DNA from: Bacteroidales bacterium
GTDB lineage: Bacteria; Bacteroidota; Bacteroidia; Bacteroidales; UBA932
DNA length: 64,000 bases
Reading direction: 5' to 3'
Assembly: GCA_017554305.1 (NCBI GenBank)
Contig: JAFZIN010000029.1
Span: forward strand, 1 to 64,000
Part shown: positions 1-64,000 of the stretch, piece by piece
How the letters are laid out: each line of letters starts with the position of its first letter
Numbering within the stretch: position 1 is the first letter of the stretch
Notes under the pieces: model-generated
Databases searched by the model: none
Told to the model about the DNA's origin: nothing
Seen by the model: only the letters and a program-made list of their open reading frames with translations
Position numbers and translations under genes: made by a program

Positions 1-135
1 GCCTCAACCAACGCTCTCAAAGAGGCTACTCTGGAGACCGGCGCAAAGATTATGGTTCCTCTCTTCATCCAGAACGGTGAGAAGATCAGCGTAAAGGTAG
101 AGGACAGAACCTACGGCGAGCGAGTAAAGGGCTAA
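1..135 (+). CDS. efp: Elongation factor P, C-terminal end (partial)
   Basis: The first 44 codons are the end of a gene that begins before the window. The frame contains ATLETGAKIMVPLFIQNGEK, which matches the C-terminal OB domain of EF-P (ATLETGA..VPLFI..G..I.V..RTGEY.ER). EF-P binds stalled ribosomes between the P and E sites and restores peptide bond formation at polyproline stretches. Only domain III is visible, so the modified loop residue of domain I cannot be checked. A strong hairpin terminator follows at 181, so efp ends its transcription unit here. The proline-rich DnaX linker encoded further on is the kind of sequence EF-P would help translate; that link is inference. Confidence 0.85.
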   Translation, partial: ASTNALKEATLETGAKIMVPLFIQNGEKISVKVEDRTYGERVKG

Positions 136-180
136 CCGCCCCGCAGCTGCCCCCCGGCTCACTCCGAGCCCCGTAATCTT

Positions 181-209
181 AAAGGAAGATCGCAAGGTCT
201 TCCTTTTTT
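181..209 (+). terminator. Rho-independent terminator after efp
   Basis: A 9-bp perfect stem (AAAGGAAGA / TCTTCCTTT) with an 8-nt loop runs straight into a T-tract. It lies 45 nt after the efp stop and just before the promoter of the next gene. Confidence 0.8.
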
Positions 210-211
210 AG

Positions 212-219
212 TATCTTTG
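212..219 (+). promoter_or_regulatory. Predicted -7 element (TATCTTTG) for the transglutaminase-like lipoprotein
   Basis: TATCTTTG fits the Bacteroidota sigma-70 -7 consensus TAnnTTTG and lies 23 nt before the ATG at 243. No good TTTG -33 element is visible, because the spacer overlaps the efp terminator. The call rests on the -7 box alone. Confidence 0.45.
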
Positions 220-242
220 GAAAAATAAACCTCAACAATCGT

Positions 243-1883
243 ATGAAAAAATTATTCTCTCCATTCAAAGCAGTTGCCCTGCGGACAAGTTCTTCAATGA
301 TAGCGCTCACAGCTGTTGTGGCCCTGCTGGCGTTCGGCTGCAAATCTGTAGACAAAGAGGCTGTTAAGGTTGCCTCAGTAGATGAAGACACTCTGGATTA
401 CTTCATTGAAAAGGGAGACTTCAAAAAGGCAAATGAAATAATCAGCCAGGTTTCAAAGGGTGCAAACCTCTCAAAGGCAGACGAATACATAATCAATTTT
501 GAGAAGGACAAGATGCAGAGAATGCTCAACGAATTCACCGTTACGGATGAAGAGGCGTTGGAGTATGTAAAGAAGTATATCCCAGATGTTACAGAGGAGC
601 AGATGGAAGCCTGGAGGCAGCATGGAGACCTTGAGTGCAAAACCATCAACGGCAAAAGACTCTATTTCCGTAAAACGCTGGGCAACCTCTTTTTAGTTAA
701 TCCTGAGTGCGTTGCAGCAAGAGAAAAACTAGAGGGCAAGGAGACCGGAACTACCGGAGACTTCCTAAAAGATTACCTCCCTCCAGTTATCAAAGGCTCC
801 GTTGCAACCCAGAAGAAGAACAAAGACCGCATGGCAACTCTCTCCAATCCGGTAAGAATAACCGTCCATATTAAAATGAGAGTTATGCCTGATGCCGTAC
901 CTGCAGGAGAAGTTGTAAGAATGTGGCTTCCGTTCCCAAAAGAGAATGAAAGACAGAAACTTATAACCGTGGAGAGAGTCTTCAACGCTCACAATTCAGA
1001 ATACACAAATCTTGAAATTCCAAAAACACAAGACATTGTAAACGGCTTCTACACCGGAGATTACCTGATCTCCTCAAACAACAACACCAGAAGGAGTATG
1101 TACTTTGAAATGGAGGCCAACGGAAAAGATACTTTAAAGGTAGGTTATGACCTCTCATTCACCTCTTTCAATCAGTACTTTGCATTCCTGGAGGAAAGAA
1201 TTAAACCATACGATACAACCTCCACAATCTACAAGAGATACACTGCAGAAAGAGAGCGTCACATAGTATTCACAGACAAGATCAAACAACTGGCAGACAG
1301 CCTTGTAGGAGATGCAACAGAACCTTACGAGAAGGTTAAGAGAATCTGGTGCTGGGTTACTGAAAACATTCCTTGGGCCGGCGCAAGAGACTACTCCACA
1401 ATACCTAACATCCCTGAGTATGTTCTTAAACACCACCACGGAGACTGCGGACAGGTATCACTGCTCTTCATAACAATGGCCCGTTACAAAGGAGTCCCTG
1501 CAAGATGGCAGAGTGGCTGGATGCTCCACCCTAACCACGTCAATCTTCACGATTGGGCAGAGGTTTACTACGAGGGCGTTGGCTGGGTTCCTGTAGACCA
1601 GTCTTTCGGCTACTCAGGCGGAGACCGGGATACCTACGCTGCAAAGGGAGAACTCACTGAAGATGAGCAGCGTCTGAAGTTCTTCTTCAGCCGCGGACTG
1701 GATGCTTTCCGTTACATTGTAAACGATGATTACGGCGCATGGGCACCGCTCTATCCTGCAAAGATTTACCCACACTATGACGAGGTAGATTTCCAGATGG
1801 GAGAAGTTGAATGGAAGGGCGGAAACGTACTTAACGGAAGCAACGGCTGGAAGTGCTGGATGGAGGCAGAGTACCAGTACTAA
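243..1883 (+). CDS. Transglutaminase-like lipoprotein
   Basis: 546 residues. The N-terminus has a type II signal peptide with lipobox AFGC (Cys33), so the protein is probably anchored in the outer or inner membrane facing the periplasm or surface. Residues about 200-350 look like a beta-rich domain. The C-terminal half carries a transglutaminase/papain-like core with all three catalytic residues in order: Cys402 in GDCGQVSLLF, His436 in HDWAEVYYEGVGWVP and Asp452 in VDQSFG. Family members act as cysteine proteases, amidases or cross-linkers; the substrate cannot be read from the sequence. The ATG at 243 is preceded by a promoter-like box, and the next gene converges from the other strand. The catalytic triad makes an active enzyme likely. 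Confidence 0.8.
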   Translation: MKKLFSPFKAVALRTSSSMIALTAVVALLAFGCKSVDKEAVKVASVDEDTLDYFIEKGDFKKANEIISQVSKGANLSKADEYIINFEKDKMQRMLNEFTVTDEEALEYVKKYIPDVTEEQMEAWRQHGDLECKTINGKRLYFRKTLGNLFLVNPECVAAREKLEGKETGTTGDFLKDYLPPVIKGSVATQKKNKDRMATLSNPVRITVHIKMRVMPDAVPAGEVVRMWLPFPKENERQKLITVERVFNAHNSEYTNLEIPKTQDIVNGFYTGDYLISSNNNTRRSMYFEMEANGKDTLKVGYDLSFTSFNQYFAFLEERIKPYDTTSTIYKRYTAERERHIVFTDKIKQLADSLVGDATEPYEKVKRIWCWVTENIPWAGARDYSTIPNIPEYVLKHHHGDCGQVSLLFITMARYKGVPARWQSGWMLHPNHVNLHDWAEVYYEGVGWVPVDQSFGYSGGDRDTYAAKGELTEDEQRLKFFFSRGLDAFRYIVNDDYGAWAPLYPAKIYPHYDEVDFQMGEVEWKGGNVLNGSNGWKCWMEAEYQY

Positions 1884-1901
1884 TCTCTGTTTCAACTACT
1901 T

Positions 1902-2837
1902 TCAGTCTCTCTCCTTTCTTATGATATAGAGACCGTCTCTTATTTTATAGAGCATTTTTGAAACGCGGGTGTCATTTTCAACCAGAGAGTTGAACTCAAT
2001 GATGCCCGCAGTTTTTTTATCGCGATGGTTAACGTCACCCGCTGATGTTGCTCCTGCCTTGCCGTACCATAACACGTTGTCTGCCAGTATGTAACCGCCT
2101 ACATTAACCAGCGGAAAAACAAGATTGTAGTACTCCGCATACTCTCTCTTGTTTGCATCTATAAAGACTACATCATACTTTTCTTGCCCACACTTTTCAC
2201 ACCCACAATTATCTTCTTCATTCTTCCCTTGCTCGCATGTTTCGTCTTCATTAGAAAAGTTCCGGCTTTCTTTTGATGCAGCTCTGTTTGCAATCTTTTG
2301 CAGCAGGTCCCTTGCATCCCCAAAAGAGACCCTTGTAATCTCCTCAACTTTTGCTCTTTGCAACCCCTCTGCAATAATGTATTCCAATTCCTGATTTATC
2401 TCCAAAGCATCCACGCAGAAGCCATCCTCTCCCAAAGTACTATTATCTTGTAATTTACGAGATTCGGATTCTTTAGAAACATATTTAAAGTCACTCAAAT
2501 TGCATGCTTTAATTTCATTTGGAACAGAGTGGTTTTCAGAATTGCTGGATTGTTTGCAGAGCTTGGCGTTGTGTAAAACAGCGTCTGCCAGGCAGATAAG
2601 AGAGTACCCTGTAAAAGTGCCAATCTCCAAAACTCGCTTGGCATTCACACATTTAACAAAGGCGTTGAGGAAGAGACCTTCATCTTTTCCAACCAGCATC
2701 TGCGCGTGGTTAGTACGTGTATGAGTCTGACGTTCAACCCATCTGAGCGCAGAAGACAACTGAGCAGAAGCCGGGGCTTTACTCAAAGCCTCAGCCTTTT
2801 CTACGATCTCCCTTATATTAATCTCCTTTTTGTTCAC
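1902..2837 (-). CDS. SAM-dependent O-methyltransferase (family 3, CCoAOMT-like) with two insertions
   Basis: 311 residues, against about 210-230 for this family. The SAM-binding motif VLEIGTFTGYS is at residues 69-79. The metal and substrate region has IDANKREY (Asp227) and LADNVLWYG (Asp253, Asn254), as in cation-dependent catechol-type O-methyltransferases. Two stretches do not fit the family. Residues about 90-135 are Ser/Asn/Lys-rich and sit between the SAM motif and the acidic loop (ALEINQE). Residues about 186-219 are Glu/Asn/Cys-rich with a CGCEKCG cluster just before the core strand DVVFIDANK. Both would fall in surface loops. The start is GTG at 2837; no ATG lies near the conserved N-terminus. 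The gene is 194 nt downstream of the M16 protease on the same strand. The natural substrate is unknown. Confidence 0.8.
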   Translation of the reverse strand: MNKKEINIREIVEKAEALSKAPASAQLSSALRWVERQTHTRTNHAQMLVGKDEGLFLNAFVKCVNAKRVLEIGTFTGYSLICLADAVLHNAKLCKQSSNSENHSVPNEIKACNLSDFKYVSKESESRKLQDNSTLGEDGFCVDALEINQELEYIIAEGLQRAKVEEITRVSFGDARDLLQKIANRAASKESRNFSNEDETCEQGKNEEDNCGCEKCGQEKYDVVFIDANKREYAEYYNLVFPLVNVGGYILADNVLWYGKAGATSAGDVNHRDKKTAGIIEFNSLVENDTRVSKMLYKIRDGLYIIRKERD

Positions 2838-3031
2838 GCTCTATCTATTATTTTTCTGATTTCTCAGTTGATCTTTCAGTTTGATGTTCTTAGAGATGGT
2901 TTCTACTAATTATTTCTATCTGTTTGATGTTCCGTTGATTATATCAGTTCGTTTGGATTTACCAGTTTGCTGTTCCGTTGTTTTTGGGGGTTGGCGTTGT
3001 TGGCTTTATCAGTTTCCGTTGGCAGGCTGGG

Positions 3032-4291
3032 TTAGTAGAAAACAAGGCGGCTCATTCTGTCCCAGGAGAGGATCTCTTTTGCAACCTCCTGTACAGACTC
3101 CGCCGTAACGGATTCTATCTCCTCTCTAATCTTTTCAAAAGAGGTGACGTTTCCTGTAAGCAGCAGAGATTTGCCTGCTGTAAGGCACTGAGACTCTGCG
3201 TTGTCACTGGCAATGGAGAGCTGCCCTATCATCTGCTTTTTTGCTGCAGCCAGAGCTCTTGCACTTAGAGGTTCATCCAAAAATTTTGAGACCTCTTTGC
3301 GAATAAGAGCAATACATTTATCGAGATACTTTTTATCACATCCAAAGTAGATACAGAACAATCCTGTGTCTTTGTAAGAGATGCAGCTTGCATCAATGTG
3401 GTATACAAGTGCGTGCTTTTCTCTGAGGGTAAGGTTGAGACGGGAGTTGGATGCCGGTCCTCCCAGAATATTGGTTATCAGGGACAAAGAGGCACGTTTC
3501 TTTCTCTCATAGTAAGGGTATGCGGTGCATCCCAAAACGCAGTGCGCCTGCTTTAGTTTCTTGTCCGTACTGATGTTGAACTTCTTGCCCTCCTTAAACG
3601 GAAGTCCCTTCTTAAATTTATTTACAAACGGGCTGCTGGTAATAGGAACCTGTCCGTACTTCTTTGTTAGAGAGGCATTTGGACGCCACTTCTTTAACTC
3701 TTTCTCCACCAGAGAATAGATCTCCTTCTCATCAAAGTTTCCGCTGAGGGAGAAGGTCATATTGCCGGGCACAAAGAACTTTGCAAGATTATCTGAGAGG
3801 ATTTTGGAATCTATATGTTCCAGACTTTTCTTCTCTCCCAGGATGGAGTAACCCAGCGGAGTCCCCTTAAAGAGTTCAGCCTCAAATACATCAAAGATAA
3901 GTTCCGATGGAGAATCCTGGTAAGTTATAATCTCATCATAAACAACGCTTTTCTCCTTTTTGAGTTCTTCCTTAGGGAATGTGGAGTGGAAGGCAAGTTC
4001 AAAGATGAGAGAGACTGCCTTCTTTACATCCTCTTTCAAGGTGGTGGAATAGAGCACTATACGCTCTTTTGTAGTAAAGGCGTTAAGGTCTCCGCCCACT
4101 TTCTCCAAAATGGAAGAAATACTTACGGATGAGTGAAAAGGAGTTCCCTTAAAGAGCATGTGCTCTGTCAGATGAGCCAATCCGTTATACTTTGGATTCT
4201 CATCCCTTGTTCCCATTCCTATACTCAATATGCAATACGCTACCGGGGATTTGGTCTGCCTGAAGGCAAATAACAAAGATTCTCTGTTCAT
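3032..4291 (-). CDS. M16 family zinc metallopeptidase (insulinase/processing peptidase type)
   Basis: 419 residues. The inverted zinc motif HxxEH is at His40-Glu43-His44 (HLTEHMLFKGT), and the third ligand is probably Glu120 in VVYDEIITYQD, 80 residues after His40, the usual spacing. Two M16 halves follow, with a typical LSGNF and a LNLTLREKHALVY stretch. The protein starts unusually close to the first strand and lacks a clear secretion signal, so it may be cytoplasmic or need a different start. Members degrade small peptides or process leaders. A -7 box lies 49 nt upstream. It is followed on the same strand by the O-methyltransferase. Confidence 0.85.
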   Translation of the reverse strand: MNRESLLFAFRQTKSPVAYCILSIGMGTRDENPKYNGLAHLTEHMLFKGTPFHSSVSISSILEKVGGDLNAFTTKERIVLYSTTLKEDVKKAVSLIFELAFHSTFPKEELKKEKSVVYDEIITYQDSPSELIFDVFEAELFKGTPLGYSILGEKKSLEHIDSKILSDNLAKFFVPGNMTFSLSGNFDEKEIYSLVEKELKKWRPNASLTKKYGQVPITSSPFVNKFKKGLPFKEGKKFNISTDKKLKQAHCVLGCTAYPYYERKKRASLSLITNILGGPASNSRLNLTLREKHALVYHIDASCISYKDTGLFCIYFGCDKKYLDKCIALIRKEVSKFLDEPLSARALAAAKKQMIGQLSIASDNAESQCLTAGKSLLLTGNVTSFEKIREEIESVTAESVQEVAKEILSWDRMSRLVFY

Positions 4292-4339
4292 CTACTGGCC
4301 TTTATCTGAATAATTCATTTTCTAGTTAAGCAAGTTCGG

Positions 4340-4347
4340 CAAAAATA
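4340..4347 (-). promoter_or_regulatory. Predicted -7 element (TATTTTTG) for the M16 peptidase
   Basis: Read on the minus strand, TATTTTTG fits TAnnTTTG and lies about 50 nt before the ATG at 4291. No convincing TTTG is present 19 nt further upstream. Confidence 0.35.
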
Positions 4348-4430
4348 GAAATTATTCTTGGCAACGAGTATCTTTCTATTGCACATTGGCCTAAATAATT
4401 GTACTTTTATCCTTTGAAAAAGGTGTTACA

Positions 4431-4459
4431 GTGAGATTTTTCACTTCAAATATTAGTCT
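4431..4459 (+). promoter_or_regulatory. 29-nt conserved upstream element, copy 1
   Basis: The segment beginning GTGAGATTTTTCACTTC and ending AATATTAGTCT matches, with one substitution in 29, the minus strand at 31897-31925 upstream of the second FISUMP cassette. Both copies are followed 20-25 nt later by a G-tract and about 120 nt later by a paralogous peptide gene. Conservation far above the flanking DNA suggests a promoter or operator. It has no clear TAnnTTTG box, so the regulator and the start point are unknown. Confidence 0.6.
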
Positions 4460-4479
4460 ATCTAAGGCTCCTTCTGTAT

Positions 4480-4486
4480 GGGGGGG
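4480..4486 (+). repeat. G7 homopolymer in the leader of peptide cassette 1
   Basis: Seven G residues lie 20 nt after the conserved element. The second cassette has ten at the same relative place (31862-31871). Homopolymer tracts near promoters can vary in length by slippage; variation here is inferred from the two lengths, not observed within one locus. Confidence 0.6.
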
Positions 4487-4604
4487 TGTAAGTATCTTTT
4501 AATCAACAATTTACATATTAATAGCTGCGACCTTCAAAAGAAGTGCCGCCGTCTTTCGTGTGCCCACGCGTCAAACCGAATCTAATCATACAAAACATAA
4601 GCTT

Positions 4605-4742
4605 ATGAAAATCAAGTACAAAAAAGAACTTTATGATGCTCCCTCGATGCACATTTTCGAGGTGAAGCTCGAGGGCGTAATTGCCGCCAGTTTACCAGCC
4701 CCCCAGTGGAACAAACCGTTTAATGACGAAGAAGATTGGTAA
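4605..4742 (+). CDS. Short peptide of cassette 1 ([YF]xAP...EG family)
   Basis: 45 residues, starting MKIKYKKELYDAPSMHIFEV. It is clearly related to the peptide at 31598-31738: both read KELYxAPSxxxFEVKxEGVI, then a variable acidic and aromatic tail (here ending NDEEDW). A more distant relative is at 34572-34706. No signal peptide or membrane segment is visible. The lipoprotein gene follows after 17 nt with a strong AGGAGGA site, and that junction is also conserved in cassette 2. Such peptides are common as hypothetical proteins before Bacteroidota surface lipoproteins. I know no proven function. A leader peptide, a partner of the lipoprotein or a modified peptide precursor are all possible. 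Confidence 0.7.
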   Translation: MKIKYKKELYDAPSMHIFEVKLEGVIAASLPAPQWNKPFNDEEDW

Positions 4743-4759
4743 AAGAGGAGGACATGATT

Positions 4760-6136
4760 ATGAAAAAGACAATTATCATTTTAAGTGCTATTCTTGCATT
4801 CGTTGCCTGCAATCAGGAAATTATTCAGCCGGAAGACACCTCGACGGTTTTCAATATTACTATTACCCGAGAGGGTGACACCAAGGCCGTGAAGTCAGCT
4901 TGGGAAGACGGAGACGTGGTTTACTTGTTCTTCTCCACTGTGGCCGCTCCTAACTATGTCAAGTTATCTTATTCCGGCGGCAGCTGGACCAGCACCAAAG
5001 TTGGAACATTCGGAATTACAGTAGACGGCACAATGACTGCCATCTACCTGCCTTACGGCAATAGTGAGACGGTATCAGCAGACGGTACCAACTTCAAGTT
5101 TGGCAACACCTACACCAGCTATTATCTCAAAGCCGAAAAGGCTGCTTATACCGTTTCCGGCGGCGTGGTCAGCGGCACTCTGAACATGGTGACCCCCGAT
5201 GGTCTTGTGCAGTTTGCCATGCCTCTTACCAATGGCACCACCCAATTCTTCCGTGAGACGGCTGGCGCCTATACACTGAGTGAAGCCCACCTTACGCCCT
5301 TTGCGTTTGCTTCCGTCGCGGCAGACGGTACAATATCCAACGAGACGGGTTACAGCGCCGGCGATCCCATCACCGGTTACTTATACGGAGAAGGGAACGC
5401 CCGCACCATCAACTTCAGCGGCATCCTCGGAACCCCCGGAACGGCCACGGATTATGCTTTCTCCTTTGTCAACAACATGGGTACAGTCGCTACTTATGAT
5501 GATGTAACCTACACCCTTTCGGGCAATAGGACCATTGCCGCCAAGTCTGCCATCAAGTTCCCGCTCATCAGTTCATCCGCATGGAAGGTCCCGGAGCCGG
5601 AATATGTAACAGTCGGAGGCATAAAATGGGCTAAATGGAACGTAGGCGCAAGCACCCAAGAAGGTTATGGCGACTATTATGCCTGGGGGGCCATCTATCC
5701 TCAGTATAGGTATAAGGAAGATGATTACAAGGAAGGTTCCATCGGCTCAAATTTAACCACCGACAAAGATGTTGCTTACCAGAAGATGGGAACCAACTGG
5801 AGAATGCCTACCAAGGCGCAACTCGAAGAACTAGCAAAAAAAACAGATCCTTGGACATATGCACATCCTTCCACCTGGACCACCATTAACGGCGTGAATG
5901 GTCGTCTTTTCTCTCCAGATGCCGGTCACGAATCCGAAGGAAATCTGTTCCTGCCTGCTGCAGGAAGCTACCAGGGCGCTGGATTTTGGTATCTTGGCAC
6001 TTTTGGCTACTATTGGTCTTCTGCGTACAAAGAAAGCGATACAGCTAACTATCTCATATTCGACGATGATAATCATATCGACTTTGACTACATTTACCGT
6101 GAATACGGTCTTACCGTTCGCCCCGTCCATAATTAA
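4760..6136 (+). CDS. Fimbrillin-like lipoprotein with C-terminal FISUMP domain
   Basis: 458 residues from the ATG at 4760, chosen because it follows AGAGGAGGA by 7 nt and begins a standard lipoprotein signal (MKKTIIILSAILAFVAC, Cys17). Residues about 25-270 resemble the fimbrillin-family N-terminal module (FNITITREGDTKA, then WEDGDVVYLF, then TAIYLPYGN). Residues about 280-458 form a FISUMP/DUF1566-type domain: VGGIKWAKWNVGAST, MGTNWRMPTKAQLEEL, LFLPAAGSY, YYWSSAY and a final LTVRPV. This suggests a surface-exposed lipoprotein, possibly for adhesion or binding; the ligand is unknown. It is coupled to the short peptide gene 17 nt upstream and ended by the terminator at 6188. Confidence 0.8.
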   Translation: MKKTIIILSAILAFVACNQEIIQPEDTSTVFNITITREGDTKAVKSAWEDGDVVYLFFSTVAAPNYVKLSYSGGSWTSTKVGTFGITVDGTMTAIYLPYGNSETVSADGTNFKFGNTYTSYYLKAEKAAYTVSGGVVSGTLNMVTPDGLVQFAMPLTNGTTQFFRETAGAYTLSEAHLTPFAFASVAADGTISNETGYSAGDPITGYLYGEGNARTINFSGILGTPGTATDYAFSFVNNMGTVATYDDVTYTLSGNRTIAAKSAIKFPLISSSAWKVPEPEYVTVGGIKWAKWNVGASTQEGYGDYYAWGAIYPQYRYKEDDYKEGSIGSNLTTDKDVAYQKMGTNWRMPTKAQLEELAKKTDPWTYAHPSTWTTINGVNGRLFSPDAGHESEGNLFLPAAGSYQGAGFWYLGTFGYYWSSAYKESDTANYLIFDDDNHIDFDYIYREYGLTVRPVHN

Positions 6137-6187
6137 AGAAATAAGCAATGATTAGTTGCTCTCGGTTCCGCCGGGAGAATAAAACAG

Positions 6188-6216
6188 AAAAAGCCAGGCG
6201 TTGTGCCCGGCTTTTT
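6188..6216 (+). terminator. Rho-independent terminator after cassette 1
   Basis: The stem AAAAAGCC/GGCTTTTT is extended by GGC/GCC after one mismatch, with a short GTTGT loop and a terminal T-run. It lies 52 nt after the FISUMP lipoprotein stop. Confidence 0.75.
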
Positions 6217-6220
6217 CTTG

Positions 6221-6266
6221 TAGCCCCACGAGGAATCGAACCTCTATTTAAAGTTTAGGAAACTTC
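6221..6266 (-). other. 3' half of a tRNA-Arg(CCU)-like gene, probable attachment-site remnant
   Basis: Read on the minus strand this gives a perfect anticodon arm (GAAGT-TTCCTAA-ACTTT, anticodon CCT at 6257-6259), a short variable loop, a T-arm with GGTTCGATTCC (4 of 5 pairs) and a 3' acceptor strand TGGGGCT-A. The 5' half is absent: the DNA upstream has no D-arm and no matching AGCCCCA strand. It is therefore not a functional tRNA. Such 3' halves are what tyrosine-recombinase elements leave at tRNA target sites. It sits at the edge of the accessory stretch 4300-6900, which supports a past integration event. Confidence 0.55.
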
Positions 6267-6279
6267 CATTGCAAAAATT

Positions 6280-6894
6280 CTATTGTTCAAAAGACATGGT
6301 GCCAGCCAAGCGGTTCACCTCATCAATATCCAGGATAGGCAGATCTATATCTTCAACGCCCTCAAACTCAAGGAAAAAGCCCATATAGGATGGTAATGTG
6401 AGAATGGCGCCGTCACGCCCTACGTTGTAGTCGCCAAATTTTAGGGCTTGTGTGATGTGGTATTTCTCGGGATGGGCAAGCACAGTTTTCACGCTCTTAG
6501 CCTTGTTGGACGTGGACTTGACTTCGCAAGGAACGCACTCTCCTTTCTGGCGGATCAGAAAATCCAGCTCCAGGCCGCCATCTTTATGATTGTAGTACAG
6601 ATTCTGACCTTTCTTGTGAAGGAAGTCGGCCATAATACCCTCGAAGATAGCTCCTTTATAACCGTAGAGGTTCCCTTGAAGAACATCGGCACGGGTGCCG
6701 GAATCGAACATGGCCATAAGGATGCCGATATCTGTGGGATATACTTTGAAAACTCCCGGTTTGACGTTTCCGTCCAGCGGAAGTTCGGGAATGTCGGTGT
6801 TATAACAGCGGTGGATGATTCCGGCATCTTCCAACCACTGTAAACTTCCGGCGTACTGTGATGCACGGGCGCCTTTTTTGATGGTGCGAGATAA
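6280..6894 (-). pseudogene. Remnant of an AAA_14/DUF4143 ATPase (C-terminal domain only)
   Basis: The first ATG gives 184 residues (6280-6834), but the frame continues upstream in homologous sequence (RTIKKGARASQYAGSLQWL) to a stop at 6895-6897. The content is the DUF4143 and restriction-like tail of the AAA_14 family: LEDAGIIHRCYN, VYPTDIGILMAMF, GAIFEGIMADFL, then ELDFLIRQKGECVPCEVKST with the D..E.K nuclease-like pattern. The whole N-terminal AAA ATPase domain with Walker A and B is missing, so about two thirds of a normal 380-400 residue protein is lost. An inverted repeat lies at once upstream (6898-6940), as if promoter and C-terminus were joined by an internal deletion. Confidence 0.75.
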
Positions 6895-6897
6895 TTA

Positions 6898-6940
6898 TTT
6901 TCTGCTAAATCTTGAAATTTTTCATAGATTTAGCAGAAAA
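6898..6940. repeat. Perfect 15-bp inverted repeat
   Basis: TTTTCTGCTAAATCT (6898-6912) and its exact complement AGATTTAGCAGAAAA (6926-6940) flank a 13-nt AT-rich loop. It lies just upstream of the truncated DUF4143 gene and lacks a following T-run on the side expected of a terminator. It may be the operator or promoter palindrome of the original ATPase gene. Confidence 0.7.
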
Positions 6941-7002
6941 TCCAGAACGCCCCTCGAATAGTTTTAGTGTTATTTACAAAATATCGTATTTTCAGTTGAT
7001 GG

Positions 7003-7033
7003 TTTGCTGGTGAACTGTTTTTTCATAAATTTG
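7003..7033 (+). promoter_or_regulatory. dnaX promoter (TTTG-N19-TAAATTTG)
   Basis: TTTG at 7003-7006 and TAAATTTG at 7026-7033 with exactly 19 nt between them match the Bacteroidota -33/-7 consensus. Transcription would start about 7038-7040, on or next to the dnaX ATG at 7040, so the mRNA would be leaderless or nearly so. This also rules out the in-frame start at 7004, which lies within the -33 box. Confidence 0.65.
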
Positions 7034-7039
7034 TATCCT

Positions 7040-9097
7040 ATGGAAAAGTTTATTGTTTCTGCAAGAAAATACCGCCCCGCAACGTTTGGGACCCTTATAG
7101 GACAAGACAGTATAGCAACCACTCTCAAGAACTCAATAAAGAGAGGACAACTTGCTCATGCATACCTCTTTTGCGGTCCTAGGGGCGTTGGTAAAACCAC
7201 TACTGCCAGAATATTTGCAAAGATTATAAACTGCATGAACCCGGGTGAGGATATGGAGCCTTGCGGAGAGTGCGAATCTTGCAAATCTTTCCAGGAAGGA
7301 CGCTCATACTGCATCCATGAGCTGGATGCCGCCTCCAACAACTCAGTAGATGATATCCGTGCTCTTACAGAGAAGGTTATGATACCTCCTCAGATTGGAA
7401 AGTACGGCGTTTACATTATAGATGAGGTACACATGCTCTCAACCTCCGCATTCAACGCCTTCCTTAAGACGCTGGAGGAGCCGCCGGCACATGCAATATT
7501 CATTCTTGCAACCACAGAGAAACATAAGATAATTCCAACAATATTAAGCCGTTGCCAGGTTTATGATTTTAACAGAATATCCATTCCGGATATTGTTAAA
7601 AATCTGAAGATGATAGCAGGCAAAGAGCAGGTTCAGATAGATGATTCCTCTTTGCACGTCATTGCCCAGAAGGCAGACGGAGCAATGAGAGACGCCCTAA
7701 CTCTCTTTGACCAGGTTGTTGCATTCTGCGGAAACACAGTAGATTACAACTCAGTTATAAAGAACCTCAACGTTCTGGATTATGACTACTATTTCAGACT
7801 CATAGATAACTCACTGAGCGGCAACTTTGCAGAGTCTCTGGTTCTCTTTGATGATGTGCTATCCAAAGGATTCAACGCACTCTACTTTGTTGGGGGATTG
7901 GGAAATCATCTGCGTAACCTGCTCATTTGCAAGGAGACGGCATCCAGCAAACTGCTGGAAGTTTCTCCGGAGTTAGAACAGCGTTACAAGGATCAGGCAC
8001 AGAGAGCGCCTCTCAAATTCCTCTTCCGCGCTCTTTCCGCAACGGAGAAGTGTGAGAGTGATTATGCCCGCAGTAACAACCAGCGTCTGCTTGTTGAATT
8101 TATGCTGGTCCGCATAAGCCAAATTATTGAGCAGCCGGCAGTTGCAGCACCACAGCCGCAACCCGTTGCCCAGCCGCGTCCGGCACCGCAACCACAGCCG
8201 CAACCGGTAGCAAGGCCTCAGGCTGCCCCGGCACCACAGGCCGCTCCTGCATCACAGCCTGTTGCCAAGCCGGAACCTCAGCCGGAACCAGTGAAGGTTG
8301 AAGAGCCCGTGCAAACCCCTACTCCGGAGCCTGTTGCAGAGAAACCAGTTGAGGAGCCTAAGGTGGAAGTTATTGAGGAGAAAAAGGAAGAACCTAAAGT
8401 TGAGGCAGTTGCAGAGAAAACTGCAGAAGCTCCTAAGGCTGAAGAGCCTGCATTGTTTGCAGAGCCGGAACCTCAAAAACCGGAAGTCAAGCCAGAGCCT
8501 GTAAAGGCCTCAGAACCAGAGCCTACTCCAGCAGTTGAACCACAGCCTGCGGTTGAACCAACGCCTGCCCCTGAACCAACGCCTGCAGCTGAGCCTGCCA
8601 CAGATCCGGCCCCTTCACCTAAACCGCAGTTCAGCAGCGGCCTCTCAATCAACGGCCTGCTGAGCAAAAAAGAGGAGGAGAAGAAGCCTCTGGACTTTAT
8701 GGGCGCATCTACGCAGAAGCCTGTTACTCAGCAGGATGTAGACGGCGCCTGGGAGAAGATGATTCAGTTCTATGAGGGCAAAACACCTCGTCTGCCTCGC
8801 TTTATTGCGGCGCTCAGAGGAACTCAGCCTCAGCTGGAAGAGGATAACGTTACTATTGATTTCTTTGTAAGTAACTCAAGCCAAAAGAGTTGGATGGAGC
8901 AGCAGGCGGGAGCCCAGATGGGTGCTTTCCTGCGCAAGGCTCTGCAGAATGACAAAGTCCGTCTGGCTGTTAAGATAAAGAGCAAAGATGATATAATAAA
9001 GAAGATGTATATGCCTCAGGATAAGGAGAATTACCTTGATCAGACAAACCCTCAGTTTGCCTCCTTTAAGAAAGATTTGGGGCTGGAACTTAAATAA
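7040..9097 (+). CDS. dnaX: DNA polymerase III subunit gamma/tau
   Basis: 685 residues from the ATG at 7040. The clamp-loader ATPase core is complete: Walker [10 protein letters not shown] at 46-54, a zinc module with Cys65, Cys75, Cys78 and Cys81, Walker B region DEVH at 128-131 and sensor SRC at 170-172. Domain III follows to about residue 370. Residues about 370-540 are a low-complexity Pro/Ala/Gln then Pro/Glu/Val/Lys linker, and the last 130 residues form a separate C-terminal domain, as in tau. It loads the sliding clamp and, through tau, joins the polymerase core to the helicase. lptB begins 8 nt after the stop and is probably cotranscribed. No programmed frameshift in a usable phase is evident. 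Confidence 0.93.
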
Positions 9098-9105
9098 GAT
9101 TCACT

Positions 9106-9858
9106 ATGCGTTTACGTTGCGAACATCTTGTAAAAAAATATGGTGTGAGAACCGTTGTAAACGATGTCTCATACGATGTGGAGCAGGGAGAGATTGTGGG
9201 ACTTCTGGGTCCTAATGGAGCGGGCAAAACCACTAGTTTCTATATGGTTACGGGACTCGTTAAGCCTAACGGCGGAAAGATTTTTCTGGATGACGAGGAG
9301 ATAACCACCCTTCCTATGTATATGCGTGCGCAGAAAGGGTTGGGTTACCTTGCCCAGGAGGCTTCCGTTTTCCGTAAACTCTCTGTGGAAGACAACCTTA
9401 ACGCCGTTATGGAACTCTCAGATATATCCGCGGCACAGCGTAAGGAGAGGCTGGAAGAGTTGATAGAAGAGTTTACCCTTCAGAAAGTTAGAAAGAGTTA
9501 TGGTATTCAGCTATCGGGAGGAGAAAGAAGAAGATGCGAGATTGCACGTGCGCTTGCCATAAACCCTAAGTTCATACTTCTGGACGAGCCGTTTGCGGGT
9601 GTGGATCCTATTGCAGTTGAAGATATTCAGCACATTATTGCAAAACTGAAGAAGAAGAACATTGGTATAATTATTACGGACCACAACGTTCACGAGACCC
9701 TGGCCATTACAGACCGCGCCTATATGCTTTTTGAGGGAAAAATCCTCTATAAAGGCACCCCGGAGGAGCTGGCGGCAAACGAGGATGTACGTAAGAAGTA
9801 CCTGGGAACCAACTTTGACCTCCGCAAGGCCAAGCTTTCTGTAAGGGAAGACGAGTAA
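9106..9858 (+). CDS. lptB: LPS export ABC transporter ATP-binding protein
   Basis: 250 residues, normal length. Walker A GPNGAGKT at 35-42, ABC signature LSGGE at 136-140, Walker B ILLDEP at 157-162 (Asp160, Glu161) and H-loop ITDHNVHE. The text around [17 protein letters not shown] and [13 protein letters not shown] is characteristic of LptB rather than other ABC ATPases. It powers extraction of LPS from the inner membrane through LptFGC, encoded elsewhere. It is 8 nt after dnaX; a hairpin terminator at 9932 follows. Confidence 0.93.
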
Positions 9859-9931
9859 ACCGGCCCTAAAACCGCCTCTAGCGCACTTCAAATTGCGTTT
9901 ATAATCATTTAAATCATACACATTTAGGTTA

Positions 9932-9963
9932 AGGCCCTAACTTTTGCACAAAGTTGGGGCTTT
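9932..9963 (+). terminator. Rho-independent terminator after dnaX-lptB
   Basis: AAGGCCCTAACTTT and AAAGTTGGGGCTTT form a 14-bp imperfect stem around a 4-nt loop (TGCA or similar). It lies 73 nt after the lptB stop and before the MraZ operator. Confidence 0.65.
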
Positions 9964-9990
9964 AATTGTTGATAACTTTTTTAATATAAA

Positions 9991-10020
9991 GTGGAATGAA
10001 GTGGGAAAAAGTGGGAAAAG
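9991..10020 (+). promoter_or_regulatory. MraZ operator: three 10-bp direct repeats
   Basis: GTGGAATGAA, GTGGGAAAAA and GTGGGAAAAG follow one another with an exact 10-bp period. MraZ in other bacteria binds GTGGG-type repeats of this period upstream of its own gene. The repeats overlap the region where the -33 element of the box at 10027 would lie, which fits autorepression of the whole division and cell-wall cluster. Confidence 0.8.
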
Positions 10021-10026
10021 AATTCC

Positions 10027-10034
10027 TAATTTTG
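10027..10034 (+). promoter_or_regulatory. Predicted -7 element (TAATTTTG) of the division/cell-wall cluster
   Basis: TAATTTTG fits TAnnTTTG and lies 31 nt before the mraZ ATG, directly after the MraZ repeats. No consensus TTTG is found 19 nt upstream, where the operator lies. Confidence 0.5.
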
Positions 10035-10065
10035 TTGCGGGTAAGACCCCTATAGGCAATTCAAA

Positions 10066-10530
10066 ATGGTAAAGTTTATTGGAACATACGAGGCTAAGCT
10101 TGACGATAAGGGCAGAGTTGTTGTACCTGCTGCTTATAAGTCTTTGGTTAGTAAGTATTTGGGCGTTGAGCCGGGCGGCGAGGTTTCCTTTGTCATCAAA
10201 AAGGACATCTACGCCAACTGTCTCAATATGTTCACCTACCAGCAGTGGGACCAGGAGAGTGAGCAGATTAGAAGCCGTCTGAATCTTTTCCGCAGAAAGG
10301 ATCAGGACTGGTACAGAGAGTATATGATGGACCGCGCTATGGTGACGTTAGACCAGAAGGTTGGAAGAATTATCATTCCAAAGAGTCTGCTGGAGAGGAT
10401 TGGCGTGAAGAAAGACATTGTATTCTTTGGAAATGATTTTAAGATTGAGATCTGGGCTAAGGAGAATTACGGAAAGAACAGGATTAACGAAACTGATTTT
10501 GAATCGCTTACAGAAGAACTCCTTGGATAG
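10066..10530 (+). CDS. mraZ: Transcriptional regulator MraZ
   Basis: 154 residues with two SpoVT/AbrB-like beta modules. The first is MVKFIGTYEAKLDDKGRVVV, the second DQKVGRIIIPKSLLERIGV, each with the DKGR-like turn. MraZ forms a ring that binds the repeats at 9991-10020. It is the first gene of the cluster, and rsmH starts 7 nt after its stop. Confidence 0.93.
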   Translation: MVKFIGTYEAKLDDKGRVVVPAAYKSLVSKYLGVEPGGEVSFVIKKDIYANCLNMFTYQQWDQESEQIRSRLNLFRRKDQDWYREYMMDRAMVTLDQKVGRIIIPKSLLERIGVKKDIVFFGNDFKIEIWAKENYGKNRINETDFESLTEELLG

Positions 10531-10537
10531 CTGAAAA

Positions 10538-11413
10538 ATGTATCACAAACCCGTGTTGTTGGAGCAGAGCGTAGATGCCCTCTGCATTGAGGAAAAAAAG
10601 GATGGTGTCTTCATTGACGCCACTCTGGGAGGGGGAGGCCACACAAGGGAAATACTTGATAGATTGGGAAGTAACGGCACTCTTCTGGTCTTTGACCAGG
10701 ATGAGGATGCCATTGAAAATGCTCCTGATGACAAAAGGGTCATTGCCGTAAGGAGCAATTTCAGGTTCATTGAAAACTTTGTCAAATACCATAAGATTGA
10801 GGGGGTTGACGGAATAATTGCAGACCTCGGAGTTTCATCCCACCAGTTTGACACTGCAGAGAGAGGCTTCTCCTACAGATTTGATTCTCAGCTGGATATG
10901 AGGATGAACCAGAAGCAGAAACTGAGTGCCCGTGAACTTATTGCAGAGAGCAGCCTGGATGATCTTACAAGAATCTTCAGAGAGTACGGAGAGTTGGACA
11001 ATGCCCGCAAGGTGGCTACCCTTATTTGCCGGCAGAGGGAGAGCGGTGAGCCAATCATCACAACATCAGACCTTAAGAGAGTGTTGGAAAAACTCTACAA
11101 TCAGCAGACAGAGAGAAAGTTTTTGGGCAAGGTATTCCAAGCGCTTAGAATTGAGGTAAATAAAGAGATGAGAGCGCTGGAAGATCTGCTCTGCGGCGCA
11201 AAGGCAGTACTGAAAAACGGCGGCAGACTCTCTGTAATCACCTATCACTCACTGGAAGACAGGATTGTAAAGAATTTCCTCCGCGATAGTAAAGCAGAGG
11301 GCTCTTTCTCTCTTGTAAACAAGAAACCTATTCTCCCTACAGAGGAGGAGATGGCCGCAAACGGACGCAGCCGTTCAGCTAAATTGAGAGTTGCGGAGCG
11401 CGTAAGGGAGTGA
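10538..11413 (+). CDS. rsmH: 16S rRNA (cytosine(1402)-N4)-methyltransferase
   Basis: 291 residues. The N-terminus MYHKPVLLEQSVDAL and the SAM-binding loop DATLGGGGHTREIL are diagnostic, followed by IADLGVSSHQFDTAERGFSY and, near the end, ITYHSLEDRIVKNF. It methylates C1402 in the ribosomal decoding centre. It sits in its standard place between mraZ and ftsL. Confidence 0.95.
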   Translation: MYHKPVLLEQSVDALCIEEKKDGVFIDATLGGGGHTREILDRLGSNGTLLVFDQDEDAIENAPDDKRVIAVRSNFRFIENFVKYHKIEGVDGIIADLGVSSHQFDTAERGFSYRFDSQLDMRMNQKQKLSARELIAESSLDDLTRIFREYGELDNARKVATLICRQRESGEPIITTSDLKRVLEKLYNQQTERKFLGKVFQALRIEVNKEMRALEDLLCGAKAVLKNGGRLSVITYHSLEDRIVKNFLRDSKAEGSFSLVNKKPILPTEEEMAANGRSRSAKLRVAERVRE

Positions 11414-11492
11414 AGTTATAGAGGTTGAAAGGTCAAGTGGTAAGAGACAGGGTTTAGTGATATATCTATCGGGGAAGAAGAGAAGTGTAAAG

Positions 11493-11834
11493 ATGGCAAA
11501 CAAGTTTAACATCAGAAGAGATCTATTGGGCGGACAGTTCCTTTCAAGCAAGCAGCTGGCCGGCCAGTGGTTTTTTATTATCTACATTTTCTTCCTGATT
11601 TTCCTGTATATCACTATAAATCTGGCTGTTATAAAGACACACAAAGACACAAGCAGAGTTCAGAGAGAGCTCAAAAATCTTAAGGCGGATTATACCAGCA
11701 AGGAGGCAAAACTGCAGGCACAGAGCAGCCGCGGACAAATTAAACTGCGTTTGCAGGAGAGCGGTTCAACATTAAAGGACCCTACCGCTCCGGCATACAG
11801 AGTTAAACGAATGGAGAGCAAGGAGGATATCTGA
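11493..11834 (+). CDS. ftsL: FtsL-like division protein
   Basis: 113 residues from the ATG at 11493; an upstream in-frame ATG at 11457 would add 12 residues, and the shorter form begins MANKFNIRRDLLGG. One membrane segment (about residues 26-47, FFIIYIFFLIFLYITINLAV) is followed by a basic coiled-coil region rich in Lys, Arg and Glu, the bitopic FtsL layout. Sequence similarity to FtsL is weak, so the call depends on topology and position between rsmH and ftsI. It would form the FtsQLB complex. The stop overlaps the ftsI start by 1 nt, and a strong AAGGAGGAT site for ftsI lies inside its end. Confidence 0.75.
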   Translation: MANKFNIRRDLLGGQFLSSKQLAGQWFFIIYIFFLIFLYITINLAVIKTHKDTSRVQRELKNLKADYTSKEAKLQAQSSRGQIKLRLQESGSTLKDPTAPAYRVKRMESKEDI

Positions 11835-14002
11835 TGGAGAAACATGAACTCATATTCAAGCGTTCGGCCAAGGTATTTCAGTTCCTGCTGCTGATTCTCT
11901 TCCTTGTGATTGCCAGAATTATTGTGGTACAGTACTTTAAGAAGGACATTAAGAGCGGAGACAAGATTGCTTACCGTACACTTGAGATTCCTTCAATTAG
12001 GGGAGACATACTTGCAAAGGACGGCCGTCTGCTGGCCAGCAGCGTTCCTTACTACAAGATTAAGATGGACTGCACGGTGCAGGAGAAGGATACCTTCAAC
12101 AAATACATAGACGGTCTTGCCGCCTCACTTGCAGAGTTTTACAAAGACAAGACAGCGGCTCAGTACAAGCAGATGATTGTGGAGGCAAGCCAGAAGGGAA
12201 AGAGATATCTGACCATTAACAACCGCCTGCTGGACTACTCTGAACTTGCTCAGGTTAAGACTTTTCCGCTCTTTAACAAGGGCGCCAACAGAGGCGGAAT
12301 CATTGTGGAGGAGGAGTCAAAGAGAAAGTATCCGTACGGCAGAACTGCCTACAGAACAATAGGTTTCATTAACTCTCTGGGTGTTGGAACCGGTATTGAG
12401 GGAAGCTGTGACTACTACCTTAAGGGAACTCCGGGCAGGCAGATGTACCAGAAGATGAGCGGCGGAGAGTGGGTTCCAATCAACTCAGACCAGAACTTTG
12501 CACCTAAAGACGGTTACACCATTAGAACCACCATAGACATTGATTTACAGGAAGCTGTGGAGGATGCACTTAAGGAGCAGCTCTCAAAGGGAATCAACGT
12601 GGCGGGTGCAACAGCGGTGGTTATGGAGAGAAAGACGGGAGCAATACGGGCAATCTCCAATTTAAAGAATGACGGCAAGGGAGGTTATGATGAGTCTCTG
12701 AACTATGCTGTAGGTCAGGCAACTGAGCCGGGTTCCGTTCTTAAGTTGGTTACGCTGGTGGCGGTTTTGGAAGACGGAGTTGAGACACTGAGTTCTATGG
12801 TAGACGGAGGCAACGGCCAGTGGACCTATATGAACCAGAAAGTTACAGACAGCCACGCCGTTGGAATGCAGACAGTTAAGGGAGCCTTTGCTCACTCCTC
12901 CAACGTCTGCTTTGCAAAGATTGTAACACGCAACTATGCACAAGACCCTAAGAAGTTTGTGAACAGAGTGCAGAATATGAAGTTGGGAGAGAGATTCCAT
13001 TTGGATATTCAGGGAGAGGGAACCGCGGTGATTCACTCACCGGATGAGTCAATTTGGACTCCGGGACTTTTAGCCTCAATGGGATTCGGATACGGAATGC
13101 TTATAACCCCTCTTCATACCCTTACCTTCTACAACGCAATTGCCAACAACGGTAAGATGATGAAGCCTTATTTCATAGAGTCTTACGAGAGAGACGGCAA
13201 GGTTGAGAAGCGCTTTAAGCCTCAGGAGATAAGCGGTTCCATCTGCTCAGAAAAGACAGCCAAGATGGCGCAGGAGGCTTTGCGTGCAGTTGTTACAGAC
13301 GGTACTGGGAAGATGATGAACAATGAGCCGTTCCACATAAGCGGCAAAACCGGAACCGCCAGAATTGCCTTTGACGGAGGCGGTTATGAGAGAAACGGAA
13401 TGAGAAGATATCAGGCAACCTTCTGCGGATTCTTCCCATCTGAAGATCCTGAATACACTGTGATTGTAATCCTCTATTCAGGTCAGACGGCGGGAAGTTT
13501 CTACGGAGCAAGCCAGGCGGGCCCTCCGTTCCTCAAAATTGCAAGATTCATCTATGCAAATTCTCCGGAGTGGAACGTGCTGCTTGATGGAAGCCAGAAG
13601 AGCGCAAAGCGTTCAAATCCGCAGATAGCCAAGGGAATGGGCAAAGAGAGCAAAATTGTGATGAGCACTCTTTCCTCCACCAACAGCAAGGATTTGATTG
13701 CTCAGATAGGAAACAGCAGATATGTAAGTTTCCGAACAGATTCCTCCGGAATAAAGGCAGACAGTTTCACAATTGAGAAGGATTCACTTGTGAACGTTGT
13801 TGGAATGGGACTTAAGGATGCTCTCTACATACTTGAGAATCAGGGCTTCAAAGTGGCCTTCAACGGAAGCGGAAGAGTTGTGGAGCAGACCCCTAAAGTA
13901 CACGCAGAGAAGGGAGGAACAATAACTCTCCAACTGAGCAAAAAAGCAGAGATTAAGAAAGAAACGGAACCAGAAACAACTAATAACATCACAGAACAAT
14001 GA
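11834..14002 (+). CDS. ftsI: Penicillin-binding protein (class B transpeptidase) with C-terminal PASTA domain
   Basis: 722 residues. An N-terminal membrane segment (about 14-34) is followed by a PBP dimer domain starting IPSIRGDILAKDGRLLA and by a transpeptidase domain. Active-site motifs are complete: SVLK with Ser301 and Lys304, SSN at 355-357, KTG at 505-507. Residues about 650-700 form one PASTA domain (VVGMGLKDALYILENQGFKV). It cross-links septal peptidoglycan with FtsW. PASTA is frequent in Gram-positive PBPs and also known in Bacteroidota FtsI. It overlaps ftsL by 1 nt and murE by 4 nt (ATGA), so translation is probably coupled. Confidence 0.93.
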   Translation: MEKHELIFKRSAKVFQFLLLILFLVIARIIVVQYFKKDIKSGDKIAYRTLEIPSIRGDILAKDGRLLASSVPYYKIKMDCTVQEKDTFNKYIDGLAASLAEFYKDKTAAQYKQMIVEASQKGKRYLTINNRLLDYSELAQVKTFPLFNKGANRGGIIVEEESKRKYPYGRTAYRTIGFINSLGVGTGIEGSCDYYLKGTPGRQMYQKMSGGEWVPINSDQNFAPKDGYTIRTTIDIDLQEAVEDALKEQLSKGINVAGATAVVMERKTGAIRAISNLKNDGKGGYDESLNYAVGQATEPGSVLKLVTLVAVLEDGVETLSSMVDGGNGQWTYMNQKVTDSHAVGMQTVKGAFAHSSNVCFAKIVTRNYAQDPKKFVNRVQNMKLGERFHLDIQGEGTAVIHSPDESIWTPGLLASMGFGYGMLITPLHTLTFYNAIANNGKMMKPYFIESYERDGKVEKRFKPQEISGSICSEKTAKMAQEALRAVVTDGTGKMMNNEPFHISGKTGTARIAFDGGGYERNGMRRYQATFCGFFPSEDPEYTVIVILYSGQTAGSFYGASQAGPPFLKIARFIYANSPEWNVLLDGSQKSAKRSNPQIAKGMGKESKIVMSTLSSTNSKDLIAQIGNSRYVSFRTDSSGIKADSFTIEKDSLVNVVGMGLKDALYILENQGFKVAFNGSGRVVEQTPKVHAEKGGTITLQLSKKAEIKKETEPETTNNITEQ

Positions 14003-15531
14003 GACTAAGTCAGTTACTAAAGGGTATCAGAATAATACGCGAGTTTCAGGGAAGAGAGGAACTCTCCCCGGACACCGCCATGTTCTCTCTGGTAAACAGC
14101 AATGATGTAAAGAGCATTACGGCAGATTCCAGAAAGTGCACAAGAGGCTCATTGTTCATTGCGGTAAGAGGTGCGGTTGCAGACGGCGGAAAGTACATAA
14201 GAGATGCCATTGAGAGAGGCGCACAATACATTGTGTGTGAGAATATTCCAGAGGACGAGGAGGCGCCTATCAGAAGAGGAGACAGAGACATTGTGGTTTA
14301 CATTGTGGTAAAGAGCAGCCGTGAGGCGGAGGCAATGATTGCAGTAAACAATTTCTGCAATCCTTCTCACCAGCTGAAACTCATAGGAGTTACGGGAACC
14401 AACGGAAAGACCAGCATTGCAACTCTGCTCTACAACACCTTCACCGCTCTGGGACACAAGTGCGGATTAATCTCAACCATAGCAAATTACGTATGCGAGC
14501 AGAAACTCCCAACCATTAACACCACGCCGGGTCCGCTGGAACTCAACAAACTTTTGGACCAGATGGTGGCAAAGGAGTGCGAGTACTGCTTTATGGAGGT
14601 CTCCTCTCACGCCATTGACCAGGAGAGGATTATGGGAGTAAGGTTTGCCGGAGGAATCTTCACAAACTTGACTCACGATCATTTAGATTACCACAAGACC
14701 TTTGAGAACTACCGCAACTGCAAGAAGAAATTCTTTGATTCACTTGATAAAGAAGCCTTTGCGCTTACCAATATAGATGACCGCAACGGAGAGTTTATGG
14801 TTCAGAACTGCAATGCGCAGGTACACACCTACTCCACCCGCAACGTTGCAGATTTTAAGACCAGAATAATTGAGCAGAGCATAGACGGTATGCAGCTCAA
14901 CATAAACGGAACAGAGGTTTGGTGCAACTTCATTGGCGAGTACAACGCAGAGAACCTCACCGCCATTTACGGTGCCTCCATACTATTGGGAGCCCCTCAT
15001 GATGAGGTAGTTAAGATAATGAGTTCACTGCACAGCGTCTCCGGCCGTCTGGAGTATTTCCGCGGAGAAGACAACATAATTGCTGCAGTAGATTACGCTC
15101 ACACTCCGGATGCTCTTGAGAATGTGCTCAAGACTCTGAAGGCGCTCAAACCAAAGGGCGGACTCACCGTGGTATTCGGATGCGGAGGAGACAGAGACCG
15201 CACCAAGCGTCCAGTAATGGGCTCCATAGCAGGTAATTATGCAGACAAGATTTTTGTTACGAGTGACAATCCGCGTACAGAGAACCCTATGGAGATTATA
15301 GAGAACATTAAGGCGGGAATGGATGCAGAGAGCGTACTCAAGGCCAAGTTCATACCAGACCGCATTCAGGCAATTCAGAATGCAGTAATGGGTGCCAAGC
15401 CTGATTCCATAATTCTGGTTGCCGGCAAAGGACATGAAGATTACCAGATAATTGGAACGGAAAAGCACCACATGGATGACAAGGAGACCATTAGAGATGC
15501 CTTCCGCCTGAGAGAACAGAGTAATATGTAA
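13999..15531 (+). CDS. murE: UDP-N-acetylmuramoylalanyl-D-glutamate--2,6-diaminopimelate ligase
   Basis: 510 residues. The ATP site is GVTGTNGKTS (130-139), followed by MEVSSHAIDQERI and LTHDHLDYHKTF of the Mur ligase core. The motif DNPR at 423-426 (SDNPRTENP) is the signature of enzymes that add meso-diaminopimelate, so the peptidoglycan is predicted to be of the mDAP type. Cytoplasmic. The start overlaps ftsI by 4 nt; mraY follows after 24 nt. Confidence 0.94.
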   Translation: MRLSQLLKGIRIIREFQGREELSPDTAMFSLVNSNDVKSITADSRKCTRGSLFIAVRGAVADGGKYIRDAIERGAQYIVCENIPEDEEAPIRRGDRDIVVYIVVKSSREAEAMIAVNNFCNPSHQLKLIGVTGTNGKTSIATLLYNTFTALGHKCGLISTIANYVCEQKLPTINTTPGPLELNKLLDQMVAKECEYCFMEVSSHAIDQERIMGVRFAGGIFTNLTHDHLDYHKTFENYRNCKKKFFDSLDKEAFALTNIDDRNGEFMVQNCNAQVHTYSTRNVADFKTRIIEQSIDGMQLNINGTEVWCNFIGEYNAENLTAIYGASILLGAPHDEVVKIMSSLHSVSGRLEYFRGEDNIIAAVDYAHTPDALENVLKTLKALKPKGGLTVVFGCGGDRDRTKRPVMGSIAGNYADKIFVTSDNPRTENPMEIIENIKAGMDAESVLKAKFIPDRIQAIQNAVMGAKPDSIILVAGKGHEDYQIIGTEKHHMDDKETIRDAFRLREQSNM

Positions 15532-15555
15532 TTAACAGAATAATAGAGAGTTGCT

Positions 15556-16836
15556 ATGATATATCATTTATTCCAATGGTTTGAGAAGATGGGATGGGAT
15601 TTCCCGGGTGCTAACCTTATGAATTACATCTCCTTCAGAAGTGCAGTCTGTATAATACTTGCGCTTGTCAACGTCTTCTGGCTTGGCCCAAAGGTTATAC
15701 GCTGGCTTCAGAAGAAACAGATTGGAGAGGAGATCAGAGATCTGGGTCTGGAGGGTCAGCTTGCCAAGAAGGGCACCCCTACTATGGGCGGACTCATCAT
15801 ACTTGCCTCCATCCTGGTTCCTGTGCTTCTATTCTGCAACCTCACAAGTGTTTACGTGTTGCTTCTTATCTTCACCACGGTTTGCCTTGGTGCTATAGGA
15901 TTCAAAGATGACTCCATAAAAGTCTTTAAGAAGAACAAGGAGGGAATGAAGGAGAAGAGCAAGATATTCGGGCAGCTTGCTGTAGGATTGGTAGTTGGAA
16001 TAACTCTGCTTGCCAGCCCTCAGAACGTTATCCGTCTTTACAGTGAGAACCCTCATTCAGGCGGAAAGAGTGAAGTTGTGCAGGGAGTTGGAGATCAGAA
16101 GGTTATTTACTATCGCGATGTAAAGAGCCGTACCACAACCATTCCTTTCTTAAAGCACAATGAGTTCAAGTATTCCTGGCTGGCTCCGGGAGAAGGTCGT
16201 TTCCGCGATTGGGCAACCAACATCATTTATGTAATCCTCATAACTTTCATAGTGATAGCGGTTTCCAACGGCACCAACCTAACAGACGGAATGGACGGAT
16301 TGGCCAGCGGCACAAGCGCCATAGTGGGAGTGACCATTGCAATACTGGCTTACCTCTCCGGTAACGCCATATTTGCAGACTATCTGAGCATAATGTATAT
16401 CCCTAATACAGGGGAGATTGTGATATTTATGGCAGCCTTTGTGGGCGCGCTCATCGGTTTCCTCTGGTACAACACCTACCCTGCTCAGATATTTATGGGA
16501 GACACCGGTTCTCTGGCAATTGGAGGTATAATTGGCGTTGCGGCAATTATGATTAGAAAGGAACTGATGATTCCTCTTCTCTGCGGAATTTTCTTTATGG
16601 AGAGTTTGAGCGTTCTCATTCAGAGATACTACTTCAAGTATACCAAAAAGAAGACGGGAGAGGGCGTGAGAGTATTCAGAATGAGTCCGTTACACCACCA
16701 CTTCCAGAAGGAGAACCCAGATGCAATTATCCAGTGGCCGCACCACGTAACACCGGAGGCAAAGATTACCGTACACTTCTGGATTGTAACAATAATCCTG
16801 GGAATTTTAACAGTGATAACACTTAAGATAAGATAG
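15556..16836 (+). CDS. mraY: Phospho-N-acetylmuramoyl-pentapeptide transferase
   Basis: 426 residues with about ten membrane segments. Family motifs: KKGTPTMGG, IGFKDDSIKV with the paired aspartates, GTNLTDGMDGLASG, FMGDTGSLAIGG and a basic-His loop MSPLHHHFQ. The insertion SGGKSEVVQGVGDQKVIYYRD between early helices is common in Bacteroidota homologues. It transfers phospho-MurNAc-pentapeptide to undecaprenyl phosphate to make lipid I. Confidence 0.95.
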   Translation: MIYHLFQWFEKMGWDFPGANLMNYISFRSAVCIILALVNVFWLGPKVIRWLQKKQIGEEIRDLGLEGQLAKKGTPTMGGLIILASILVPVLLFCNLTSVYVLLLIFTTVCLGAIGFKDDSIKVFKKNKEGMKEKSKIFGQLAVGLVVGITLLASPQNVIRLYSENPHSGGKSEVVQGVGDQKVIYYRDVKSRTTTIPFLKHNEFKYSWLAPGEGRFRDWATNIIYVILITFIVIAVSNGTNLTDGMDGLASGTSAIVGVTIAILAYLSGNAIFADYLSIMYIPNTGEIVIFMAAFVGALIGFLWYNTYPAQIFMGDTGSLAIGGIIGVAAIMIRKELMIPLLCGIFFMESLSVLIQRYYFKYTKKKTGEGVRVFRMSPLHHHFQKENPDAIIQWPHHVTPEAKITVHFWIVTIILGILTVITLKIR

Positions 16837-16846
16837 TATAACAGAT

Positions 16847-18187
16847 ATGGGAAAGAAAAAGATTGTAATTCTTGGCGGAGGAGAGAGCGGAGTTGGCTCT
16901 GCTGTCCTTGCAAAAGTTAAGGGATTTGACGTATTCCTTTCAGACAGCGGAACCATTAAACCTAACTTCAAACAGACGCTTGCAAAGTTTGACATTGAGT
17001 ATGAAGAGGGAGGCCACACATCGGAGAGAATCCTCTCTGCAGATGAGGTTATAAAGAGCCCCGGCATACCTGAGGATAACCCTATGGTTGAGAGCGTTAG
17101 GGAGTATCGCATACCTGTAATCTCAGAGATTGAGTTTGCCGGAAGATATGACCATGCAAAGAAGATTTGCATTACAGGAAGCAACGGAAAAACAACCACC
17201 ACATCCCTTATCTACTATATGCTAAAGAACGCCGGTCTGAACGTTGGTCTTGCCGGCAACATCGGAAAGAGTTACGCTTATCAGGTGGCAACGGAAAAGT
17301 TTGATTACTACGTAATTGAGCTCAGCAGTTTCCAGTTGGACGGAATGTACAGCTTTAAGGCAGACATTGCAATTCTTACCAACATCACTCCGGATCACTT
17401 GGACCGTTACGGCTTTAAGATGCAGAACTATATAAACGCCAAATTCCGTATAGTTCAGAACCTTACAGACAAAGAGTGCTTTGTGTTCTGCGCAGATGAC
17501 CCTATTACCGCAGCGGAGTTGGACCGTATAGTTCTAACAGCCAAGAAGTTGCCATTCACCCAGAAGAAGAAGGTAGACCAGGGAGCCTTCATAAATGAAG
17601 ACCGTCTCTTTGTACGCTATGAGGAAGACGAATACTCTATGTACCTGAAAGAGCTGGCTTTGCAGGGAAAGCACAACGTCTATAACTCAATGGCGGCTGC
17701 TATTGCGGCAAAGGCGGTGAACATAGACAACAAGGTGATAAGAGAGTCACTTATGAACTTCCAGGGCGTTGAGCACCGCCTGGAGAAAGTGCTCTCCATA
17801 AAGGGAGTTATGTACATTAATGACTCCAAGGCAACCAACGTAGATTCAGCGTGGTACGCCCTTGAGAGCATGACAACTCCGGTGGTATGGATTGCCGGAG
17901 GAAAAGACAAAGGAAATGATTACTCTCCGCTTTACAAGTTTGTAAAGGATAAGGTAAAAGTTCTTATCTGTATGGGACTTCACAATGAAAAACTCCACGA
18001 ATGTTTTGCAGACAAAGTGGATAAAATTATAGATGTCACAAGCGCAAAAGACGCAGTAAGAGTGGCTTACGAGAACGCCGTTCCCGGAGATACCGTTCTG
18101 TTGAGCCCTTGCTGTGCAAGCTTTGACCTCTTTAAGAGTTATGAAGACCGCGGAGAGCAGTTTAAGAAAGCAGTAAGAGAATTGTAA
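16847..18187 (+). CDS. murD: UDP-N-acetylmuramoylalanine--D-glutamate ligase
   Basis: 446 residues. N-terminal Rossmann loop ILGGGESGVGSAV, ATP loop GSNGKTTT at 111-118, ELSSFQLDG and NITPDHLDRY of the central domain, and a C-terminal IAGGKDKGNDY plus LSPCCASFDLF. It adds D-glutamate to UDP-MurNAc-L-Ala in the cytoplasm. It starts 10 nt after mraY, and ftsW starts 4 nt after its stop. Confidence 0.95.
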   Translation: MGKKKIVILGGGESGVGSAVLAKVKGFDVFLSDSGTIKPNFKQTLAKFDIEYEEGGHTSERILSADEVIKSPGIPEDNPMVESVREYRIPVISEIEFAGRYDHAKKICITGSNGKTTTTSLIYYMLKNAGLNVGLAGNIGKSYAYQVATEKFDYYVIELSSFQLDGMYSFKADIAILTNITPDHLDRYGFKMQNYINAKFRIVQNLTDKECFVFCADDPITAAELDRIVLTAKKLPFTQKKKVDQGAFINEDRLFVRYEEDEYSMYLKELALQGKHNVYNSMAAAIAAKAVNIDNKVIRESLMNFQGVEHRLEKVLSIKGVMYINDSKATNVDSAWYALESMTTPVVWIAGGKDKGNDYSPLYKFVKDKVKVLICMGLHNEKLHECFADKVDKIIDVTSAKDAVRVAYENAVPGDTVLLSPCCASFDLFKSYEDRGEQFKKAVREL

Positions 18188-18191
18188 CCAA

Positions 18192-19553
18192 ATGGAAGAG
18201 AAGAGGAGCACAAAATTTGAGAAAACCCAGGAGGCTGTGGTGAACAGGTTGCACGGAGACCGTGTAATCTGGATCATCTATTTCCTTCTCTGTCTTATCT
18301 CAATTGCCCTTATCTACTCCGCCAGCAGTTCACTGGCCTATATGAAGGGCAGCACAAACTTTGGAATTTTGATGAAGCAGCTCCGCTTTGTCATCATAGG
18401 TTTTGTTGCTCTCTACGTATGTTACAAAGTCCCTCCAAAGTGGTACCGCCGCCTCTCCTTCCTTATCTATCTGGTGAGCGTAGTGCTCCTTTTAATAACC
18501 TTGGTAGCAGGTAGTTCTATGAATGATGCTCAGCGATGGTTATCTATTGGAGGCATCCAGTTCCAGCCTGCAGAGATTGCCAAAATTGCAATAGTCCTCT
18601 ACCTGGCAAGAGCGCTTGAGGTTATGCAGATTGATACCTACAAACAATTCCTCATTAAAATTATTGCACCAATAGGACTTGTTTGCGTGCTGGTATTGGT
18701 GGGCAGCGTTTCCGCCGCAATGTATATGGCTCTTATCTGCTTTGTAGTGCTGCTTATTTCCGGAGTCAACTACAGCTATATCTTTAAGACTGCGGGACTT
18801 GCAGCGGCCGGAGTAATAATTCTGATTCTGCTTCACCTGGCATTCCATATCTTCCCAAGAATGGATACGGCAGTGGAGAGATTCAGCAGATTCTTCCAGA
18901 GCGAACAGACCGTAAACACTTCAACCCTCAGCAAGGCAGAGCAGCAACGTCTTGCAGATGAGACGCTTCAGGCAGATATGGCACAGATTGCAGTTAAGGA
19001 GGGCAAACTGCTTGGAAAGGGACCGGGCAAGAGTACTCAGTGTTACGTACTCCCTCACCCTTACTCAGATTACATCTACTCAATCATCATTGAGGAGTAT
19101 GGAATCATTGGAGGAGTCTTTGTGCTCTTCCTCTATATCTGGCTCTTTTACAGGTGCGTAAGCATAGTGCGAGGGTGCCGCACCACCTTCTCCGCCATAA
19201 CGGTTGGAGGATTGGGCGGAGTAATTGTAATACAGGCAATGCTTCATATTCTGGTGAATGTGGGCATATTCCCGGTTACAGGTCACACCCTTCCGCTGGT
19301 TTCATTGGGAGGAACCTCCTTTGTGATAATTAGCGGAGCCTTTGGTATCATCCTCTCCGTAAGCAGAAAGAGAGAGGAGGCAGAAAGCATAATTCAGGAG
19401 AAGGAGCAGCAGGAAAAGGAGGAGAAGAGAGCCGCCAGAGAGGAGAAGAAAGCGGCGCAAAAAGCAGCAGAACAGCAGGATGGTCCAACAGATGAAGAGG
19501 CCCGTAACCTGCTGGAAAATTTGAACAATATAAGCGGAGAAGTCCAAGAATAA
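18192..19553 (+). CDS. ftsW: SEDS peptidoglycan glycosyltransferase
   Basis: 453 residues, about ten membrane segments. Conserved SEDS features include the WLSIGGIQFQPAEIAKIA stretch, GKGPGKSTQCYVLPHPYSDYIYS and PLVSLGGTSF. The large extracellular loop carries the polar segment around RFFQSEQTVNT. The last 60 residues are a cytoplasmic charged coiled-coil-like tail (EKEQQEKEEKRAAREEKK), longer than in many FtsW proteins. It polymerises lipid II at the septum with the FtsI protein of this cluster. Confidence 0.93.
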   Translation: MEEKRSTKFEKTQEAVVNRLHGDRVIWIIYFLLCLISIALIYSASSSLAYMKGSTNFGILMKQLRFVIIGFVALYVCYKVPPKWYRRLSFLIYLVSVVLLLITLVAGSSMNDAQRWLSIGGIQFQPAEIAKIAIVLYLARALEVMQIDTYKQFLIKIIAPIGLVCVLVLVGSVSAAMYMALICFVVLLISGVNYSYIFKTAGLAAAGVIILILLHLAFHIFPRMDTAVERFSRFFQSEQTVNTSTLSKAEQQRLADETLQADMAQIAVKEGKLLGKGPGKSTQCYVLPHPYSDYIYSIIIEEYGIIGGVFVLFLYIWLFYRCVSIVRGCRTTFSAITVGGLGGVIVIQAMLHILVNVGIFPVTGHTLPLVSLGGTSFVIISGAFGIILSVSRKREEAESIIQEKEQQEKEEKRAAREEKKAAQKAAEQQDGPTDEEARNLLENLNNISGEVQE

Positions 19554-19554
19554 T

Positions 19555-22086
19555 ATGGCAATGGAAAAGATAAAAGTCATAGTAAGCGGAGGCGGAACGG
19601 GAGGCCACATCTTCCCGGCAATCTCAATTGCTAACGGAATAAAGCAACTCTGTCCAAATGCGGAGATTCTGTTTGTTGGCGCAAGCGGAAGAATGGAGAT
19701 GGAAAAGGTACCTCAGGCAGGCTACCCTATTAAGGGTATTCCGGCAAGAGGACTCAAGAGACCTCTCTACTCTCTGGCCAATATTGGAGTTGCAATAGAT
19801 TACCTGCGCTGCCGCTCAATGGCCAAGAAGATTGTAAAGAATTTTAAGCCTAACTTTGTTGTGGGCGTGGGCGGATATGCCTCAGCAGCAGTTGTTTCTG
19901 CCGCTGCAGCATTGAAGGTTCCGGTACTGCTTCAGGAGCAGAACTCCTTTGCAGGAATAGTGAACAGAAAGAACGCCGGCAAGGCTCAGAAGATTTGCGT
20001 TGCATACGACGGAATGGAGAGATTCTTCCCAAAGGAGAAGATACTTCTTACGGGAAACCCTATACGTAAAGAGATAGTCCGCTGCACTCCTCAGATGAGA
20101 GAAGAGGGCATTAAATTCTACGGACTCAATCCTAACAAGAAGACGCTGTTTGTTGTGGGAGGCAGCCTTGGTTGCCGTACTCTCAACAACTGTATGATAA
20201 AGGCGGTGAGGGAGAAGGAAATCACAGATTTCCAGGTTATTTGGCAGTGCGGCAAGGCCTATAAAAAAGAGATAGACGAGTTTTTGAAATCTGAATCTCA
20301 TGAGTGTGTTTATTGTACAGATTTCATTAGCAGAATGGACCTTGCCTACGCCGCCGCCGATGTTGTAGTAAGCCGTGCGGGAGCGGGTACAATCTCAGAA
20401 CTCTGCGTTGCAGGAAAGTGCACCGTATTTGTTCCTTCACCTAACGTTTCAGAAGACCATCAGACACACAATGCAATGGCTCTTGTAAACAAGAACGCAG
20501 CAATGATAGTCAAAGATGTTGAGGCTGTGGAAAAGCTTATGGGTGAGGTAAAAGCGCTGCTTGCAGATGAAGATAAGATTAAACTTTTGGAGAAGAATAT
20601 TCTTACTCTTGCTAAGCCCAATGCTACTGCAGAAATTGCAAAGGAGTGCCTTAAACTCTGCGGCAAAGAGAGCCCAAAGAACTGCAGCAAGGAGAGTATT
20701 GAGGAGGTTTACTTTATTGGAATAGGCGGCATTGGAATGAGCGCCATAGCAAGGTATTACAAGAGCAAAGGTCTTAAGGTTTCCGGTTATGACAAGACCC
20801 CTAGCCCGCTTACCAAAGCGCTGGAGAGTGAGGGGATTGAGGTGCATTATGAAGATACTCCAACCCTTCTTCCTAAGAGCACAAAGAACTCCCTGGTAAT
20901 TTACACACCGGCCATACCGTCAGATCTTCAGGAACTTGTAAAGGCCAAAGAGGGCGGATATGAACTAATTAAGAGAAGCCGCGCGCTGGGTCATCTTGCA
21001 AAAGGACAGGTTTGTCTGGCAGTTAGCGGAAGCCATGGAAAGACCACAACAAGTACCCTTCTGGCCCACATTATTCAGAGCAGCGGAATGGGATGCAACG
21101 CTTTCCTTGGAGGAATTTCCAAGAACTACAACAGCAACCTTCTGCTATCAAAGAATAACGTATTGGTTGCGGAGGCGGATGAGTTTGACCGCTCATTCCA
21201 TCAGTTATATCCTCACATTGCGGTAGTTACAGCAACAGATGCAGACCATCTGGATATCTACGGAACGGTGGAGGAGATGAGAAAAGCATACGCCCAGTTT
21301 GCCTCTCAGATAGATGCAGACGGATATCTGATTGTTAAAGAGGGAGCTGTTTTGGATACCACCAACGTTAAGGCAAAACGTTTCACCTACTCTTACAGCA
21401 GCAACACTGCAGACTTCTACGCTTCTGATATAAAGCCAATAATGAAGGAGGGCAAAGAGACAGGCCTCTTCACATTCACTCTCCACACCCCTAACGGAGC
21501 AATTGAAACCTTAAGCGTTGGAGTTCCGGGTTGGGTGAACATAGAGAACGCGGTTGCCGCCTCCGCAATTGCACTGCTGCAAGGCGTTAATGAGGAGGAA
21601 CTTAAGGATGCGCTTGCATCCTTTAAGGGTGTTGTAAGAAGAATGGATATTCACGTTAACTCTCCAAAGATGGTTTACATAGATGACTATGCACATCATC
21701 CTCAGGAGATTGCAACAACAATAAGTTCCATTAGGGAGGCTTTCCCGTCCAGAAAAATGACGGCCATATTCCAGCCTCACCTCTACACCCGCACCAGAGA
21801 TTTTGCTCCGGAGTTTGCCCAGGCTTTAAGCCTTGCAGACAGAGTGATTCTGCTGGATATCTACCCTGCCAGAGAGCTTCCTATTGAGGGAGTTACATCT
21901 GAGATAATATTTGACAAAATTACGGCAACAGATAAGGTTCTGATTAAGAAAGAGGAATTGATGGCTCTTTTGAAAGAGAGAGTGGAAAAGGGAGAAGAAG
22001 ATCTTATTGTAACCTTTGGAGCCGGCAACATAGACAGATTTATAGAGCCTATAACTGAACTGATTAACAACTATTTAAAGAAGTAA
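19555..22086 (+). CDS. murG-murC: MurG-MurC fusion: lipid II synthase joined to UDP-MurNAc--L-alanine ligase
   Basis: 843 residues in one uninterrupted frame. Residues 1-about 365 are a complete MurG: GGGTGGH at 12-18, the N-terminal membrane-docking patch and the GT28 C-terminal site VVSRAGAGTISELCVAGK. Residues about 383-843 are a complete MurC: GIGGIGMS about 389-396, ATP loop GSHGKTTT at 492-499, ADHLDIYGT and DDYAHHPQEI. The joining segment (365-382) is short and polar with three cysteines. The two reactions are far apart in the pathway: MurC adds the first amino acid, MurG makes lipid II. Separate adjacent genes are usual in this phylum, so loss of a stop or start signal between them is the simplest origin. 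The ATG is 2 nt after the ftsW stop; ftsQ begins 2 nt after its stop. Confidence 0.9.
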   Translation: MAMEKIKVIVSGGGTGGHIFPAISIANGIKQLCPNAEILFVGASGRMEMEKVPQAGYPIKGIPARGLKRPLYSLANIGVAIDYLRCRSMAKKIVKNFKPNFVVGVGGYASAAVVSAAAALKVPVLLQEQNSFAGIVNRKNAGKAQKICVAYDGMERFFPKEKILLTGNPIRKEIVRCTPQMREEGIKFYGLNPNKKTLFVVGGSLGCRTLNNCMIKAVREKEITDFQVIWQCGKAYKKEIDEFLKSESHECVYCTDFISRMDLAYAAADVVVSRAGAGTISELCVAGKCTVFVPSPNVSEDHQTHNAMALVNKNAAMIVKDVEAVEKLMGEVKALLADEDKIKLLEKNILTLAKPNATAEIAKECLKLCGKESPKNCSKESIEEVYFIGIGGIGMSAIARYYKSKGLKVSGYDKTPSPLTKALESEGIEVHYEDTPTLLPKSTKNSLVIYTPAIPSDLQELVKAKEGGYELIKRSRALGHLAKGQVCLAVSGSHGKTTTSTLLAHIIQSSGMGCNAFLGGISKNYNSNLLLSKNNVLVAEADEFDRSFHQLYPHIAVVTATDADHLDIYGTVEEMRKAYAQFASQIDADGYLIVKEGAVLDTTNVKAKRFTYSYSSNTADFYASDIKPIMKEGKETGLFTFTLHTPNGAIETLSVGVPGWVNIENAVAASAIALLQGVNEEELKDALASFKGVVRRMDIHVNSPKMVYIDDYAHHPQEIATTISSIREAFPSRKMTAIFQPHLYTRTRDFAPEFAQALSLADRVILLDIYPARELPIEGVTSEIIFDKITATDKVLIKKEELMALLKERVEKGEEDLIVTFGAGNIDRFIEPITELINNYLKK

Positions 22087-22088
22087 AC

Positions 22089-22856
22089 GTGAACAGGGTT
22101 TGGAAAAATACTTTGGTGACTGCACTCTACGTGGTACTTGCCGCTGTGGCAATTGCCTACTTCTACTTTGCCTCCCAGTTAAGAGGCAAAGGAAAGAGCG
22201 GTGAGGTGTGCAAAGCCATCAAGGTCACTCTGTTAGACAGTTCTTTGAACAAGTTTGTGACAAAGGAGGAGATTGTTCAGATTATAGAGAGATTTAACGG
22301 AGAAGTTATCGGGAAGAAGACAGACAGTATTCCTCTGCTGCAGATAGAGAATATGCTCAACCATCGCAGTGTAGTGAAAGAGAGTCAGATACATATTACT
22401 CACGATGGTCTTATGGAAGTATCTATCCGCCAGAGAAGACCGGTAATAAGAATAGAGACGGCAGAGGGAGGATTCTATGTAGATGAGACATCTTACATAT
22501 TCCCGCTCATCCCTAACTACACCTCCTATGTGCCTGTTATTACGGGAAATATCCCAATAACAAAAGATTCTCTCAACTCCATAAATCAGATGCTCTCTTT
22601 GGGATTGTTCTTAGAGCAGAATCCTTTCTGGAACGCCCAGGTAGAGCAGATATACTTTAATCCTCAGGGAGAGGTTGAACTCTGCACAAGAGTTGGAAAA
22701 GAGAGGATTATACTTGGAGACCTCAGCAACCTCAGTGAGAAGTTCTCCAAACTTTACTCATACTACAAGGGAGTTGTTCCTAAGGTAGGATGGGACAAAT
22801 ATGAGACTGTTAACCTGAAATATAAAGGACAGATAGTCTGCACAAAAAAGAGATAA
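22089..22856 (+). CDS. ftsQ: FtsQ/DivIB-like division protein
   Basis: 255 residues with a GTG start 2 nt after the murG-murC stop; no ATG is near the beginning of the membrane segment. One membrane helix (about 9-28, LVTALYVVLAAVAIAYFYFA) is followed by a POTRA-like region (FVTKEEIVQIIE, ESQIHITHDGLMEVSIRQRRPVIRI) and a beta-rich domain with YVDETSYIFPL. It links FtsL and partners in the septal complex. Identity is weak in sequence but firm by position and topology. Confidence 0.85.
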   Translation: MNRVWKNTLVTALYVVLAAVAIAYFYFASQLRGKGKSGEVCKAIKVTLLDSSLNKFVTKEEIVQIIERFNGEVIGKKTDSIPLLQIENMLNHRSVVKESQIHITHDGLMEVSIRQRRPVIRIETAEGGFYVDETSYIFPLIPNYTSYVPVITGNIPITKDSLNSINQMLSLGLFLEQNPFWNAQVEQIYFNPQGEVELCTRVGKERIILGDLSNLSEKFSKLYSYYKGVVPKVGWDKYETVNLKYKGQIVCTKKR

Positions 22857-22898
22857 CACACTTAACCATAAAAATTAACCAGTAACAATAAAAACAAT

Positions 22899-24314
22899 AT
22901 GAAAGATTTGATCGCTGCCATCGATCTCGGTACCACAAAAGTAGTTGCCGCAGTCGGAAAGAAAACTCCCCAGGGAGTGAAGGTGGTTGCCTACGCAGAG
23001 GCGCCGTCCAGAGGAATAAAACGCGGAAGAGTAGAAAACGTAAAGCTTGCCAATCAGGCACTTAAAGACGCTCTCACAAGAGTGGAGAGTAAGTTAGACG
23101 GACAAAGAATCAAGAACGCGTTTGTAGGAATTGCAGGCCAGGATATCAGATGTATCTCCACCGCACCGTTCCAGACTCAGAGAAAGAACTTCAATGAGAT
23201 GATTACTCAGGAGGAGATTCAGGAGATTACAGACAACACCTACAACACCGTTTTGGAAGACGGCTACAAAGTAATCTACTCCGTTCCTCAGTCCTTCAAT
23301 GTAGACAACTATATGAGCGTTTCCGAGCCTATAGGAATGATTGGACGTAACATTGTTGCAAAGTACAAACTCTTTGCAGGAAAGGAGAACTCCAGAAGAA
23401 TGATAGAGAGCACTTTAGGACTCTCACACATCAAACCTATAGAGATAGTTATAGAGCCTATTGCCTCTGCAAAGGCAGTGCTTACAGAGGATGAGATGGA
23501 GGTGGGCAGCATTATGGTAGACATAGGAGGCGGCACCACAGATGTGATTGTTTACCATCACAACATTATAAGATATGCCGGTATTATTCCGTTTGGAGGA
23601 AACATCATTACGGAAGATATCTGCTCTGGCTGCGGCATATCACAAAAGAATGCAGAATACATTAAGACTCACTACGGTTGCTGCTTCTCCGATTACGCAG
23701 AGGCGGGCAAGAAGATTGTGCTTCCATCTGTTGGAGGAACAAGCGGAAAGGAGATTCAGATAAAGACTCTCTCCAAAATTATCCAGGCCCGTATGGAAGA
23801 GATTCTTGAGGCTGTATGCTGGCACGTAGAACAGAGTGGATTTAAAGATGTTATCCGCAGCGGTATGGTTCTTACCGGAGGCGGTGCAAAGATGGGAAAC
23901 ATTACCAACCTTGCCAATTATGTTACTGGTTATGAGGCAAGAGTGGCTACCCCTAATGCATTCTCTATTGACCCTGCTTCTTCAGAGGCAGCTAAAGATG
24001 CAACATCTTCAACGGCAGTTGGTATGCTCATTTACGCATTCCAGAAGATGGATGAAGAGGGAGTATTCTTCCCGGATTGTTTGGAAGATGCAACCGTTAA
24101 GGTTGAGGCAACCGTTACCCCTAAGAAAGAGGAAGATAGACTGTTTTCAGATGAGGGCATTGATCCAAAGATGGAGACTGTAAAAGTTGAGAAGAACGAG
24201 AAGGGAAATAATACAGGCAGAAAGGGCAGAGGATTGTTTGACCGTTTTAAGAGCGTAAAGATTAAGAACGTTTTGGACGGAACGGGACTTTTTGATAACA
24301 ATGACGAGGTTTAA
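22899..24314 (+). CDS. ftsA: Cell division protein FtsA
   Basis: 471 residues. Actin-like ATPase with phosphate 1 loop AIDLGTTKVVAAVG at 6-19, the 1C insertion region, phosphate 2 MVDIGGGTTDVIVYH and adenosine loop MVLTGGGAKMGNI. The tail after residue 400 is charged and ends in a stretch (KGRGLFDRFKSVKIKNVLDG) that may form the membrane-binding amphipathic helix, followed by an acidic end. It anchors FtsZ to the membrane. 42 nt separate it from ftsQ. Confidence 0.94.
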   Translation: MKDLIAAIDLGTTKVVAAVGKKTPQGVKVVAYAEAPSRGIKRGRVENVKLANQALKDALTRVESKLDGQRIKNAFVGIAGQDIRCISTAPFQTQRKNFNEMITQEEIQEITDNTYNTVLEDGYKVIYSVPQSFNVDNYMSVSEPIGMIGRNIVAKYKLFAGKENSRRMIESTLGLSHIKPIEIVIEPIASAKAVLTEDEMEVGSIMVDIGGGTTDVIVYHHNIIRYAGIIPFGGNIITEDICSGCGISQKNAEYIKTHYGCCFSDYAEAGKKIVLPSVGGTSGKEIQIKTLSKIIQARMEEILEAVCWHVEQSGFKDVIRSGMVLTGGGAKMGNITNLANYVTGYEARVATPNAFSIDPASSEAAKDATSSTAVGMLIYAFQKMDEEGVFFPDCLEDATVKVEATVTPKKEEDRLFSDEGIDPKMETVKVEKNEKGNNTGRKGRGLFDRFKSVKIKNVLDGTGLFDNNDEV

Positions 24315-24326
24315 AAGATTTGCACT

Positions 24327-25658
24327 ATGGAACTTAGGGACGATAATTTTAATGACTATCCGTTGGAGTTTCCTCAAAGCCGCTCCATTATAAAGGTGAT
24401 TGGAGTTGGCGGCGGAGGCTGTAACGTTGTTGCAGAAATTTACAAGACAGGACTCAAGGATGTAGACCTGATGATTTGCAACACAGATAATCAAGCTCTT
24501 AATAGCAACCCCGTAAATGAGAAAATCCGTCTTGGAACCCAGGGTTTGGGAGCGGGTCTTAACCCTAAGAAGGGAAGAGATTCTGCCATAGCATCCAGGG
24601 AGGAGATTATCCGTTCACTGGAGGGCAACATAGAGATGGTCTTTATAACCGCCTGTCTTGGAGGAGGTACCGGAACCGGTGCAGCACCTGTTATTGCAGA
24701 GATTGCAAAGAGTATGAACAAACTCGTTGTGGGTGTTGTTACCATTCCGTTCAGAGATGAGGGATCTGAGTTTATGAAGAGAGCTATGGGTGGTCTTAAT
24801 GAACTCAAAAAGCACGTAGACTCCCTGCTTATCATAGATAATCAGAAGATTTATGATGAGTATGGAGATCTGCCTATGAAGATGGGCTTTAAGAAAGCAA
24901 ATGATGTTCTTGTTACCGCCGTAAAGAGTATATCTGAAGTGGTTACTAAGGGAGGTGGTATCAATGTGGATATGAATGACGTCCGCATGATTATGGAGAA
25001 CAGCGGTATGGCCATTATGGGTATAGGCCACGCAAAGGGAGAAGGCAGAGCAGAGAAAGCCGTAGAAATGGCCTTCAACTCCCCTCTTCTGAATGACTGT
25101 GACTTAAAGACTTCTAAAGGCGCTTTGCTCTGCATCACCTGCTCAGATGAGAAGGTGACTATGGCAGAACTGCGTCAGGCTGTAGAACACGTTAATAGTT
25201 TTACCGGTTCTCCTAACAAGTTCAAGAGAGGTATTATCAATGACCCTTCTTTGGATGATGAGGTATTCGTTACCATCATAGCAACAGGTTTTGAAGTTCT
25301 CAATCTGCCTAATATTCTGGATGATTCAATCATTATACCTGATGAGTTGGCAGAAAACGGAAGTATAGACAAGGTAGTTTGGACCCCTACTCCGGAACCA
25401 AAGAAAAAAGAGATAGAGCCAATCATTCCTGCAATGCCGGACAAACCAATAAGAAGAACGGGAACCAACCGTCCGGTTTTGGTTACGGAAGATGAAAATG
25501 AAATTATAGAACTGGAAAATGTTCCAGCTTACATAAGAAAGAGCAGAAAGAACAACGGCGGAATACAGACAGACATTGCCGCTTTCTCCATTACAAATAC
25601 AACAGAGGGGCAGGCTATCACACCTAACAACAGATACCTGCACCAGACTCAGGATTAA
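24327..25658 (+). CDS. ftsZ: Cell division GTPase FtsZ
   Basis: 443 residues. N-terminal GVGGGGCNVV, tubulin signature GGGTGTG at 112-118, T7 loop region with NVDMNDVRMIM. After the GTPase and C-terminal domains comes a variable linker and a conserved peptide-like VPAYIRKS near residue 408, the usual FtsA-binding type. An extra tail of about 35 residues follows it (NNGGIQTDIAAF onward), so this peptide is not terminal. Tail extensions occur in Bacteroidota FtsZ. It is 12 nt after ftsA; gltX starts 6 nt after its stop. Confidence 0.95.
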   Translation: MELRDDNFNDYPLEFPQSRSIIKVIGVGGGGCNVVAEIYKTGLKDVDLMICNTDNQALNSNPVNEKIRLGTQGLGAGLNPKKGRDSAIASREEIIRSLEGNIEMVFITACLGGGTGTGAAPVIAEIAKSMNKLVVGVVTIPFRDEGSEFMKRAMGGLNELKKHVDSLLIIDNQKIYDEYGDLPMKMGFKKANDVLVTAVKSISEVVTKGGGINVDMNDVRMIMENSGMAIMGIGHAKGEGRAEKAVEMAFNSPLLNDCDLKTSKGALLCITCSDEKVTMAELRQAVEHVNSFTGSPNKFKRGIINDPSLDDEVFVTIIATGFEVLNLPNILDDSIIIPDELAENGSIDKVVWTPTPEPKKKEIEPIIPAMPDKPIRRTGTNRPVLVTEDENEIIELENVPAYIRKSRKNNGGIQTDIAAFSITNTTEGQAITPNNRYLHQTQD

Positions 25659-25664
25659 CATATT

Positions 25665-27455
25665 ATGGCAAGAGAAACAAGAGTTAGATTTGCGCCGAGT
25701 CCTACCGGACCGCTGCACATGGGAGGAGTTAGAACAGCACTTTACAACTACCTCTTTGCAAAACAGAACAACGGAAAATTTATCCTCCGAATAGAGGATA
25801 CAGATTCTCAGAGATTTGTTCCGGGTGCGGAAGCATACATACTGGAGGCTCTTCAGTGGTGCGGTATAGTTCCGGATGAGGGTATTGTACAACAGGGTGT
25901 AAATGAGGACGGTACGCCACATTACGTACTGGCGGAGGAGAAGAGTGAAAAGAACCCTCACGCTCCTTACCGTCAGAGCCAGCGCAAACCTCTCTACAGG
26001 CAGTACGCAGAAGAGCTTGTAAGTAAAGGCTTTGCATACTATGCCTTTGATTCCGCAGAGGAACTCAATCAAAAGAGAGCGGAGGCAGAGGCCAATAAGC
26101 AGACCTTCATCTACAACTACGAGTCTCGCAAACAGCTGCGCAACTCCCTTACTCTCAGCAAGGAAGAGACAGAGCGTTTAATAAATACAACCAGCAACTG
26201 GACAATAAGATTCAAGATTCCGGAGAATGAGACCGTTAAGATGAACGATCTTATTCGCGGAGAGATGGAGGTAGATACCAATACTCTGGATGATAAAGTT
26301 CTTTGGAAGGCTGCAGACCAGCTCCCTACTTACCACCTGGCAAACATTGTAGATGACCACCTTATGGAGATTACGGAGGTTATCAGAGGAGCAGAGTGGC
26401 TCCCTTCACTTCCTCTCCACTATCTGATTTACAAAGCATTCGGTTGGGAAGATACTATGCCTCGTTTTGCTCACCTGAGCCTTCTTCTTAAGCCGGACGG
26501 CAAGGGAAAACTCAGCAAGAGAGACGGTGACCGTTTAGGTTTCCCGGTATTCCCTCTTAAGTGGGTAAATCCAGAAACTCAGGAGGTTTCAAGAGGTTAC
26601 AGAGAAGACGGTTACTACCCTGAGGCCTTTGTAAATCTGCTTGCACTCCTGGGTTGGAACCCAGGTACGGAGCAGGAGATTTTCACTTTAGAAGAGTTGA
26701 TTCCTGTATTCTCTTTAGATAGAGTTATCAAATCCGGAGCAAAGTTTAATGTTGAAAAGGCAAAGTGGTTTAACGAACAGTTCTTAAGAAGAAGAACGGC
26801 CGCTCAGCTGGCAAAGGAGTTTGCACCTACGGTTAAGGAAAAGACCGGCAGAGAGTACTCGCAACTCTTTCTGGAAGAGGTTTGTACGCTCATCAAAGAG
26901 CGCGCTCACTTCTCCACTGAGTTCTGGGATATAAGCAAGGCCTTGTTCCTCTGCCCTGCAGGTGCCGCCCAGGTAACTGCAGCAGCACAGCCGGATACTC
27001 CAGTTGCAGTTTATAATTTGGAAGACGTTAAAAAGTTCTGCACAGAAGAGAACAAAGCACACGTTGCAAAACTCCTTAACCTCATAAAAGAGAGCACCTT
27101 CCCAACATTCACAGATAACCAGGATGAGCGCACCGCCCTCCTCGCCACCGCTCAAGCAGCCAACGCATCCGCCACCCAGGCAGCAAATGCATCCACAGCC
27201 CCGGCATCAACTGATGCAAACCAGCAGTCCGCCGCACCTCAGCCCGCAACTTACAAAGAGCTCTGCTGCAGCAAGATAGAGGAGTTACTTACCGGCTACA
27301 TCAAAGCCAAGGAGTGGAAGATGGGACAGGTAATGAACACCTTGCGCCTCTTCTTTACCGGCAACACCAGAGGCCTGGGTATCTCAGATATCATTTACTT
27401 CATTGGTAAGGAGTGTACAATTAAGAGAATAGAGGCCGGCCTAAAAGCCTGCTAA
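25665..27455 (+). CDS. gltX: Glutamate--tRNA ligase with an alanine-rich insertion
   Basis: 596 residues, longer than the usual 480-510. Class I motifs: HMGG (18-21, HIGH-type) in FAPSPTGPLHMGG, and KLSKR (282-286, KMSKS-type). The catalytic core matches the Bacteroidota form, including FPLKWVNPET. A low-complexity insertion at about 489-528 (repeated AQAANAS, then Gln/Ala/Pro) sits in the C-terminal anticodon-binding region before YKELCCSKIEELL. It charges tRNA-Glu. The 6-nt gap after ftsZ suggests cotranscription with the end of the division cluster. Confidence 0.93.
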   Translation: MARETRVRFAPSPTGPLHMGGVRTALYNYLFAKQNNGKFILRIEDTDSQRFVPGAEAYILEALQWCGIVPDEGIVQQGVNEDGTPHYVLAEEKSEKNPHAPYRQSQRKPLYRQYAEELVSKGFAYYAFDSAEELNQKRAEAEANKQTFIYNYESRKQLRNSLTLSKEETERLINTTSNWTIRFKIPENETVKMNDLIRGEMEVDTNTLDDKVLWKAADQLPTYHLANIVDDHLMEITEVIRGAEWLPSLPLHYLIYKAFGWEDTMPRFAHLSLLLKPDGKGKLSKRDGDRLGFPVFPLKWVNPETQEVSRGYREDGYYPEAFVNLLALLGWNPGTEQEIFTLEELIPVFSLDRVIKSGAKFNVEKAKWFNEQFLRRRTAAQLAKEFAPTVKEKTGREYSQLFLEEVCTLIKERAHFSTEFWDISKALFLCPAGAAQVTAAAQPDTPVAVYNLEDVKKFCTEENKAHVAKLLNLIKESTFPTFTDNQDERTALLATAQAANASATQAANASTAPASTDANQQSAAPQPATYKELCCSKIEELLTGYIKAKEWKMGQVMNTLRLFFTGNTRGLGISDIIYFIGKECTIKRIEAGLKAC

Positions 27456-27607
27456 CCAGCCGCAACCAAAGTTCATACAACTAACAAACAATCATTCAAG
27501 AGAGAAAGGGAAAAAGAAAAAGTAGAAACAGCAAAGAAGGAAGAATTATTGTTAATAGTTGTATAACATTGATGTTAATGAATTTATAAATTTTAAAACA
27601 TAGAAAT

Positions 27608-28381
27608 ATGAAAACAAAGAACGTCATCATAGCACTTATTGCCCTGCTGATAGCCCTCCCGGCAACCGGACAGAGAAGCATCAAAAGGCTCAGCTTTAAT
27701 GGAGTATCTCTCAACAACAATGAAGAGTACTTTGTAAAACGCTTAACCAGAAAGGGTTGGAAAGAGACCTCCAGAGACAAAGAGAAGATTATGATGAGCG
27801 GCAAGGTGAGCGGTCTGCCTTCAACCATTGCAATAGTACCGGGCAAAGGCACAGATAACCAGACCATTAAGCAGGTTATCCTCAGCACCGCAGAAGACAC
27901 GCCGGAGGCTACCAAACTTAAGTATGACGTTCTAAAAGACTGGATCATAGACAACTATGACATCCCTGCAGTAGATAATCTCAAAGATGAAGAGGGAGAT
28001 GTCTCCTGCTATTGGGGTTCACTGTCGGGAGGAGAAAGAGATAACTACCGTAACCACATCACACTCACCACGGTAGACAACAGTGTTGCGGTTGCAACAT
28101 TCAACTTCAGAGAGACCGCAACAGAGGCTACTATGGAATCTATCGGCGATGCTGTTGAGGGATTCGGTCAGAAAGTTTCCAACACAACAGACAAAGTAAA
28201 ACAGGCCGGCAAGACTGTAAAAGACAATGTAGCAGGCAAATCCAAAGACGTAGCCCACAAGACCGGAGATGCCCTTGAGGACTCCGGAGACTGGATTAAG
28301 AGAACCGCAAGCAAAGCAGCCAAGGGAGCAAAAGACGGCTGGCGCGCATTCAAAAACGCCTTCAAGAGTAACAATAAATGA
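27608..28381 (+). CDS. Secreted protein of unknown function with a Lys/Ala-rich helical tail
   Basis: 257 residues. The signal peptide MKTKNVIIALIALLIALPATGQ ends near residue 22 with no lipobox, so the product is probably periplasmic or secreted. Residues 23-175 look like a compact mixed domain (FNGVSLNNNEEYFVKRLTRK, then MSGKVSGLPSTIAIVP) that I do not recognise. Residues about 178-257 form a polar amphipathic helical stretch rich in Lys, Asp, Ala and Gly (GKTVKDNVAGKSKDVAHKTG), like LEA or apolipoprotein repeats. Its TGA overlaps the start of the PAP2 gene by 4 nt (ATGA), so the two are translationally coupled. Confidence 0.7.
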   Translation: MKTKNVIIALIALLIALPATGQRSIKRLSFNGVSLNNNEEYFVKRLTRKGWKETSRDKEKIMMSGKVSGLPSTIAIVPGKGTDNQTIKQVILSTAEDTPEATKLKYDVLKDWIIDNYDIPAVDNLKDEEGDVSCYWGSLSGGERDNYRNHITLTTVDNSVAVATFNFRETATEATMESIGDAVEGFGQKVSNTTDKVKQAGKTVKDNVAGKSKDVAHKTGDALEDSGDWIKRTASKAAKGAKDGWRAFKNAFKSNNK

Positions 28382-29736
28382 AAAACATAAGGATAGACAG
28401 AATAATTTCCTTAATTGCCATTGCTGTAATCCTCTTCACAGCTGCAACCGGCTGTGCACCAAAGAGAGCCAACATCATTGAAAAGGTGAGAACAGCAATC
28501 ATAGAGCAATGGAAACTCCCGTTTGATTCTCTCTATCTGCAAAAGAACCAACTGCCGGATGCCGTTGTCTATCTTCCCGCCCCGCCGGATACCACCTCTG
28601 AAATCTTCAAAGAGGACTACAACCGTTGGCTCTGGGGCAAAACCATCCGCCCTACTCCGCGCGGAAAGCAGGCCAGCATTGAGTCCCTTTACGGCATTGT
28701 AAGAATGTGTACCATCTACTCTGAGGTACTCGGCTTAAAGATTGATTCTCAAACAACTCCGGCCATCTACCGCTTTATGCTCTACGTTGGAGAAACCGCC
28801 CATCAGAGCACTGCCCACGCAAAGGAAACATATATGCGCATCCGTCCGTTTGCCCGTGCCAACGAGAAGGTTTGGGGAGAGTTTGACTATGACGATCTTC
28901 GCAACAACGGCTCCTACCCATCCGGCCATACCGCCCTCGGCTGGGCCACAGCGCTTGCACTTGTTGAGGTTGCCCCGCAGCTCCAAGACACCATTCTCAG
29001 AAGAGGTTACCAGTACGGAGAGAGCCGCGTCATAGTGGGCGCCCACTGGCAGAGCGATGTCTATGCCGGCTACCATGTTGCCTCCGCCGCCGTTGCCGCA
29101 ATGCACAACAACCCCCGCTTCATCTCCCACCTCAAAGCCGCCCAACAGGAATACAACCGCCTCACTGCCAACCGGAACCGCCTCACTGCCAGCACCTCCA
29201 ACCACTCCTCATCCAGCACCCTCAGCACCTCCGCCTCTTCCAGCCAGAACGCCCCTATCTTTCATCTTCCTCACGATAGTAAAATTCTGGACACCCTCCT
29301 CATAAAGCACAACAATCCAACTTTGTACTCAGGCACTCCTATCATCAAAGAAACCCCAACAGAGAATATATCCTTGCAAACATTCTCAGAGATTAAGAAC
29401 GCCATTCTCAATGAATTGAGGATACCAACACCTCCAATTATCAAAGTATTTGCAATGGCAAACGATGCACTGCAACAAAAAAATTATGACGTCATTTCTC
29501 CCGATGTAGGATGGGCTATGGCCCTGATTTATGCAGAAATAGAACCAGAAATTCAAGATGTCATTCTAAAAGTAGGATGGATGTTTGGCAGCCCGGAGAT
29601 CAACTCAAACATCAATCAAAATGCCAACCAGGACCTAATCCAGGCCCGCCGCATCCTCGCCTCCGCCATTGTAGCCTCCCTCCACACCAACCCCAAATTC
29701 CAAACCCTCCTTTCCCAAGCCAAATCATCCCACTAG
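28378..29736 (+). CDS. PAP2-family acid phosphatase lipoprotein with a degenerate second domain copy
   Basis: 452 residues. Lipobox ATGC (Cys26). Residues about 35-265 are a class A non-specific acid phosphatase-like PAP2 domain with all motifs: K149-X6-R156-P157, PSGH at 181-184 and S216-R217-X5-H223-X3-D227. Residues about 320-452 repeat the same domain in decayed form: VGWAMALIYAEIEPEIQDVIL aligns with LGWATALALVEVAPQLQDTIL, and ASAIVASLHTNPKF aligns with ASAAVAAMHNNPRF, but the PSGH and SR..H motifs are lost. The linker (265-320) is Ser/Thr/Asn-rich. Likely role: periplasmic phosphate ester hydrolysis by the first domain; the second may be structural. Confidence 0.85.
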   Translation: MKNIRIDRIISLIAIAVILFTAATGCAPKRANIIEKVRTAIIEQWKLPFDSLYLQKNQLPDAVVYLPAPPDTTSEIFKEDYNRWLWGKTIRPTPRGKQASIESLYGIVRMCTIYSEVLGLKIDSQTTPAIYRFMLYVGETAHQSTAHAKETYMRIRPFARANEKVWGEFDYDDLRNNGSYPSGHTALGWATALALVEVAPQLQDTILRRGYQYGESRVIVGAHWQSDVYAGYHVASAAVAAMHNNPRFISHLKAAQQEYNRLTANRNRLTASTSNHSSSSTLSTSASSSQNAPIFHLPHDSKILDTLLIKHNNPTLYSGTPIIKETPTENISLQTFSEIKNAILNELRIPTPPIIKVFAMANDALQQKNYDVISPDVGWAMALIYAEIEPEIQDVILKVGWMFGSPEINSNINQNANQDLIQARRILASAIVASLHTNPKFQTLLSQAKSSH

Positions 29737-29812
29737 AGCTTCCACTCCTACCCTCCCTACTCCCTCACCTTCTAACCATCCAGCAAACAATAAAATACTT
29801 TTCATAAGCACG

Positions 29813-29939
29813 ACTTTTGAACAAAATTCTTCGGATAATCATAATCTTGCTCAGATGTATGTATAACCAAGAAAATACCCAAATTCAGCGCACTTTTTTG
29901 AACGAATATTTGCAAAATCTCACACTTTTTTGAACGAAT
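29813..29939. repeat. Direct repeats CACTTTTTTGAACGAAT
   Basis: Exact 17-bp copies at 29891-29907 and 29923-29939, with starts 32 bp apart (three helical turns). A weaker copy, ACTTTTGAACAAAAT, lies at 29813-29827. The arrangement could be an operator or the scar of a mobile element; the flanks do not show which. Confidence 0.6.
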
Positions 29940-30016
29940 CAAAGCCCTTGGCATCACCTGCCTCACCCCCGCCATCTAATCAACCTCTTTCCTCCGCGAT
30001 AGTTCCCCTCACCCCA

Positions 30017-30053
30017 ACAAAAAAAGCAGGTCTCACCCTCAATGGATGAGACC
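30017..30053 (-). terminator. Terminator of cassette 2 lipoprotein
   Basis: On the minus strand, GGTCTCA and TGAGACC form a 7-bp perfect stem around an 11-nt loop, followed by CTGC and a T-run. It lies 30 nt after the lipoprotein stop. Confidence 0.75.
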
Positions 30054-30082
30054 CAACTTATTCAATTATTGTTATAACATTT

Positions 30083-31579
30083 TTACTCAACAACTCGAGC
30101 CAACCGAACCGAACACCCCGTGTACCGGTTTGTGTAAGAACCTGTATTAACACTACTATTGGTAAAGTAAATATACTCTGCCCAGTTATCGCCACTAGAA
30201 CTACCAGTCCAGTATACGCCATATGCATCAGGAGAGCTAACTGTCGTACCAGACCGATAGCCAGTTACAGGCAGGAAAACACAGCCTAAAGATTCAAACG
30301 TAGCCCAATCGCTGCCTGCATACTCCGAGCCTGTGTAGCTGTCAGGATAGATGACAAGACCTAACTTGCCGTTAACACTCTGACCTAAAGTGTAGCTATG
30401 TCCTTTGCCTGTGCCTCCGTTGACACTGCGGGTATTCAACATATGTACCCACTCAGCCTTGGTCAGTGTTCTCCAGACGGAACCAATAGTAGTACCCCAG
30501 TCGCTCTTCAATGCTTCACCGGATCCAGTGCCGTAATCGCTGTTTGTTTTAGAGTTGCTGATACCATACAAAGCGGCACCCGTCCAAGAGCTTGAAGCGC
30601 CAACCCATCCGAAGAGGTCGACGGTACCGGTGCCTGAAATTGTACCGTTGCCATTGATGCTTGTATTGCCAGAGTTATTGCCGATATAGTCCCATTGGTG
30701 ATCAGCAAAGTGCCAGTTCCACGACGTACCATCGTAAGTGGCTTGCAGATTGCCGGGAGCAAAGGTCACCTTCTTACCACTTCCGTTGACGGTGAAAACG
30801 CAAAGAAGTTCCGGCATCTTTATAGTGCTCTGGTAATATTTGCCAGAAGCAAATGTAACGTTAGCCTTAGAATATTCATAAATCTTACTGTCGCTGCCAT
30901 GGGCGGTGAAGCTCACAGTCTTGCTGGAAACGGCTGGTAGGGCCGCGTAGAGTGTGCTAGTGGCATCAGATGGGGTGATGACATAGTCTTGACCGTCGAT
31001 GGAGACTGTCAGAGGTTTCACGTCAATTATAGCTGAGCCGTCAGAGTTTTTTACGGTGAACTTAAAGATGGCAAACTGCGGAACGGGCTGGGTAGTTACC
31101 GTCAGGCCTGGAGTAGTGGTCTGGATAGTACCTGCGCCAACGCGGACATCCAAATTGGCATTGAGCGTGCCGTCCTGTGCTGCCAAAAGCGTTGCAGCAT
31201 CCTTTACCCCGCCGGGGTTAGACTTAGCTGCCGAGCGTGGATAAACCAAAGTACAGGCAGTGTTATTTGGCGTGCCGGCTTCAACGGTGAACTCGATGGT
31301 GGCCGCGCCTGTGCCACCATCCACAGCTGTGATTCTGGCATCCGCCTCGTATTCTGTTTCATCTTTTGTATAGAAAATGGCGATATGCTCATTCACAGCC
31401 CATTGAGCCACAATCTTGTTGGTGCCTTCACTAACGGCCTTGGAGATGGCGCTCTTAGGTGCCAGCTGGGCTGTAATGGTAATACCATCAGTCTCTTCAA
31501 CCTTCTGGACATTCATTTCATTCTTGCTGCAGGCTGCTAATGCAAGAGCCATTGCAATAAATCCAAATACTTTCTTCAT
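30083..31579 (-). CDS. Fimbrillin-like lipoprotein with C-terminal FISUMP-type domain (cassette 2)
   Basis: 498 residues. Lipoprotein signal MKKVFGFIAMALALAAC (Cys17). Residues about 25-250 are a fimbrillin-type module (DGITITAQLAPKSAISKA, then WAVNEHIAIFY, then TACTLVYPRSA). From about 265 the protein reads FTVNGSGKKVTFAPGNLQA, DHQWDYIGNN, WRTLTKAEWVHMLNTR, FLPVTGYRSG, YWTGSS and ends in CSVRLARVVE, a Bacteroidota FISUMP-like module that differs from that of cassette 1. It is probably displayed on the cell surface. A paralogous short peptide gene lies 18 nt upstream with a conserved AGGAGGAT junction. Confidence 0.78.
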   Translation of the reverse strand: MKKVFGFIAMALALAACSKNEMNVQKVEETDGITITAQLAPKSAISKAVSEGTNKIVAQWAVNEHIAIFYTKDETEYEADARITAVDGGTGAATIEFTVEAGTPNNTACTLVYPRSAAKSNPGGVKDAATLLAAQDGTLNANLDVRVGAGTIQTTTPGLTVTTQPVPQFAIFKFTVKNSDGSAIIDVKPLTVSIDGQDYVITPSDATSTLYAALPAVSSKTVSFTAHGSDSKIYEYSKANVTFASGKYYQSTIKMPELLCVFTVNGSGKKVTFAPGNLQATYDGTSWNWHFADHQWDYIGNNSGNTSINGNGTISGTGTVDLFGWVGASSSWTGAALYGISNSKTNSDYGTGSGEALKSDWGTTIGSVWRTLTKAEWVHMLNTRSVNGGTGKGHSYTLGQSVNGKLGLVIYPDSYTGSEYAGSDWATFESLGCVFLPVTGYRSGTTVSSPDAYGVYWTGSSSGDNWAEYIYFTNSSVNTGSYTNRYTGCSVRLARVVE

Positions 31580-31597
31580 AATCGTATCCTCCTTATT

Positions 31598-31738
31598 TTA
31601 TGAATTGAATGGATCATCTCCGCTCTCATAGTCAGAAGGGTCATTCAGCGGACTTTGGCAAATAACGCCTTCTGTTTTCACCTCGAACATCTGTATCGAG
31701 GGTGCTTCGTAAAGCTCTTTATTGTTTTTGATTTCCAT
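31598..31738 (-). CDS. Short peptide of cassette 2 ([YF]xAP...EG family)
   Basis: 46 residues starting MEIKNNKELYEAPSIQMFEV, then KTEGVICQS and an acidic tail (DDPFNS). The core aligns residue by residue with the peptide at 4605-4742, and the DNA is also similar, so they are recent duplicates. An in-frame ATG two codons upstream (31744) is an alternative start. The tail has one cysteine (CQS) where cassette 1 has Ala. The distance to the following lipoprotein (18 nt) and its ribosome-binding site match cassette 1. No function is known to me; secretion is not evident. Confidence 0.7.
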   Translation of the reverse strand: MEIKNNKELYEAPSIQMFEVKTEGVICQSPLNDPSDYESGDDPFNS

Positions 31739-31861
31739 AAGCATATAGTTTTTTTGTTTTTAGTTAACAATGTGTTAGCGAAACAGCATAGCAAAGCACG
31801 CGTAAGCCAAAACGGCCACGCGGACAAAACTGTATAATTGTTTGATAATTAAATTGTTGTA

Positions 31862-31871
31862 CCCCCCCCCC
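31862..31871 (-). repeat. G10 homopolymer (C10 on plus) in the leader of cassette 2
   Basis: Ten consecutive C on the plus strand, so ten G in the direction of transcription, at the position equivalent to the G7 at 4480-4486. Tracts of this length are prone to slippage, and assembly length may itself be uncertain. Confidence 0.65.
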
Positions 31872-31896
31872 GTTAACAAAAGAAGGGGCTTCAAAC

Positions 31897-31925
31897 AGAC
31901 TAATATTTGAAGTGAAGAATCTCAC
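31897..31925 (-). promoter_or_regulatory. 29-nt conserved upstream element, copy 2
   Basis: On the minus strand it begins GTGAGATTCTTCACTTC and ends AATATTAGTCT, identical to 4431-4459 except for one T to C change. It has the same orientation relative to the peptide gene and G-tract, which argues for a shared control site of the two cassettes. Confidence 0.6.
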
Positions 31926-31998
31926 GCCAAAAGGTTATGCAAACGCAAATTTAATTAAAACTGCCCTAAGTTGTACCAACTACTTTAGTTAAGACAGC

Positions 31999-32026
31999 AA
32001 AAAAGGCCCGCCAACCCGGCGAGCCT
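31999..32026 (-). terminator. Terminator of cassette 3 lipoprotein
   Basis: On the minus strand AGGCTCGCC and GGCGGGCCT form a 9-bp stem with one mismatch around AACCC/GGGTT, followed by six T. It lies 30 nt past the stop of the gene ending at 32056. Confidence 0.75.
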
Positions 32027-32055
32027 CATATACTTTACAAATTTTTATTAAAACA

Positions 32056-34572
32056 TTATTCTGGATTATATGGCTCTTTTTCCCAATATTGCGGGATTCC
32101 TGATGGATTATCTATTAACCATCCTTCAGGAGCAAATGGGCTTAAATCTTTGTTGTACCTAAAAACATTGTTAAAGCCCGGATTATCATTGACTCCAAGT
32201 AGCCAGTGATATGTTGAATTACTTCCATGATTCTTTGCTAAACAAGTCACAACCTCTAATTGAAGACAATCATAAAACATTTCTTCATAACATTTAGTTG
32301 GCAAAGTCTCTGCCGGAAGTATTGGGGATTCCTTTAAAAAAGCGCAACGTTTAAACATAGATTTGTAGCAGGCAATTGCAAGAGTTGTTGCAGGAAGTGC
32401 TGGAGCTGATGCTAATTCAGCGCAATCCTGGAACATTTCACGATAACAGCTGTCTGCAAGATTAGTTGCCGGAAGTTCAGGAGCCACTGTTAATTTTTTA
32501 CAGTAATTAAACATTAAACAGTAGCAAGATTTTGCAAGTGTTGTGGCTGGCAGCCGTTCCGGTGCGGTAGTCAAATTTACGCAACCACTGAACATCATAC
32601 GGTAACAAAAATCTGCCAAATTTGTTGCCGGAAGGTTTGGTGTTGTGGTCAAACTTGTACAACCGGAGAACATATTATGATAACAATAAGGTGCAAGTGT
32701 TGTGGCCGGCAGTTGTGAGGTGCTGTTCAAACTTGTGCAACCGGCAAACATATAGGCATAACAATTGGTCTTCAGAGTAGAAAATGGGAGATCCGGTGTG
32801 TTAGTCAATTTAGTGCAAGCACTGAACATTGAATAAAAACAGAGTGGTTGTAAAGCCTTTACAGATTTAAATAAATCATTAGGAACAGTTGTTATACCTG
32901 TATTTCTTAACATCTGCCTGTAACAGCTTTCTGCTAGATTTTCTGCTGGAAGTTTCGGAGCTTCAGCCAATTTGGTACAATTTTCAAACATTGACTGATA
33001 GCAATAAGGTGCCATTGTTGTTGATTTAAGTACGGGAGCGGAAGTCATACTGGAACACCCTTTAAACATACTGTTACAACTGTATTCCCCCATGGTTAAA
33101 GCTGAAACAACTATGTGCTTTCCCAGAACAATGGAACTTTCCCTAAACATGTTTTGATAGCAGTTTGTTGTTAGAGTTTGAGCAGAAAGAACCAGGTTAC
33201 GTCCCTCATTAATATCCATATTAGAAACTTTCCAGAAAGCACCTGCAAAGTCATGCTCATTCAGATGGTTTGATTTACTGTAATTATCATCACATAACAA
33301 AGACATAATATCTCCATATACTTTTACCTTTTTAGAGAAGGTAAAAATTGGATGATTATTATTTGCCGGCCATGCTCTACGCTTACCTTTCTCATCATAA
33401 TAACTCTGATTATCATACATGCCCTCACCTTCTATGGTAACACGTTTTGCTCTAAACTTTACAACCAGGTCTTTATTTAAGTTTTCAAGGTCTGAATAAT
33501 TTTCTTTATAAGACTTCCAATCACCATCGCCAATCATGAATTGAACATCAGACCCTCCCCTATCACCAGTATAGTACTGACTGTCAAATGTTATTTTTGT
33601 TCCGTTCGCTGTAGTTCTAATAGAGAATTCATTTGAAATATCTCTGTTAACTCTATATTTTTTGCTTGACGCCAAATCAACATCAGCTACAGTGAAAGTT
33701 CTTTCCGGGAAAACCGGACCTCCTATATGAATGTTTACTTCAGCATTTTTAAGTGATGTTGTGCCCCCTGGGAAACCAACAAAAAAGCTTGTGTAAGCAT
33801 AATTAGCCGGGTCCTTGTCAAAAGAATCAAAACGTCCATATCTACAAGACGCAGCATCTAAGGTAGTTCCGTCTGAAGTATTGGTAAAACTAACGGTAAC
33901 AACTTTTTGCTCAGCTGGAAATTCTACATCTGTAGCAATATCCAAGTATCTGATATTGAATTCTATAAAAGAGGTTTTCTGGCTGAGTAAACAATTGGTT
34001 GTTCCGTAAATAAATGATCCGGTAAAATCACTGTACCAATTAATAGCCTGCTCTAATGTTGAAGCAATTGCTCCTGAAGTTGAAGCAGGTGTAGTTGGTG
34101 AGCCTGTAGGGAAGGTTCTTACAGTATCTACGTATTTAAGAGGAGCTGTACCGGACATAGTGTGTATCTTATCCTCAGCACTCAATAACGTCACATAAAA
34201 CTTAGTACCGGCTACAGGATCTGTATTTAAATCACCCTCAAATGTGCCTGTTGTTTGACCTGGCAGTGAAGTCAATGAGAGTTCTCCGCATACAGACGGT
34301 ACTGTACCAGCCGGTTGGTCACTTACGTAAAGTTTATCCCCTTCACGGAAGACATACTTATCCTTATCTTCTATCCTTTCAATACCCGCCTTAGAGGAGA
34401 CTCCTTTTACCGTAATGGTGAAATGAAAACCATGCTTACCCTCCTCAACGATAGGCTCTTCCTCTTTAGGAACGGGGGCCAACCTGTCTTCCTTTGTACA
34501 TGAGAACAGACAAACTGTGAGCAGTATTAAGGCTACGCTCAGAACATATTTATTTGTTAATACTCTTTTCAT
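32056..34572 (-). CDS. Fimbrillin-like lipoprotein with 26-residue Cys/MF repeats (cassette 3)
   Basis: 838 residues. Lipoprotein signal with lipobox LFSC (Cys25). Residues about 45-320 carry the same fimbrillin-type N-terminal module as the other two cassettes (FHFTITVKGVSSKAG, YVFREGDKLYVSD, GTKFYVTLLSA). Residues about 445-774 hold 12 tandem units of about 26 residues with the consensus LPATxLAxxCYxxMFxxCxxLTxAP, similar to the bacterial surface 26-residue repeat (DUF285) and BspA-like leucine-rich repeats. The last about 64 residues form a conserved-looking cap (TYHWLLGVNDNPGFNNVF). Expected to be a surface solenoid for binding. Its ATG overlaps the stop of the short peptide gene by 1 nt. 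Confidence 0.8.
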   Translation of the reverse strand: MKRVLTNKYVLSVALILLTVCLFSCTKEDRLAPVPKEEEPIVEEGKHGFHFTITVKGVSSKAGIERIEDKDKYVFREGDKLYVSDQPAGTVPSVCGELSLTSLPGQTTGTFEGDLNTDPVAGTKFYVTLLSAEDKIHTMSGTAPLKYVDTVRTFPTGSPTTPASTSGAIASTLEQAINWYSDFTGSFIYGTTNCLLSQKTSFIEFNIRYLDIATDVEFPAEQKVVTVSFTNTSDGTTLDAASCRYGRFDSFDKDPANYAYTSFFVGFPGGTTSLKNAEVNIHIGGPVFPERTFTVADVDLASSKKYRVNRDISNEFSIRTTANGTKITFDSQYYTGDRGGSDVQFMIGDGDWKSYKENYSDLENLNKDLVVKFRAKRVTIEGEGMYDNQSYYDEKGKRRAWPANNNHPIFTFSKKVKVYGDIMSLLCDDNYSKSNHLNEHDFAGAFWKVSNMDINEGRNLVLSAQTLTTNCYQNMFRESSIVLGKHIVVSALTMGEYSCNSMFKGCSSMTSAPVLKSTTMAPYCYQSMFENCTKLAEAPKLPAENLAESCYRQMLRNTGITTVPNDLFKSVKALQPLCFYSMFSACTKLTNTPDLPFSTLKTNCYAYMFAGCTSLNSTSQLPATTLAPYCYHNMFSGCTSLTTTPNLPATNLADFCYRMMFSGCVNLTTAPERLPATTLAKSCYCLMFNYCKKLTVAPELPATNLADSCYREMFQDCAELASAPALPATTLAIACYKSMFKRCAFLKESPILPAETLPTKCYEEMFYDCLQLEVVTCLAKNHGSNSTYHWLLGVNDNPGFNNVFRYNKDLSPFAPEGWLIDNPSGIPQYWEKEPYNPE

Positions 34573-34706
34573 TACAGTTCTCCTCCATCCATTAAATCTT
34601 CCCAGAAATTCGTTATAAGAGCTTGGCTTGCCGTAAACAAAAGGGAGCCCTCACTTGAAATACCAACAATTTCAGAAAATGGTGCTATGTAAAACTGCTT
34701 CTTCAT
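34572..34706 (-). CDS. Short peptide of cassette 3 (divergent [YF]xAP...EG family)
   Basis: 44 residues starting MKKQFYIAPFSEIVGISSEG, then a hydrophobic tail ending MDGGEL. It keeps the [YF]xAP core and the EG about ten residues later seen in cassettes 1 and 2, but little else. Its TAA (34572-34574) overlaps the lipoprotein ATG by one base, so the two are translationally coupled. A promoter-like box lies at 34794. The common place before three different lipoproteins is the main reason to call it a real gene. Confidence 0.6.
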   Translation of the reverse strand: MKKQFYIAPFSEIVGISSEGSLLFTASQALITNFWEDLMDGGEL

Positions 34707-34793
34707 TACTCTATCACTCTTCAAATAGTAGTTGTATATCTAGCAATAAATCAAAAATCTTTCCAAATGCCTTCCGTTTTTGGGAAAGGGCGG

Positions 34794-34801
34794 CAAAGAT
34801 A
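34794..34801 (-). promoter_or_regulatory. Predicted -7 element (TATCTTTG) of cassette 3
   Basis: On the minus strand TATCTTTG fits TAnnTTTG; a weak -33 (ACTTT) lies 19 nt upstream. The leader to the peptide ATG at 34706 would be about 80 nt. The 29-nt element and G-tract of the other cassettes are absent here. Confidence 0.45.
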
Positions 34802-34855
34802 TAAAAATTTTGAATATAAAAGTAAATTTTACTTAAATGTAACTATCACGTTTAA

Positions 34856-34880
34856 ACGGGAGATAGAAAAGCTCTCCCGC
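34856..34880 (-). terminator. Possible terminator after the C_GCAxxG gene
   Basis: CGGGAGA (34857-34863) and TCTCCCG (34873-34879) form a 7-bp stem around a 9-nt loop, about 50 nt beyond the stop of the minus-strand gene at 34932. The following T-run is only three bases, so termination is uncertain. Confidence 0.35.
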
Positions 34881-34931
34881 ATAAAAGTAAGAAAAACTGC
34901 ATTTTAGGGACTAGAAAGCGGTTATATGCGG

Positions 34932-35321
34932 TTAGAGAGAGGATTCTGTGAGGAGGACGGCGTGGCGGACGCAGTTGTCACAGGAGCAGAGGGGCTGTTT
35001 GGTATCTGCACCTTTGATTTCTCTGCAAGTGAGGGCGCCCACTTTGGCCTTGAAGGCGTTGGAGAGCTCTCTGGTGATGGCGGTGGTTGGTTTTTCTGAG
35101 TTATTGAGCAGGCCTACGACCATTGCAGCACCGCAAAGCGCTCCGCAGGTACCGTTCATTGAGCCTATCCCGGCTCCGAATCCGGAACCGAGGCTGAGAA
35201 GCTGCTCTTTGGTCAACTGCCGAGCCTTTTCAATCTCCGGGGCAAACTCCAGGAGGACTGCCTGGCAACAATTCAATCCAAGTTCATGTTTTACCTCAAC
35301 TGAGTGATCCGCTCTGTCCAT
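34932..35321 (-). CDS. C_GCAxxG_C_C family redox-type protein
   Basis: 129 residues from the ATG at 35321; a TTG at 35348 would add nine. The family pattern is clear: LNCCQAVLLEF, GSGFGAGIGSMNGTCGALCGAAMVVGLL, then Cys in LTCREIKG and the pair SCDNCV near the end. Members are small cysteine-rich proteins, often near oxidoreductases and thought to bind metal or act in redox chemistry; the function is not settled. It stands alone, downstream of the permease on the same strand, and is flanked by a 15-bp inverted repeat. Confidence 0.8.
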   Translation of the reverse strand: MDRADHSVEVKHELGLNCCQAVLLEFAPEIEKARQLTKEQLLSLGSGFGAGIGSMNGTCGALCGAAMVVGLLNNSEKPTTAITRELSNAFKAKVGALTCREIKGADTKQPLCSCDNCVRHAVLLTESSL

Positions 35322-35422
35322 ATCTGTATTATTTTCAAATTTACTCAAGATTCCAACTGCTTCTTGCTATACGTTCACCTCAGCTTCAATCTTTACTGAG
35401 GAATGGGCCGTCCGCCACGCCG

Positions 35423-36547
35423 TCAGTCATTAACATCCTCCTGGTGATCTGTGGTCTCCAGGTCTGTTGGGGCGGGCTGGCGGAGAACGTAGTTCTTGTA
35501 GTATGAAAGCAGGATGGTGGTCATTGGAAGGGCAATGATCATTCCCAGTATGCCCAGCAGAGAGCCCCAGATGGAAAGTGAGAGTAGGATGATGGCAGGG
35601 CTGAGGCCCGTTACCTTTCCCATAATCTTTGGGGTGAGAAAGCCATCCTCAATAATTTGAACCACGGTGAAGATAATAATAACAAGCAGTATAATGAGCC
35701 AGAAGCTCTGGCCGGTCTCGGCAGATTTGACGGCGGCAAGAATGAAGATTGGGATAAAGCCGGCAAAGTGCAGGTATGGCACCATGGCAAGAGCGCCCAT
35801 CATAAGACCCATTGGGATAGCCATAGGGAAACCTATAATGAGAAAGCCTATGCAGAAGAGTATACCCACACAGAGTGCAACAAGTGCCTGACCGCGGAAG
35901 TAGCGGTTCATTCCGGTCTCCACATCGCTTACAAGTGTAATGGTGCCTTTGCGGATTTTCTTTGGAAGAAGGTCTTTCCAACCCTCTGAAAGCCGCTCGT
36001 AGTCTAAAAGGATGAAGACTATGTAAAGTAGCATCATTACAATACTCAGAATACTGGAGACTGCCCTGAATGAGGAGTTTAGAACGTTCCAAACTTTTGG
36101 CATAATCTCTTTGGCCATGGCGGAGAAACTCTCCAGATCAAAGTTTCCGCCCGTAAACTGGGTGAGGTGGAGTTTCTGGCTAAGGAACTGATGTATGGTT
36201 GCAGAGAGTCCGCTTGTGTTGTAGTTGCCCTGAACGTATGAAACCAGCATATCCTTCACCTTCACAAAATCTTCCAGCATAGGAGGAACAATAAGGATTA
36301 CAATGAGCCAGATAACTCCTACAACCGTGGCAAAGGCGGCAAGCATTGCAAGCAGTCTGTACTTCATCTTGCATCTATACTGGAAGAAGCGTACCAGCGG
36401 GTACATCCAGTAGGCTATGAGCCAGCCTATTACAAATGGAAGCAGTGCGCTGCTTAATCTTTTGATAAGAAAGAATATGCCTACAACAACAAGAGTAATT
36501 AAAATGCCTCTTATGAATGAATCAAATGTTATCTTTTTACGTTCCAT
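35423..36547 (-). CDS. AI-2E family transporter (PerM/YdiK-type permease)
   Basis: 374 residues with about eight membrane segments. Family features: an N-terminal helix pair (LPFVIGWLIAYWMYPLVRFF), the central amphipathic region, FRGQALVALCVGILFCIGFLIIGFPMAIPMGLM, and VQIIEDGFLTPKIMGKVTGLSPAIILLSLS typical of the fold. The family was named for autoinducer-2 export but transports various ions and metabolites; the substrate here is unknown. A promoter box at 36725 gives a leader of about 170 nt. Confidence 0.85.
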   Translation of the reverse strand: MERKKITFDSFIRGILITLVVVGIFFLIKRLSSALLPFVIGWLIAYWMYPLVRFFQYRCKMKYRLLAMLAAFATVVGVIWLIVILIVPPMLEDFVKVKDMLVSYVQGNYNTSGLSATIHQFLSQKLHLTQFTGGNFDLESFSAMAKEIMPKVWNVLNSSFRAVSSILSIVMMLLYIVFILLDYERLSEGWKDLLPKKIRKGTITLVSDVETGMNRYFRGQALVALCVGILFCIGFLIIGFPMAIPMGLMMGALAMVPYLHFAGFIPIFILAAVKSAETGQSFWLIILLVIIIFTVVQIIEDGFLTPKIMGKVTGLSPAIILLSLSIWGSLLGILGMIIALPMTTILLSYYKNYVLRQPAPTDLETTDHQEDVND

Positions 36548-36724
36548 ACTTCTTCAAAATTCTCTTTCCATACTTCTTCTCAAAACCTTGTGCAACGCAA
36601 TTAATTATTATTCAATTACTTAACAACTTGCCTGGTAACATTTTTCATACCAGACAATTACGCAATGTACTGGGTTTCAGACTTTTACGTTACACGGGCC
36701 TTGGATGTAATATTGTTACCTGGA

Positions 36725-36732
36725 CAAAGATA
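36725..36732 (-). promoter_or_regulatory. Predicted -7 element (TATCTTTG) for the AI-2E family permease
   Basis: On the minus strand TATCTTTG fits TAnnTTTG. It lies just past the terminator of the upstream gene, as expected of a new transcription unit. The stretch to the ATG at 36547 holds no gene. Confidence 0.45.
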
Positions 36733-36740
36733 GTGTTTTT

Positions 36741-36773
36741 ATAAAAAACGGAGAGGCGTTTGACCTCTCCGTT
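36741..36773 (-). terminator. Terminator of the cysteine-rich lipoprotein gene
   Basis: AACGGAGAGG and CCTCTCCGTT form a perfect 10-bp stem around a 7-nt loop, followed on the minus strand by a run of six T. A second small palindrome (GAACGTA-CGTT-TACGTTC, 36791-36808) lies between it and the stop codon. Confidence 0.85.
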
Positions 36774-36837
36774 CATTTTGCGGTACACAATGAACGTACG
36801 TTTACGTTCCAGGTGCGGGCATTAAGCTTCTTGCAAA

Positions 36838-37698
36838 TTACTTTGCAGGCTCTGCTTTCTCACAAGCCTTCTCGCACTCAGGTTTCTCACCTTTGCAAGC
36901 GTGCTTTGGACCCTTAGGGCCTTTAGGACCCATAAATGCAGGAGCTGCTGCTGTTGCCTTGAATGCCTTGCTCCAAGCCTTAAGAGTTGTGCCGTCTGCT
37001 GCTGCAATGTCCTTAACCTGCTTTACAGATACTTCAGGAACAGCAATCTCAGGCTTCTCACACTTCTTTGTAGAGTCACACTCTGCCTTTGCCTCCGGGC
37101 AAGCCTTTGTTGAGTCACACTCAGCCTTAGCCTCTGGGCATCCCTCTGGTTTGCCACACTCAGGTTTTCCCTCTGGGCAAGCCTTTGTAGAATCGCACTC
37201 TGCCTTTGGAGCCTCTGGGCACTCGTGCTTCAGAACCAATACTACGAACTTACCGTCCTTGCCTTTGCACTCAGGTTTTGCCTCAGGGCACTCAGCCTTT
37301 GTGGAGTCGCACTCTGCTTTGCACTCTGGTTTCTCACCTTTGCACTCATGTTTGCCATCGCACTCAGGTTTACCCTCTTTGCACTCAGGTTTTGCCTCTG
37401 TGCACTCTGCCTTTGTAGAGTCACACTCTTTCTTGCACTCAGGTTTCTCTTTTGGCTCCGGGCATACGGTAGGATCCTGGTCACATACGAATGCTGCAAC
37501 AACCTCCTGACCTTCAACCTCAAAAGCATCTGCTGAAATCTGCTCTGCAGAAACAGCCTTGTTAAACTCAACTACAACTGCGGCAACTTTGTCACCGGGA
37601 GCTACCATTGCGGTAACCTTCTCAGGCTTAGCTGAACAGGAAGCCAACAAAGCAACTATGCCGGCTGCTGTAAAGACGCTGAAAAAAATCTTTTTCAT
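36838..37698 (-). CDS. Cysteine-rich repeat lipoprotein on an Ig-like scaffold
   Basis: 286 residues. Lipobox LASC (Cys21) and 24 further cysteines. Two blocks, about 79-155 and 166-224, consist of short repeats built from ECDSTKA, CPEAKPEC and CKGEKPEC, each turn giving one Cys every 5-8 residues and many Lys, Glu and Pro. Between and around them are segments that resemble one Ig-like domain split into strands: AAVVVEFNKAVSAEQISADAF (in pieces), GKFVVLVLKHE, and VSVKQVKDIAAADGTTLKAW. I read this as a periplasmic or surface Ig-like fold with cysteine-rich loops inserted. Metal binding or disulfide cross-linking is possible but not shown. The C-terminal end again carries CKGEKPECEKAC. Confidence 0.75.
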   Translation of the reverse strand: MKKIFFSVFTAAGIVALLASCSAKPEKVTAMVAPGDKVAAVVVEFNKAVSAEQISADAFEVEGQEVVAAFVCDQDPTVCPEPKEKPECKKECDSTKAECTEAKPECKEGKPECDGKHECKGEKPECKAECDSTKAECPEAKPECKGKDGKFVVLVLKHECPEAPKAECDSTKACPEGKPECGKPEGCPEAKAECDSTKACPEAKAECDSTKKCEKPEIAVPEVSVKQVKDIAAADGTTLKAWSKAFKATAAAPAFMGPKGPKGPKHACKGEKPECEKACEKAEPAK

Positions 37699-37784
37699 AA
37701 TGAATTGTTTTTTAAGTTATTAATAATGAATTCTTATCCAATTATGTATGCATTGTGTTAGTTGCTTGCGCTCCTTTCACAGAA

Positions 37785-37792
37785 CAAAGTTA
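37785..37792 (-). promoter_or_regulatory. Predicted -7 element (TAACTTTG) of the cysteine-rich lipoprotein
   Basis: On the minus strand TAACTTTG fits TAnnTTTG and lies 87 nt before the ATG. No clear -33 element is seen. Confidence 0.4.
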
Positions 37793-37821
37793 GGAATCTG
37801 ACACTGTTTGAGTGCGGCTTG

Positions 37822-37852
37822 TTTGTGTTATGGGCCCTATTTGTTAAATTTG
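37822..37852 (+). promoter_or_regulatory. galE promoter (TTTG-N19-TAAATTTG)
   Basis: TTTG at 37822-37825 and TAAATTTG at 37845-37852, 19 nt apart, match the Bacteroidota consensus and lie 29 nt before the galE ATG. It is divergent from the promoter of the cysteine-rich lipoprotein. Confidence 0.6.
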
Positions 37853-37881
37853 TGCTTACAACTTAATTATTTTGAAACATT

Positions 37882-38958
37882 ATGAGTAAAGGCAAAATTC
37901 TTCTTACGGGCGGTACCGGATTTATAGGCTCGCACACTTGGGTGGAACTCATCAACGCAGGTTATGATGTGGTTGGAGTGGACAACTTCTACAACTCTAA
38001 TGATAAGGTACTCAAAGGAATAGAAACTATCGTGAAGAAGAAAATTGTCTTTGAAAAGGCAGACTGTTCAAACAAAGAGGAGTTCAAAAAGGTCTTTGAG
38101 AAACACCCCGATATTGTTGGTGCGGTTCACTTTGCGGCATACAAGGCAGTGGGTGAAAGCATTGAAAAACCGCTGGATTACTACCGCAACAATATGGTTT
38201 CTCTGCTCAACCTCATTGAGCTGATGAGAGACTTTGGAAAGAGAGCCAATTTGGTATTCTCTTCATCCGCAACGGTTTACGGCCAGCCGGATAAGGAGCA
38301 TCTGCCTATCTCAGAGAATGCTCCACTTAAGAGGTCACTCTCCCCTTACGGCAAGAGCAAACAGATGGCAGAGGAGATTCTGTCTGACAGCGTCATTGCT
38401 TATAACAACGTGAAAGTATGTGCATTGCGCTACTTCAACCCTATAGGAGCACACCCTTCTGCACTCATTGGTGAACTGCCTAGAGGAGTGCCTCAGAACC
38501 TTGTACCTTTTATCACTCAAACCGCTGCGGGAATCAGAGATCATCTGAATGTGTTTGGAGATGATTATAATACTCCCGATGGCAGCTGCATAAGGGATTA
38601 CATTTATGTAGTAGATCTTGCAAAGGCGCACGTTAAGGCCATAGATAAGCTTATGGAAGAGACAGTTACAGTGCCTGAGGTTATTGATGAACCTACTTAC
38701 GTAGATGCTGCAAAGACCGGAAGATGGTTTGTATACAACCTGGGTACGGGCCGCGGACTCTCTGTTCTTGAGCTTGTTAGAGGGTTCATCTCTGCAACGG
38801 GAGTCAATCTGAAGTATGAGATTGCACCAAGAAGAGCGGGAGATATTGAGCAGGTGTGGGCAGATCCTTCAAAGGCAAAGAGAGAGTTGGGCTGGAGTGC
38901 AGATACCCCTATTGAAGATGTGCTTCGTTCAGCCTGGAACTGGCAGAAGACTCTGTAA
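37882..38958 (+). CDS. galE: UDP-glucose 4-epimerase
   Basis: 358 residues. Extended SDR fold: NAD loop GGTGFIGSHT at 9-18, FSSSATVYG with the catalytic Ser/Thr, and SPYGKSKQMAE with the YxxxK pair. The substrate region has LRYFNPIGAHPSALIGE and the C-terminal part YNLGTGRGLSVLELV. It interconverts UDP-glucose and UDP-galactose for surface polysaccharides. It has its own promoter and ends 1 nt from the stop of the converging TonB-like gene, without a terminator between them. Confidence 0.94.
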   Translation: MSKGKILLTGGTGFIGSHTWVELINAGYDVVGVDNFYNSNDKVLKGIETIVKKKIVFEKADCSNKEEFKKVFEKHPDIVGAVHFAAYKAVGESIEKPLDYYRNNMVSLLNLIELMRDFGKRANLVFSSSATVYGQPDKEHLPISENAPLKRSLSPYGKSKQMAEEILSDSVIAYNNVKVCALRYFNPIGAHPSALIGELPRGVPQNLVPFITQTAAGIRDHLNVFGDDYNTPDGSCIRDYIYVVDLAKAHVKAIDKLMEETVTVPEVIDEPTYVDAAKTGRWFVYNLGTGRGLSVLELVRGFISATGVNLKYEIAPRRAGDIEQVWADPSKAKRELGWSADTPIEDVLRSAWNWQKTL

Positions 38959-38959
38959 A

Positions 38960-39727
38960 CTATTGGGAGACAAATCTGTAGGTAATCTGACCTATTTGAG
39001 GTTCAGGTGCAGTATCAGACATAGAAAACCTGGATTTTTTAGCGGCGGCAAGGGCGGCGTTTCTTATACAGCCGTCCGGCACTGATGCATTCTCCTCAAC
39101 CTGAGCCTTTTGCACATATCCGTTTCTCTGCACGTAAATACGGACGGTAACATCACCTCCTCCGCGGCACTTGTAAACCGGAATAGGAAGAGAAAAGGCC
39201 CTTCTCCCCTCCAAAGACCAGTTGAGTACAGATGGCCCAATATAGATTTTCTTTGGAGGCTCCTGGCTTGTAACAGGCCCTGCATCAGGCACATCGTCAA
39301 CCCCTTTAGGAGTCTCAATGGCTGCCGTCTCCCTCACCTTTCCGGCAAGGCGGTCCATATCCTCTTTGAGCTGCTTGGTATCTGTGTTACGGTCATCCTT
39401 CAACTGAGAAGTGTTGGAAGAAACGGGAATAGCCTTGAGGTTTTGAGGAACAGCAGCCATCTGCTCTTCCAACTGGCTTTTAGCCAGAGCTTTAATCTCC
39501 TCCTGTTTCTGCTCCTCTGCCAGTTGTCTTTCCTTTGCTATACGTCCTTCACTGTCTGTAATAAAGGAGACCTCCTCCCGTCTCATATAAGAGATGGAGA
39601 AGATAAGAAGAACAATGATTAAAAGCAGATGGAATATGGCAGTGATATAGAGTCCAATACGCCTGCTACGCTTATCTTTTTCAGAGAAACGTTTTAACTC
39701 TTCATCTGTAAGGAACTTATTATCCAT
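38960..39727 (-). CDS. TonB-like energy transducer
   Basis: 255 residues. A basic cytoplasmic start (KDKRSRRIG) is followed by one membrane helix (about 24-46, LYITAIFHLLLIIVLLIF), a coiled-coil Glu/Gln/Lys region to about residue 100, and a C-terminal TonB-type domain (about 170-255) with DVTVRIYVQRNGYVQKAQV and IRNAALAAAKKSRFS. TonB proteins connect the ExbB/ExbD motor to outer-membrane receptors. The usual proline-rich spanner is short. It follows udk by 78 nt; the ExbB/ExbD genes lie at 43944-46247. Confidence 0.75.
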   Translation of the reverse strand: MDNKFLTDEELKRFSEKDKRSRRIGLYITAIFHLLLIIVLLIFSISYMRREEVSFITDSEGRIAKERQLAEEQKQEEIKALAKSQLEEQMAAVPQNLKAIPVSSNTSQLKDDRNTDTKQLKEDMDRLAGKVRETAAIETPKGVDDVPDAGPVTSQEPPKKIYIGPSVLNWSLEGRRAFSLPIPVYKCRGGGDVTVRIYVQRNGYVQKAQVEENASVPDGCIRNAALAAAKKSRFSMSDTAPEPQIGQITYRFVSQ

Positions 39728-39805
39728 CTGCTTTCTCTCCCTCTTCGGTAAGGAGTTCCAGTTCAGATGTCTCCTTATCCGTTTCTTTATGCAAGGAGGT
39801 CAGAC

Positions 39806-40429
39806 CTATTCTCCCTTGGTGAGGAGAGCCTTCTCAATGGTTGCTATCAAAATGCTTATAGCCACCGTGTTATGACCGCCCTGCGGAACAATGATATCTG
39901 CGTAACGCTTGCTTGGTTCAATGAACTGAAGGTGCATTGGTTTAACGGTCTCCTGATAACGTTTCAAAACCTGCTGAACCGTCTTGCCTCTCTCCTCTAT
40001 ATCTCTCTGAATTACACGGCCTAAGCGGTCATCTGCATCTGCATCTACATAGATGAGAATATCAAACATGTTCCTGAGTTCCTCATTTGTAAAGATGAGA
40101 ATGCCCTCAACAATAATGATGGTTGCAGGTTCTACGTGAACCGTCTCAGTGGTTGAGCGTGAGCATGTTATATAGGAATAAACCGGTTGCTCCACACTCT
40201 GTCCGCTCTTGAGTTTTTTGATATCTGAAATGAGAAGATCAAAGTCTACGGAGTTAGGGTGGTCAAAGTTGTTTGCAGCCTTCTGCTCCGGAGTCATAAA
40301 ACTACTGTCTTTGTAGTAAGAGTCCTGAGGAACAACTACAAAGTCCTCATTCTTAAAGTGATTCTTAAGTTTGCGGACTACCGTTGTCTTTCCGCTTCCG
40401 GTACCGCCGGCTATTCCTATGATTAACAT
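39806..40429 (-). CDS. udk: Uridine kinase
   Basis: 207 residues. P-loop GIAGGTGSGKTTVVRKL near the N-terminus, QDSYYKD, NFDHPNSVDFDLL, VEGILIF and the lid RDIEERGKTVQQVLKRY, all diagnostic. It phosphorylates uridine and cytidine in pyrimidine salvage. The gene is 73 nt downstream of asnS on the same strand. Confidence 0.95.
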   Translation of the reverse strand: MLIIGIAGGTGSGKTTVVRKLKNHFKNEDFVVVPQDSYYKDSSFMTPEQKAANNFDHPNSVDFDLLISDIKKLKSGQSVEQPVYSYITCSRSTTETVHVEPATIIIVEGILIFTNEELRNMFDILIYVDADADDRLGRVIQRDIEERGKTVQQVLKRYQETVKPMHLQFIEPSKRYADIIVPQGGHNTVAISILIATIEKALLTKGE

Positions 40430-40502
40430 AATTGTATAAGTTTATGTTATTGATTTTACCATTAATGCCTTAGCTGCAATCTCTTTAGGGCGCTGCATTC
40501 TG

Positions 40503-41900
40503 TTAGAATTCTGCGTTCTTTGGAGTTCTTGGGAACGGAATCACGTCTCTAATGTTCTGCATTCCGGTAACAAAGAGGAGCAGACGTTCAAAGCCCAATC
40601 CGAATCCTGCGTGAGGGCAGGTTCCCCAGCGGCGGGTATCAAGATACCACCAGAGGTTCTTTGTATCCATCTTAAGTTCCTCTATTCTCTTCATTATCTT
40701 CTCGTAAGAAGGCTCTCTCTCACTTCCGCCAATAATCTCACCAATCTTAGGGAAGAGGACATCCATACCGCGTACGGTCTTTCCGTCATCATTCTGCTTC
40801 ATGTAGAAGGCCTTAATATCCTTAGGGAAGTCTGTAAGAATCACCGGTTTACCAAAGTGCTTCTCCACAAGATATCTCTCATGCTCGCTCTGAAGGTCTG
40901 TGCCCCAGTGAACCGGGAACTCAAACTTCTCACCGCTCTTCTCCAGTATATCAATGGCTTCTGTGTAGGTAACTCTCTGGAATGTTGTCTGAGTAACGCT
41001 CTTCATTCTCTCTATGAGCCCCTTGTCAAACATATCGTTAAGGAACTGAAGGTCTTCCCGGCAGTTCTCCAAAGCGTAGTTAACCAGGTACTTAATGAAG
41101 TCCTCTGCAAGTTCCATGTTATCATTGTTGTCATAGAAAGCCATCTCCGGTTCAATCATCCAGAACTCTGCAAGGTGGCGCGGAGTGTTGGAATTCTCTG
41201 CACGGAAGGTAGGACCAAAGGTGTAGATTTTTCCAAGAGCGGTTGCTCCCAACTCGCCCTCCAGCTGACCGCTTACGGTAAGAGCCGTCTGCTTTCCAAA
41301 GAAGTCAGAAGAGTAGTCAACCTCACCGGTCTCTTTTGAGATTGGGATGTTCTTCAAATCCATTGTAGTTACCTGGAACATCTCACCTGCACCCTCGCAG
41401 TCACTCTCTGTAATGAGCGGAGTATGAAGATAATAGAAGCCGTGTTCATTAAAGTATTTATGAATTGCAAAGGCCATTGCGTTGCGGATTCTCATAACGC
41501 AGCCAAAGGTGTTGGTCCTCATTCTTATATGAGCAATCTCACGCAAAAACTCCATTGAGTGTCCCTTCTTCTGAAGAGGATAATCCGTAGGATCTGCCTT
41601 TCCGTAAATCTCAATTTCACTTGCCTGAACCTCTACGCTCTGTCCCTTACCCATACTCTCAACAAGCATACCTTTAACGCACAGGCAGGCTCCGGTGGTT
41701 ACATCTTTAAGCTGTTCCTCTGTGAACTTATCTCCGGCACAGACAACCTGCATATTGTTTATAGTACTGCCGTCATTAAGTGCTATAAAAGAGACATTCT
41801 TGTTACCTCTTTTGGTTCTTACCCATCCTTTTACAACAACCTCACAACCAGGTTTTTCCTTAAGAAGTTGCTTAATATTCTTTCTAGTAAATTCTCCCAT
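40503..41900 (-). CDS. asnS: Asparagine--tRNA ligase
   Basis: 465 residues. OB-fold anticodon domain ([24 protein letters not shown]) followed by a class II core with [29 protein letters not shown] (motif 2 region, quoted in part) and [15 protein letters not shown] of motif 3. The AsnS rather than AspS assignment follows from [12 protein letters not shown] and the [14 protein letters not shown] end. It begins 12 nt after the phosphatase-SGNH gene stop. Confidence 0.94.
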
Positions 41901-41912
41901 ATCTCTTATTAT

Positions 41913-43835
41913 TTATTTCACGTATTTTCTAATTGCTTCTGTCCAAATTTTGTATCCCTCCTGAGTAAGATGGAGTCCGTCCCGGGTAATGTTAGGATTG
42001 AGAACCTGCTCAGATGCAGGAAGTTTCAAATCCTCCGGTCCGTTTGTAAGGAAGAGCGGATAGATCTCAATAAAGGTAACCTTCTCCTCCTTTGCCATCT
42101 CCTTCAGTTTGGCATTTATCTCAGAGAACATTGCAGTCTTTCCTGTAAGAAGTCTGTATCTCTTAAAGCTCTCGTTTATAGGGAGCAGACTCTGAAGATA
42201 AATCTTGGTCTTAGGACTCTCTCTCTTAATTCTTCTTACAACATTAATAATTCCGTTGGCAATGGAATCTGCTGTAAGATTGTGACTTACATCGTTTGCA
42301 CCTGTAAGGAAGAAGATGGTCTTAGGCTGGCCCGGAAGTATCTGATCCAGGCGGGCATCTATACCTCCAAAGGTATCACCAACTATTCCGCGATTGCGTA
42401 TTGCACCACCCTTCTTTGCAAGTTTTTCATTTACATCTGCAAAATACTGGCTCCACTTTCCGCCCTCTGTAAGAGAGTTGCCAAGGAATACAATATCATT
42501 GGAATTGATTGGAGCTTCCTTGTCAAAGATAGCCTTTCTCTTATAGTAATGGTCTGTATATTCAGCAGTTGCACCCATAGCCTTCATAATGTTCTTAGGA
42601 ATATCTATGTTGTTCTGTCTTCCTGCAAAGAGGCTGCTGTGAGAACCAACTGCAAATACCGGAACAGCAATTCCCGTGTGGCTTCTGGTAGTCCAACCAA
42701 TGCGGGCCTTCTTACTCAAAGTATCTCTCACATCCTTTGTCATATAGTTGTCCAGAGTAATGTCAGACTTCTTAGCCTCATTTATAACCTTCTCAACCTC
42801 ATTCAGATACATCTTGTAACCTTTCTCTCTTCCAAGAGTAAGACCGCCCGTCTCATGATCTGCCGTTACAACAATCAGAGTCTCATCCGGATGCTGTTTG
42901 TAGAACTCGTAAGCAACCGCAATAGCCTCATCCATATCTATGGTCTCCGTAATGGTTCCTGCCGCATCATTATTATGTGCCGCAAAATCTATCTTTCCAC
43001 CCTCACACATCATAAAGAAACCCTTTCCCTCCGGAGTGTAAAGGAAGTCAATTGCAGACTCAACAACCTGTTTCAAAGAGAGATCACTGCTCTTTCTCCC
43101 GATAGCATACGGCAGAATCTTATCTTTCTGCTTTTTATCTGCCTGGAAGAGAATCATCTTGTCGGTTGAACTCTTTTTTGACTTGTAATCATCAACTCCG
43201 TAAGCAACTGTGTAACCGAACTTTGCAACCTTGTCATAAATCTGCTGCTCCGGGTTCTCTACACCCTTTGCCGCTGCTCCGCCAAATCCGCCGCCGCCAA
43301 AGAAATCAAAGCCGGATTCCGGAAGTTCCATTGCAATGTTAAAGTAATCGTTCCTTCTTATGTTGTGAGCAAAGAAACCCGCAGGAGTTGCGTGGTCTAT
43401 GTTTACGGTTGTTGTTATACCAATCTTGTAACCAAGATCTTTCAGTTTGTATGAAATCTGATAAACCGGTATGGAATCGGGATAAACACCTACCGCTCCG
43501 TTGAATGTCTTTATGCCAGATGCAAGCGCCGTAGCAGCTGCAGATGAGCAGGTTATAATGTTAGAAGCGGAATAGGTAGTAGCCATACCCATTACAGGGA
43601 ACTGGGTAAAGAGCAGCGGCTCGCTCCCAATCTTTCCCTTTACTGCCGCCTTATATGCCTCAGTAAGAGCAACATGGGCAAAGCCCATACCGTCACCTAT
43701 AAACAGGAAAACATACTTTGCATTAGGCTCCTCCTTCTGACAATGCTTGTGTTCCTGCGCGTAAGAGACTGAGAACAAAAACATTAAAGCAGCAAATACA
43801 ACGGCTACCTTTGACATAAATGATTTGTATTTCAT
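41913..43835 (-). CDS. Alkaline phosphatase fused to an SGNH/GDSL hydrolase
   Basis: 640 residues with a signal peptide (cleavage near SYAQ, residue 27). Residues about 38-430 are an alkaline phosphatase: FIGDGMG with metal Asp48, nucleophile region ITCSSAAATAL with Ser97, VTADHETGGL and SHTGIAVPVFAVG. The residue before the nucleophile, usually Asp, is Cys96. Residues about 445-640 form an SGNH hydrolase with GNSLTEGG, a RGIVGD block, GANDVS and DGLHLTQEGY, so the Ser, Gly, Asn and Asp/His blocks are all present. Both halves would act in the periplasm, perhaps removing phosphate and acyl or acetyl groups from one polymer; that pairing is inference. A promoter box lies at 43867. Confidence 0.88.
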   Translation of the reverse strand: MKYKSFMSKVAVVFAALMFLFSVSYAQEHKHCQKEEPNAKYVFLFIGDGMGFAHVALTEAYKAAVKGKIGSEPLLFTQFPVMGMATTYSASNIITCSSAAATALASGIKTFNGAVGVYPDSIPVYQISYKLKDLGYKIGITTTVNIDHATPAGFFAHNIRRNDYFNIAMELPESGFDFFGGGGFGGAAAKGVENPEQQIYDKVAKFGYTVAYGVDDYKSKKSSTDKMILFQADKKQKDKILPYAIGRKSSDLSLKQVVESAIDFLYTPEGKGFFMMCEGGKIDFAAHNNDAAGTITETIDMDEAIAVAYEFYKQHPDETLIVVTADHETGGLTLGREKGYKMYLNEVEKVINEAKKSDITLDNYMTKDVRDTLSKKARIGWTTRSHTGIAVPVFAVGSHSSLFAGRQNNIDIPKNIMKAMGATAEYTDHYYKRKAIFDKEAPINSNDIVFLGNSLTEGGKWSQYFADVNEKLAKKGGAIRNRGIVGDTFGGIDARLDQILPGQPKTIFFLTGANDVSHNLTADSIANGIINVVRRIKRESPKTKIYLQSLLPINESFKRYRLLTGKTAMFSEINAKLKEMAKEEKVTFIEIYPLFLTNGPEDLKLPASEQVLNPNITRDGLHLTQEGYKIWTEAIRKYVK

Positions 43836-43866
43836 AACAACTAGAATTATTTCAGTACATCAGACG

Positions 43867-43874
43867 CAAATTTA
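43867..43874 (-). promoter_or_regulatory. Predicted -7 element (TAAATTTG) of the phosphatase-SGNH gene
   Basis: On the minus strand TAAATTTG fits TAnnTTTG and lies 31 nt before the ATG. It follows the terminator at 43891, as expected of a new unit. Confidence 0.5.
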
Positions 43875-43890
43875 CTAAAAATGAGGGTAC

Positions 43891-43926
43891 AAAAAAAGCC
43901 GCAGACCATTTGGCCGCGGCTTTTTT
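43891..43926 (-). terminator. Terminator of the ExbB/ExbD operon
   Basis: AAAAAAGCCGC and GCGGCTTTTTT form an 11-bp stem with a 13-nt loop; A and T runs on both sides make it usable in either direction. It lies 17 nt beyond the stop of the last exbD. Confidence 0.85.
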
Positions 43927-43943
43927 CAATCATTCTCCTCAGA

Positions 43944-44405
43944 TTATCTCTGACGTGCTACGTACATAATCTTGAGGGCGGAACAACGTCTAAGTTCTTG
44001 CTTTACATCTGTAATGATACCCATGCGGACGTTCTCATCAGCTTTAATAGCAACGGTCATCTCTGCCTTATCTGCCTCAGAAAGAGACTCTCTCTCTGAT
44101 GCAATAAAGTCACGAATCTCATTGATTGTCCTATAGGAATCGTTCAGCTGTATACGTGAATCCGTACCGTACTGAGCCTGTTTTGAAGGGATAGGAGAAC
44201 CTATATAGATATAGGATGTCAAATCCTTTCTCTCAAGCTTAACGTTCTCAGTTGCTCCAGGGAGTTTAACCTGAACCAACTTGTCCGTCTGACGGAAAGA
44301 GGTGGATATCATGAAGAAGAACAAAAGCATGAACACAATGTCAGGAAGAGATGCAGTACTGATTGCAGGTGCACTCTTTTTTCCACTTTTTCTAAATCTT
44401 CCCAT
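43944..44405 (-). CDS. exbD: ExbD/TolR family biopolymer transport protein (second copy)
   Basis: 153 residues. One membrane helix near the N-terminus (about 18-38, STASLPDIVFMLLFFFMIST) with the conserved Asp26 in LPDIVFMLLFFFM that carries protons, then a periplasmic domain (VKLPGATENVKLERKD). It forms the stator motor with ExbB and the other ExbD. It lies 9 nt downstream of the larger exbD. Bacteroidota often carry two ExbD genes per set. Confidence 0.9.
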   Translation of the reverse strand: MGRFRKSGKKSAPAISTASLPDIVFMLLFFFMISTSFRQTDKLVQVKLPGATENVKLERKDLTSYIYIGSPIPSKQAQYGTDSRIQLNDSYRTINEIRDFIASERESLSEADKAEMTVAIKADENVRMGIITDVKQELRRCSALKIMYVARQR

Positions 44406-44414
44406 AATTACCTC

Positions 44415-44993
44415 CTACTTCTTACCTTTAACGTCCTTAGGCTCTGCCTCTGAAATGTTCTGAGGTACAGCCTCTTTGACAATTTTCTGATGATCTTTGT
44501 CCAACTGTGCGAATTTCTTGCCGTAATGCTGGGTAGAGAACTGGTCACGAATCTCGTTGATTGCTCTCACAATCTCATTCTGAACCTGAATGTACGTGTT
44601 GTACAAAGTACCCTTATCATTCTGCAATGAAACCACACCTTTGGATACGGCATAATTGCCCAAGCCCTTAATGAACTTAACTTCCTTCTCAGGTTTGTTA
44701 GGGTCATCATTAGGGTTGGTCAAGAACTCTACTATCTGATCCTTGATCTCGCTAACGTCAGAAGGTTTTGAACCAACCATAATTCTGTCCTGTGCGTTGA
44801 TTTTTACAACCACAATGTTTCTACGGTTGATCTTCACCTCGTCCTGCTGCTGATTCTCTTCCGGCATCGGAGGAAGCTTCCTCTGAAGTCCTTTATCCAC
44901 ATCCATTGTTGTGGTAATGAGGAAGAACACCAAAAGCAAGAACGCAATGTCCGCCTGACTGGAAGCATTGATCTCGGGTGTTTTCTTTGCCAT
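44415..44993 (-). CDS. exbD: ExbD/TolR family biopolymer transport protein (first copy)
   Basis: 192 residues. Membrane helix about 13-32 with the proton-path Asp14 in SSQADIAFLLLVFFLITTT, then a long periplasmic part starting GLQRKLPPMPEE. It is about 50 residues longer than usual ExbD because of an insertion around FNTYIQVQNEIVRAINEIRD and a charged tail. It is 15 nt after the small membrane protein gene. Confidence 0.9.
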   Translation of the reverse strand: MAKKTPEINASSQADIAFLLLVFFLITTTMDVDKGLQRKLPPMPEENQQQDEVKINRRNIVVVKINAQDRIMVGSKPSDVSEIKDQIVEFLTNPNDDPNKPEKEVKFIKGLGNYAVSKGVVSLQNDKGTLYNTYIQVQNEIVRAINEIRDQFSTQHYGKKFAQLDKDHQKIVKEAVPQNISEAEPKDVKGKK

Positions 44994-45008
44994 GTTACTT
45001 ACCTAAAT

Positions 45009-45422
45009 TTAAGACTTTTTTCTTAACAAGCTGCCAAAGATTGTTGCCAAGATAGCACCAACCAGCAGAATAATAGATGTGATGAGGACGGTGTCCGTCA
45101 TCTTTAAAGTGCCGTGTGTTGGCTCAGGTACACTCGGAGAGAGTGATACTGAATTTCCTGAAGCAAGCAGGAATGAAACCAACAGTACTGCTACCAGAAT
45201 GACCAGTTCCCAAAGAGTCTTCTTTCCACCTCTTCCGCTGCGGAAAACCAAAGGCAGAACAACTGCCAGGATAATTCCTATGAACAGAAGGATGTACGCC
45301 CAATTGAGAATTGGAGAGACCATCCTGTTCTCATCGCCGTTGAAGAAGAGGAACGCAAGGCCAATGACAACTGAGATAATCAGCAGTACATAAAAGAATA
45401 ATTTCAAAGATTTGTTCTTCAT
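45009..45422 (-). CDS. Small polytopic membrane protein between exbB and exbD
   Basis: 137 residues from the ATG at 45422; the frame is open further to a TTG at 45437. About four hydrophobic helices (YVLLIISVVIGLAFLFF, WAYILLFIGIILAVVLPLVF, LWELVILVAVLLVSFLLA, TSIILLVGAILATIFGSLL) with short loops. I do not recognise a named family. Its constant place between ExbB and ExbD genes in this operon suggests a role in the same motor complex or in its assembly. Confidence 0.75.
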   Translation of the reverse strand: MKNKSLKLFFYVLLIISVVIGLAFLFFNGDENRMVSPILNWAYILLFIGIILAVVLPLVFRSGRGGKKTLWELVILVAVLLVSFLLASGNSVSLSPSVPEPTHGTLKMTDTVLITSIILLVGAILATIFGSLLRKKS

Positions 45423-45437
45423 AACTCTTTGAACCAA

Positions 45438-46247
45438 TTATTTATTATTGTATTTAGTAAGTACGTCAACAAAGTTGATTGAAGCATCCTCCATTGAGTT
45501 AACGAGGGAGTCAATCTTTGCAACAATGATGTTGTAGAAAATCTGAAGAATAACGGCAACAATCAAACCGGCAATTGTTGTAATCAAAGCCACTTTAATA
45601 CCACCAGCTACAACGGTTGGAGAAATATCACCTGCAGCCTCAATAGCATCGAATGCGCTAACCATACCAACAACTGTTCCCAAGAATCCCAACATAGGAG
45701 CAAGAGCAATGAACAAAGCAATCCAGGAAAGACCGCTCTCCAATCTACCCATCTGAACTCCACCGTATGCAGTAATGTTCTTCTCTACGCTTGCAAGACC
45801 CTCATTGTAGTGGTCAAGACCCTGATAGAAGATAGAAGCTACAGGACCGCGGGTGTTACGGCAAACATCCTTTGCTTTCTCAACGCCACCAGCCTTAAGT
45901 GCATCCTCAACATCAGCAATGAGTTTGTTGGTGTTAGTGGTTGCCATGCTGAGATAGATAATTCTCTCAATTGCAACAGCAAGACCAAGGATAAGACAGA
46001 GAACAACCCATACCATGAAAGCAGGACCACCCTCAATGAACTTAGTCTTAATCTGCTGATAAAGAGGCTTATCAGACTTCTGGTTGAAAATGTTCTGCTC
46101 ATCAACAGGTGCCTGAACTTCATCCTGAGCTGCCGGAGCTACCTGCTCTGTTGCATTCTCAGCCTGTGTTTCATCCTGAGCTACTGCGTTCTGGGCAGTG
46201 ATAGCCATTAGGCCTGCAACTGCCAAAAACATGAAAATTTTTTTCAT
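45438..46247 (-). CDS. exbB: MotA/TolQ/ExbB proton channel family protein
   Basis: 269 residues from the ATG at 46247, which starts a signal-like sequence (MKKIFMFLAVAGLMAITA); an upstream in-frame start would add ten residues. An Ala/Gln/Glu-rich periplasmic stretch (25-60) precedes three membrane helices. The core has GLSWIALFIALAPMLGFLGTVVGMVSAFD and PTVVAGGIKVALITTIAGLIVAVILQ, the conserved ExbB/TolQ channel segments (shown in part here). With ExbD it converts proton flow into work for TonB. It lies downstream of ansA after a gap of 122 nt. Confidence 0.9.
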   Translation of the reverse strand: MKKIFMFLAVAGLMAITAQNAVAQDETQAENATEQVAPAAQDEVQAPVDEQNIFNQKSDKPLYQQIKTKFIEGGPAFMVWVVLCLILGLAVAIERIIYLSMATTNTNKLIADVEDALKAGGVEKAKDVCRNTRGPVASIFYQGLDHYNEGLASVEKNITAYGGVQMGRLESGLSWIALFIALAPMLGFLGTVVGMVSAFDAIEAAGDISPTVVAGGIKVALITTIAGLIVAVILQIFYNIIVAKIDSLVNSMEDASINFVDVLTKYNNK

Positions 46248-46369
46248 AAATTTTGTTGTGATTAAAGTATTAAACAATGTTTATCTGTTATTATTTTTCT
46301 AAAGTTTCAACGTGTCGCTGAATCAAGGTGCAAGTTAGCAAAAATTTTGACTCCGTAATACTCGCCTCC

Positions 46370-47404
46370 CTATTTTATTGAAATCTCACCGCAGAGGCAC
46401 TCCTGCAGCTCTTTTTTAACCATCGCGGAGGAAGAATAGCGGCCCAGAAGTACAAAGAGCTTACATAGAGTGGCTTCTGTAGTACTGTCATAGCCGCTCA
46501 CAACGCCCGCCTCTCTGAGGGCAACGCCGGTTGCGTAGGCTCCCATATCTACCTTACCTGCCTGACACTGAGTCACATTTACCACAATCAGCCCCTTCTT
46601 CACCCACTTTTTGATGGTAGAGACAAACTGTTTGGTTGTTGGGGCGTTTCCGCTGCCGAATGTCTCCAGAACCACGGCGCGGCACCCCTTGGTTCCCATC
46701 ACCGCATCTATGGCTTGCGGGGTAATGCCCGGGAAAATCTTGAGTATGGCCACGTTTGTGTCCAGTTTTGTTCTCAGTTTAAGGGGCAGATCCCACCTCT
46801 TAGGGTACTGAATAAGAGAGCGGTTGAACTTAATGTGAATGCCCACGTCTGCCAGAACCGGATAGTTTGCGGAGCGGAAGGCGCGGAAGTTTTCTGCATT
46901 GTACTTGGTGGTGCGGTTACCCCTATATAGCTGACTCTCAAAGTATATGCAGACCTCAGGCACCATTGCGTGGCCCGTCTCGTCTACCGCTGCGGCAATC
47001 TCTATGGAAGAAATGATGTTCTCCTTGCCGTCCGTTCTGAGCATTCCCACAGGGAGTTGGCTTCCGGTAAGCACCACCGGCTTAGCCAGATTCTCCATCA
47101 TAAAACTGAGGGCCGATGCCGTATATGACATAGTATCAGTGCCGTGCAGAATCACAAAGCCGTCATATTTCTCATAGTTCTTCTTAATGAGGTTGCACAG
47201 ATTCACCCAGAACTCCGGTGTAATATCACTGGAATCTATCACAGGATCAAAGGAATAGGTGTCTATGCTGTAACCAAACTTTTTGAGTTCCGGCACCTCC
47301 TCCTGAATCTGGCTGATATCTACCGGCACCAGTGCCATTGACTTTTCATCTTGCTTCATCCCGATGGTTCCACCGGTATAAATCATCAAAATTTTCCTTT
47401 TCAT
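46370..47404 (-). CDS. ansA: L-asparaginase, type I
   Basis: 344 residues. Catalytic threonines lie in TGGTIG (Thr13) and HGTDTM (Thr89, Asp90), followed by VVLTGSQLPVGMLRTDGKENI. No signal peptide, so a cytoplasmic type I enzyme that hydrolyses asparagine to aspartate and ammonia. It follows tatD by 16 nt and is probably cotranscribed with dprA and tatD. Confidence 0.93.
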   Translation of the reverse strand: MKRKILMIYTGGTIGMKQDEKSMALVPVDISQIQEEVPELKKFGYSIDTYSFDPVIDSSDITPEFWVNLCNLIKKNYEKYDGFVILHGTDTMSYTASALSFMMENLAKPVVLTGSQLPVGMLRTDGKENIISSIEIAAAVDETGHAMVPEVCIYFESQLYRGNRTTKYNAENFRAFRSANYPVLADVGIHIKFNRSLIQYPKRWDLPLKLRTKLDTNVAILKIFPGITPQAIDAVMGTKGCRAVVLETFGSGNAPTTKQFVSTIKKWVKKGLIVVNVTQCQAGKVDMGAYATGVALREAGVVSGYDSTTEATLCKLFVLLGRYSSSAMVKKELQECLCGEISIK

Positions 47405-47420
47405 ATCTCTGTTTCTCTCT

Positions 47421-48200
47421 TTACAACTTGAACAACTCCTCTGCGTTGCGGGTGGTAACTTCTGCCACCTGGCTCAGCGATAGATTTTTGCACTCCGCTA
47501 TCTTATTTGCAATCAGCGGAATATAAGAACTCTCATTGCGTGTTCCGCGGTGCGGGGCGGGCGTAAGCCACGGTGAATCAGTCTCAAGCAGAATCTCCTC
47601 CAGCGGAATATCCACCACCGTTTTAGCCACTCCAGCATTTTTGAAGGTAACCACTCCCCCTATTCCAACCTTGAACCCGCCTAAGCGGTGAATGCGCCTG
47701 TAAGTCTCTATGCTGCCGGTAAATGCATGGAATACTCCAAATAGTTTCCCTCTGTATTTTTCCATTATATCCAGCATCTCCTCAGTTGTGCTCCTCTCAT
47801 GTATAATCACCGGCAGAGATTTTGAAACGGCGTAATCTAACTGAGCCTCAAGCACTTGCTTCTGCTCATCCATAAACTCTCTGCTCCAGTAACCGTCCAG
47901 ACCAATCTCACCCACAGCCACATAGTCTCCGTCCTCCTCAAGTTTTTTTAGCGCAAACTCCAACTCCTCCTTCCAGTTAGCGGAGACAGAAGTTGGGTGG
48001 AGCCCCATAGCCATAAAGGCGTTCCCCTTGTAGGAGAGAGCCAACTCTCTCTGGCTCTTGTAGGTAGAGATATCTATTCCGGGGAAAATCCACATCTCCA
48101 CACCGGCATCCAAAGCTCTCTGAAGAGCCTCTTTGCGGTCCTCATCAAAAGCCTCATCGTAAGGATGAGTGTGGGTATCTATAAAACGCAGCTTTTCCAA
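47421..48200 (-). CDS. tatD: TatD family metal-dependent deoxyribonuclease
   Basis: 259 residues. Metal-binding DTHTH at 8-12 (His10, His12), GEIGLDGYW, IIHERS, VFHAFTG and ETDSPWLTPAPHRG at the end, the full TatD set. The start is TTG at 48200; no ATG lies near, and the conserved THTH begins nine residues later. It is a 3'-5' exonuclease of the amidohydrolase fold, linked to DNA repair and turnover. It lies 21 nt after dprA. Confidence 0.93.
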   Translation of the reverse strand: MEKLRFIDTHTHPYDEAFDEDRKEALQRALDAGVEMWIFPGIDISTYKSQRELALSYKGNAFMAMGLHPTSVSANWKEELEFALKKLEEDGDYVAVGEIGLDGYWSREFMDEQKQVLEAQLDYAVSKSLPVIIHERSTTEEMLDIMEKYRGKLFGVFHAFTGSIETYRRIHRLGGFKVGIGGVVTFKNAGVAKTVVDIPLEEILLETDSPWLTPAPHRGTRNESSYIPLIANKIAECKNLSLSQVAEVTTRNAEELFKL

Positions 48201-48221
48201 ATCTCTTTTATTTACAGTCTG

Positions 48222-49379
48222 TCAGCACTTTATCCATCCTCCGGAGGCAACCTTCCGCACCTCTCCGTCCAGTTCCAGCTCCAACAGAGCAAGGCTCATA
48301 TCTCCAACATCACCTCCGCACATCTGAATAAGCGCATCTTCATCCATTCCATTAACAGATGATAAAGATAGTAATATTTTTGCCTTCAACTCCCGGGTGG
48401 CAGAAAAGAGAGTTGGCTGCTGAAGAATATCGGAGATTCTGTCTTTGCCCCATCCCATTGAGTTTACAATGGAGGCGCCGTTGAGCACCAGTTGCGCAAC
48501 GTTTCTGTTTATTAGATAGTTACAGCCGTAGGAGTTGGCATCGCTCATTCTGCCCGGAACGGCAAAGATATCTCTTCCGTATCCCGATGCGTACTGGGCG
48601 CTTATCATAGAGCCGCCGCTTATTCTGCTCTCCACAACCAGCAGCGCATCACTCATTCCCGCAATTATTCTGTTGCGCTGCAAAAAGTTAAATCTCAAAG
48701 GTTTAGTATCTCTTGGGTATTCCGTAAGAACTCCCCCGTGCTCCAAAATTCTTACAGCCAGATTTCTGTTGGAGGCGGGGTAAATCTGATCTATGCCAGA
48801 TGGCAGTACCGCAAAGGTTTCCAGGGAGTTATCCAGAGCGGCAAGATGGGAACAGCTGTCTATACCCATAGCCAATCCGCTTATAATCTGGAGTTTGGAA
48901 ACCTCAAGCGCCAGTTCTGAAACAAGAGAAGTGCAGTACTCCTTGCCGTATTGGGAGGCCAGGCGGGTTCCCACAATACTCAGCATCCGTCCTCCAAAGA
49001 TCTTACTTTCAGAATTTTCCTCACTTCTGATTCCTTTATAGTAGAGGGCAAATGGGGCATCTGAACACTCCCTCAAAAGAGGAGGATACAGAGGAGAAGT
49101 TATGGGGATAATCAAGACCCTCTTTTTCATATACCAATCCGCCTCCTTCTCCGCCCAACGGAGCATATCGCGGGAGAAGAGCTGGGAGCCAACCTCCTCT
49201 CCGTTCTCCTTTCCAAGTACCTCAATCACAAAGGATTTTCCGCCTTTAAGCAAGCCTTCCAGGCCTTCATTTGAGGAGTCTGCTTTGGCGGAGGCCTCAA
49301 TCAGTTTTCTGGCAGTTAGTGGGTGATGAATGAGCAACCGGCTCATTGCACAAATCAACGCTTCTTTTCTCATACTCAT
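48222..49379 (-). CDS. dprA: DNA-processing protein DprA
   Basis: 385 residues from the ATG at 49379 (MSMRKEALICAMSRLL). Rossmann-like core with LSIVGTRLASQYGKEY, IISGLAMGIDSCSHLAAL, TFAVLPSGIDQIYPASN and NFLQRNRIIAGMSDALLVVES, then a C-terminal winged-helix domain (about 310-385). DprA loads RecA on incoming single-stranded DNA during transformation. The start codon lies right at the end of the queA terminator hairpin, so a later start cannot be excluded. Confidence 0.9.
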   Translation of the reverse strand: MSMRKEALICAMSRLLIHHPLTARKLIEASAKADSSNEGLEGLLKGGKSFVIEVLGKENGEEVGSQLFSRDMLRWAEKEADWYMKKRVLIIPITSPLYPPLLRECSDAPFALYYKGIRSEENSESKIFGGRMLSIVGTRLASQYGKEYCTSLVSELALEVSKLQIISGLAMGIDSCSHLAALDNSLETFAVLPSGIDQIYPASNRNLAVRILEHGGVLTEYPRDTKPLRFNFLQRNRIIAGMSDALLVVESRISGGSMISAQYASGYGRDIFAVPGRMSDANSYGCNYLINRNVAQLVLNGASIVNSMGWGKDRISDILQQPTLFSATRELKAKILLSLSSVNGMDEDALIQMCGGDVGDMSLALLELELDGEVRKVASGGWIKC

Positions 49380-49418
49380 AAAAAATAACGGCGGCAAGAT
49401 AATCATCTGCCGCCGTAA
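49380..49418 (-). terminator. Terminator after queA
   Basis: On the minus strand TTACGGCGGCA and TGCCGCCGTTA form an 11-bp stem around an 11-nt loop, followed by TTTTTT. It ends against the presumed dprA start codon. Confidence 0.8.
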
Positions 49419-49445
49419 CCGGTTGCCACAGAGTAAAATTGACTC

Positions 49446-50510
49446 TTAAACAATCAACATTGCATCTCCGTAAACGCCAAATTTGTAAATATCCTTGGCG
49501 TCCTTTCCGTGCATTGCCTGCTTGTAAGCTGCCATAACCTTCTGATAACCACCAAATGCCGCCTGGCACATAAGCATGGTGGAGAGAGGATGATGGAAGT
49601 TTGTTACAAGTGCATCTGCAATCTTAAAATCGTAAGGAGGGAAGATGAACTTGTTGGTCCAACCGTCAAAAGGCTTAACGCGGTTTGTGGTTGTTACCGG
49701 AGTCTCCAAAGCTCTTGCTACGGTAATACCAATTGCAAATACCTTGTGGCCCTCATCCTTAGCCTTGTTAATCTTCTCTGCACTCTCCTCTGATATAATC
49801 ATTCTCTCTGAGCCCATCTTGTGCTTGGAAAGATCCTCAACGTCTACTCCGCCAAAGTGGCTGAGTCCTACGTGAGAGGTAATGAAGGTGTAATCTACAC
49901 CCTTAATTTCCATTCTCTTAAAGAGTTCACGGCTAAAGTGCAATCCTGCAGCAGGTGCAGAAACGGCACCCTCATGCTTTGCAAAGATGGTGTTAAAGTT
50001 CTCTACGTCAGACTCGTTAGGGTGCAGACGTATCTCCTTTGGAATAGGAAACTCTCCCACGCTGAAGAGTGTGTTGCGGAAATCCTCATAACTTCCGTCA
50101 TAAAGGAAACGCAAGGTTCTTCCTCTGGAGGTTGTATTGTCTATAACCTCAGCTACAAGAGCCTCATCCTCACCAAAATAGAGCTTGTTACCAATTCTGA
50201 TTTTACGGGCCGGATCTACCAGAACGTCCCAAAGACGCTGCTCTCTGTTAAGTTCTCTTAAGAGTGATACCTCAATATCTGCTCCCGTCTTCTCCTTCTT
50301 TCCGTGGAGACGAGCAGGAAATACCTTAGTGTCATTCAAAACAAAGATGTCTCCCTCACGGGCGTAATCCAAGATATTTTTAAAAATTTTGTTCTCAATT
50401 TTACCTGAGATTCTGCGCATTACCATAAGTTTACACTCATCTCTGAAGCGAGGAGGTTCCTTGGCAATAAGTTCCGTTCTAAACGGAAATTTAAACTGTG
50501 ATAACTTCAT
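49446..50510 (-). CDS. queA: S-adenosylmethionine:tRNA ribosyltransferase-isomerase
   Basis: 354 residues. Signature stretches: YPARLHG-like FPARLHGKKEKTG, EGAVSAPAAGLHFS, FITSHVGLSHFGGV and TNFHHPLSTMLMCQAAFGG. It transfers the ribosyl part of SAM to preQ1 in tRNA, making epoxyqueuosine. It is the last gene of the long minus-strand operon that begins near 60049 and lies 69 nt after truB. Confidence 0.95.
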   Translation of the reverse strand: MKLSQFKFPFRTELIAKEPPRFRDECKLMVMRRISGKIENKIFKNILDYAREGDIFVLNDTKVFPARLHGKKEKTGADIEVSLLRELNREQRLWDVLVDPARKIRIGNKLYFGEDEALVAEVIDNTTSRGRTLRFLYDGSYEDFRNTLFSVGEFPIPKEIRLHPNESDVENFNTIFAKHEGAVSAPAAGLHFSRELFKRMEIKGVDYTFITSHVGLSHFGGVDVEDLSKHKMGSERMIISEESAEKINKAKDEGHKVFAIGITVARALETPVTTTNRVKPFDGWTNKFIFPPYDFKIADALVTNFHHPLSTMLMCQAAFGGYQKVMAAYKQAMHGKDAKDIYKFGVYGDAMLIV

Positions 50511-50579
50511 AAATAACGCTTTTGTACGTGTTGCCCATGCACGATAGGCAAAAGAGTATACGATAGAAAAAGGAAAAGG

Positions 50580-51617
50580 TTACAAAGAAATGAAGAATTC
50601 CTTAAGGTTTATAGCATCCTCAACTCTGAATCCTCCGGAGGCTGTTCTTCTGAGTGCGGACATAAAGGCACCGCTGCCCAACGCCAAACCAAAGTCTCTG
50701 GCAACGGAACGTATGTAGGTTCCCTTGCTGCACTCAATTCTTACTACCGCCTTTGGAAGTGCGTTAATCTGCTCCGGAGTAAGCAGCGAGTTCTCAGTAT
50801 AAAGCGGAACAGGATTATCTTCCTGGCTGGCAATGCGTTTCTTTACCATAAATGTATTATGCTCAGCATCAGTCCCATACGACGGCCTCACCAGACCCCA
50901 ATAATTTTCCACATCTCCCATTCCCTCACAAGCACTCTTTCCCTCACAAGCAATTTTTCCTTCACATGCACTCACCCCGCAAACAACAGAATCATCATTT
51001 TTAGAGTCCTTACTATTGTCTGATTTGCCCTTATTTACGTTAATTAAAGAAGACAGACCGGTGTATTGTAAAAGGTCTGCGGAGTAGATTTTAATTGGGG
51101 ATGGTTTTAGTTCAACCTCCTCTCCGTGACGGGCAAGAAAGTAAGAGCGGGTGCCGTTCACATACTTTGCAGAGAAGACGGGAGGCAGTTGCTCCGTCTG
51201 TGCGGTTAGCTGAGCAACAGCATTATGCAAACTATCGGGAGTAATATGGTCTGTAGGATAGAGGGCATCAATTGGATGCTCACGGTCAAAAGAGGGAGTG
51301 GTTGCACCAAGTGTGAACTCCGCAATATACTCCTTCTTTTCTGCCTGCAGCGGCTCTGAAAGTTTGGTGGCTTTGCCTACGCAGATAATCAGAAGGCCGG
51401 TTGCAAGAGGATCCAGAGTGCCGGCGTGCCCTATCTTTATATTCTTGGTACCAAAGTAGTTACGCAGAGCATACTTTATCTTGCGAACAACATCTGAACT
51501 GGTCCACTTGTAGGGTTTGTCCACAGGAAAGATTATGCCCTGAGGGTAGGCCGCAAGGTCCCTCTCCAACTTTGCAGCGCAGTGTTTATCTATTACAACA
51601 GGCTGTATTATTGGCAT
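50580..51617 (-). CDS. truB: tRNA pseudouridine(55) synthase with a long insertion
   Basis: 345 residues, about 100 more than usual for the phylum. The catalytic motif GHAGTLDPLATG has Asp69; VFSAKYVNGTRSY and VVRIECSKGTYIRSVARDFG follow as in TruB. Between LLQYTGLSS (about 189) and the last motif (about 291) lies an extra segment: Lys/Asp/Ser-rich, then a hexamer-like repeat SACEGKIACEGKSACEG at 216-232, then a stretch with NTFMVKKRIAS. TruB makes pseudouridine 55 in the T-loop of tRNAs. The ATG overlaps the end of rpiB by 10 nt, so coupling is likely. Confidence 0.92.
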   Translation of the reverse strand: MPIIQPVVIDKHCAAKLERDLAAYPQGIIFPVDKPYKWTSSDVVRKIKYALRNYFGTKNIKIGHAGTLDPLATGLLIICVGKATKLSEPLQAEKKEYIAEFTLGATTPSFDREHPIDALYPTDHITPDSLHNAVAQLTAQTEQLPPVFSAKYVNGTRSYFLARHGEEVELKPSPIKIYSADLLQYTGLSSLINVNKGKSDNSKDSKNDDSVVCGVSACEGKIACEGKSACEGMGDVENYWGLVRPSYGTDAEHNTFMVKKRIASQEDNPVPLYTENSLLTPEQINALPKAVVRIECSKGTYIRSVARDFGLALGSGAFMSALRRTASGGFRVEDAINLKEFFISL

Positions 51618-52054
51618 ACTGGAATTTTGTCTATTCTCCTCTGATGGCGGCCGCCTTCAAACTCAGCGTTGAGGTAAGCCTTTACAATCTCCTCTGCCTC
51701 AGCCTCTGAGATAAACCTTGCAGGGAGAGAGAGAACGTTGGCGTTGTTGTGCTGCTTTGCCAGAGCTCCCAGTTCCGGAGTCCAGCAGAGGGCGGCACGC
51801 ACTCCCTGGTGCTTGTTCAAAGTCATTGTTATTCCGTTACCGCTGCCGCACATTGCAACACCAAAATCCACCTCCTTATTCTCCACTGCAAAAGCCAGTG
51901 GGTGAGCGGTATCGGGATAATCCATGCTCTCCTCAGAGTGGGTTCCAAAATCCTTTACCTTGTAGCCCAGCTTCTCCAGGAAAGGTTTGAGGTGCTCCTT
52001 AAGTTTGTAACCGGCGTGGTCTGACGCCATTCCAACTATAACTTTCTTTGCCAT
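51608..52054 (-). CDS. rpiB: Ribose-5-phosphate isomerase B
   Basis: 148 residues. SDHAGYKLKEHL with Asp11-His12, the catalytic Cys69 in AMCGSGNGI and DYPDTAHPLA are as expected for RpiB. It interconverts ribulose and ribose 5-phosphate. The 3' end overlaps truB by 10 nt; the S41 protease gene lies 27 nt upstream. Confidence 0.95.
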   Translation of the reverse strand: MAKKVIVGMASDHAGYKLKEHLKPFLEKLGYKVKDFGTHSEESMDYPDTAHPLAFAVENKEVDFGVAMCGSGNGITMTLNKHQGVRAALCWTPELGALAKQHNNANVLSLPARFISEAEAEEIVKAYLNAEFEGGRHQRRIDKIPVCQ

Positions 52055-52081
52055 AACGTTTCTCTATTTTGCTGCCTGCTT

Positions 52082-53731
52082 TTACTTCTCAGTTAATACT
52101 GTTTTTACCTCCGGCTTCTCCGTATCTGCCTCGCCCTCAAGCTCTTTAACCTTATCTACAAGGTTGTCTATCTTAAGAACGTAAGGGTAAACGGCATCCT
52201 CCTTCATTGCGGAGTAACGGCCAATGAGTCCTTTAAGTTGCTGAATTACAATAAATCCGCTCTGCTCCCACTCGTATCCCTTAGGGCGTATTCCCTCAGA
52301 TGCTGCATAGAGAAGGAACTGGTTCTGCAGATGTTCGCTGTTAAAAATCACCTCCAGATCTTCCAGAGATTTTGCAGTATCCAAAGCGGCTCTGTTAAGG
52401 TCTGCAAAGTGAGATGAGAACTTCATCAGCAGGCTCTTGCGGTTCACCTTAATGAGGAAGTCAGTTACTCCTACGGTATCTATCGGCACAAAAACATCCG
52501 GCATAATACCGCCTCCGCCGTAAACGGTGCGTCCGCCTACAGTAGTGTATTTGAGTGAGTCATTTACCTTTATAGAGTCTGCGCTGCGCATCTCTCCTCT
52601 CTGGTATCTGCCCAGTATATCGTAGTTATAATCCGGAGTGTAAGGTTTCTGAATACATCTTCCGGATGGGGTGTAGAAGCGGGCAACGGTGAGGCGGATT
52701 CCGCTGCTGTCTGAGAAGCGGATAGGCTCCTGAACCAGTCCCTTTCCAAATGAGCGGCGGCCTATGATTGTTCCGCGGTCATTGTCCTGAATTGCTCCAG
52801 CAACAATCTCGCTGGATGATGCAGAGGATTCATTTATAGCAACATACAGTTTAACATCCTTGAGTCTTCCGGTGCCTCTTGCCTTAAAGTCCTCTCTCTT
52901 GCGCATCCTGCCCTGCATATAAACAACCTTGTCTCCCTTCTTAAGGAACTCGTTGGAGATGAGAACGGCCTGCTCCATAAATCCGCCGGGGTTATCTCTT
53001 AAATCCAACAGCAGAGTCTTCATTCCCTGAGCCTTAAGTTCAAGGGCCGCCTTTAAGAACTCCAAATGCGTTGTGAGTGAGAAGGTTGAAAGCTTAATAT
53101 AGCCAAGGGTTGGAGTAATCATAAGAGCGGCATCCAGGCTGTTGATAGGAATCACCCCTCTTGTAATCTCAAACGGAATAAGTTCGTTAACTCCGTTTCT
53201 CTGAATCTCCACGGTAACCTTGGTATCTCTTGGTCCTCTGAGCAATCTTATAAGAGAGTCCTGAGGAAGGCTCACTCCTGCAACCGTTCTCTCATCAACC
53301 TTAATGATGCGGTCTCCGCTGTGAAGTCCTGCACGGCTTGATGGCCCGCCAGGTATTACGCTCACTACCACCGCAGTATCGTTAGGAACGTTGAACTCAA
53401 TACCAATACCTGAGAAGTTGCCAATCAGAGACTCGTCTGCTCTCTGAAGGTCTGTTGGAGGAAGATAAACAGAGTGAGGATCCAAACTCTCCAGCAATGA
53501 AGGAATGGCCTTCTCAATTATCTCTTTGTAACTGATGGTATCCACATAGTTTTTCTCTATCTGGTCAATGACCAGCATCAGCTTGCTCCACTTTGCATTA
53601 TCTCCTGTAGGAATGGGCTTTACACTCCTTGAACATCTTCTGGCGTGACCCAGAAGAAAGGCTGCAAGAAGCAGTATCAAGAACCCCTTAAACCAGGGAT
53701 TGTCTAACAGTTCCTTTAATTTCTCAGGCAT
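52082..53731 (-). CDS. C-terminal processing peptidase (S41 family, PDZ-containing)
   Basis: 549 residues. N-terminal membrane anchor (about 13-26, FKGFLILLLAAFLLG), a PDZ domain around GIGIEFNVPNDTAVVVSVIPGGPS and SGDRIIKVDERTV, then the S41 protease core: LLLDLRDNPGGFMEQAV, NESSASSSEIVAGA with the nucleophile Ser, and GRRSFGKGLVQEP with the Lys. Periplasmic protease that trims or degrades membrane and lipoproteins. It follows the dCMP deaminase gene by 18 nt. Confidence 0.92.
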   Translation of the reverse strand: MPEKLKELLDNPWFKGFLILLLAAFLLGHARRCSRSVKPIPTGDNAKWSKLMLVIDQIEKNYVDTISYKEIIEKAIPSLLESLDPHSVYLPPTDLQRADESLIGNFSGIGIEFNVPNDTAVVVSVIPGGPSSRAGLHSGDRIIKVDERTVAGVSLPQDSLIRLLRGPRDTKVTVEIQRNGVNELIPFEITRGVIPINSLDAALMITPTLGYIKLSTFSLTTHLEFLKAALELKAQGMKTLLLDLRDNPGGFMEQAVLISNEFLKKGDKVVYMQGRMRKREDFKARGTGRLKDVKLYVAINESSASSSEIVAGAIQDNDRGTIIGRRSFGKGLVQEPIRFSDSSGIRLTVARFYTPSGRCIQKPYTPDYNYDILGRYQRGEMRSADSIKVNDSLKYTTVGGRTVYGGGGIMPDVFVPIDTVGVTDFLIKVNRKSLLMKFSSHFADLNRAALDTAKSLEDLEVIFNSEHLQNQFLLYAASEGIRPKGYEWEQSGFIVIQQLKGLIGRYSAMKEDAVYPYVLKIDNLVDKVKELEGEADTEKPEVKTVLTEK

Positions 53732-53749
53732 CTCTCCTTCTCTTAAAAA

Positions 53750-54208
53750 TTATTCCTTCTCTTTTAACTCCTTTTCAAGCTCCGCAATTTTATCCTTGTC
53801 TATCTGCTCAACCTCAATGCCGGCACGCTTTAAAAGTTTTATGCCGTCATCCAAACGGTAAGCGTCTCTGTATACCACTCTTCGTATTCCACTCTGAATG
53901 ATAAGTTTAGAGCACTCCATACAAGGAGAGGCGGTAATGTAGAGCGTTGCACCCTCGGAAGAGTTGTTGCTCTTTGCAACCTTGGTAATTGCATTCGCCT
54001 CCGCATGAAGCACGTACGGCTTTGTTACTCCGTTCTCATCTTCACATACATTTTCAAACCCCGATGGTGTTCCGTTGTAACCGTCAGAAATTATCATACG
54101 GTCTTTTACAAGCAGCGCACCCACCTGAAGACGTTTGCTGTATGAGTTTCTGGCCCAAACACCGGCCATCTGGAGATAACTTAAATCAAACTGTAACTGT
54201 TTATCCAT
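53750..54208 (-). CDS. dCMP deaminase family protein
   Basis: 152 residues. Zinc site HAEANA (His and catalytic Glu) with the pair PCMEC, plus the MISDGYNGTPSGFENV loop of dCMP deaminases (ComEB-like). It supplies dUMP for thymidylate synthesis. It starts 15 nt after the stop of the acyl-CoA ligase gene. Confidence 0.92.
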   Translation of the reverse strand: MDKQLQFDLSYLQMAGVWARNSYSKRLQVGALLVKDRMIISDGYNGTPSGFENVCEDENGVTKPYVLHAEANAITKVAKSNNSSEGATLYITASPCMECSKLIIQSGIRRVVYRDAYRLDDGIKLLKRAGIEVEQIDKDKIAELEKELKEKE

Positions 54209-54223
54209 TTTACTCTCTTTCAG

Positions 54224-55891
54224 TTAGTTCTGATATATGTAACGTTTGATGCTTCTCTTTGGAGTCTTCTCAAATTCTTCAGGCATAATTCTTACGTCTG
54301 AAATCTTTGAGTAGTTAGGCATCTCCTCGTTCACTATGGTAATGTTCTCCTTCATCTTTGCAAGAATCATCTCCTGAGTTGTAAGCCCCTCGTTCATTGC
54401 AGATTCAATATCCGGGTAGATAAGAGCAACCAGTTTGCCGTCATCTTCAATAACCAAAGACTCAACAACATACGGCATATTATTAATTACACTCTCTATC
54501 TCCTCAGGGTAAATATTCTGTCCGCTCGGGCCAAGAATCATACTCTTGCTTCTGCCCTTTATGTAAAGGAATCCGTCTGAATCTACAAGACCCAAATCTC
54601 CGGTTCTCATCCAGCCGTCATCTGTAAATGACTCTTTTGTAGCCTGTTCGTTCTTGTAGTAACCCAGCATTGTGTTGTCTCCCTTAACGTGAATCTCTCC
54701 AGGAATCCTCTGCGGATCTTCAGAGTCTATCCTTATCTCCATTCTTGGAGCAGCCTTTCCGCAGGAGCCAACTTTCTTCTCCTTCCAACCTGCGTATGCA
54801 ATAATAGGAGCGCACTCTGTCATTCCGTAACCAACTGTATATCTGAAACCTATAGAGTTAAAGAAGGCGTCTGCATCTTTATTGAAAGCCGCACCGCCAA
54901 TAATAACCTCTTCAAACTCCCCTCCAAATGAGTTGGTAAGCGTATCGTTAATCTGTGTCTTAATCTTTTTATCTGCAATAGGTAAACGCAGCAGGAATCT
55001 TACACCCGGCGTCTTGAGGAACGGCTGCAGACGGTTCTTGTAAATCTTCTCAATTACCAGAGGAACGGAGATGATAATCTTTGGCTTAATCTCCTCAAAG
55101 GCCTTAACTATTACGCTAGGGCTTGGCACTCTTGTAAGGAAGTGAACGTGAGCACCTACGCAGAATTCATACAGGAACTCAAACATCATTCCGTACATGT
55201 GTGCTGTAGGAAGAATAGATACCACATTAGAGCCGTCCTTAACCTGAGGCATCACCTCAGCTGCAAAGAGAACATTGGAGAGAATTGCCCTGTAAGGAAT
55301 CATAACTCCCTTGGAGAATCCGCTGGTTCCGCTGGTATAGTTTATCATTGCAAGTTCATCTCTGCTGCTCTCCTCCTCATAGCAGATATTATCCTCTTTG
55401 AAACTCTTTGGGAACTTTCTTCCAAAGAGTTCGTTAAGGTGTTCCATTGTCTCCAAACCTTTTGGATCTTTGGTCTGAACCAGAGAGAAATCGTCCAGCA
55501 GAATTGTAGCACTCAGCTTTGGCATGTGAGTCAGAGTAACTCCCTCAAGAACAGCACTTCCCACAAAGAAAATCTTACTGTCCGAATGGTTCACAATATG
55601 CTCCACGCTGCTAGGTTTGAACTCGTGCAGAATAGGAACCGGAACCGCTCCGTATGTAAGACAGGCAATAAATACCACAGCCCAGTTTGCCTGGTTTCTG
55701 GAACAGATTGCAATCTTGTCTCCTCTCTTAACGCCCACCTCTTCAAAGACAATATGAATCTTTGCAATTCTGCGGGCCACGTCTCTGTAGTAAAGAGTGA
55801 TTCCCTTGTAATCCGAGAGTGCCGGAAGATTCCAGTGATGCTTAATGCTCTCCTCAATAATCTTATTTACTGAATCGGAATTATATAACAT
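54224..55891 (-). CDS. AMP-dependent acyl-CoA synthetase/ligase
   Basis: 555 residues. AMP-binding motifs: TSGTSGFSKGVMI (P-loop type), GYGMTECAPIIAY and the hinge region TGDLGLVDSDGFLYIKGRS, ending with the C-terminal lobe Lys in KTPKRSIKRY. Most like long-chain fatty acid CoA ligases of Bacteroidota; the substrate length is not readable. It lies 21 nt after the ABC exporter gene in the same operon. Confidence 0.9.
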   Translation of the reverse strand: MLYNSDSVNKIIEESIKHHWNLPALSDYKGITLYYRDVARRIAKIHIVFEEVGVKRGDKIAICSRNQANWAVVFIACLTYGAVPVPILHEFKPSSVEHIVNHSDSKIFFVGSAVLEGVTLTHMPKLSATILLDDFSLVQTKDPKGLETMEHLNELFGRKFPKSFKEDNICYEEESSRDELAMINYTSGTSGFSKGVMIPYRAILSNVLFAAEVMPQVKDGSNVVSILPTAHMYGMMFEFLYEFCVGAHVHFLTRVPSPSVIVKAFEEIKPKIIISVPLVIEKIYKNRLQPFLKTPGVRFLLRLPIADKKIKTQINDTLTNSFGGEFEEVIIGGAAFNKDADAFFNSIGFRYTVGYGMTECAPIIAYAGWKEKKVGSCGKAAPRMEIRIDSEDPQRIPGEIHVKGDNTMLGYYKNEQATKESFTDDGWMRTGDLGLVDSDGFLYIKGRSKSMILGPSGQNIYPEEIESVINNMPYVVESLVIEDDGKLVALIYPDIESAMNEGLTTQEMILAKMKENITIVNEEMPNYSKISDVRIMPEEFEKTPKRSIKRYIYQN

Positions 55892-55912
55892 TGTAATAGG
55901 TTTTAGTTTCTG

Positions 55913-57763
55913 TTAATTAAATACTTGCATAGCACAAAGACCGGCGTAGATTCCGCCCTTTGCGGTAAGCTGGTCATGGTTGCCCTCCTCCACAATCTCT
56001 CCCTCCTTAAGCACAATAATATCATCTGCATATCTGATTGTAGAGAGGCGGTGAGCAATCACAATAGATGTACGGTTCTGCATAAGCTTGTAAAGCGCAT
56101 CCTGCACAAGACGCTCACTCTCAGTATCCAGTGCGCTTGTGGCCTCATCAAGAATAAGGATTGGAGGGTTCTTTAATACCGCTCTGGCTATTGCTATTCT
56201 TTGTCTTTGTCCTCCCGATAGATTCTCTCCCCTATCTCCTATGTTGGTCTCAAATTTTTGAGGCATCTGCTCAATAAACTCCAGAGCATTGGCAATTCTT
56301 GCCGCCTCTATAACATCCTCTCTTTTAACGTTTTTCATACCAAAGGTGATGTTGTTGTAAATGGTATCGTTAAAGAGAATAGACTCCTGAGTTACAATTC
56401 CCATCACGGAAGTGAGAGAATCCAGAGTGTAATCCCTAATATCTACTCCATCTATAAGTATCTGACCTCCAACCACATCATAGAACCTCGGCAGCAGATC
56501 TGCAAAGGTAGATTTGCCAGCACCGCTTGGTCCTACAAGTGCAACCATCTTACCCTTAGGAATGTTTACGGAGATGTTCTTAAGCACCGGAGTCTCTCCG
56601 TAAGAGAAGTTAACATTCTTGTACTCTATGTTTGCAGTGAACTCTTTAAGAGTCTTGGCATCAGCCTTTTCCGTAATCTTGTTGTGGGCGTCAAGAATTG
56701 CAAAGAGTCTCTCTCCGCTCACCATTCCTCTCTGAATGCTGGCGTATGCATTTGCTATATTCTTTGCAGGTTCAAGCACCCTCCAGTAGCAGAGAATGTA
56801 AACCATAAGGGTGCTCATACTCATTCCCAACTTTCCTCCAATCTGAAGCCAGCCGGCATACATCAAAACCGCTGCAGCTATGGTAATACCAAGGAATTCA
56901 GAAAGAGGATGAGCCAACTGCTGACGGTAGAGCATCTTGCGGCTGCTCTTTTTGTGGGCAATGTTTGTCTCCTCAAAATTCTCCTGCACATACTTCTGAG
57001 CATTAAAGCCTTTTATTATTCTTATTCCGCTTATAGCCTCGTCAAAGTGGCTCACTATTCTTCCCATAAGTGTCTGGGTAGTAACGGCTTTCTTCTTCAG
57101 TTTCTTTGTAATGCCTCCAATAACCAGAGCAGAGATTGGAATGGTTACAAGTGTCATAAGTGTAAGACGCGGAGAGATGATAAAACAGGCAGAGAGGAAT
57201 CCAATAATCAAAAGCGGTTCTCTGAAAATCATGTGGAAACTGTCTGCCACTCCGTTCTGCACCTCGGTAACGTCATTGGATATTCTGCTTAAGATATCTC
57301 CCTTCTGCTGAGTGTGATAGAAGCCCACATCCATAGTGGAGACCTTATGGAAAAGATCTGTACGGATGTTCTTCATAATGTGGGTTCTCATTCTCACCAG
57401 AATGGTCTGGCTGAGATATCTTGCAAGGTTTGAAAGCATTGAGGCTCCCACCAGCAGGGCGCATACAAAGAGCAGCGCCTTAAGTGCTCCGTGAGCCAGG
57501 AAAACCTTATCCAAATAGTACTGGAAAGTATCTATAAACCAGTCCTTTGTAAAGGCAAACTCCTTGGTATTCTCCGCCAGAGTTGCCATCTGAGCGGTTA
57601 CCTCCGCCTGAGAAGGAGACTCAAAGAGCAGGTTCAAAACAGGTGAGATTAAGGTGTAATTCACAACTCCAAAGATCACACTCAACAGGGCCAGAATTAT
57701 ATATCCGGGCCAGAACCTGTGGAATGGTCTTGCATAGTTGAGAAGCCTCCAGAAACTTTTCAT
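55913..57763 (-). CDS. ABC exporter with fused membrane and ATPase domains (MsbA-like)
   Basis: 616 residues. Six membrane helices in the first 330 residues, then an ATPase domain with Walker A GPSGAGKST, the signature LSGGQRQRIAIARAV, Walker B ILILDEATSALD and H-loop AHRLSTI. Homodimeric type, similar to MsbA lipid flippases and multidrug exporters. The substrate is not evident. It follows the 759-residue anchored protein by 6 nt, which suggests they work together. Confidence 0.9.
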   Translation of the reverse strand: MKSFWRLLNYARPFHRFWPGYIILALLSVIFGVVNYTLISPVLNLLFESPSQAEVTAQMATLAENTKEFAFTKDWFIDTFQYYLDKVFLAHGALKALLFVCALLVGASMLSNLARYLSQTILVRMRTHIMKNIRTDLFHKVSTMDVGFYHTQQKGDILSRISNDVTEVQNGVADSFHMIFREPLLIIGFLSACFIISPRLTLMTLVTIPISALVIGGITKKLKKKAVTTQTLMGRIVSHFDEAISGIRIIKGFNAQKYVQENFEETNIAHKKSSRKMLYRQQLAHPLSEFLGITIAAAVLMYAGWLQIGGKLGMSMSTLMVYILCYWRVLEPAKNIANAYASIQRGMVSGERLFAILDAHNKITEKADAKTLKEFTANIEYKNVNFSYGETPVLKNISVNIPKGKMVALVGPSGAGKSTFADLLPRFYDVVGGQILIDGVDIRDYTLDSLTSVMGIVTQESILFNDTIYNNITFGMKNVKREDVIEAARIANALEFIEQMPQKFETNIGDRGENLSGGQRQRIAIARAVLKNPPILILDEATSALDTESERLVQDALYKLMQNRTSIVIAHRLSTIRYADDIIVLKEGEIVEEGNHDQLTAKGGIYAGLCAMQVFN

Positions 57764-57769
57764 ATATCG

Positions 57770-60049
57770 TTACAACTTTTTAATTCTTCCACTGCGGAGG
57801 TTGAACAGAAACTCTTTTCCGTCTACCCCCATAACTTTAACATAACCATCCTCCGCCTCCGCAATAGGACTCTCCTTGGAGATTGGTCTCTTAATATTCT
57901 TTGCAGTTACCTCCTCTCCGTTAGGAAGGTAAATGCGTGTCTTACCCACCGTTCTGAGAATCAGATATTTCTGACCAAAGAGCGTCATCTCGTCCGGAAG
58001 GGTGCGTGTGAACTCATCTGCGTGAATATCTTCCCATCCGCTCACTCTCTTTCCCTCCAAATCTCTCTTTGTTACAATGTTCTCATCTGTAAGAATCATA
58101 AGGCGGGTCTCTCCCTTCTCCGTCACAACCTTAGGACCCAGAGCAACTCCGCAGTCCAGCTCCTTAGGATAACCGGTGTAATGAGCTCCCCTGCGGCTCA
58201 TTGCATAGAGCTTGTTGCCCAGTATGAACATAATATGTTTCTTCTCATCAGGCATGGTTACCAGAGAGGCGTAATTCTTTATGGTGTCCTTCATTGGTAT
58301 TCCCCAGATTCCCTTATGGTTACGGTCCTGATAAGCAACGGAGAGCCACTTTTGTGACTGCTCAAACCAGGTTGTATCTCCGTTCTCTACCAAAGGGAAC
58401 GGACCAAAGAAGGTCTTTATTGTACTGTCTATAAATACCTGATTTCCTTCCTCCTCGTTAAAGAGTTGAGGAACCTCGGAAAGACGGGCTGCATAAAAGT
58501 TGAGGCTTGCCAGAACATCCTTGCCCTTAGGAGTAACGCTAAGGGTTGCATACTCAAAATTCTTCTTCTGAATAGATGAGGTAAAACGCTTTCTGTAATA
58601 TTTGTTCAGAACGGAGAAGAGGGTGTCTGACCCCTCCTTAATGTTTGCAAAAGCCTTAACAGCAGCCTTGTCTGAGAAGAAGGATGAGGCCGGAGTATGT
58701 GACAGATAATCATCCAGAGTTACAATATTGGCCTTGCCTTTAGCAAATTCCGCAACGGCCGGAGCGCTTCCTATTACAGTCCACTCTCCCACCTTGCAGA
58801 ACATATCCTCCTGAGTATGAGAGAAAGACTCTCCAAACAGAGCCTCAAGATAGCCCTTGTAAATATAAGGCTGCGGCTCCGTAATCTCCCCCTTGCCCTT
58901 AATTCCGGTAATCCTGTTAAGCCAGGTTTGAGAGTTATGGTAAGCAAAGGTCATCCACTCATATTTGTTTCCTACAAGTATAAATGCAGATACAAACTCT
59001 GTAAAGCCCTCAGAAGCAACCCACTCCAACGGAGCAGGAGCATCCAAAAGAGTAACCCTCTCCATCCTTGCAGCGTATGAAGACATCTTCTTGTTGGCAT
59101 CCAAATACTTTTGGAAATCCTTAAGGTAACTCTTAACCGCAGATATGTTCAGGCAAACTGCAAACATAGTGCTTGCCGGAAGAATCTCCGCAGAGCGGAA
59201 ACTCTCACCCTTCTGATTGGAGAGAACGGTAGAAAAGTTTATAAGGTCCTCATTACCTTTAAGATACCCTTCAAAACTTATAAAGTTCTTCTGACGCGGA
59301 TTCATCACAAGGGCACTCCAGGTTGCCATTCTCATTATGAAATCAGAGTACTTAAGGAATCCGTATGTAACGCTTCCGGAGAAGAGTTTTCCTATCTGTT
59401 TGTGGTTTACGTAGAGGCACTCATCTCCTCCCGTTCTGCGGAGCATTGAGTAAAACTCCTGGTTATCCAGCACAGAGGAGCCGTTTGCCAGATGTCTTAG
59501 AGAACCCTCCACGCAAATGGTTGAGGTGCTGGCCAGCAGGTAGTTATCCTTAACGGCAACCTTAAAGCCGTTATCGTAAACCCGCATAGATGCCTCATTA
59601 TACTCCCTCTTGGTATGTGGAATGGAATCCAGATAGTGCAAAATTGCCTCCTTTGATGAGGCATCAGAAAGGTCTGCAATCTGCAGCAGGGTCACCTCGT
59701 TTATAGCCGAATAGTGAAGGGAGTAGAGGGTATGGCAGTTGCCTGCGCCCAAATCCTGCAGCCTCTTTTGGAACTTTACAAGTTCAGAAGAAGGGTCAAT
59801 AAGACCGTAAAAATAGTTGGAGGTATCCCTTAGAAGAGGGGCAATATGATCCAACTGCTCAAAATCAAAGATAAGAACCGCATCGCTCGGTACCGCCTTG
59901 TAAGCCGCCTCTGTCTTTGGCGAGAGCACCTTAACCTCTCTCTCTTCTGTTTCCTCCTCGCCTTTTGTTCTGAATATGAGCAATAAAGCCACAACCAGAA
60001 CCAGTACGGAAGCTATTGCGATATATAATTTTTTTAAGCCCTTTTTCAT
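57770..60049 (-). CDS. Large membrane-anchored protein of unknown function
   Basis: 759 residues. One N-terminal membrane helix (about 8-27, LYIAIASVLVLVVALLLIF) followed by a long extracytoplasmic part. It begins with a conserved-looking AVPSDAVLIFDFEQLDHI and resembles DUF3352-type proteins, with alternating beta and helical stretches, and ends in a beta-propeller-like segment (residues 600-759, GKRVSGWEDIHADEF, VTAKNIKRPISKES). No catalytic motif is recognisable. It is the first gene of the operon with the ABC exporter 6 nt downstream. A role in envelope lipid traffic would fit but is inference. Confidence 0.65.
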   Translation of the reverse strand: MKKGLKKLYIAIASVLVLVVALLLIFRTKGEEETEEREVKVLSPKTEAAYKAVPSDAVLIFDFEQLDHIAPLLRDTSNYFYGLIDPSSELVKFQKRLQDLGAGNCHTLYSLHYSAINEVTLLQIADLSDASSKEAILHYLDSIPHTKREYNEASMRVYDNGFKVAVKDNYLLASTSTICVEGSLRHLANGSSVLDNQEFYSMLRRTGGDECLYVNHKQIGKLFSGSVTYGFLKYSDFIMRMATWSALVMNPRQKNFISFEGYLKGNEDLINFSTVLSNQKGESFRSAEILPASTMFAVCLNISAVKSYLKDFQKYLDANKKMSSYAARMERVTLLDAPAPLEWVASEGFTEFVSAFILVGNKYEWMTFAYHNSQTWLNRITGIKGKGEITEPQPYIYKGYLEALFGESFSHTQEDMFCKVGEWTVIGSAPAVAEFAKGKANIVTLDDYLSHTPASSFFSDKAAVKAFANIKEGSDTLFSVLNKYYRKRFTSSIQKKNFEYATLSVTPKGKDVLASLNFYAARLSEVPQLFNEEEGNQVFIDSTIKTFFGPFPLVENGDTTWFEQSQKWLSVAYQDRNHKGIWGIPMKDTIKNYASLVTMPDEKKHIMFILGNKLYAMSRRGAHYTGYPKELDCGVALGPKVVTEKGETRLMILTDENIVTKRDLEGKRVSGWEDIHADEFTRTLPDEMTLFGQKYLILRTVGKTRIYLPNGEEVTAKNIKRPISKESPIAEAEDGYVKVMGVDGKEFLFNLRSGRIKKL

Positions 60050-60075
60050 AAGTGTATAATCCGTGCGAATTTAAT

Positions 60076-60117
60076 AAAAAAAGAGGGGGTGACAATGAAG
60101 TCACCCCCTCTTTTTTT
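60076..60117 (-). terminator. Terminator of the FKBP lipoprotein gene
   Basis: GAGGGGGTGAC and GTCACCCCCTC form a perfect 11-bp stem around a 6-nt loop, extended by A and T runs on both sides. It lies 38 nt past the stop of the minus-strand gene at 60156 and works in either direction by structure. Confidence 0.9.
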
Positions 60118-60155
60118 ACTTTTAACCCCGGCTTTGCCGGCCTTTTAAATGCTTA

Positions 60156-60878
60156 TTACTTCTTGGTTTTTTCTTCCTTCTCTACGTAAGGGAATACCTT
60201 AACGAGCTCAACGTCAAATACGAGTGTTGAGAATGCAGGGAGATTAGGACCCATATCTCTTGAGCCGTAACCCATGTTGAATGGAATCCAGAGTGTCTCT
60301 TTACCACCCTCGCCAATGAGCTGAAGACCCTCTGTCCAACCCTTAATAACAGAGTTGAGAGGGAATTTAACGGTCTCGCCTCTCTCGTATGAAGAGTCAA
60401 AAACCTTACCGTCCAAAAGCATACCCTTGTAGTTAACCTCAACGGTATCTCTCTCTGTAGGCTTAACCTCGCTGCCGGCAACCTCAATCTTGTACTGAAG
60501 TCCGCTCTCAGTCTCCTGAACGCCCTCTTTCTTCTTGTTCTCCTCAAAGAACTTCTTCTCCTCCTCTTCCTTCTGAATAGCAAGAGCGTCTGTTACCTTC
60601 ATCATATAATCCTGAATGTACATAGGTGCACTCTGACCGTCAAAAATAAGAGTAGTGTCACCTGCCATAACACCCTTAATGGCTGCAACTATCTTTGAAT
60701 AGTTAAGGCCCTCAAGGTTAGAGCTTTTAAGCATGTTACCAAAAGCAACGCCAACTGCAGTGCTTACAGAATCAACTGCACCCTGAGTAATTCCGGGAAG
60801 AGGTTTGCTCTTAGGCTGGCAAGAAGCCAAAATAACTGCGCAAAGAGCGCATGCAAGAATTGTCTTAATAGTTTTCAT
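60156..60878 (-). CDS. FKBP-type peptidyl-prolyl isomerase lipoprotein
   Basis: 240 residues. Lipobox LASC (Cys20). Residues about 30-115 form the helical dimerisation region of FkpA/FklB proteins. Residues about 120-225 are the FKBP domain: VEVNYKGMLLDGKVFDSSY, VIKGWTEGLQLIGEGGKETLWIP and FDVELVKV. It catalyses proline isomerisation and acts as a chaperone in the periplasm. Monocistronic: -7 box at 60915 and a strong terminator. Confidence 0.93.
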   Translation of the reverse strand: MKTIKTILACALCAVILASCQPKSKPLPGITQGAVDSVSTAVGVAFGNMLKSSNLEGLNYSKIVAAIKGVMAGDTTLIFDGQSAPMYIQDYMMKVTDALAIQKEEEEKKFFEENKKKEGVQETESGLQYKIEVAGSEVKPTERDTVEVNYKGMLLDGKVFDSSYERGETVKFPLNSVIKGWTEGLQLIGEGGKETLWIPFNMGYGSRDMGPNLPAFSTLVFDVELVKVFPYVEKEEKTKK

Positions 60879-60914
60879 ATTCCTTAAAAATATTTAGTTC
60901 TCTTTTTAGCGGCG

Positions 60915-60922
60915 CAAATATA
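60915..60922 (-). promoter_or_regulatory. Predicted -7 element (TATATTTG) of the FKBP gene
   Basis: On the minus strand TATATTTG fits TAnnTTTG and lies 36 nt before the ATG. It lies just upstream of the FKBP start and 11 nt past the stop of the agmatinase-family gene. Confidence 0.5.
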
Positions 60923-60933
60923 CTCAAATTTCA

Positions 60934-62073
60934 TCACTTGCTCTTAAGTGCGGTAAGCAATGAGAGTTTGTGGAGAAGTCTTGCTCCCACGTTTGCATCC
61001 CACTCGTTCTCCTCTCCTCCAACTGCACCCTTTCCCTTTGCTCTTGCAGGAGCCACCTCACAAAGATCAAAACCTACAATCCTGCGGCTCTCTGCCACTT
61101 TTCTAAGTAGTATAACCGCCTGATTATAAGTCAATCCTCCGGGTACCGGAGTTCCTGTATTAGGACAGAGTGAAGGCTCCAGGCCGTCTATGTCAAAACT
61201 TATGTAAACGTTCTGAGGCAGATGGCAGACAATCTCCCCGCAAATTGTGAGCCAGTTCTCACCCTGTGCCAGTCTTTGTGCAATCTGGGTATCTGTAAAG
61301 GCTGTAATCCTTCCCTCCTCTCTTATTGTCTTGTGCTCCTCAGATGAGAAGTCTCTTATGCCCACCTGGCATAAAGCGCTGATTCCCGGTATTTTGGAGA
61401 GTATGTTGAACATTATTGAGGCGTGGGAGTGTTCAAAACCCTCGTATGCCATTCTTAAATCTGCGTGGGCGTCAAACTGCAAAACTCCCAGTTCTTCTCC
61501 ATTCTTCAGAGAAGCGGCGGCTGCCTTAACGGCGCCAAAGGTTACGCTGTGCTCTCCTCCCACAACTCCGGGAACCTTTCCCTGAGCAATATAGCCGCTG
61601 CAAATCTGCTCAACCAGATAGTTAACCGCCTCACTTGCCTGGTTAACCTCCTCCAGCTCCTTCTCAAGATCTCTGCTGAGTTCATCTCCCATTGCCTGGC
61701 ACTCAATTATCTTGCAGGCCTTTGGGCGGCACTCATCATTTATGGCTTTAATGTAATCGGATGCAAGTATCTTGTCATCAGAATCTTTCTCCCCCTCATT
61801 GCGGTCCAAATCTATAAGCGTCTCATCCGTTCCAATCTTAACTGAATCAGAGCCTTCCAAAAGTTCATCATAAAGGTCTACCTGAACGGAGGCGTCTATG
61901 ATTGCAGCGGGTCCCTCAGCAGTTCCGGCAGAGTATGAAACGGTTGAATCCCACGGAACAGGAATCAAAACCACCGGGCACTCGTCATTAGGAAAAGGCA
62001 TTCCAAAAAAGCGGCCGTTGGGAACTCCCACGCCGCATGCGTCAAACTCTATATCTTGCTTCTTATCAGCCAT
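60934..62073 (-). CDS. Agmatinase/arginase (ureohydrolase) family enzyme
   Basis: 379 residues from the ATG at 62073 (MADKKQD); a TTG two codons earlier is the alternative. Manganese-site motifs are present: GGEHSV, FDAHADLRMAYEG and SFDIDGLEPSLCPNTGTPVPGG (part). It is longer than a typical agmatinase (about 300); an extra acidic region at about 85-145 (KDSDDKILASDYIKAINDEC) accounts for the difference. Substrate may be agmatine or another guanidino compound. It lies 11 nt after kpsF. Confidence 0.88.
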   Translation of the reverse strand: MADKKQDIEFDACGVGVPNGRFFGMPFPNDECPVVLIPVPWDSTVSYSAGTAEGPAAIIDASVQVDLYDELLEGSDSVKIGTDETLIDLDRNEGEKDSDDKILASDYIKAINDECRPKACKIIECQAMGDELSRDLEKELEEVNQASEAVNYLVEQICSGYIAQGKVPGVVGGEHSVTFGAVKAAAASLKNGEELGVLQFDAHADLRMAYEGFEHSHASIMFNILSKIPGISALCQVGIRDFSSEEHKTIREEGRITAFTDTQIAQRLAQGENWLTICGEIVCHLPQNVYISFDIDGLEPSLCPNTGTPVPGGLTYNQAVILLRKVAESRRIVGFDLCEVAPARAKGKGAVGGEENEWDANVGARLLHKLSLLTALKSK

Positions 62074-62084
62074 ATACAATCAGA

Positions 62085-63056
62085 TTAAACTATTCCCTCT
62101 CTTAAGATATCGTGAATATGAATAAGACCAACATAACGCCCCTCCTTCATTACAACAACGGAGGTTATCTTGTTCTTCTGCATTATGTTAAAGGCATTAA
62201 CAGCCATATCATTGATATCTATCTGCTTAGGATTCTTGCTCATAATCTCCTTTGCCACAGTCTTTTCATTAGGGTGGCCCTTCTCCAGCATTCTTCTTAC
62301 GTCACCGTCTGTGATTATTCCTTTGAGGTTTCCTTTGCCGTCCAGAACCACCGTTGCACCCAGTCTGTTCTGAGAGATGTTGATTATGGTCTTCTGAATG
62401 GATTCGTTAAGCCCAACAAACGGTCTTACGTTCATATCCATAACGTCTGAAACTCTGAGGTAGAGGCGTTTGCCCAGAGAGCCTCCCGGATGGTACATTG
62501 CAAACTGCTCCTGTGAAAAGCCCCTCTTCTGCAGCAGGCAGACTGCAAGTGCGTCACCCATAACAAGTTGAGTGGTTGTAGATGAGGTAGGTGCAAGGTT
62601 GTTAGGGTCACTCTCCTTGTCTACGGTAGCCCTTATGATATAGTCTGCGTGGGTAGCAAGGAAGGAGTCAGTAGATGAAACCATCGCAATTATTTTGTTG
62701 CCCATGCGGGCAATAAGAGGCACCAACACCTTGATTTCCGGCGTGTTGCCGCTCTTTGAAATGCAGAGTACAATATCGTCCGGCTGAACAATTCCCAAAT
62801 CTCCGTGAATGGCATCGGCCGCGTGCATAAAGATTGCCGGCGTTCCGGTGGAGTTCATTGTTGCAACTATCTTGGTTCCTATGATGGCGCTTTTACCTAT
62901 ACCGGTAATTATCAGACGACCCTTGGAATTGAAAATCAGATCTACCACCTCCACAAACTCATCATCTACAAATGAGGCCAGTTTTGCCACACATTCAGCC
63001 TCTTGCGTAATAACCTTCTTAGCCAGGTCTGCAATCTTTACATTTGATTTCTTCAT
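62085..63056 (-). CDS. kpsF: Arabinose-5-phosphate isomerase (SIS plus two CBS domains)
   Basis: 323 residues from the ATG at 63056; a longer open frame exists upstream but the family start is MKKSNVKIADLAKK. SIS domain: ITGIGKSAIIGTKIVATMNSTG, FMHAADAIHGDLG, CISKSGNTPEI and the LAPTSSTTTQLVMGDALAV site. Two CBS domains follow (DVMDMNVRPFVGL, IMSKNPKQIDINDMAV). It converts ribulose 5-phosphate to arabinose 5-phosphate for Kdo synthesis, linking it to LPS and to LptB. Divergent from recQ with a -7 box in the 66-nt gap. Confidence 0.93.
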   Translation of the reverse strand: MKKSNVKIADLAKKVITQEAECVAKLASFVDDEFVEVVDLIFNSKGRLIITGIGKSAIIGTKIVATMNSTGTPAIFMHAADAIHGDLGIVQPDDIVLCISKSGNTPEIKVLVPLIARMGNKIIAMVSSTDSFLATHADYIIRATVDKESDPNNLAPTSSTTTQLVMGDALAVCLLQKRGFSQEQFAMYHPGGSLGKRLYLRVSDVMDMNVRPFVGLNESIQKTIINISQNRLGATVVLDGKGNLKGIITDGDVRRMLEKGHPNEKTVAKEIMSKNPKQIDINDMAVNAFNIMQKNKITSVVVMKEGRYVGLIHIHDILREGIV

Positions 63057-63100
63057 AAAAAATTTGGACAAAAAAAATCTTATGAGTACATTAGTAAGCA

Positions 63101-63108
63101 CAAATGTA
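63101..63108 (-). promoter_or_regulatory. Predicted -7 element (TACATTTG) of kpsF
   Basis: On the minus strand TACATTTG fits TAnnTTTG and lies 44 nt before the kpsF ATG, in the gap between the divergent kpsF and recQ. Confidence 0.4.
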
Positions 63109-63122
63109 GATAAAAAATAGGA

Positions 63123-64000
63123 ATGAACATAACTTCGGAGGTTCTGCGCAAGCAGCTTAAGGAATTCTTTGGATTCTCCACTTTCAAACCAATGCAGGAG
63201 GATATCATAAAGCATCTGGTAAGAGGTAACAATTGTTTTGTCCTAATGCCAACCGGCGGCGGCAAATCACTTTGTTATCAACTGCCTGCACTGCTTATGG
63301 AGGGTACGGCGGTGGTGGTTTCCCCACTCATTGCCCTTATGAAAAACCAGGTGGATGCAATCCGTGGCTTTGTATCTGAAAAGGAGGGCATTGCCCACTT
63401 CCTCAACTCCTCTTTGAATAAGGCTCAGGTTCAGGAGGTTAGAGACAACCTGCTAAAGGGCGTAACCAAACTTTTGTACGTTGCGCCGGAGTCACTCACA
63501 AAGGATGAGAACATCCAGCTCTTAAGGCAGTGCAAAATTTCCTTCTATGCCATTGACGAGGCTCACTGTATCTCCGAGTGGGGGCACGATTTCCGCCCGG
63601 AGTATAGGCGTATTCTCCCTATAGTTCAGGAGATTGGAAAGGCCCCTATCATTGCTCTTACCGCAACCGCAACTCCTAAGGTGCAGTCAGATATTCTCAA
63701 GAACCTGGGTATGTCAGACGCAAAGGTCTTTAAATCATCATTTAACAGACCTAACCTCTACTATGAGATTCGTCCAAAAGTAAATGCGGAGAAGGAGATT
63801 ATTAAGTTCATCCGCAACAACCCTGGCAAAAGCGGTATTATCTACTGCCTCTCCAGAAAGAAGGTGGAGGAGATGGCTCAACTGCTGAATGTCAATGGAA
63901 TAAAGGCTGCTCCTTACCACGCCGGACTTGATGCCGCAACCAGAGCGGAGAACCAGGACAAGTTCCTTATGGAGGAGATAGATGTAATTGTGGCAACCAT
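63123..64000 (+). CDS. recQ: ATP-dependent DNA helicase RecQ (partial, 5' end)
   Basis: 292 codons are present and the gene continues past the window. Motif 0 glutamine region FSTFKPMQEDIIKHL, motif I PTGGGKS at 43-49, motif II DEAHCISEWGHDFRPEY and motif III TATAT are all RecQ-specific. The start ATG at 63123 is followed by a normal RecQ N-terminus. It unwinds DNA during recombination and repair. Confidence 0.93.
   Translation, partial: MNITSEVLRKQLKEFFGFSTFKPMQEDIIKHLVRGNNCFVLMPTGGGKSLCYQLPALLMEGTAVVVSPLIALMKNQVDAIRGFVSEKEGIAHFLNSSLNKAQVQEVRDNLLKGVTKLLYVAPESLTKDENIQLLRQCKISFYAIDEAHCISEWGHDFRPEYRRILPIVQEIGKAPIIALTATATPKVQSDILKNLGMSDAKVFKSSFNRPNLYYEIRPKVNAEKEIIKFIRNNPGKSGIIYCLSRKKVEEMAQLLNVNGIKAAPYHAGLDAATRAENQDKFLMEEIDVIVAT

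Follow-up and report, generated by a model that had tools for sequence, protein, structure and literature searches.

Short YxxP peptides paired with lipoproteins in Bacteroidales: candidate RRE-dependent precursors of modified peptides, with poly-G tracts ahead of some units

Three short peptides, their lipoprotein partners, and their relatives

The window analyzed here, a 64,000-nucleotide stretch of Bacteroidales DNA, is contig 28 of a 1.82-Mb genome that is assembled in 32 contigs and estimated to be 89% complete. It carries three short open reading frames (ORFs), each directly ahead of a lipoprotein gene, which an earlier note made from the sequence had described as paralogous peptides with a shared core. 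The ORFs lie where that note had placed them: peptide 1 (MKIKYKKELYDAPSMHIFEVKLEGVIAASLPAPQWNKPFNDEEDW; 45 amino acids [aa]) at 4605 to 4742 on the plus strand, peptide 2 (MEIKNNKELYEAPSIQMFEVKTEGVICQSPLNDPSDYESGDDPFNS; 46 aa) at 31598 to 31738 on the minus strand, and peptide 3 (MKKQFYIAPFSEIVGISSEGSLLFTASQALITNFWEDLMDGGEL; 44 aa) at 34572 to 34706 on the minus strand. We class all three as precursor-like. The residues YxAP and EG of the proposed core are unchanged in all three. The lipoprotein partners are encoded at 4760 to 6136 (plus strand; lipobox FVAC and a FISUMP-like C terminus that scores below the cutoff), 30083 to 31579 (minus strand; lipobox LAAC), and 32056 to 34572 (minus strand; 838 aa, with an LFSC lipobox and repeated CYxxMFxxC-type units); the lipobox was called by script for partners 1 and 2 and by eye for partner 3. 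The intergenic distances that the note had given, 17, 18, and −1 nucleotides (nt), are correct, with the start of the third lipoprotein gene sharing 1 nt with the stop of its peptide gene, and AGGAGGA does occur at the junctions of pairs 1 and 2.

A profile of 44 relatives scored peptides 1, 2, and 3 at 51.2, 68.4, and 19.7 bits, respectively; it holds none of the window peptides, and its members came from searches seeded with them, so it is not wholly independent. The best control scores for the same profile were 7.0 bits over 20 mononucleotide-shuffled versions of the window and 4.3 bits in the reversed window. Peptide 3 is a distant member of the family, and the shuffle controls, together with the synonymous pattern given below, rule out a reading of the window peptides as chance ORFs. 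No NCBIfam model matched any of the three at an E value of 1, and Pfam returned just two matches for them, both at chance level and below the cutoff. The same was true of relatives: the peptide at L164 matched nothing in Pfam or NCBIfam, and those at L191 and L193 matched nothing in NCBIfam. No Rfam family exceeded its gathering threshold anywhere in the window. The predicted structure of peptide 2 alone, computed with 16 relatives, showed no confident fold (pLDDT, 67; pTM, 0.19), as would be expected of a precursor, although such a prediction is not proof of one.

The earlier note had called the lipoproteins fimbrillin-like. The three window partners reached no fimbrillin model above its cutoff and one relative, the partner at L193, exceeded that of Mfa_like_1 (fimbrillin-like); the label fits these proteins only loosely. 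Being lipoproteins and having that one relative's match are what they have in common with the Bacteroidales fimbrillins (Mfa_like_1, FimA type). A single PDB match of the lipoprotein profile, to Gp15 (E = 0.019), was taken as chance.

Searching the source genome with a profile of the three window peptides, as the earlier note had advised, returned 14 places at E values up to 10. One of these (L017), within a frame of 323 aa, was discarded as a chance match, leaving 13 copies, one of them truncated by a contig end. For 11 of the 12 visible downstream genes, the product is a lipobox protein (8 by script and 3 by eye); the remaining copy is followed by a 1009-aa protein without a lipobox and then by a lipoprotein. 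Partners in this genome range from 280 to 1009 aa. Over all fetched loci, the family comprises 109 nonredundant copies. The 13 named loci at which the peptide was found belong to Bacteroidales-type assemblies, and 7 of the 13 titles mention the rumen, reticulum, or omasum.

The two-gene unit that the note had postulated is conserved across this larger set. An ORF of at least 120 aa begins at −40 to +140 nt after 94 of the 109 peptide genes, with a median gap of 16.5 nt and with 70 of the 94 falling within −5 to 30 nt. A lipobox-like N terminus was found in 84 of these 94 ORFs versus 8 of the 41 ORFs in the window that reach 200 aa. Peptide similarity and lipoprotein similarity are correlated (Mantel r = 0.476; 0 of 2,000 permutations; n = 91). 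No large ORF directly follows six of the seven distant copies in genome G149 or either of the two in G057. One locus, L069 (contig 24 of G017, 21500 to 41499), holds ten peptide genes in 20 kb with a lipoprotein-like ORF after each, an array that is a possible source of cassette exchange.

The peptides share a layout of two parts. YxxP is present in 109 of 109, a count to be read with the fact that the search profile itself favors this motif; Ser or Thr occupies the position Tyr+19 in 99 of 109, and Cys occupies Tyr+17 in 65 of 109. The tail beyond Tyr+20 averages 17.6 residues with a mean net charge of −4.0; in peptide 1, Ser29 is the last Ser, Thr, or Tyr. The note had made its reading depend on a synonymous pattern of change in related genomes, and such a pattern was found: over 22 close pairs, pooled dN/dS was 0.16 across the N-terminal part and 0.18 across the tail. 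Synonymous change exceeded nonsynonymous change in most close pairs (for L011/L041, pS was 0.25 and pN was 0.02); the excess was missing in L096/L097, L098/L097, L049/L066, and L076/L087. By this sequence measure, the family is under purifying selection. The family has these features of a precursor: a short conserved coding gene, a conserved leader-like half, and a variable tail.

Candidate maturation genes in the source genome and its relatives

The YxxP motif close to a lysine-rich N terminus resembles that of lasso peptide leaders, which prompted a search for the lasso B2 peptidase as well as PqqD. PqqD exceeded its cutoff in 32 of 39 genomes of the genus, including the source genome, whose protein scored 65 bits against a cutoff of 23.4. 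The sole PDB match of this protein was TfuB1 (E = 0.017), a lasso leader-binding protein. The B2 peptidase (PF13471) exceeded its cutoff in none of the 39 genomes; weak partial matches occurred in 14, with none in the source genome.

The PqqD gene of the source genome lies on contig 15 (L160) in a compact run with genes for a kinase-like protein (290 aa), an S24-like protease, and an ABC exporter, and this cassette is unlinked to every precursor found in that genome. The kinase-like protein has an HPr-kinase-like P loop and matches models only below their curated cutoffs, the best weak matches being ScmC and HprK_rel_A. In pairing a kinase-like protein with PqqD, the cassette resembles the SynChlorMet and HPr-rel-A systems of NCBIfam; unlike in those systems, however, the kinase matches here fall far below the equivalog cutoffs. 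The S24-like protease scored below its cutoff in the source genome and three relatives and above it at L164. The four-gene cassette also occurs in G017, G021, and G015. The kinase, PqqD, and ABC genes were seen in G012 and G023, where the protease frame was not listed, and G024 has a longer ORF in the place of the kinase, followed by PqqD and ABC genes.

In relatives, the peptide and the cassette lie side by side. The gene run in G013 reads peptide, lipoprotein, PqqD, kinase-like protein, and S24-like protein, and that at L164 reads peptide, lipoprotein, PqqD, kinase, and S24. Seven further genomes of the family (L191 to L197) carry the peptide and its partner gene beside three or four cassette genes, in the following orders: peptide-lipoprotein-peptide-lipoprotein-kinase-S24-PqqD-ABC (L191); PqqD-nucleotidyltransferase (NTase)-ABC-peptide-lipoprotein-kinase-S24 (L192); PqqD-NTase-ABC-kinase-unassigned ORF-peptide-partner, with the protease position unassigned (L193); peptide, a 391-nt gap, then lipoprotein-kinase-S24-PqqD-NTase-ABC (L194); peptide-lipoprotein-PqqD-kinase-S24, with no ABC gene seen (L195); and kinase-S24-PqqD-ABC-peptide-partner (L196 and L197). 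A Pfam search of ten proteins from L191 to L194 and L196 placed NTP_transf_5 and ABC above their cutoffs and S24 just below. The locus L198 has a kinase gene without a peptide or PqqD. Linkage of the peptide to a putative RiPP recognition element (RRE) of the PqqD type is therefore present in relatives and absent in the source genome; the cassette itself contains both the exporter, whose ABC domain exceeds its cutoff, and the S24-like peptidase.

The peptide and the kinase also co-occur across genomes. Within the family (n = 149), the kinase was found in 41 of 45 peptide-bearing genomes versus 18 of 104 others (P = 5 × 10^−18) and, with the genus of the source genome left out, in 33 of 37 versus 17 of 100 (P = 6 × 10^−15); these P values are optimistic because related genomes were counted as independent. 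The peptide-bearing family genomes that lack the kinase are G258, G264, G281, and G352, and 18 family genomes with the kinase show no peptide at the cutoff. In a sample of 198 genomes from the order, the kinase matched at an E value below 1e−50 in 10 genomes, including the source, and at 1e−15 in 19; strong matches were found in four of the five other peptide-bearing genomes (the exception being G204) versus 5 of the remaining 192. Among the matches listed, at least eight peptide-kinase pairs from seven genomes are no more than 4 kb apart on one strand, where about 0.26 would be expected. As for PqqD, at the cutoffs applied to both, the peptide was found in none of the seven genomes of the genus without a PqqD match versus 21 of the 32 with one (P = 0.002).

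Nine kinase loci were inspected at the level of the order. At L184, the peptide, with no lipoprotein after it, adjoins the kinase in the run peptide-kinase-unassigned ORF-PqqD-NTase-ABC, where the ORF occupying the peptidase place matched nothing in Pfam. L188 has a small YxxP ORF with a lipoprotein 3.7 kb away, and no peptide was recognized in view at the other seven. In two genomes, G015 and G023 (loci L163 and L165), genes for a radical SAM protein and PqqD follow a Cys-rich YxxP peptide of the family, which likens the family to the radical SAM/SPASM RiPP systems that use PqqD; unlike in those systems, the radical SAM protein of G015 scores under the TIGR04463 cutoff, and none is linked to the window peptides. 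The two runs (L165, 6235 to 9963; L163, 1195 to 4935) also include a lipoprotein with a PKD domain and adjoin ORFs that resemble TonB receptors by eye.

Poly-G tracts upstream of peptide genes

A tract of 7 G residues lies at 4480 to 4486 on the plus strand, 118 nt before the ATG of peptide 1, and one of 10 G residues lies at 31862 to 31871 on the minus strand, 123 nt before the ATG of peptide 2 at 31738; the region upstream of peptide 3 has no G tract. These are the only runs of at least 7 G in the window, a number that is not unusual by itself (it was equaled in 57 of 100 shuffles). Each tract lies 3′ of a 20-nt element common to units 1 and 2 (4440 to 4459, plus strand; 31897 to 31916, minus strand), which the earlier note had overlooked and whose two exact matches in the window compare with a mean of 0.00 in 100 shuffles. 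Upstream of both tracts, we also found a putative operator-like dyad, GTGA-N6-TCAC (4431 to 4444, plus strand; 31912 to 31925, minus strand), which resembles a CRP/FNR-type site. The tract of unit 1 is followed by a promoter-like motif, TGTAAGTATCTTTTAATCAACAATTTACATATTA (4487 to 4520, plus strand), in a form common to most tract-bearing units; the best form of the motif is TRTAAC-N3-CTTTTAATCA-N5-TTACATA, and it may serve as a promoter.

In the source genome, eight units (the two in the window and six others) stand behind a poly-G tract of 7 to 10 nt and the promoter-like motif, and seven of the nine runs of at least 8 G lie 53 to 130 nt ahead of peptide starts. A 9-G tract on contig 15 (L019, 29224 to 29232), with a related motif, lies 114 nt before a lipoprotein gene that has no peptide, and an 8-G run on contig 30 (L032, 16362 to 16369) falls within a long coding frame, where it possibly reflects translational phase variation or chance. 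Runs of at least 8 G precede peptides in five of five cases in G017 and in two of eight in G021. Among the 107 units whose upstream sequence extends to 250 nt or more, 21 have a tract of at least 7 G at 40 to 200 nt, versus 1, 4, and 6 for equivalent runs of C, A, and T; the 21 come from the source genome (8), G017 (6), G021 (3), three named relatives, and one distant genome. Predicted hairpins in the 5′ leaders lie near the leader start, and no claim is built on them because only two of the seven leaders folded gave z-scores beyond −2.

Of 11 homologous pairs whose right flanks are alike, 9 differ in tract length and 1 has an indel within the 40 nt that follow; with one assembly per species, these differences come from comparisons of species or paralogs only. 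The tracts are kept at a similar place even where their flanks have diverged. Upstream regions and coding units have swapped partners: loci L074 and L104 have the upstream region in common and not the peptide, and L003 and L062 have the peptide in common and not the upstream region. The differences in tract length suggest phase variation, and we infer that the element is a phase-variable promoter.

The tracts could instead have arisen by chance or be neutral remnants of a duplication of the DNA upstream, which we consider unlikely. Because the upstream regions of a group are homologous, the tracts are not independent; runs of at least 8 G also occur in coding DNA and elsewhere (on contig 30 of the source genome and several times in other genomes); and six of the eight such runs in G021 precede no peptide that we found. 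Against this, the runs of the source genome and G017 mostly or wholly precede peptides, the tracts keep their place beside diverged flanks, and other homopolymers of that length are rarer at the same distance.

A poly-G promoter switch has parallels elsewhere. Promoter phase variation by homopolymer tracts is known from Bordetella fim and Neisseria porA and opc, while Bacteroidales are known mainly for invertible promoters and DNA inversions. As in fim and porA/opc, a poly-G/C run of varying length lies by a promoter-like motif ahead of surface protein genes; unlike in those systems, the tract here precedes a precursor-like peptide and a lipoprotein. Tracts without the family peptide also exist: G005 has four (L107, L108, L109, and L113) of 9 to 10 G with a related motif and no detected peptide, each with a dyad just upstream whose arms seem by eye to covary, and for three of the four, lipoprotein-like ORFs start 552 to 836 nt later. 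A distant member of the order, G093 (L126), has a peptide gene with an 8-G run 187 nt upstream.

A proposed precursor pathway and competing readings

The earlier note had left the peptide as a leader, a partner, or the precursor of a modified peptide. The gene runs of relatives, with their RRE, kinase-like, peptidase-like, and exporter genes, favor the last of these, and we draw the precursor reading from these neighborhoods and from the co-occurrence with the kinase: the peptide is most likely an RRE-recognized precursor whose product is modified and exported, with a leader and accessory genes like those of lasso peptides. In relatives, the features of an RRE-dependent RiPP system that a sequence can show appear together. 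We envisage that the peptide is translated and cotranscribed with its lipoprotein. Its N-terminal half (K..Y-x-x-P...[IV][CA]-x-[S/T]) would act as a leader bound through YxxP by the PqqD-type RRE; the HPr-kinase-like P-loop enzyme, joined in some genomes by the NTP_transf_5 protein, would modify the peptide; the S24/signal-peptidase-like protease would then cut off the leader near the conserved Ser/Thr at Tyr+19; and the short acidic tail would leave through the ABC transporter. In the source genome, the contig 15 cassette would serve the roughly 13 dispersed precursors in trans. The lipoprotein, which is probably an adhesin of the cell surface or a fimbrillin-like protein, may act together with the released peptide, and slippage of mispaired strands at the poly-G tract would probably make expression on/off or graded. 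Taken whole, with RRE-dependent RiPP-like precursors, a cassette acting in trans, a lipoprotein partnership, and poly-G switching, we regard this proposal as probable.

Known clusters offer a template for several of these steps. Lasso RREs are reported to recognize YxxP (PMC12710340), the kinase PadeK phosphorylates a lasso precursor, and PsmN attaches a hexose to the phosphorylated residue (PMC9266682, PMC7533575). As described, the paeninodin and pseudomycoidin clusters share with the loci studied here a YxxP leader, a separate PqqD-type RRE (B1), and an HPr-like kinase (PMC9266682, PMC7533575, PMC12710340), as well as a nucleotidyltransferase, which in our set is found in some genomes. Unlike PadeK-modified lasso precursors, however, the peptides here have no common C-terminal Ser, and unlike in lasso clusters, they come with a regular lipoprotein partner and with many precursors in trans of one cassette. 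An ABC exporter is a feature of lasso clusters, as it is of the cassettes described here.

A precursor, an adjoining envelope protein, and an exporter are also the usual layout of bacteriocin-type systems. The peptide might thus be bacteriocin-like and the lipoprotein its immunity protein or receptor rather than a partner in adhesion, and the codivergence of the two genes would fit. We think this unlikely: the partners in the source genome are large, one relative's partner exceeds the Mfa_like_1 cutoff, and about 13 different pairs occupy a single genome. Less probable still is a regulatory leader, whose translation would couple to or attenuate that of the lipoprotein and whose sequence would matter for that alone. 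The position of the peptide directly ahead of the lipoprotein gene, the short gaps with one overlapping pair in the window, and the hairpins in some 5′ leaders would suit such a role, but constraint at the protein level spans head and tail, YxxP and the Ser/Thr are conserved, linkage and co-occurrence with the RRE, kinase-like, peptidase-like, and exporter genes are strong, and some copies (L184 and the distant ones) have no lipoprotein after them. We did not file the family under lasso peptides in the strict sense, a very improbable assignment despite the YxxP leader, the PqqD-type protein, and kinase and nucleotidyltransferase neighbors like those described for the paeninodin and pseudomycoidin clusters, because no B2 peptidase reached its cutoff in the genus and the cassettes read showed no B2 gene or cyclase, with an S24-like protease in its stead.

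Returning to the RRE-dependent precursor reading, we put forward a bolder form of it tentatively, as something possible and rather doubtful: one cassette would mature many precursors, each peptide would be loaded onto or recognized by its own lipoprotein, and the poly-G promoters would yield a phase-variable repertoire of peptide-decorated adhesins, an undescribed peptide class of Bacteroidales. Among the literature entries listed, titles and the opening parts of abstracts disclosed no poly-G switch in Bacteroidales and no peptide-lipoprotein-cassette system of this kind. Should the precursor reading prove correct, a large family of small proteins in gut and rumen Bacteroidales, left unnamed by Pfam and NCBIfam in the cases tried, would gain a function, such peptides would be tied to lipoproteins of the surface, and homopolymer switching would be added for the order. 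Each step can be tested directly with the gene runs found in relatives.

Elsewhere in the window, the ORF at 19555 to 22086 combines MurG-like and Mur ligase domains, and that at 41913 to 43835 combines an alkaline phosphatase with a GDSL lipase domain.
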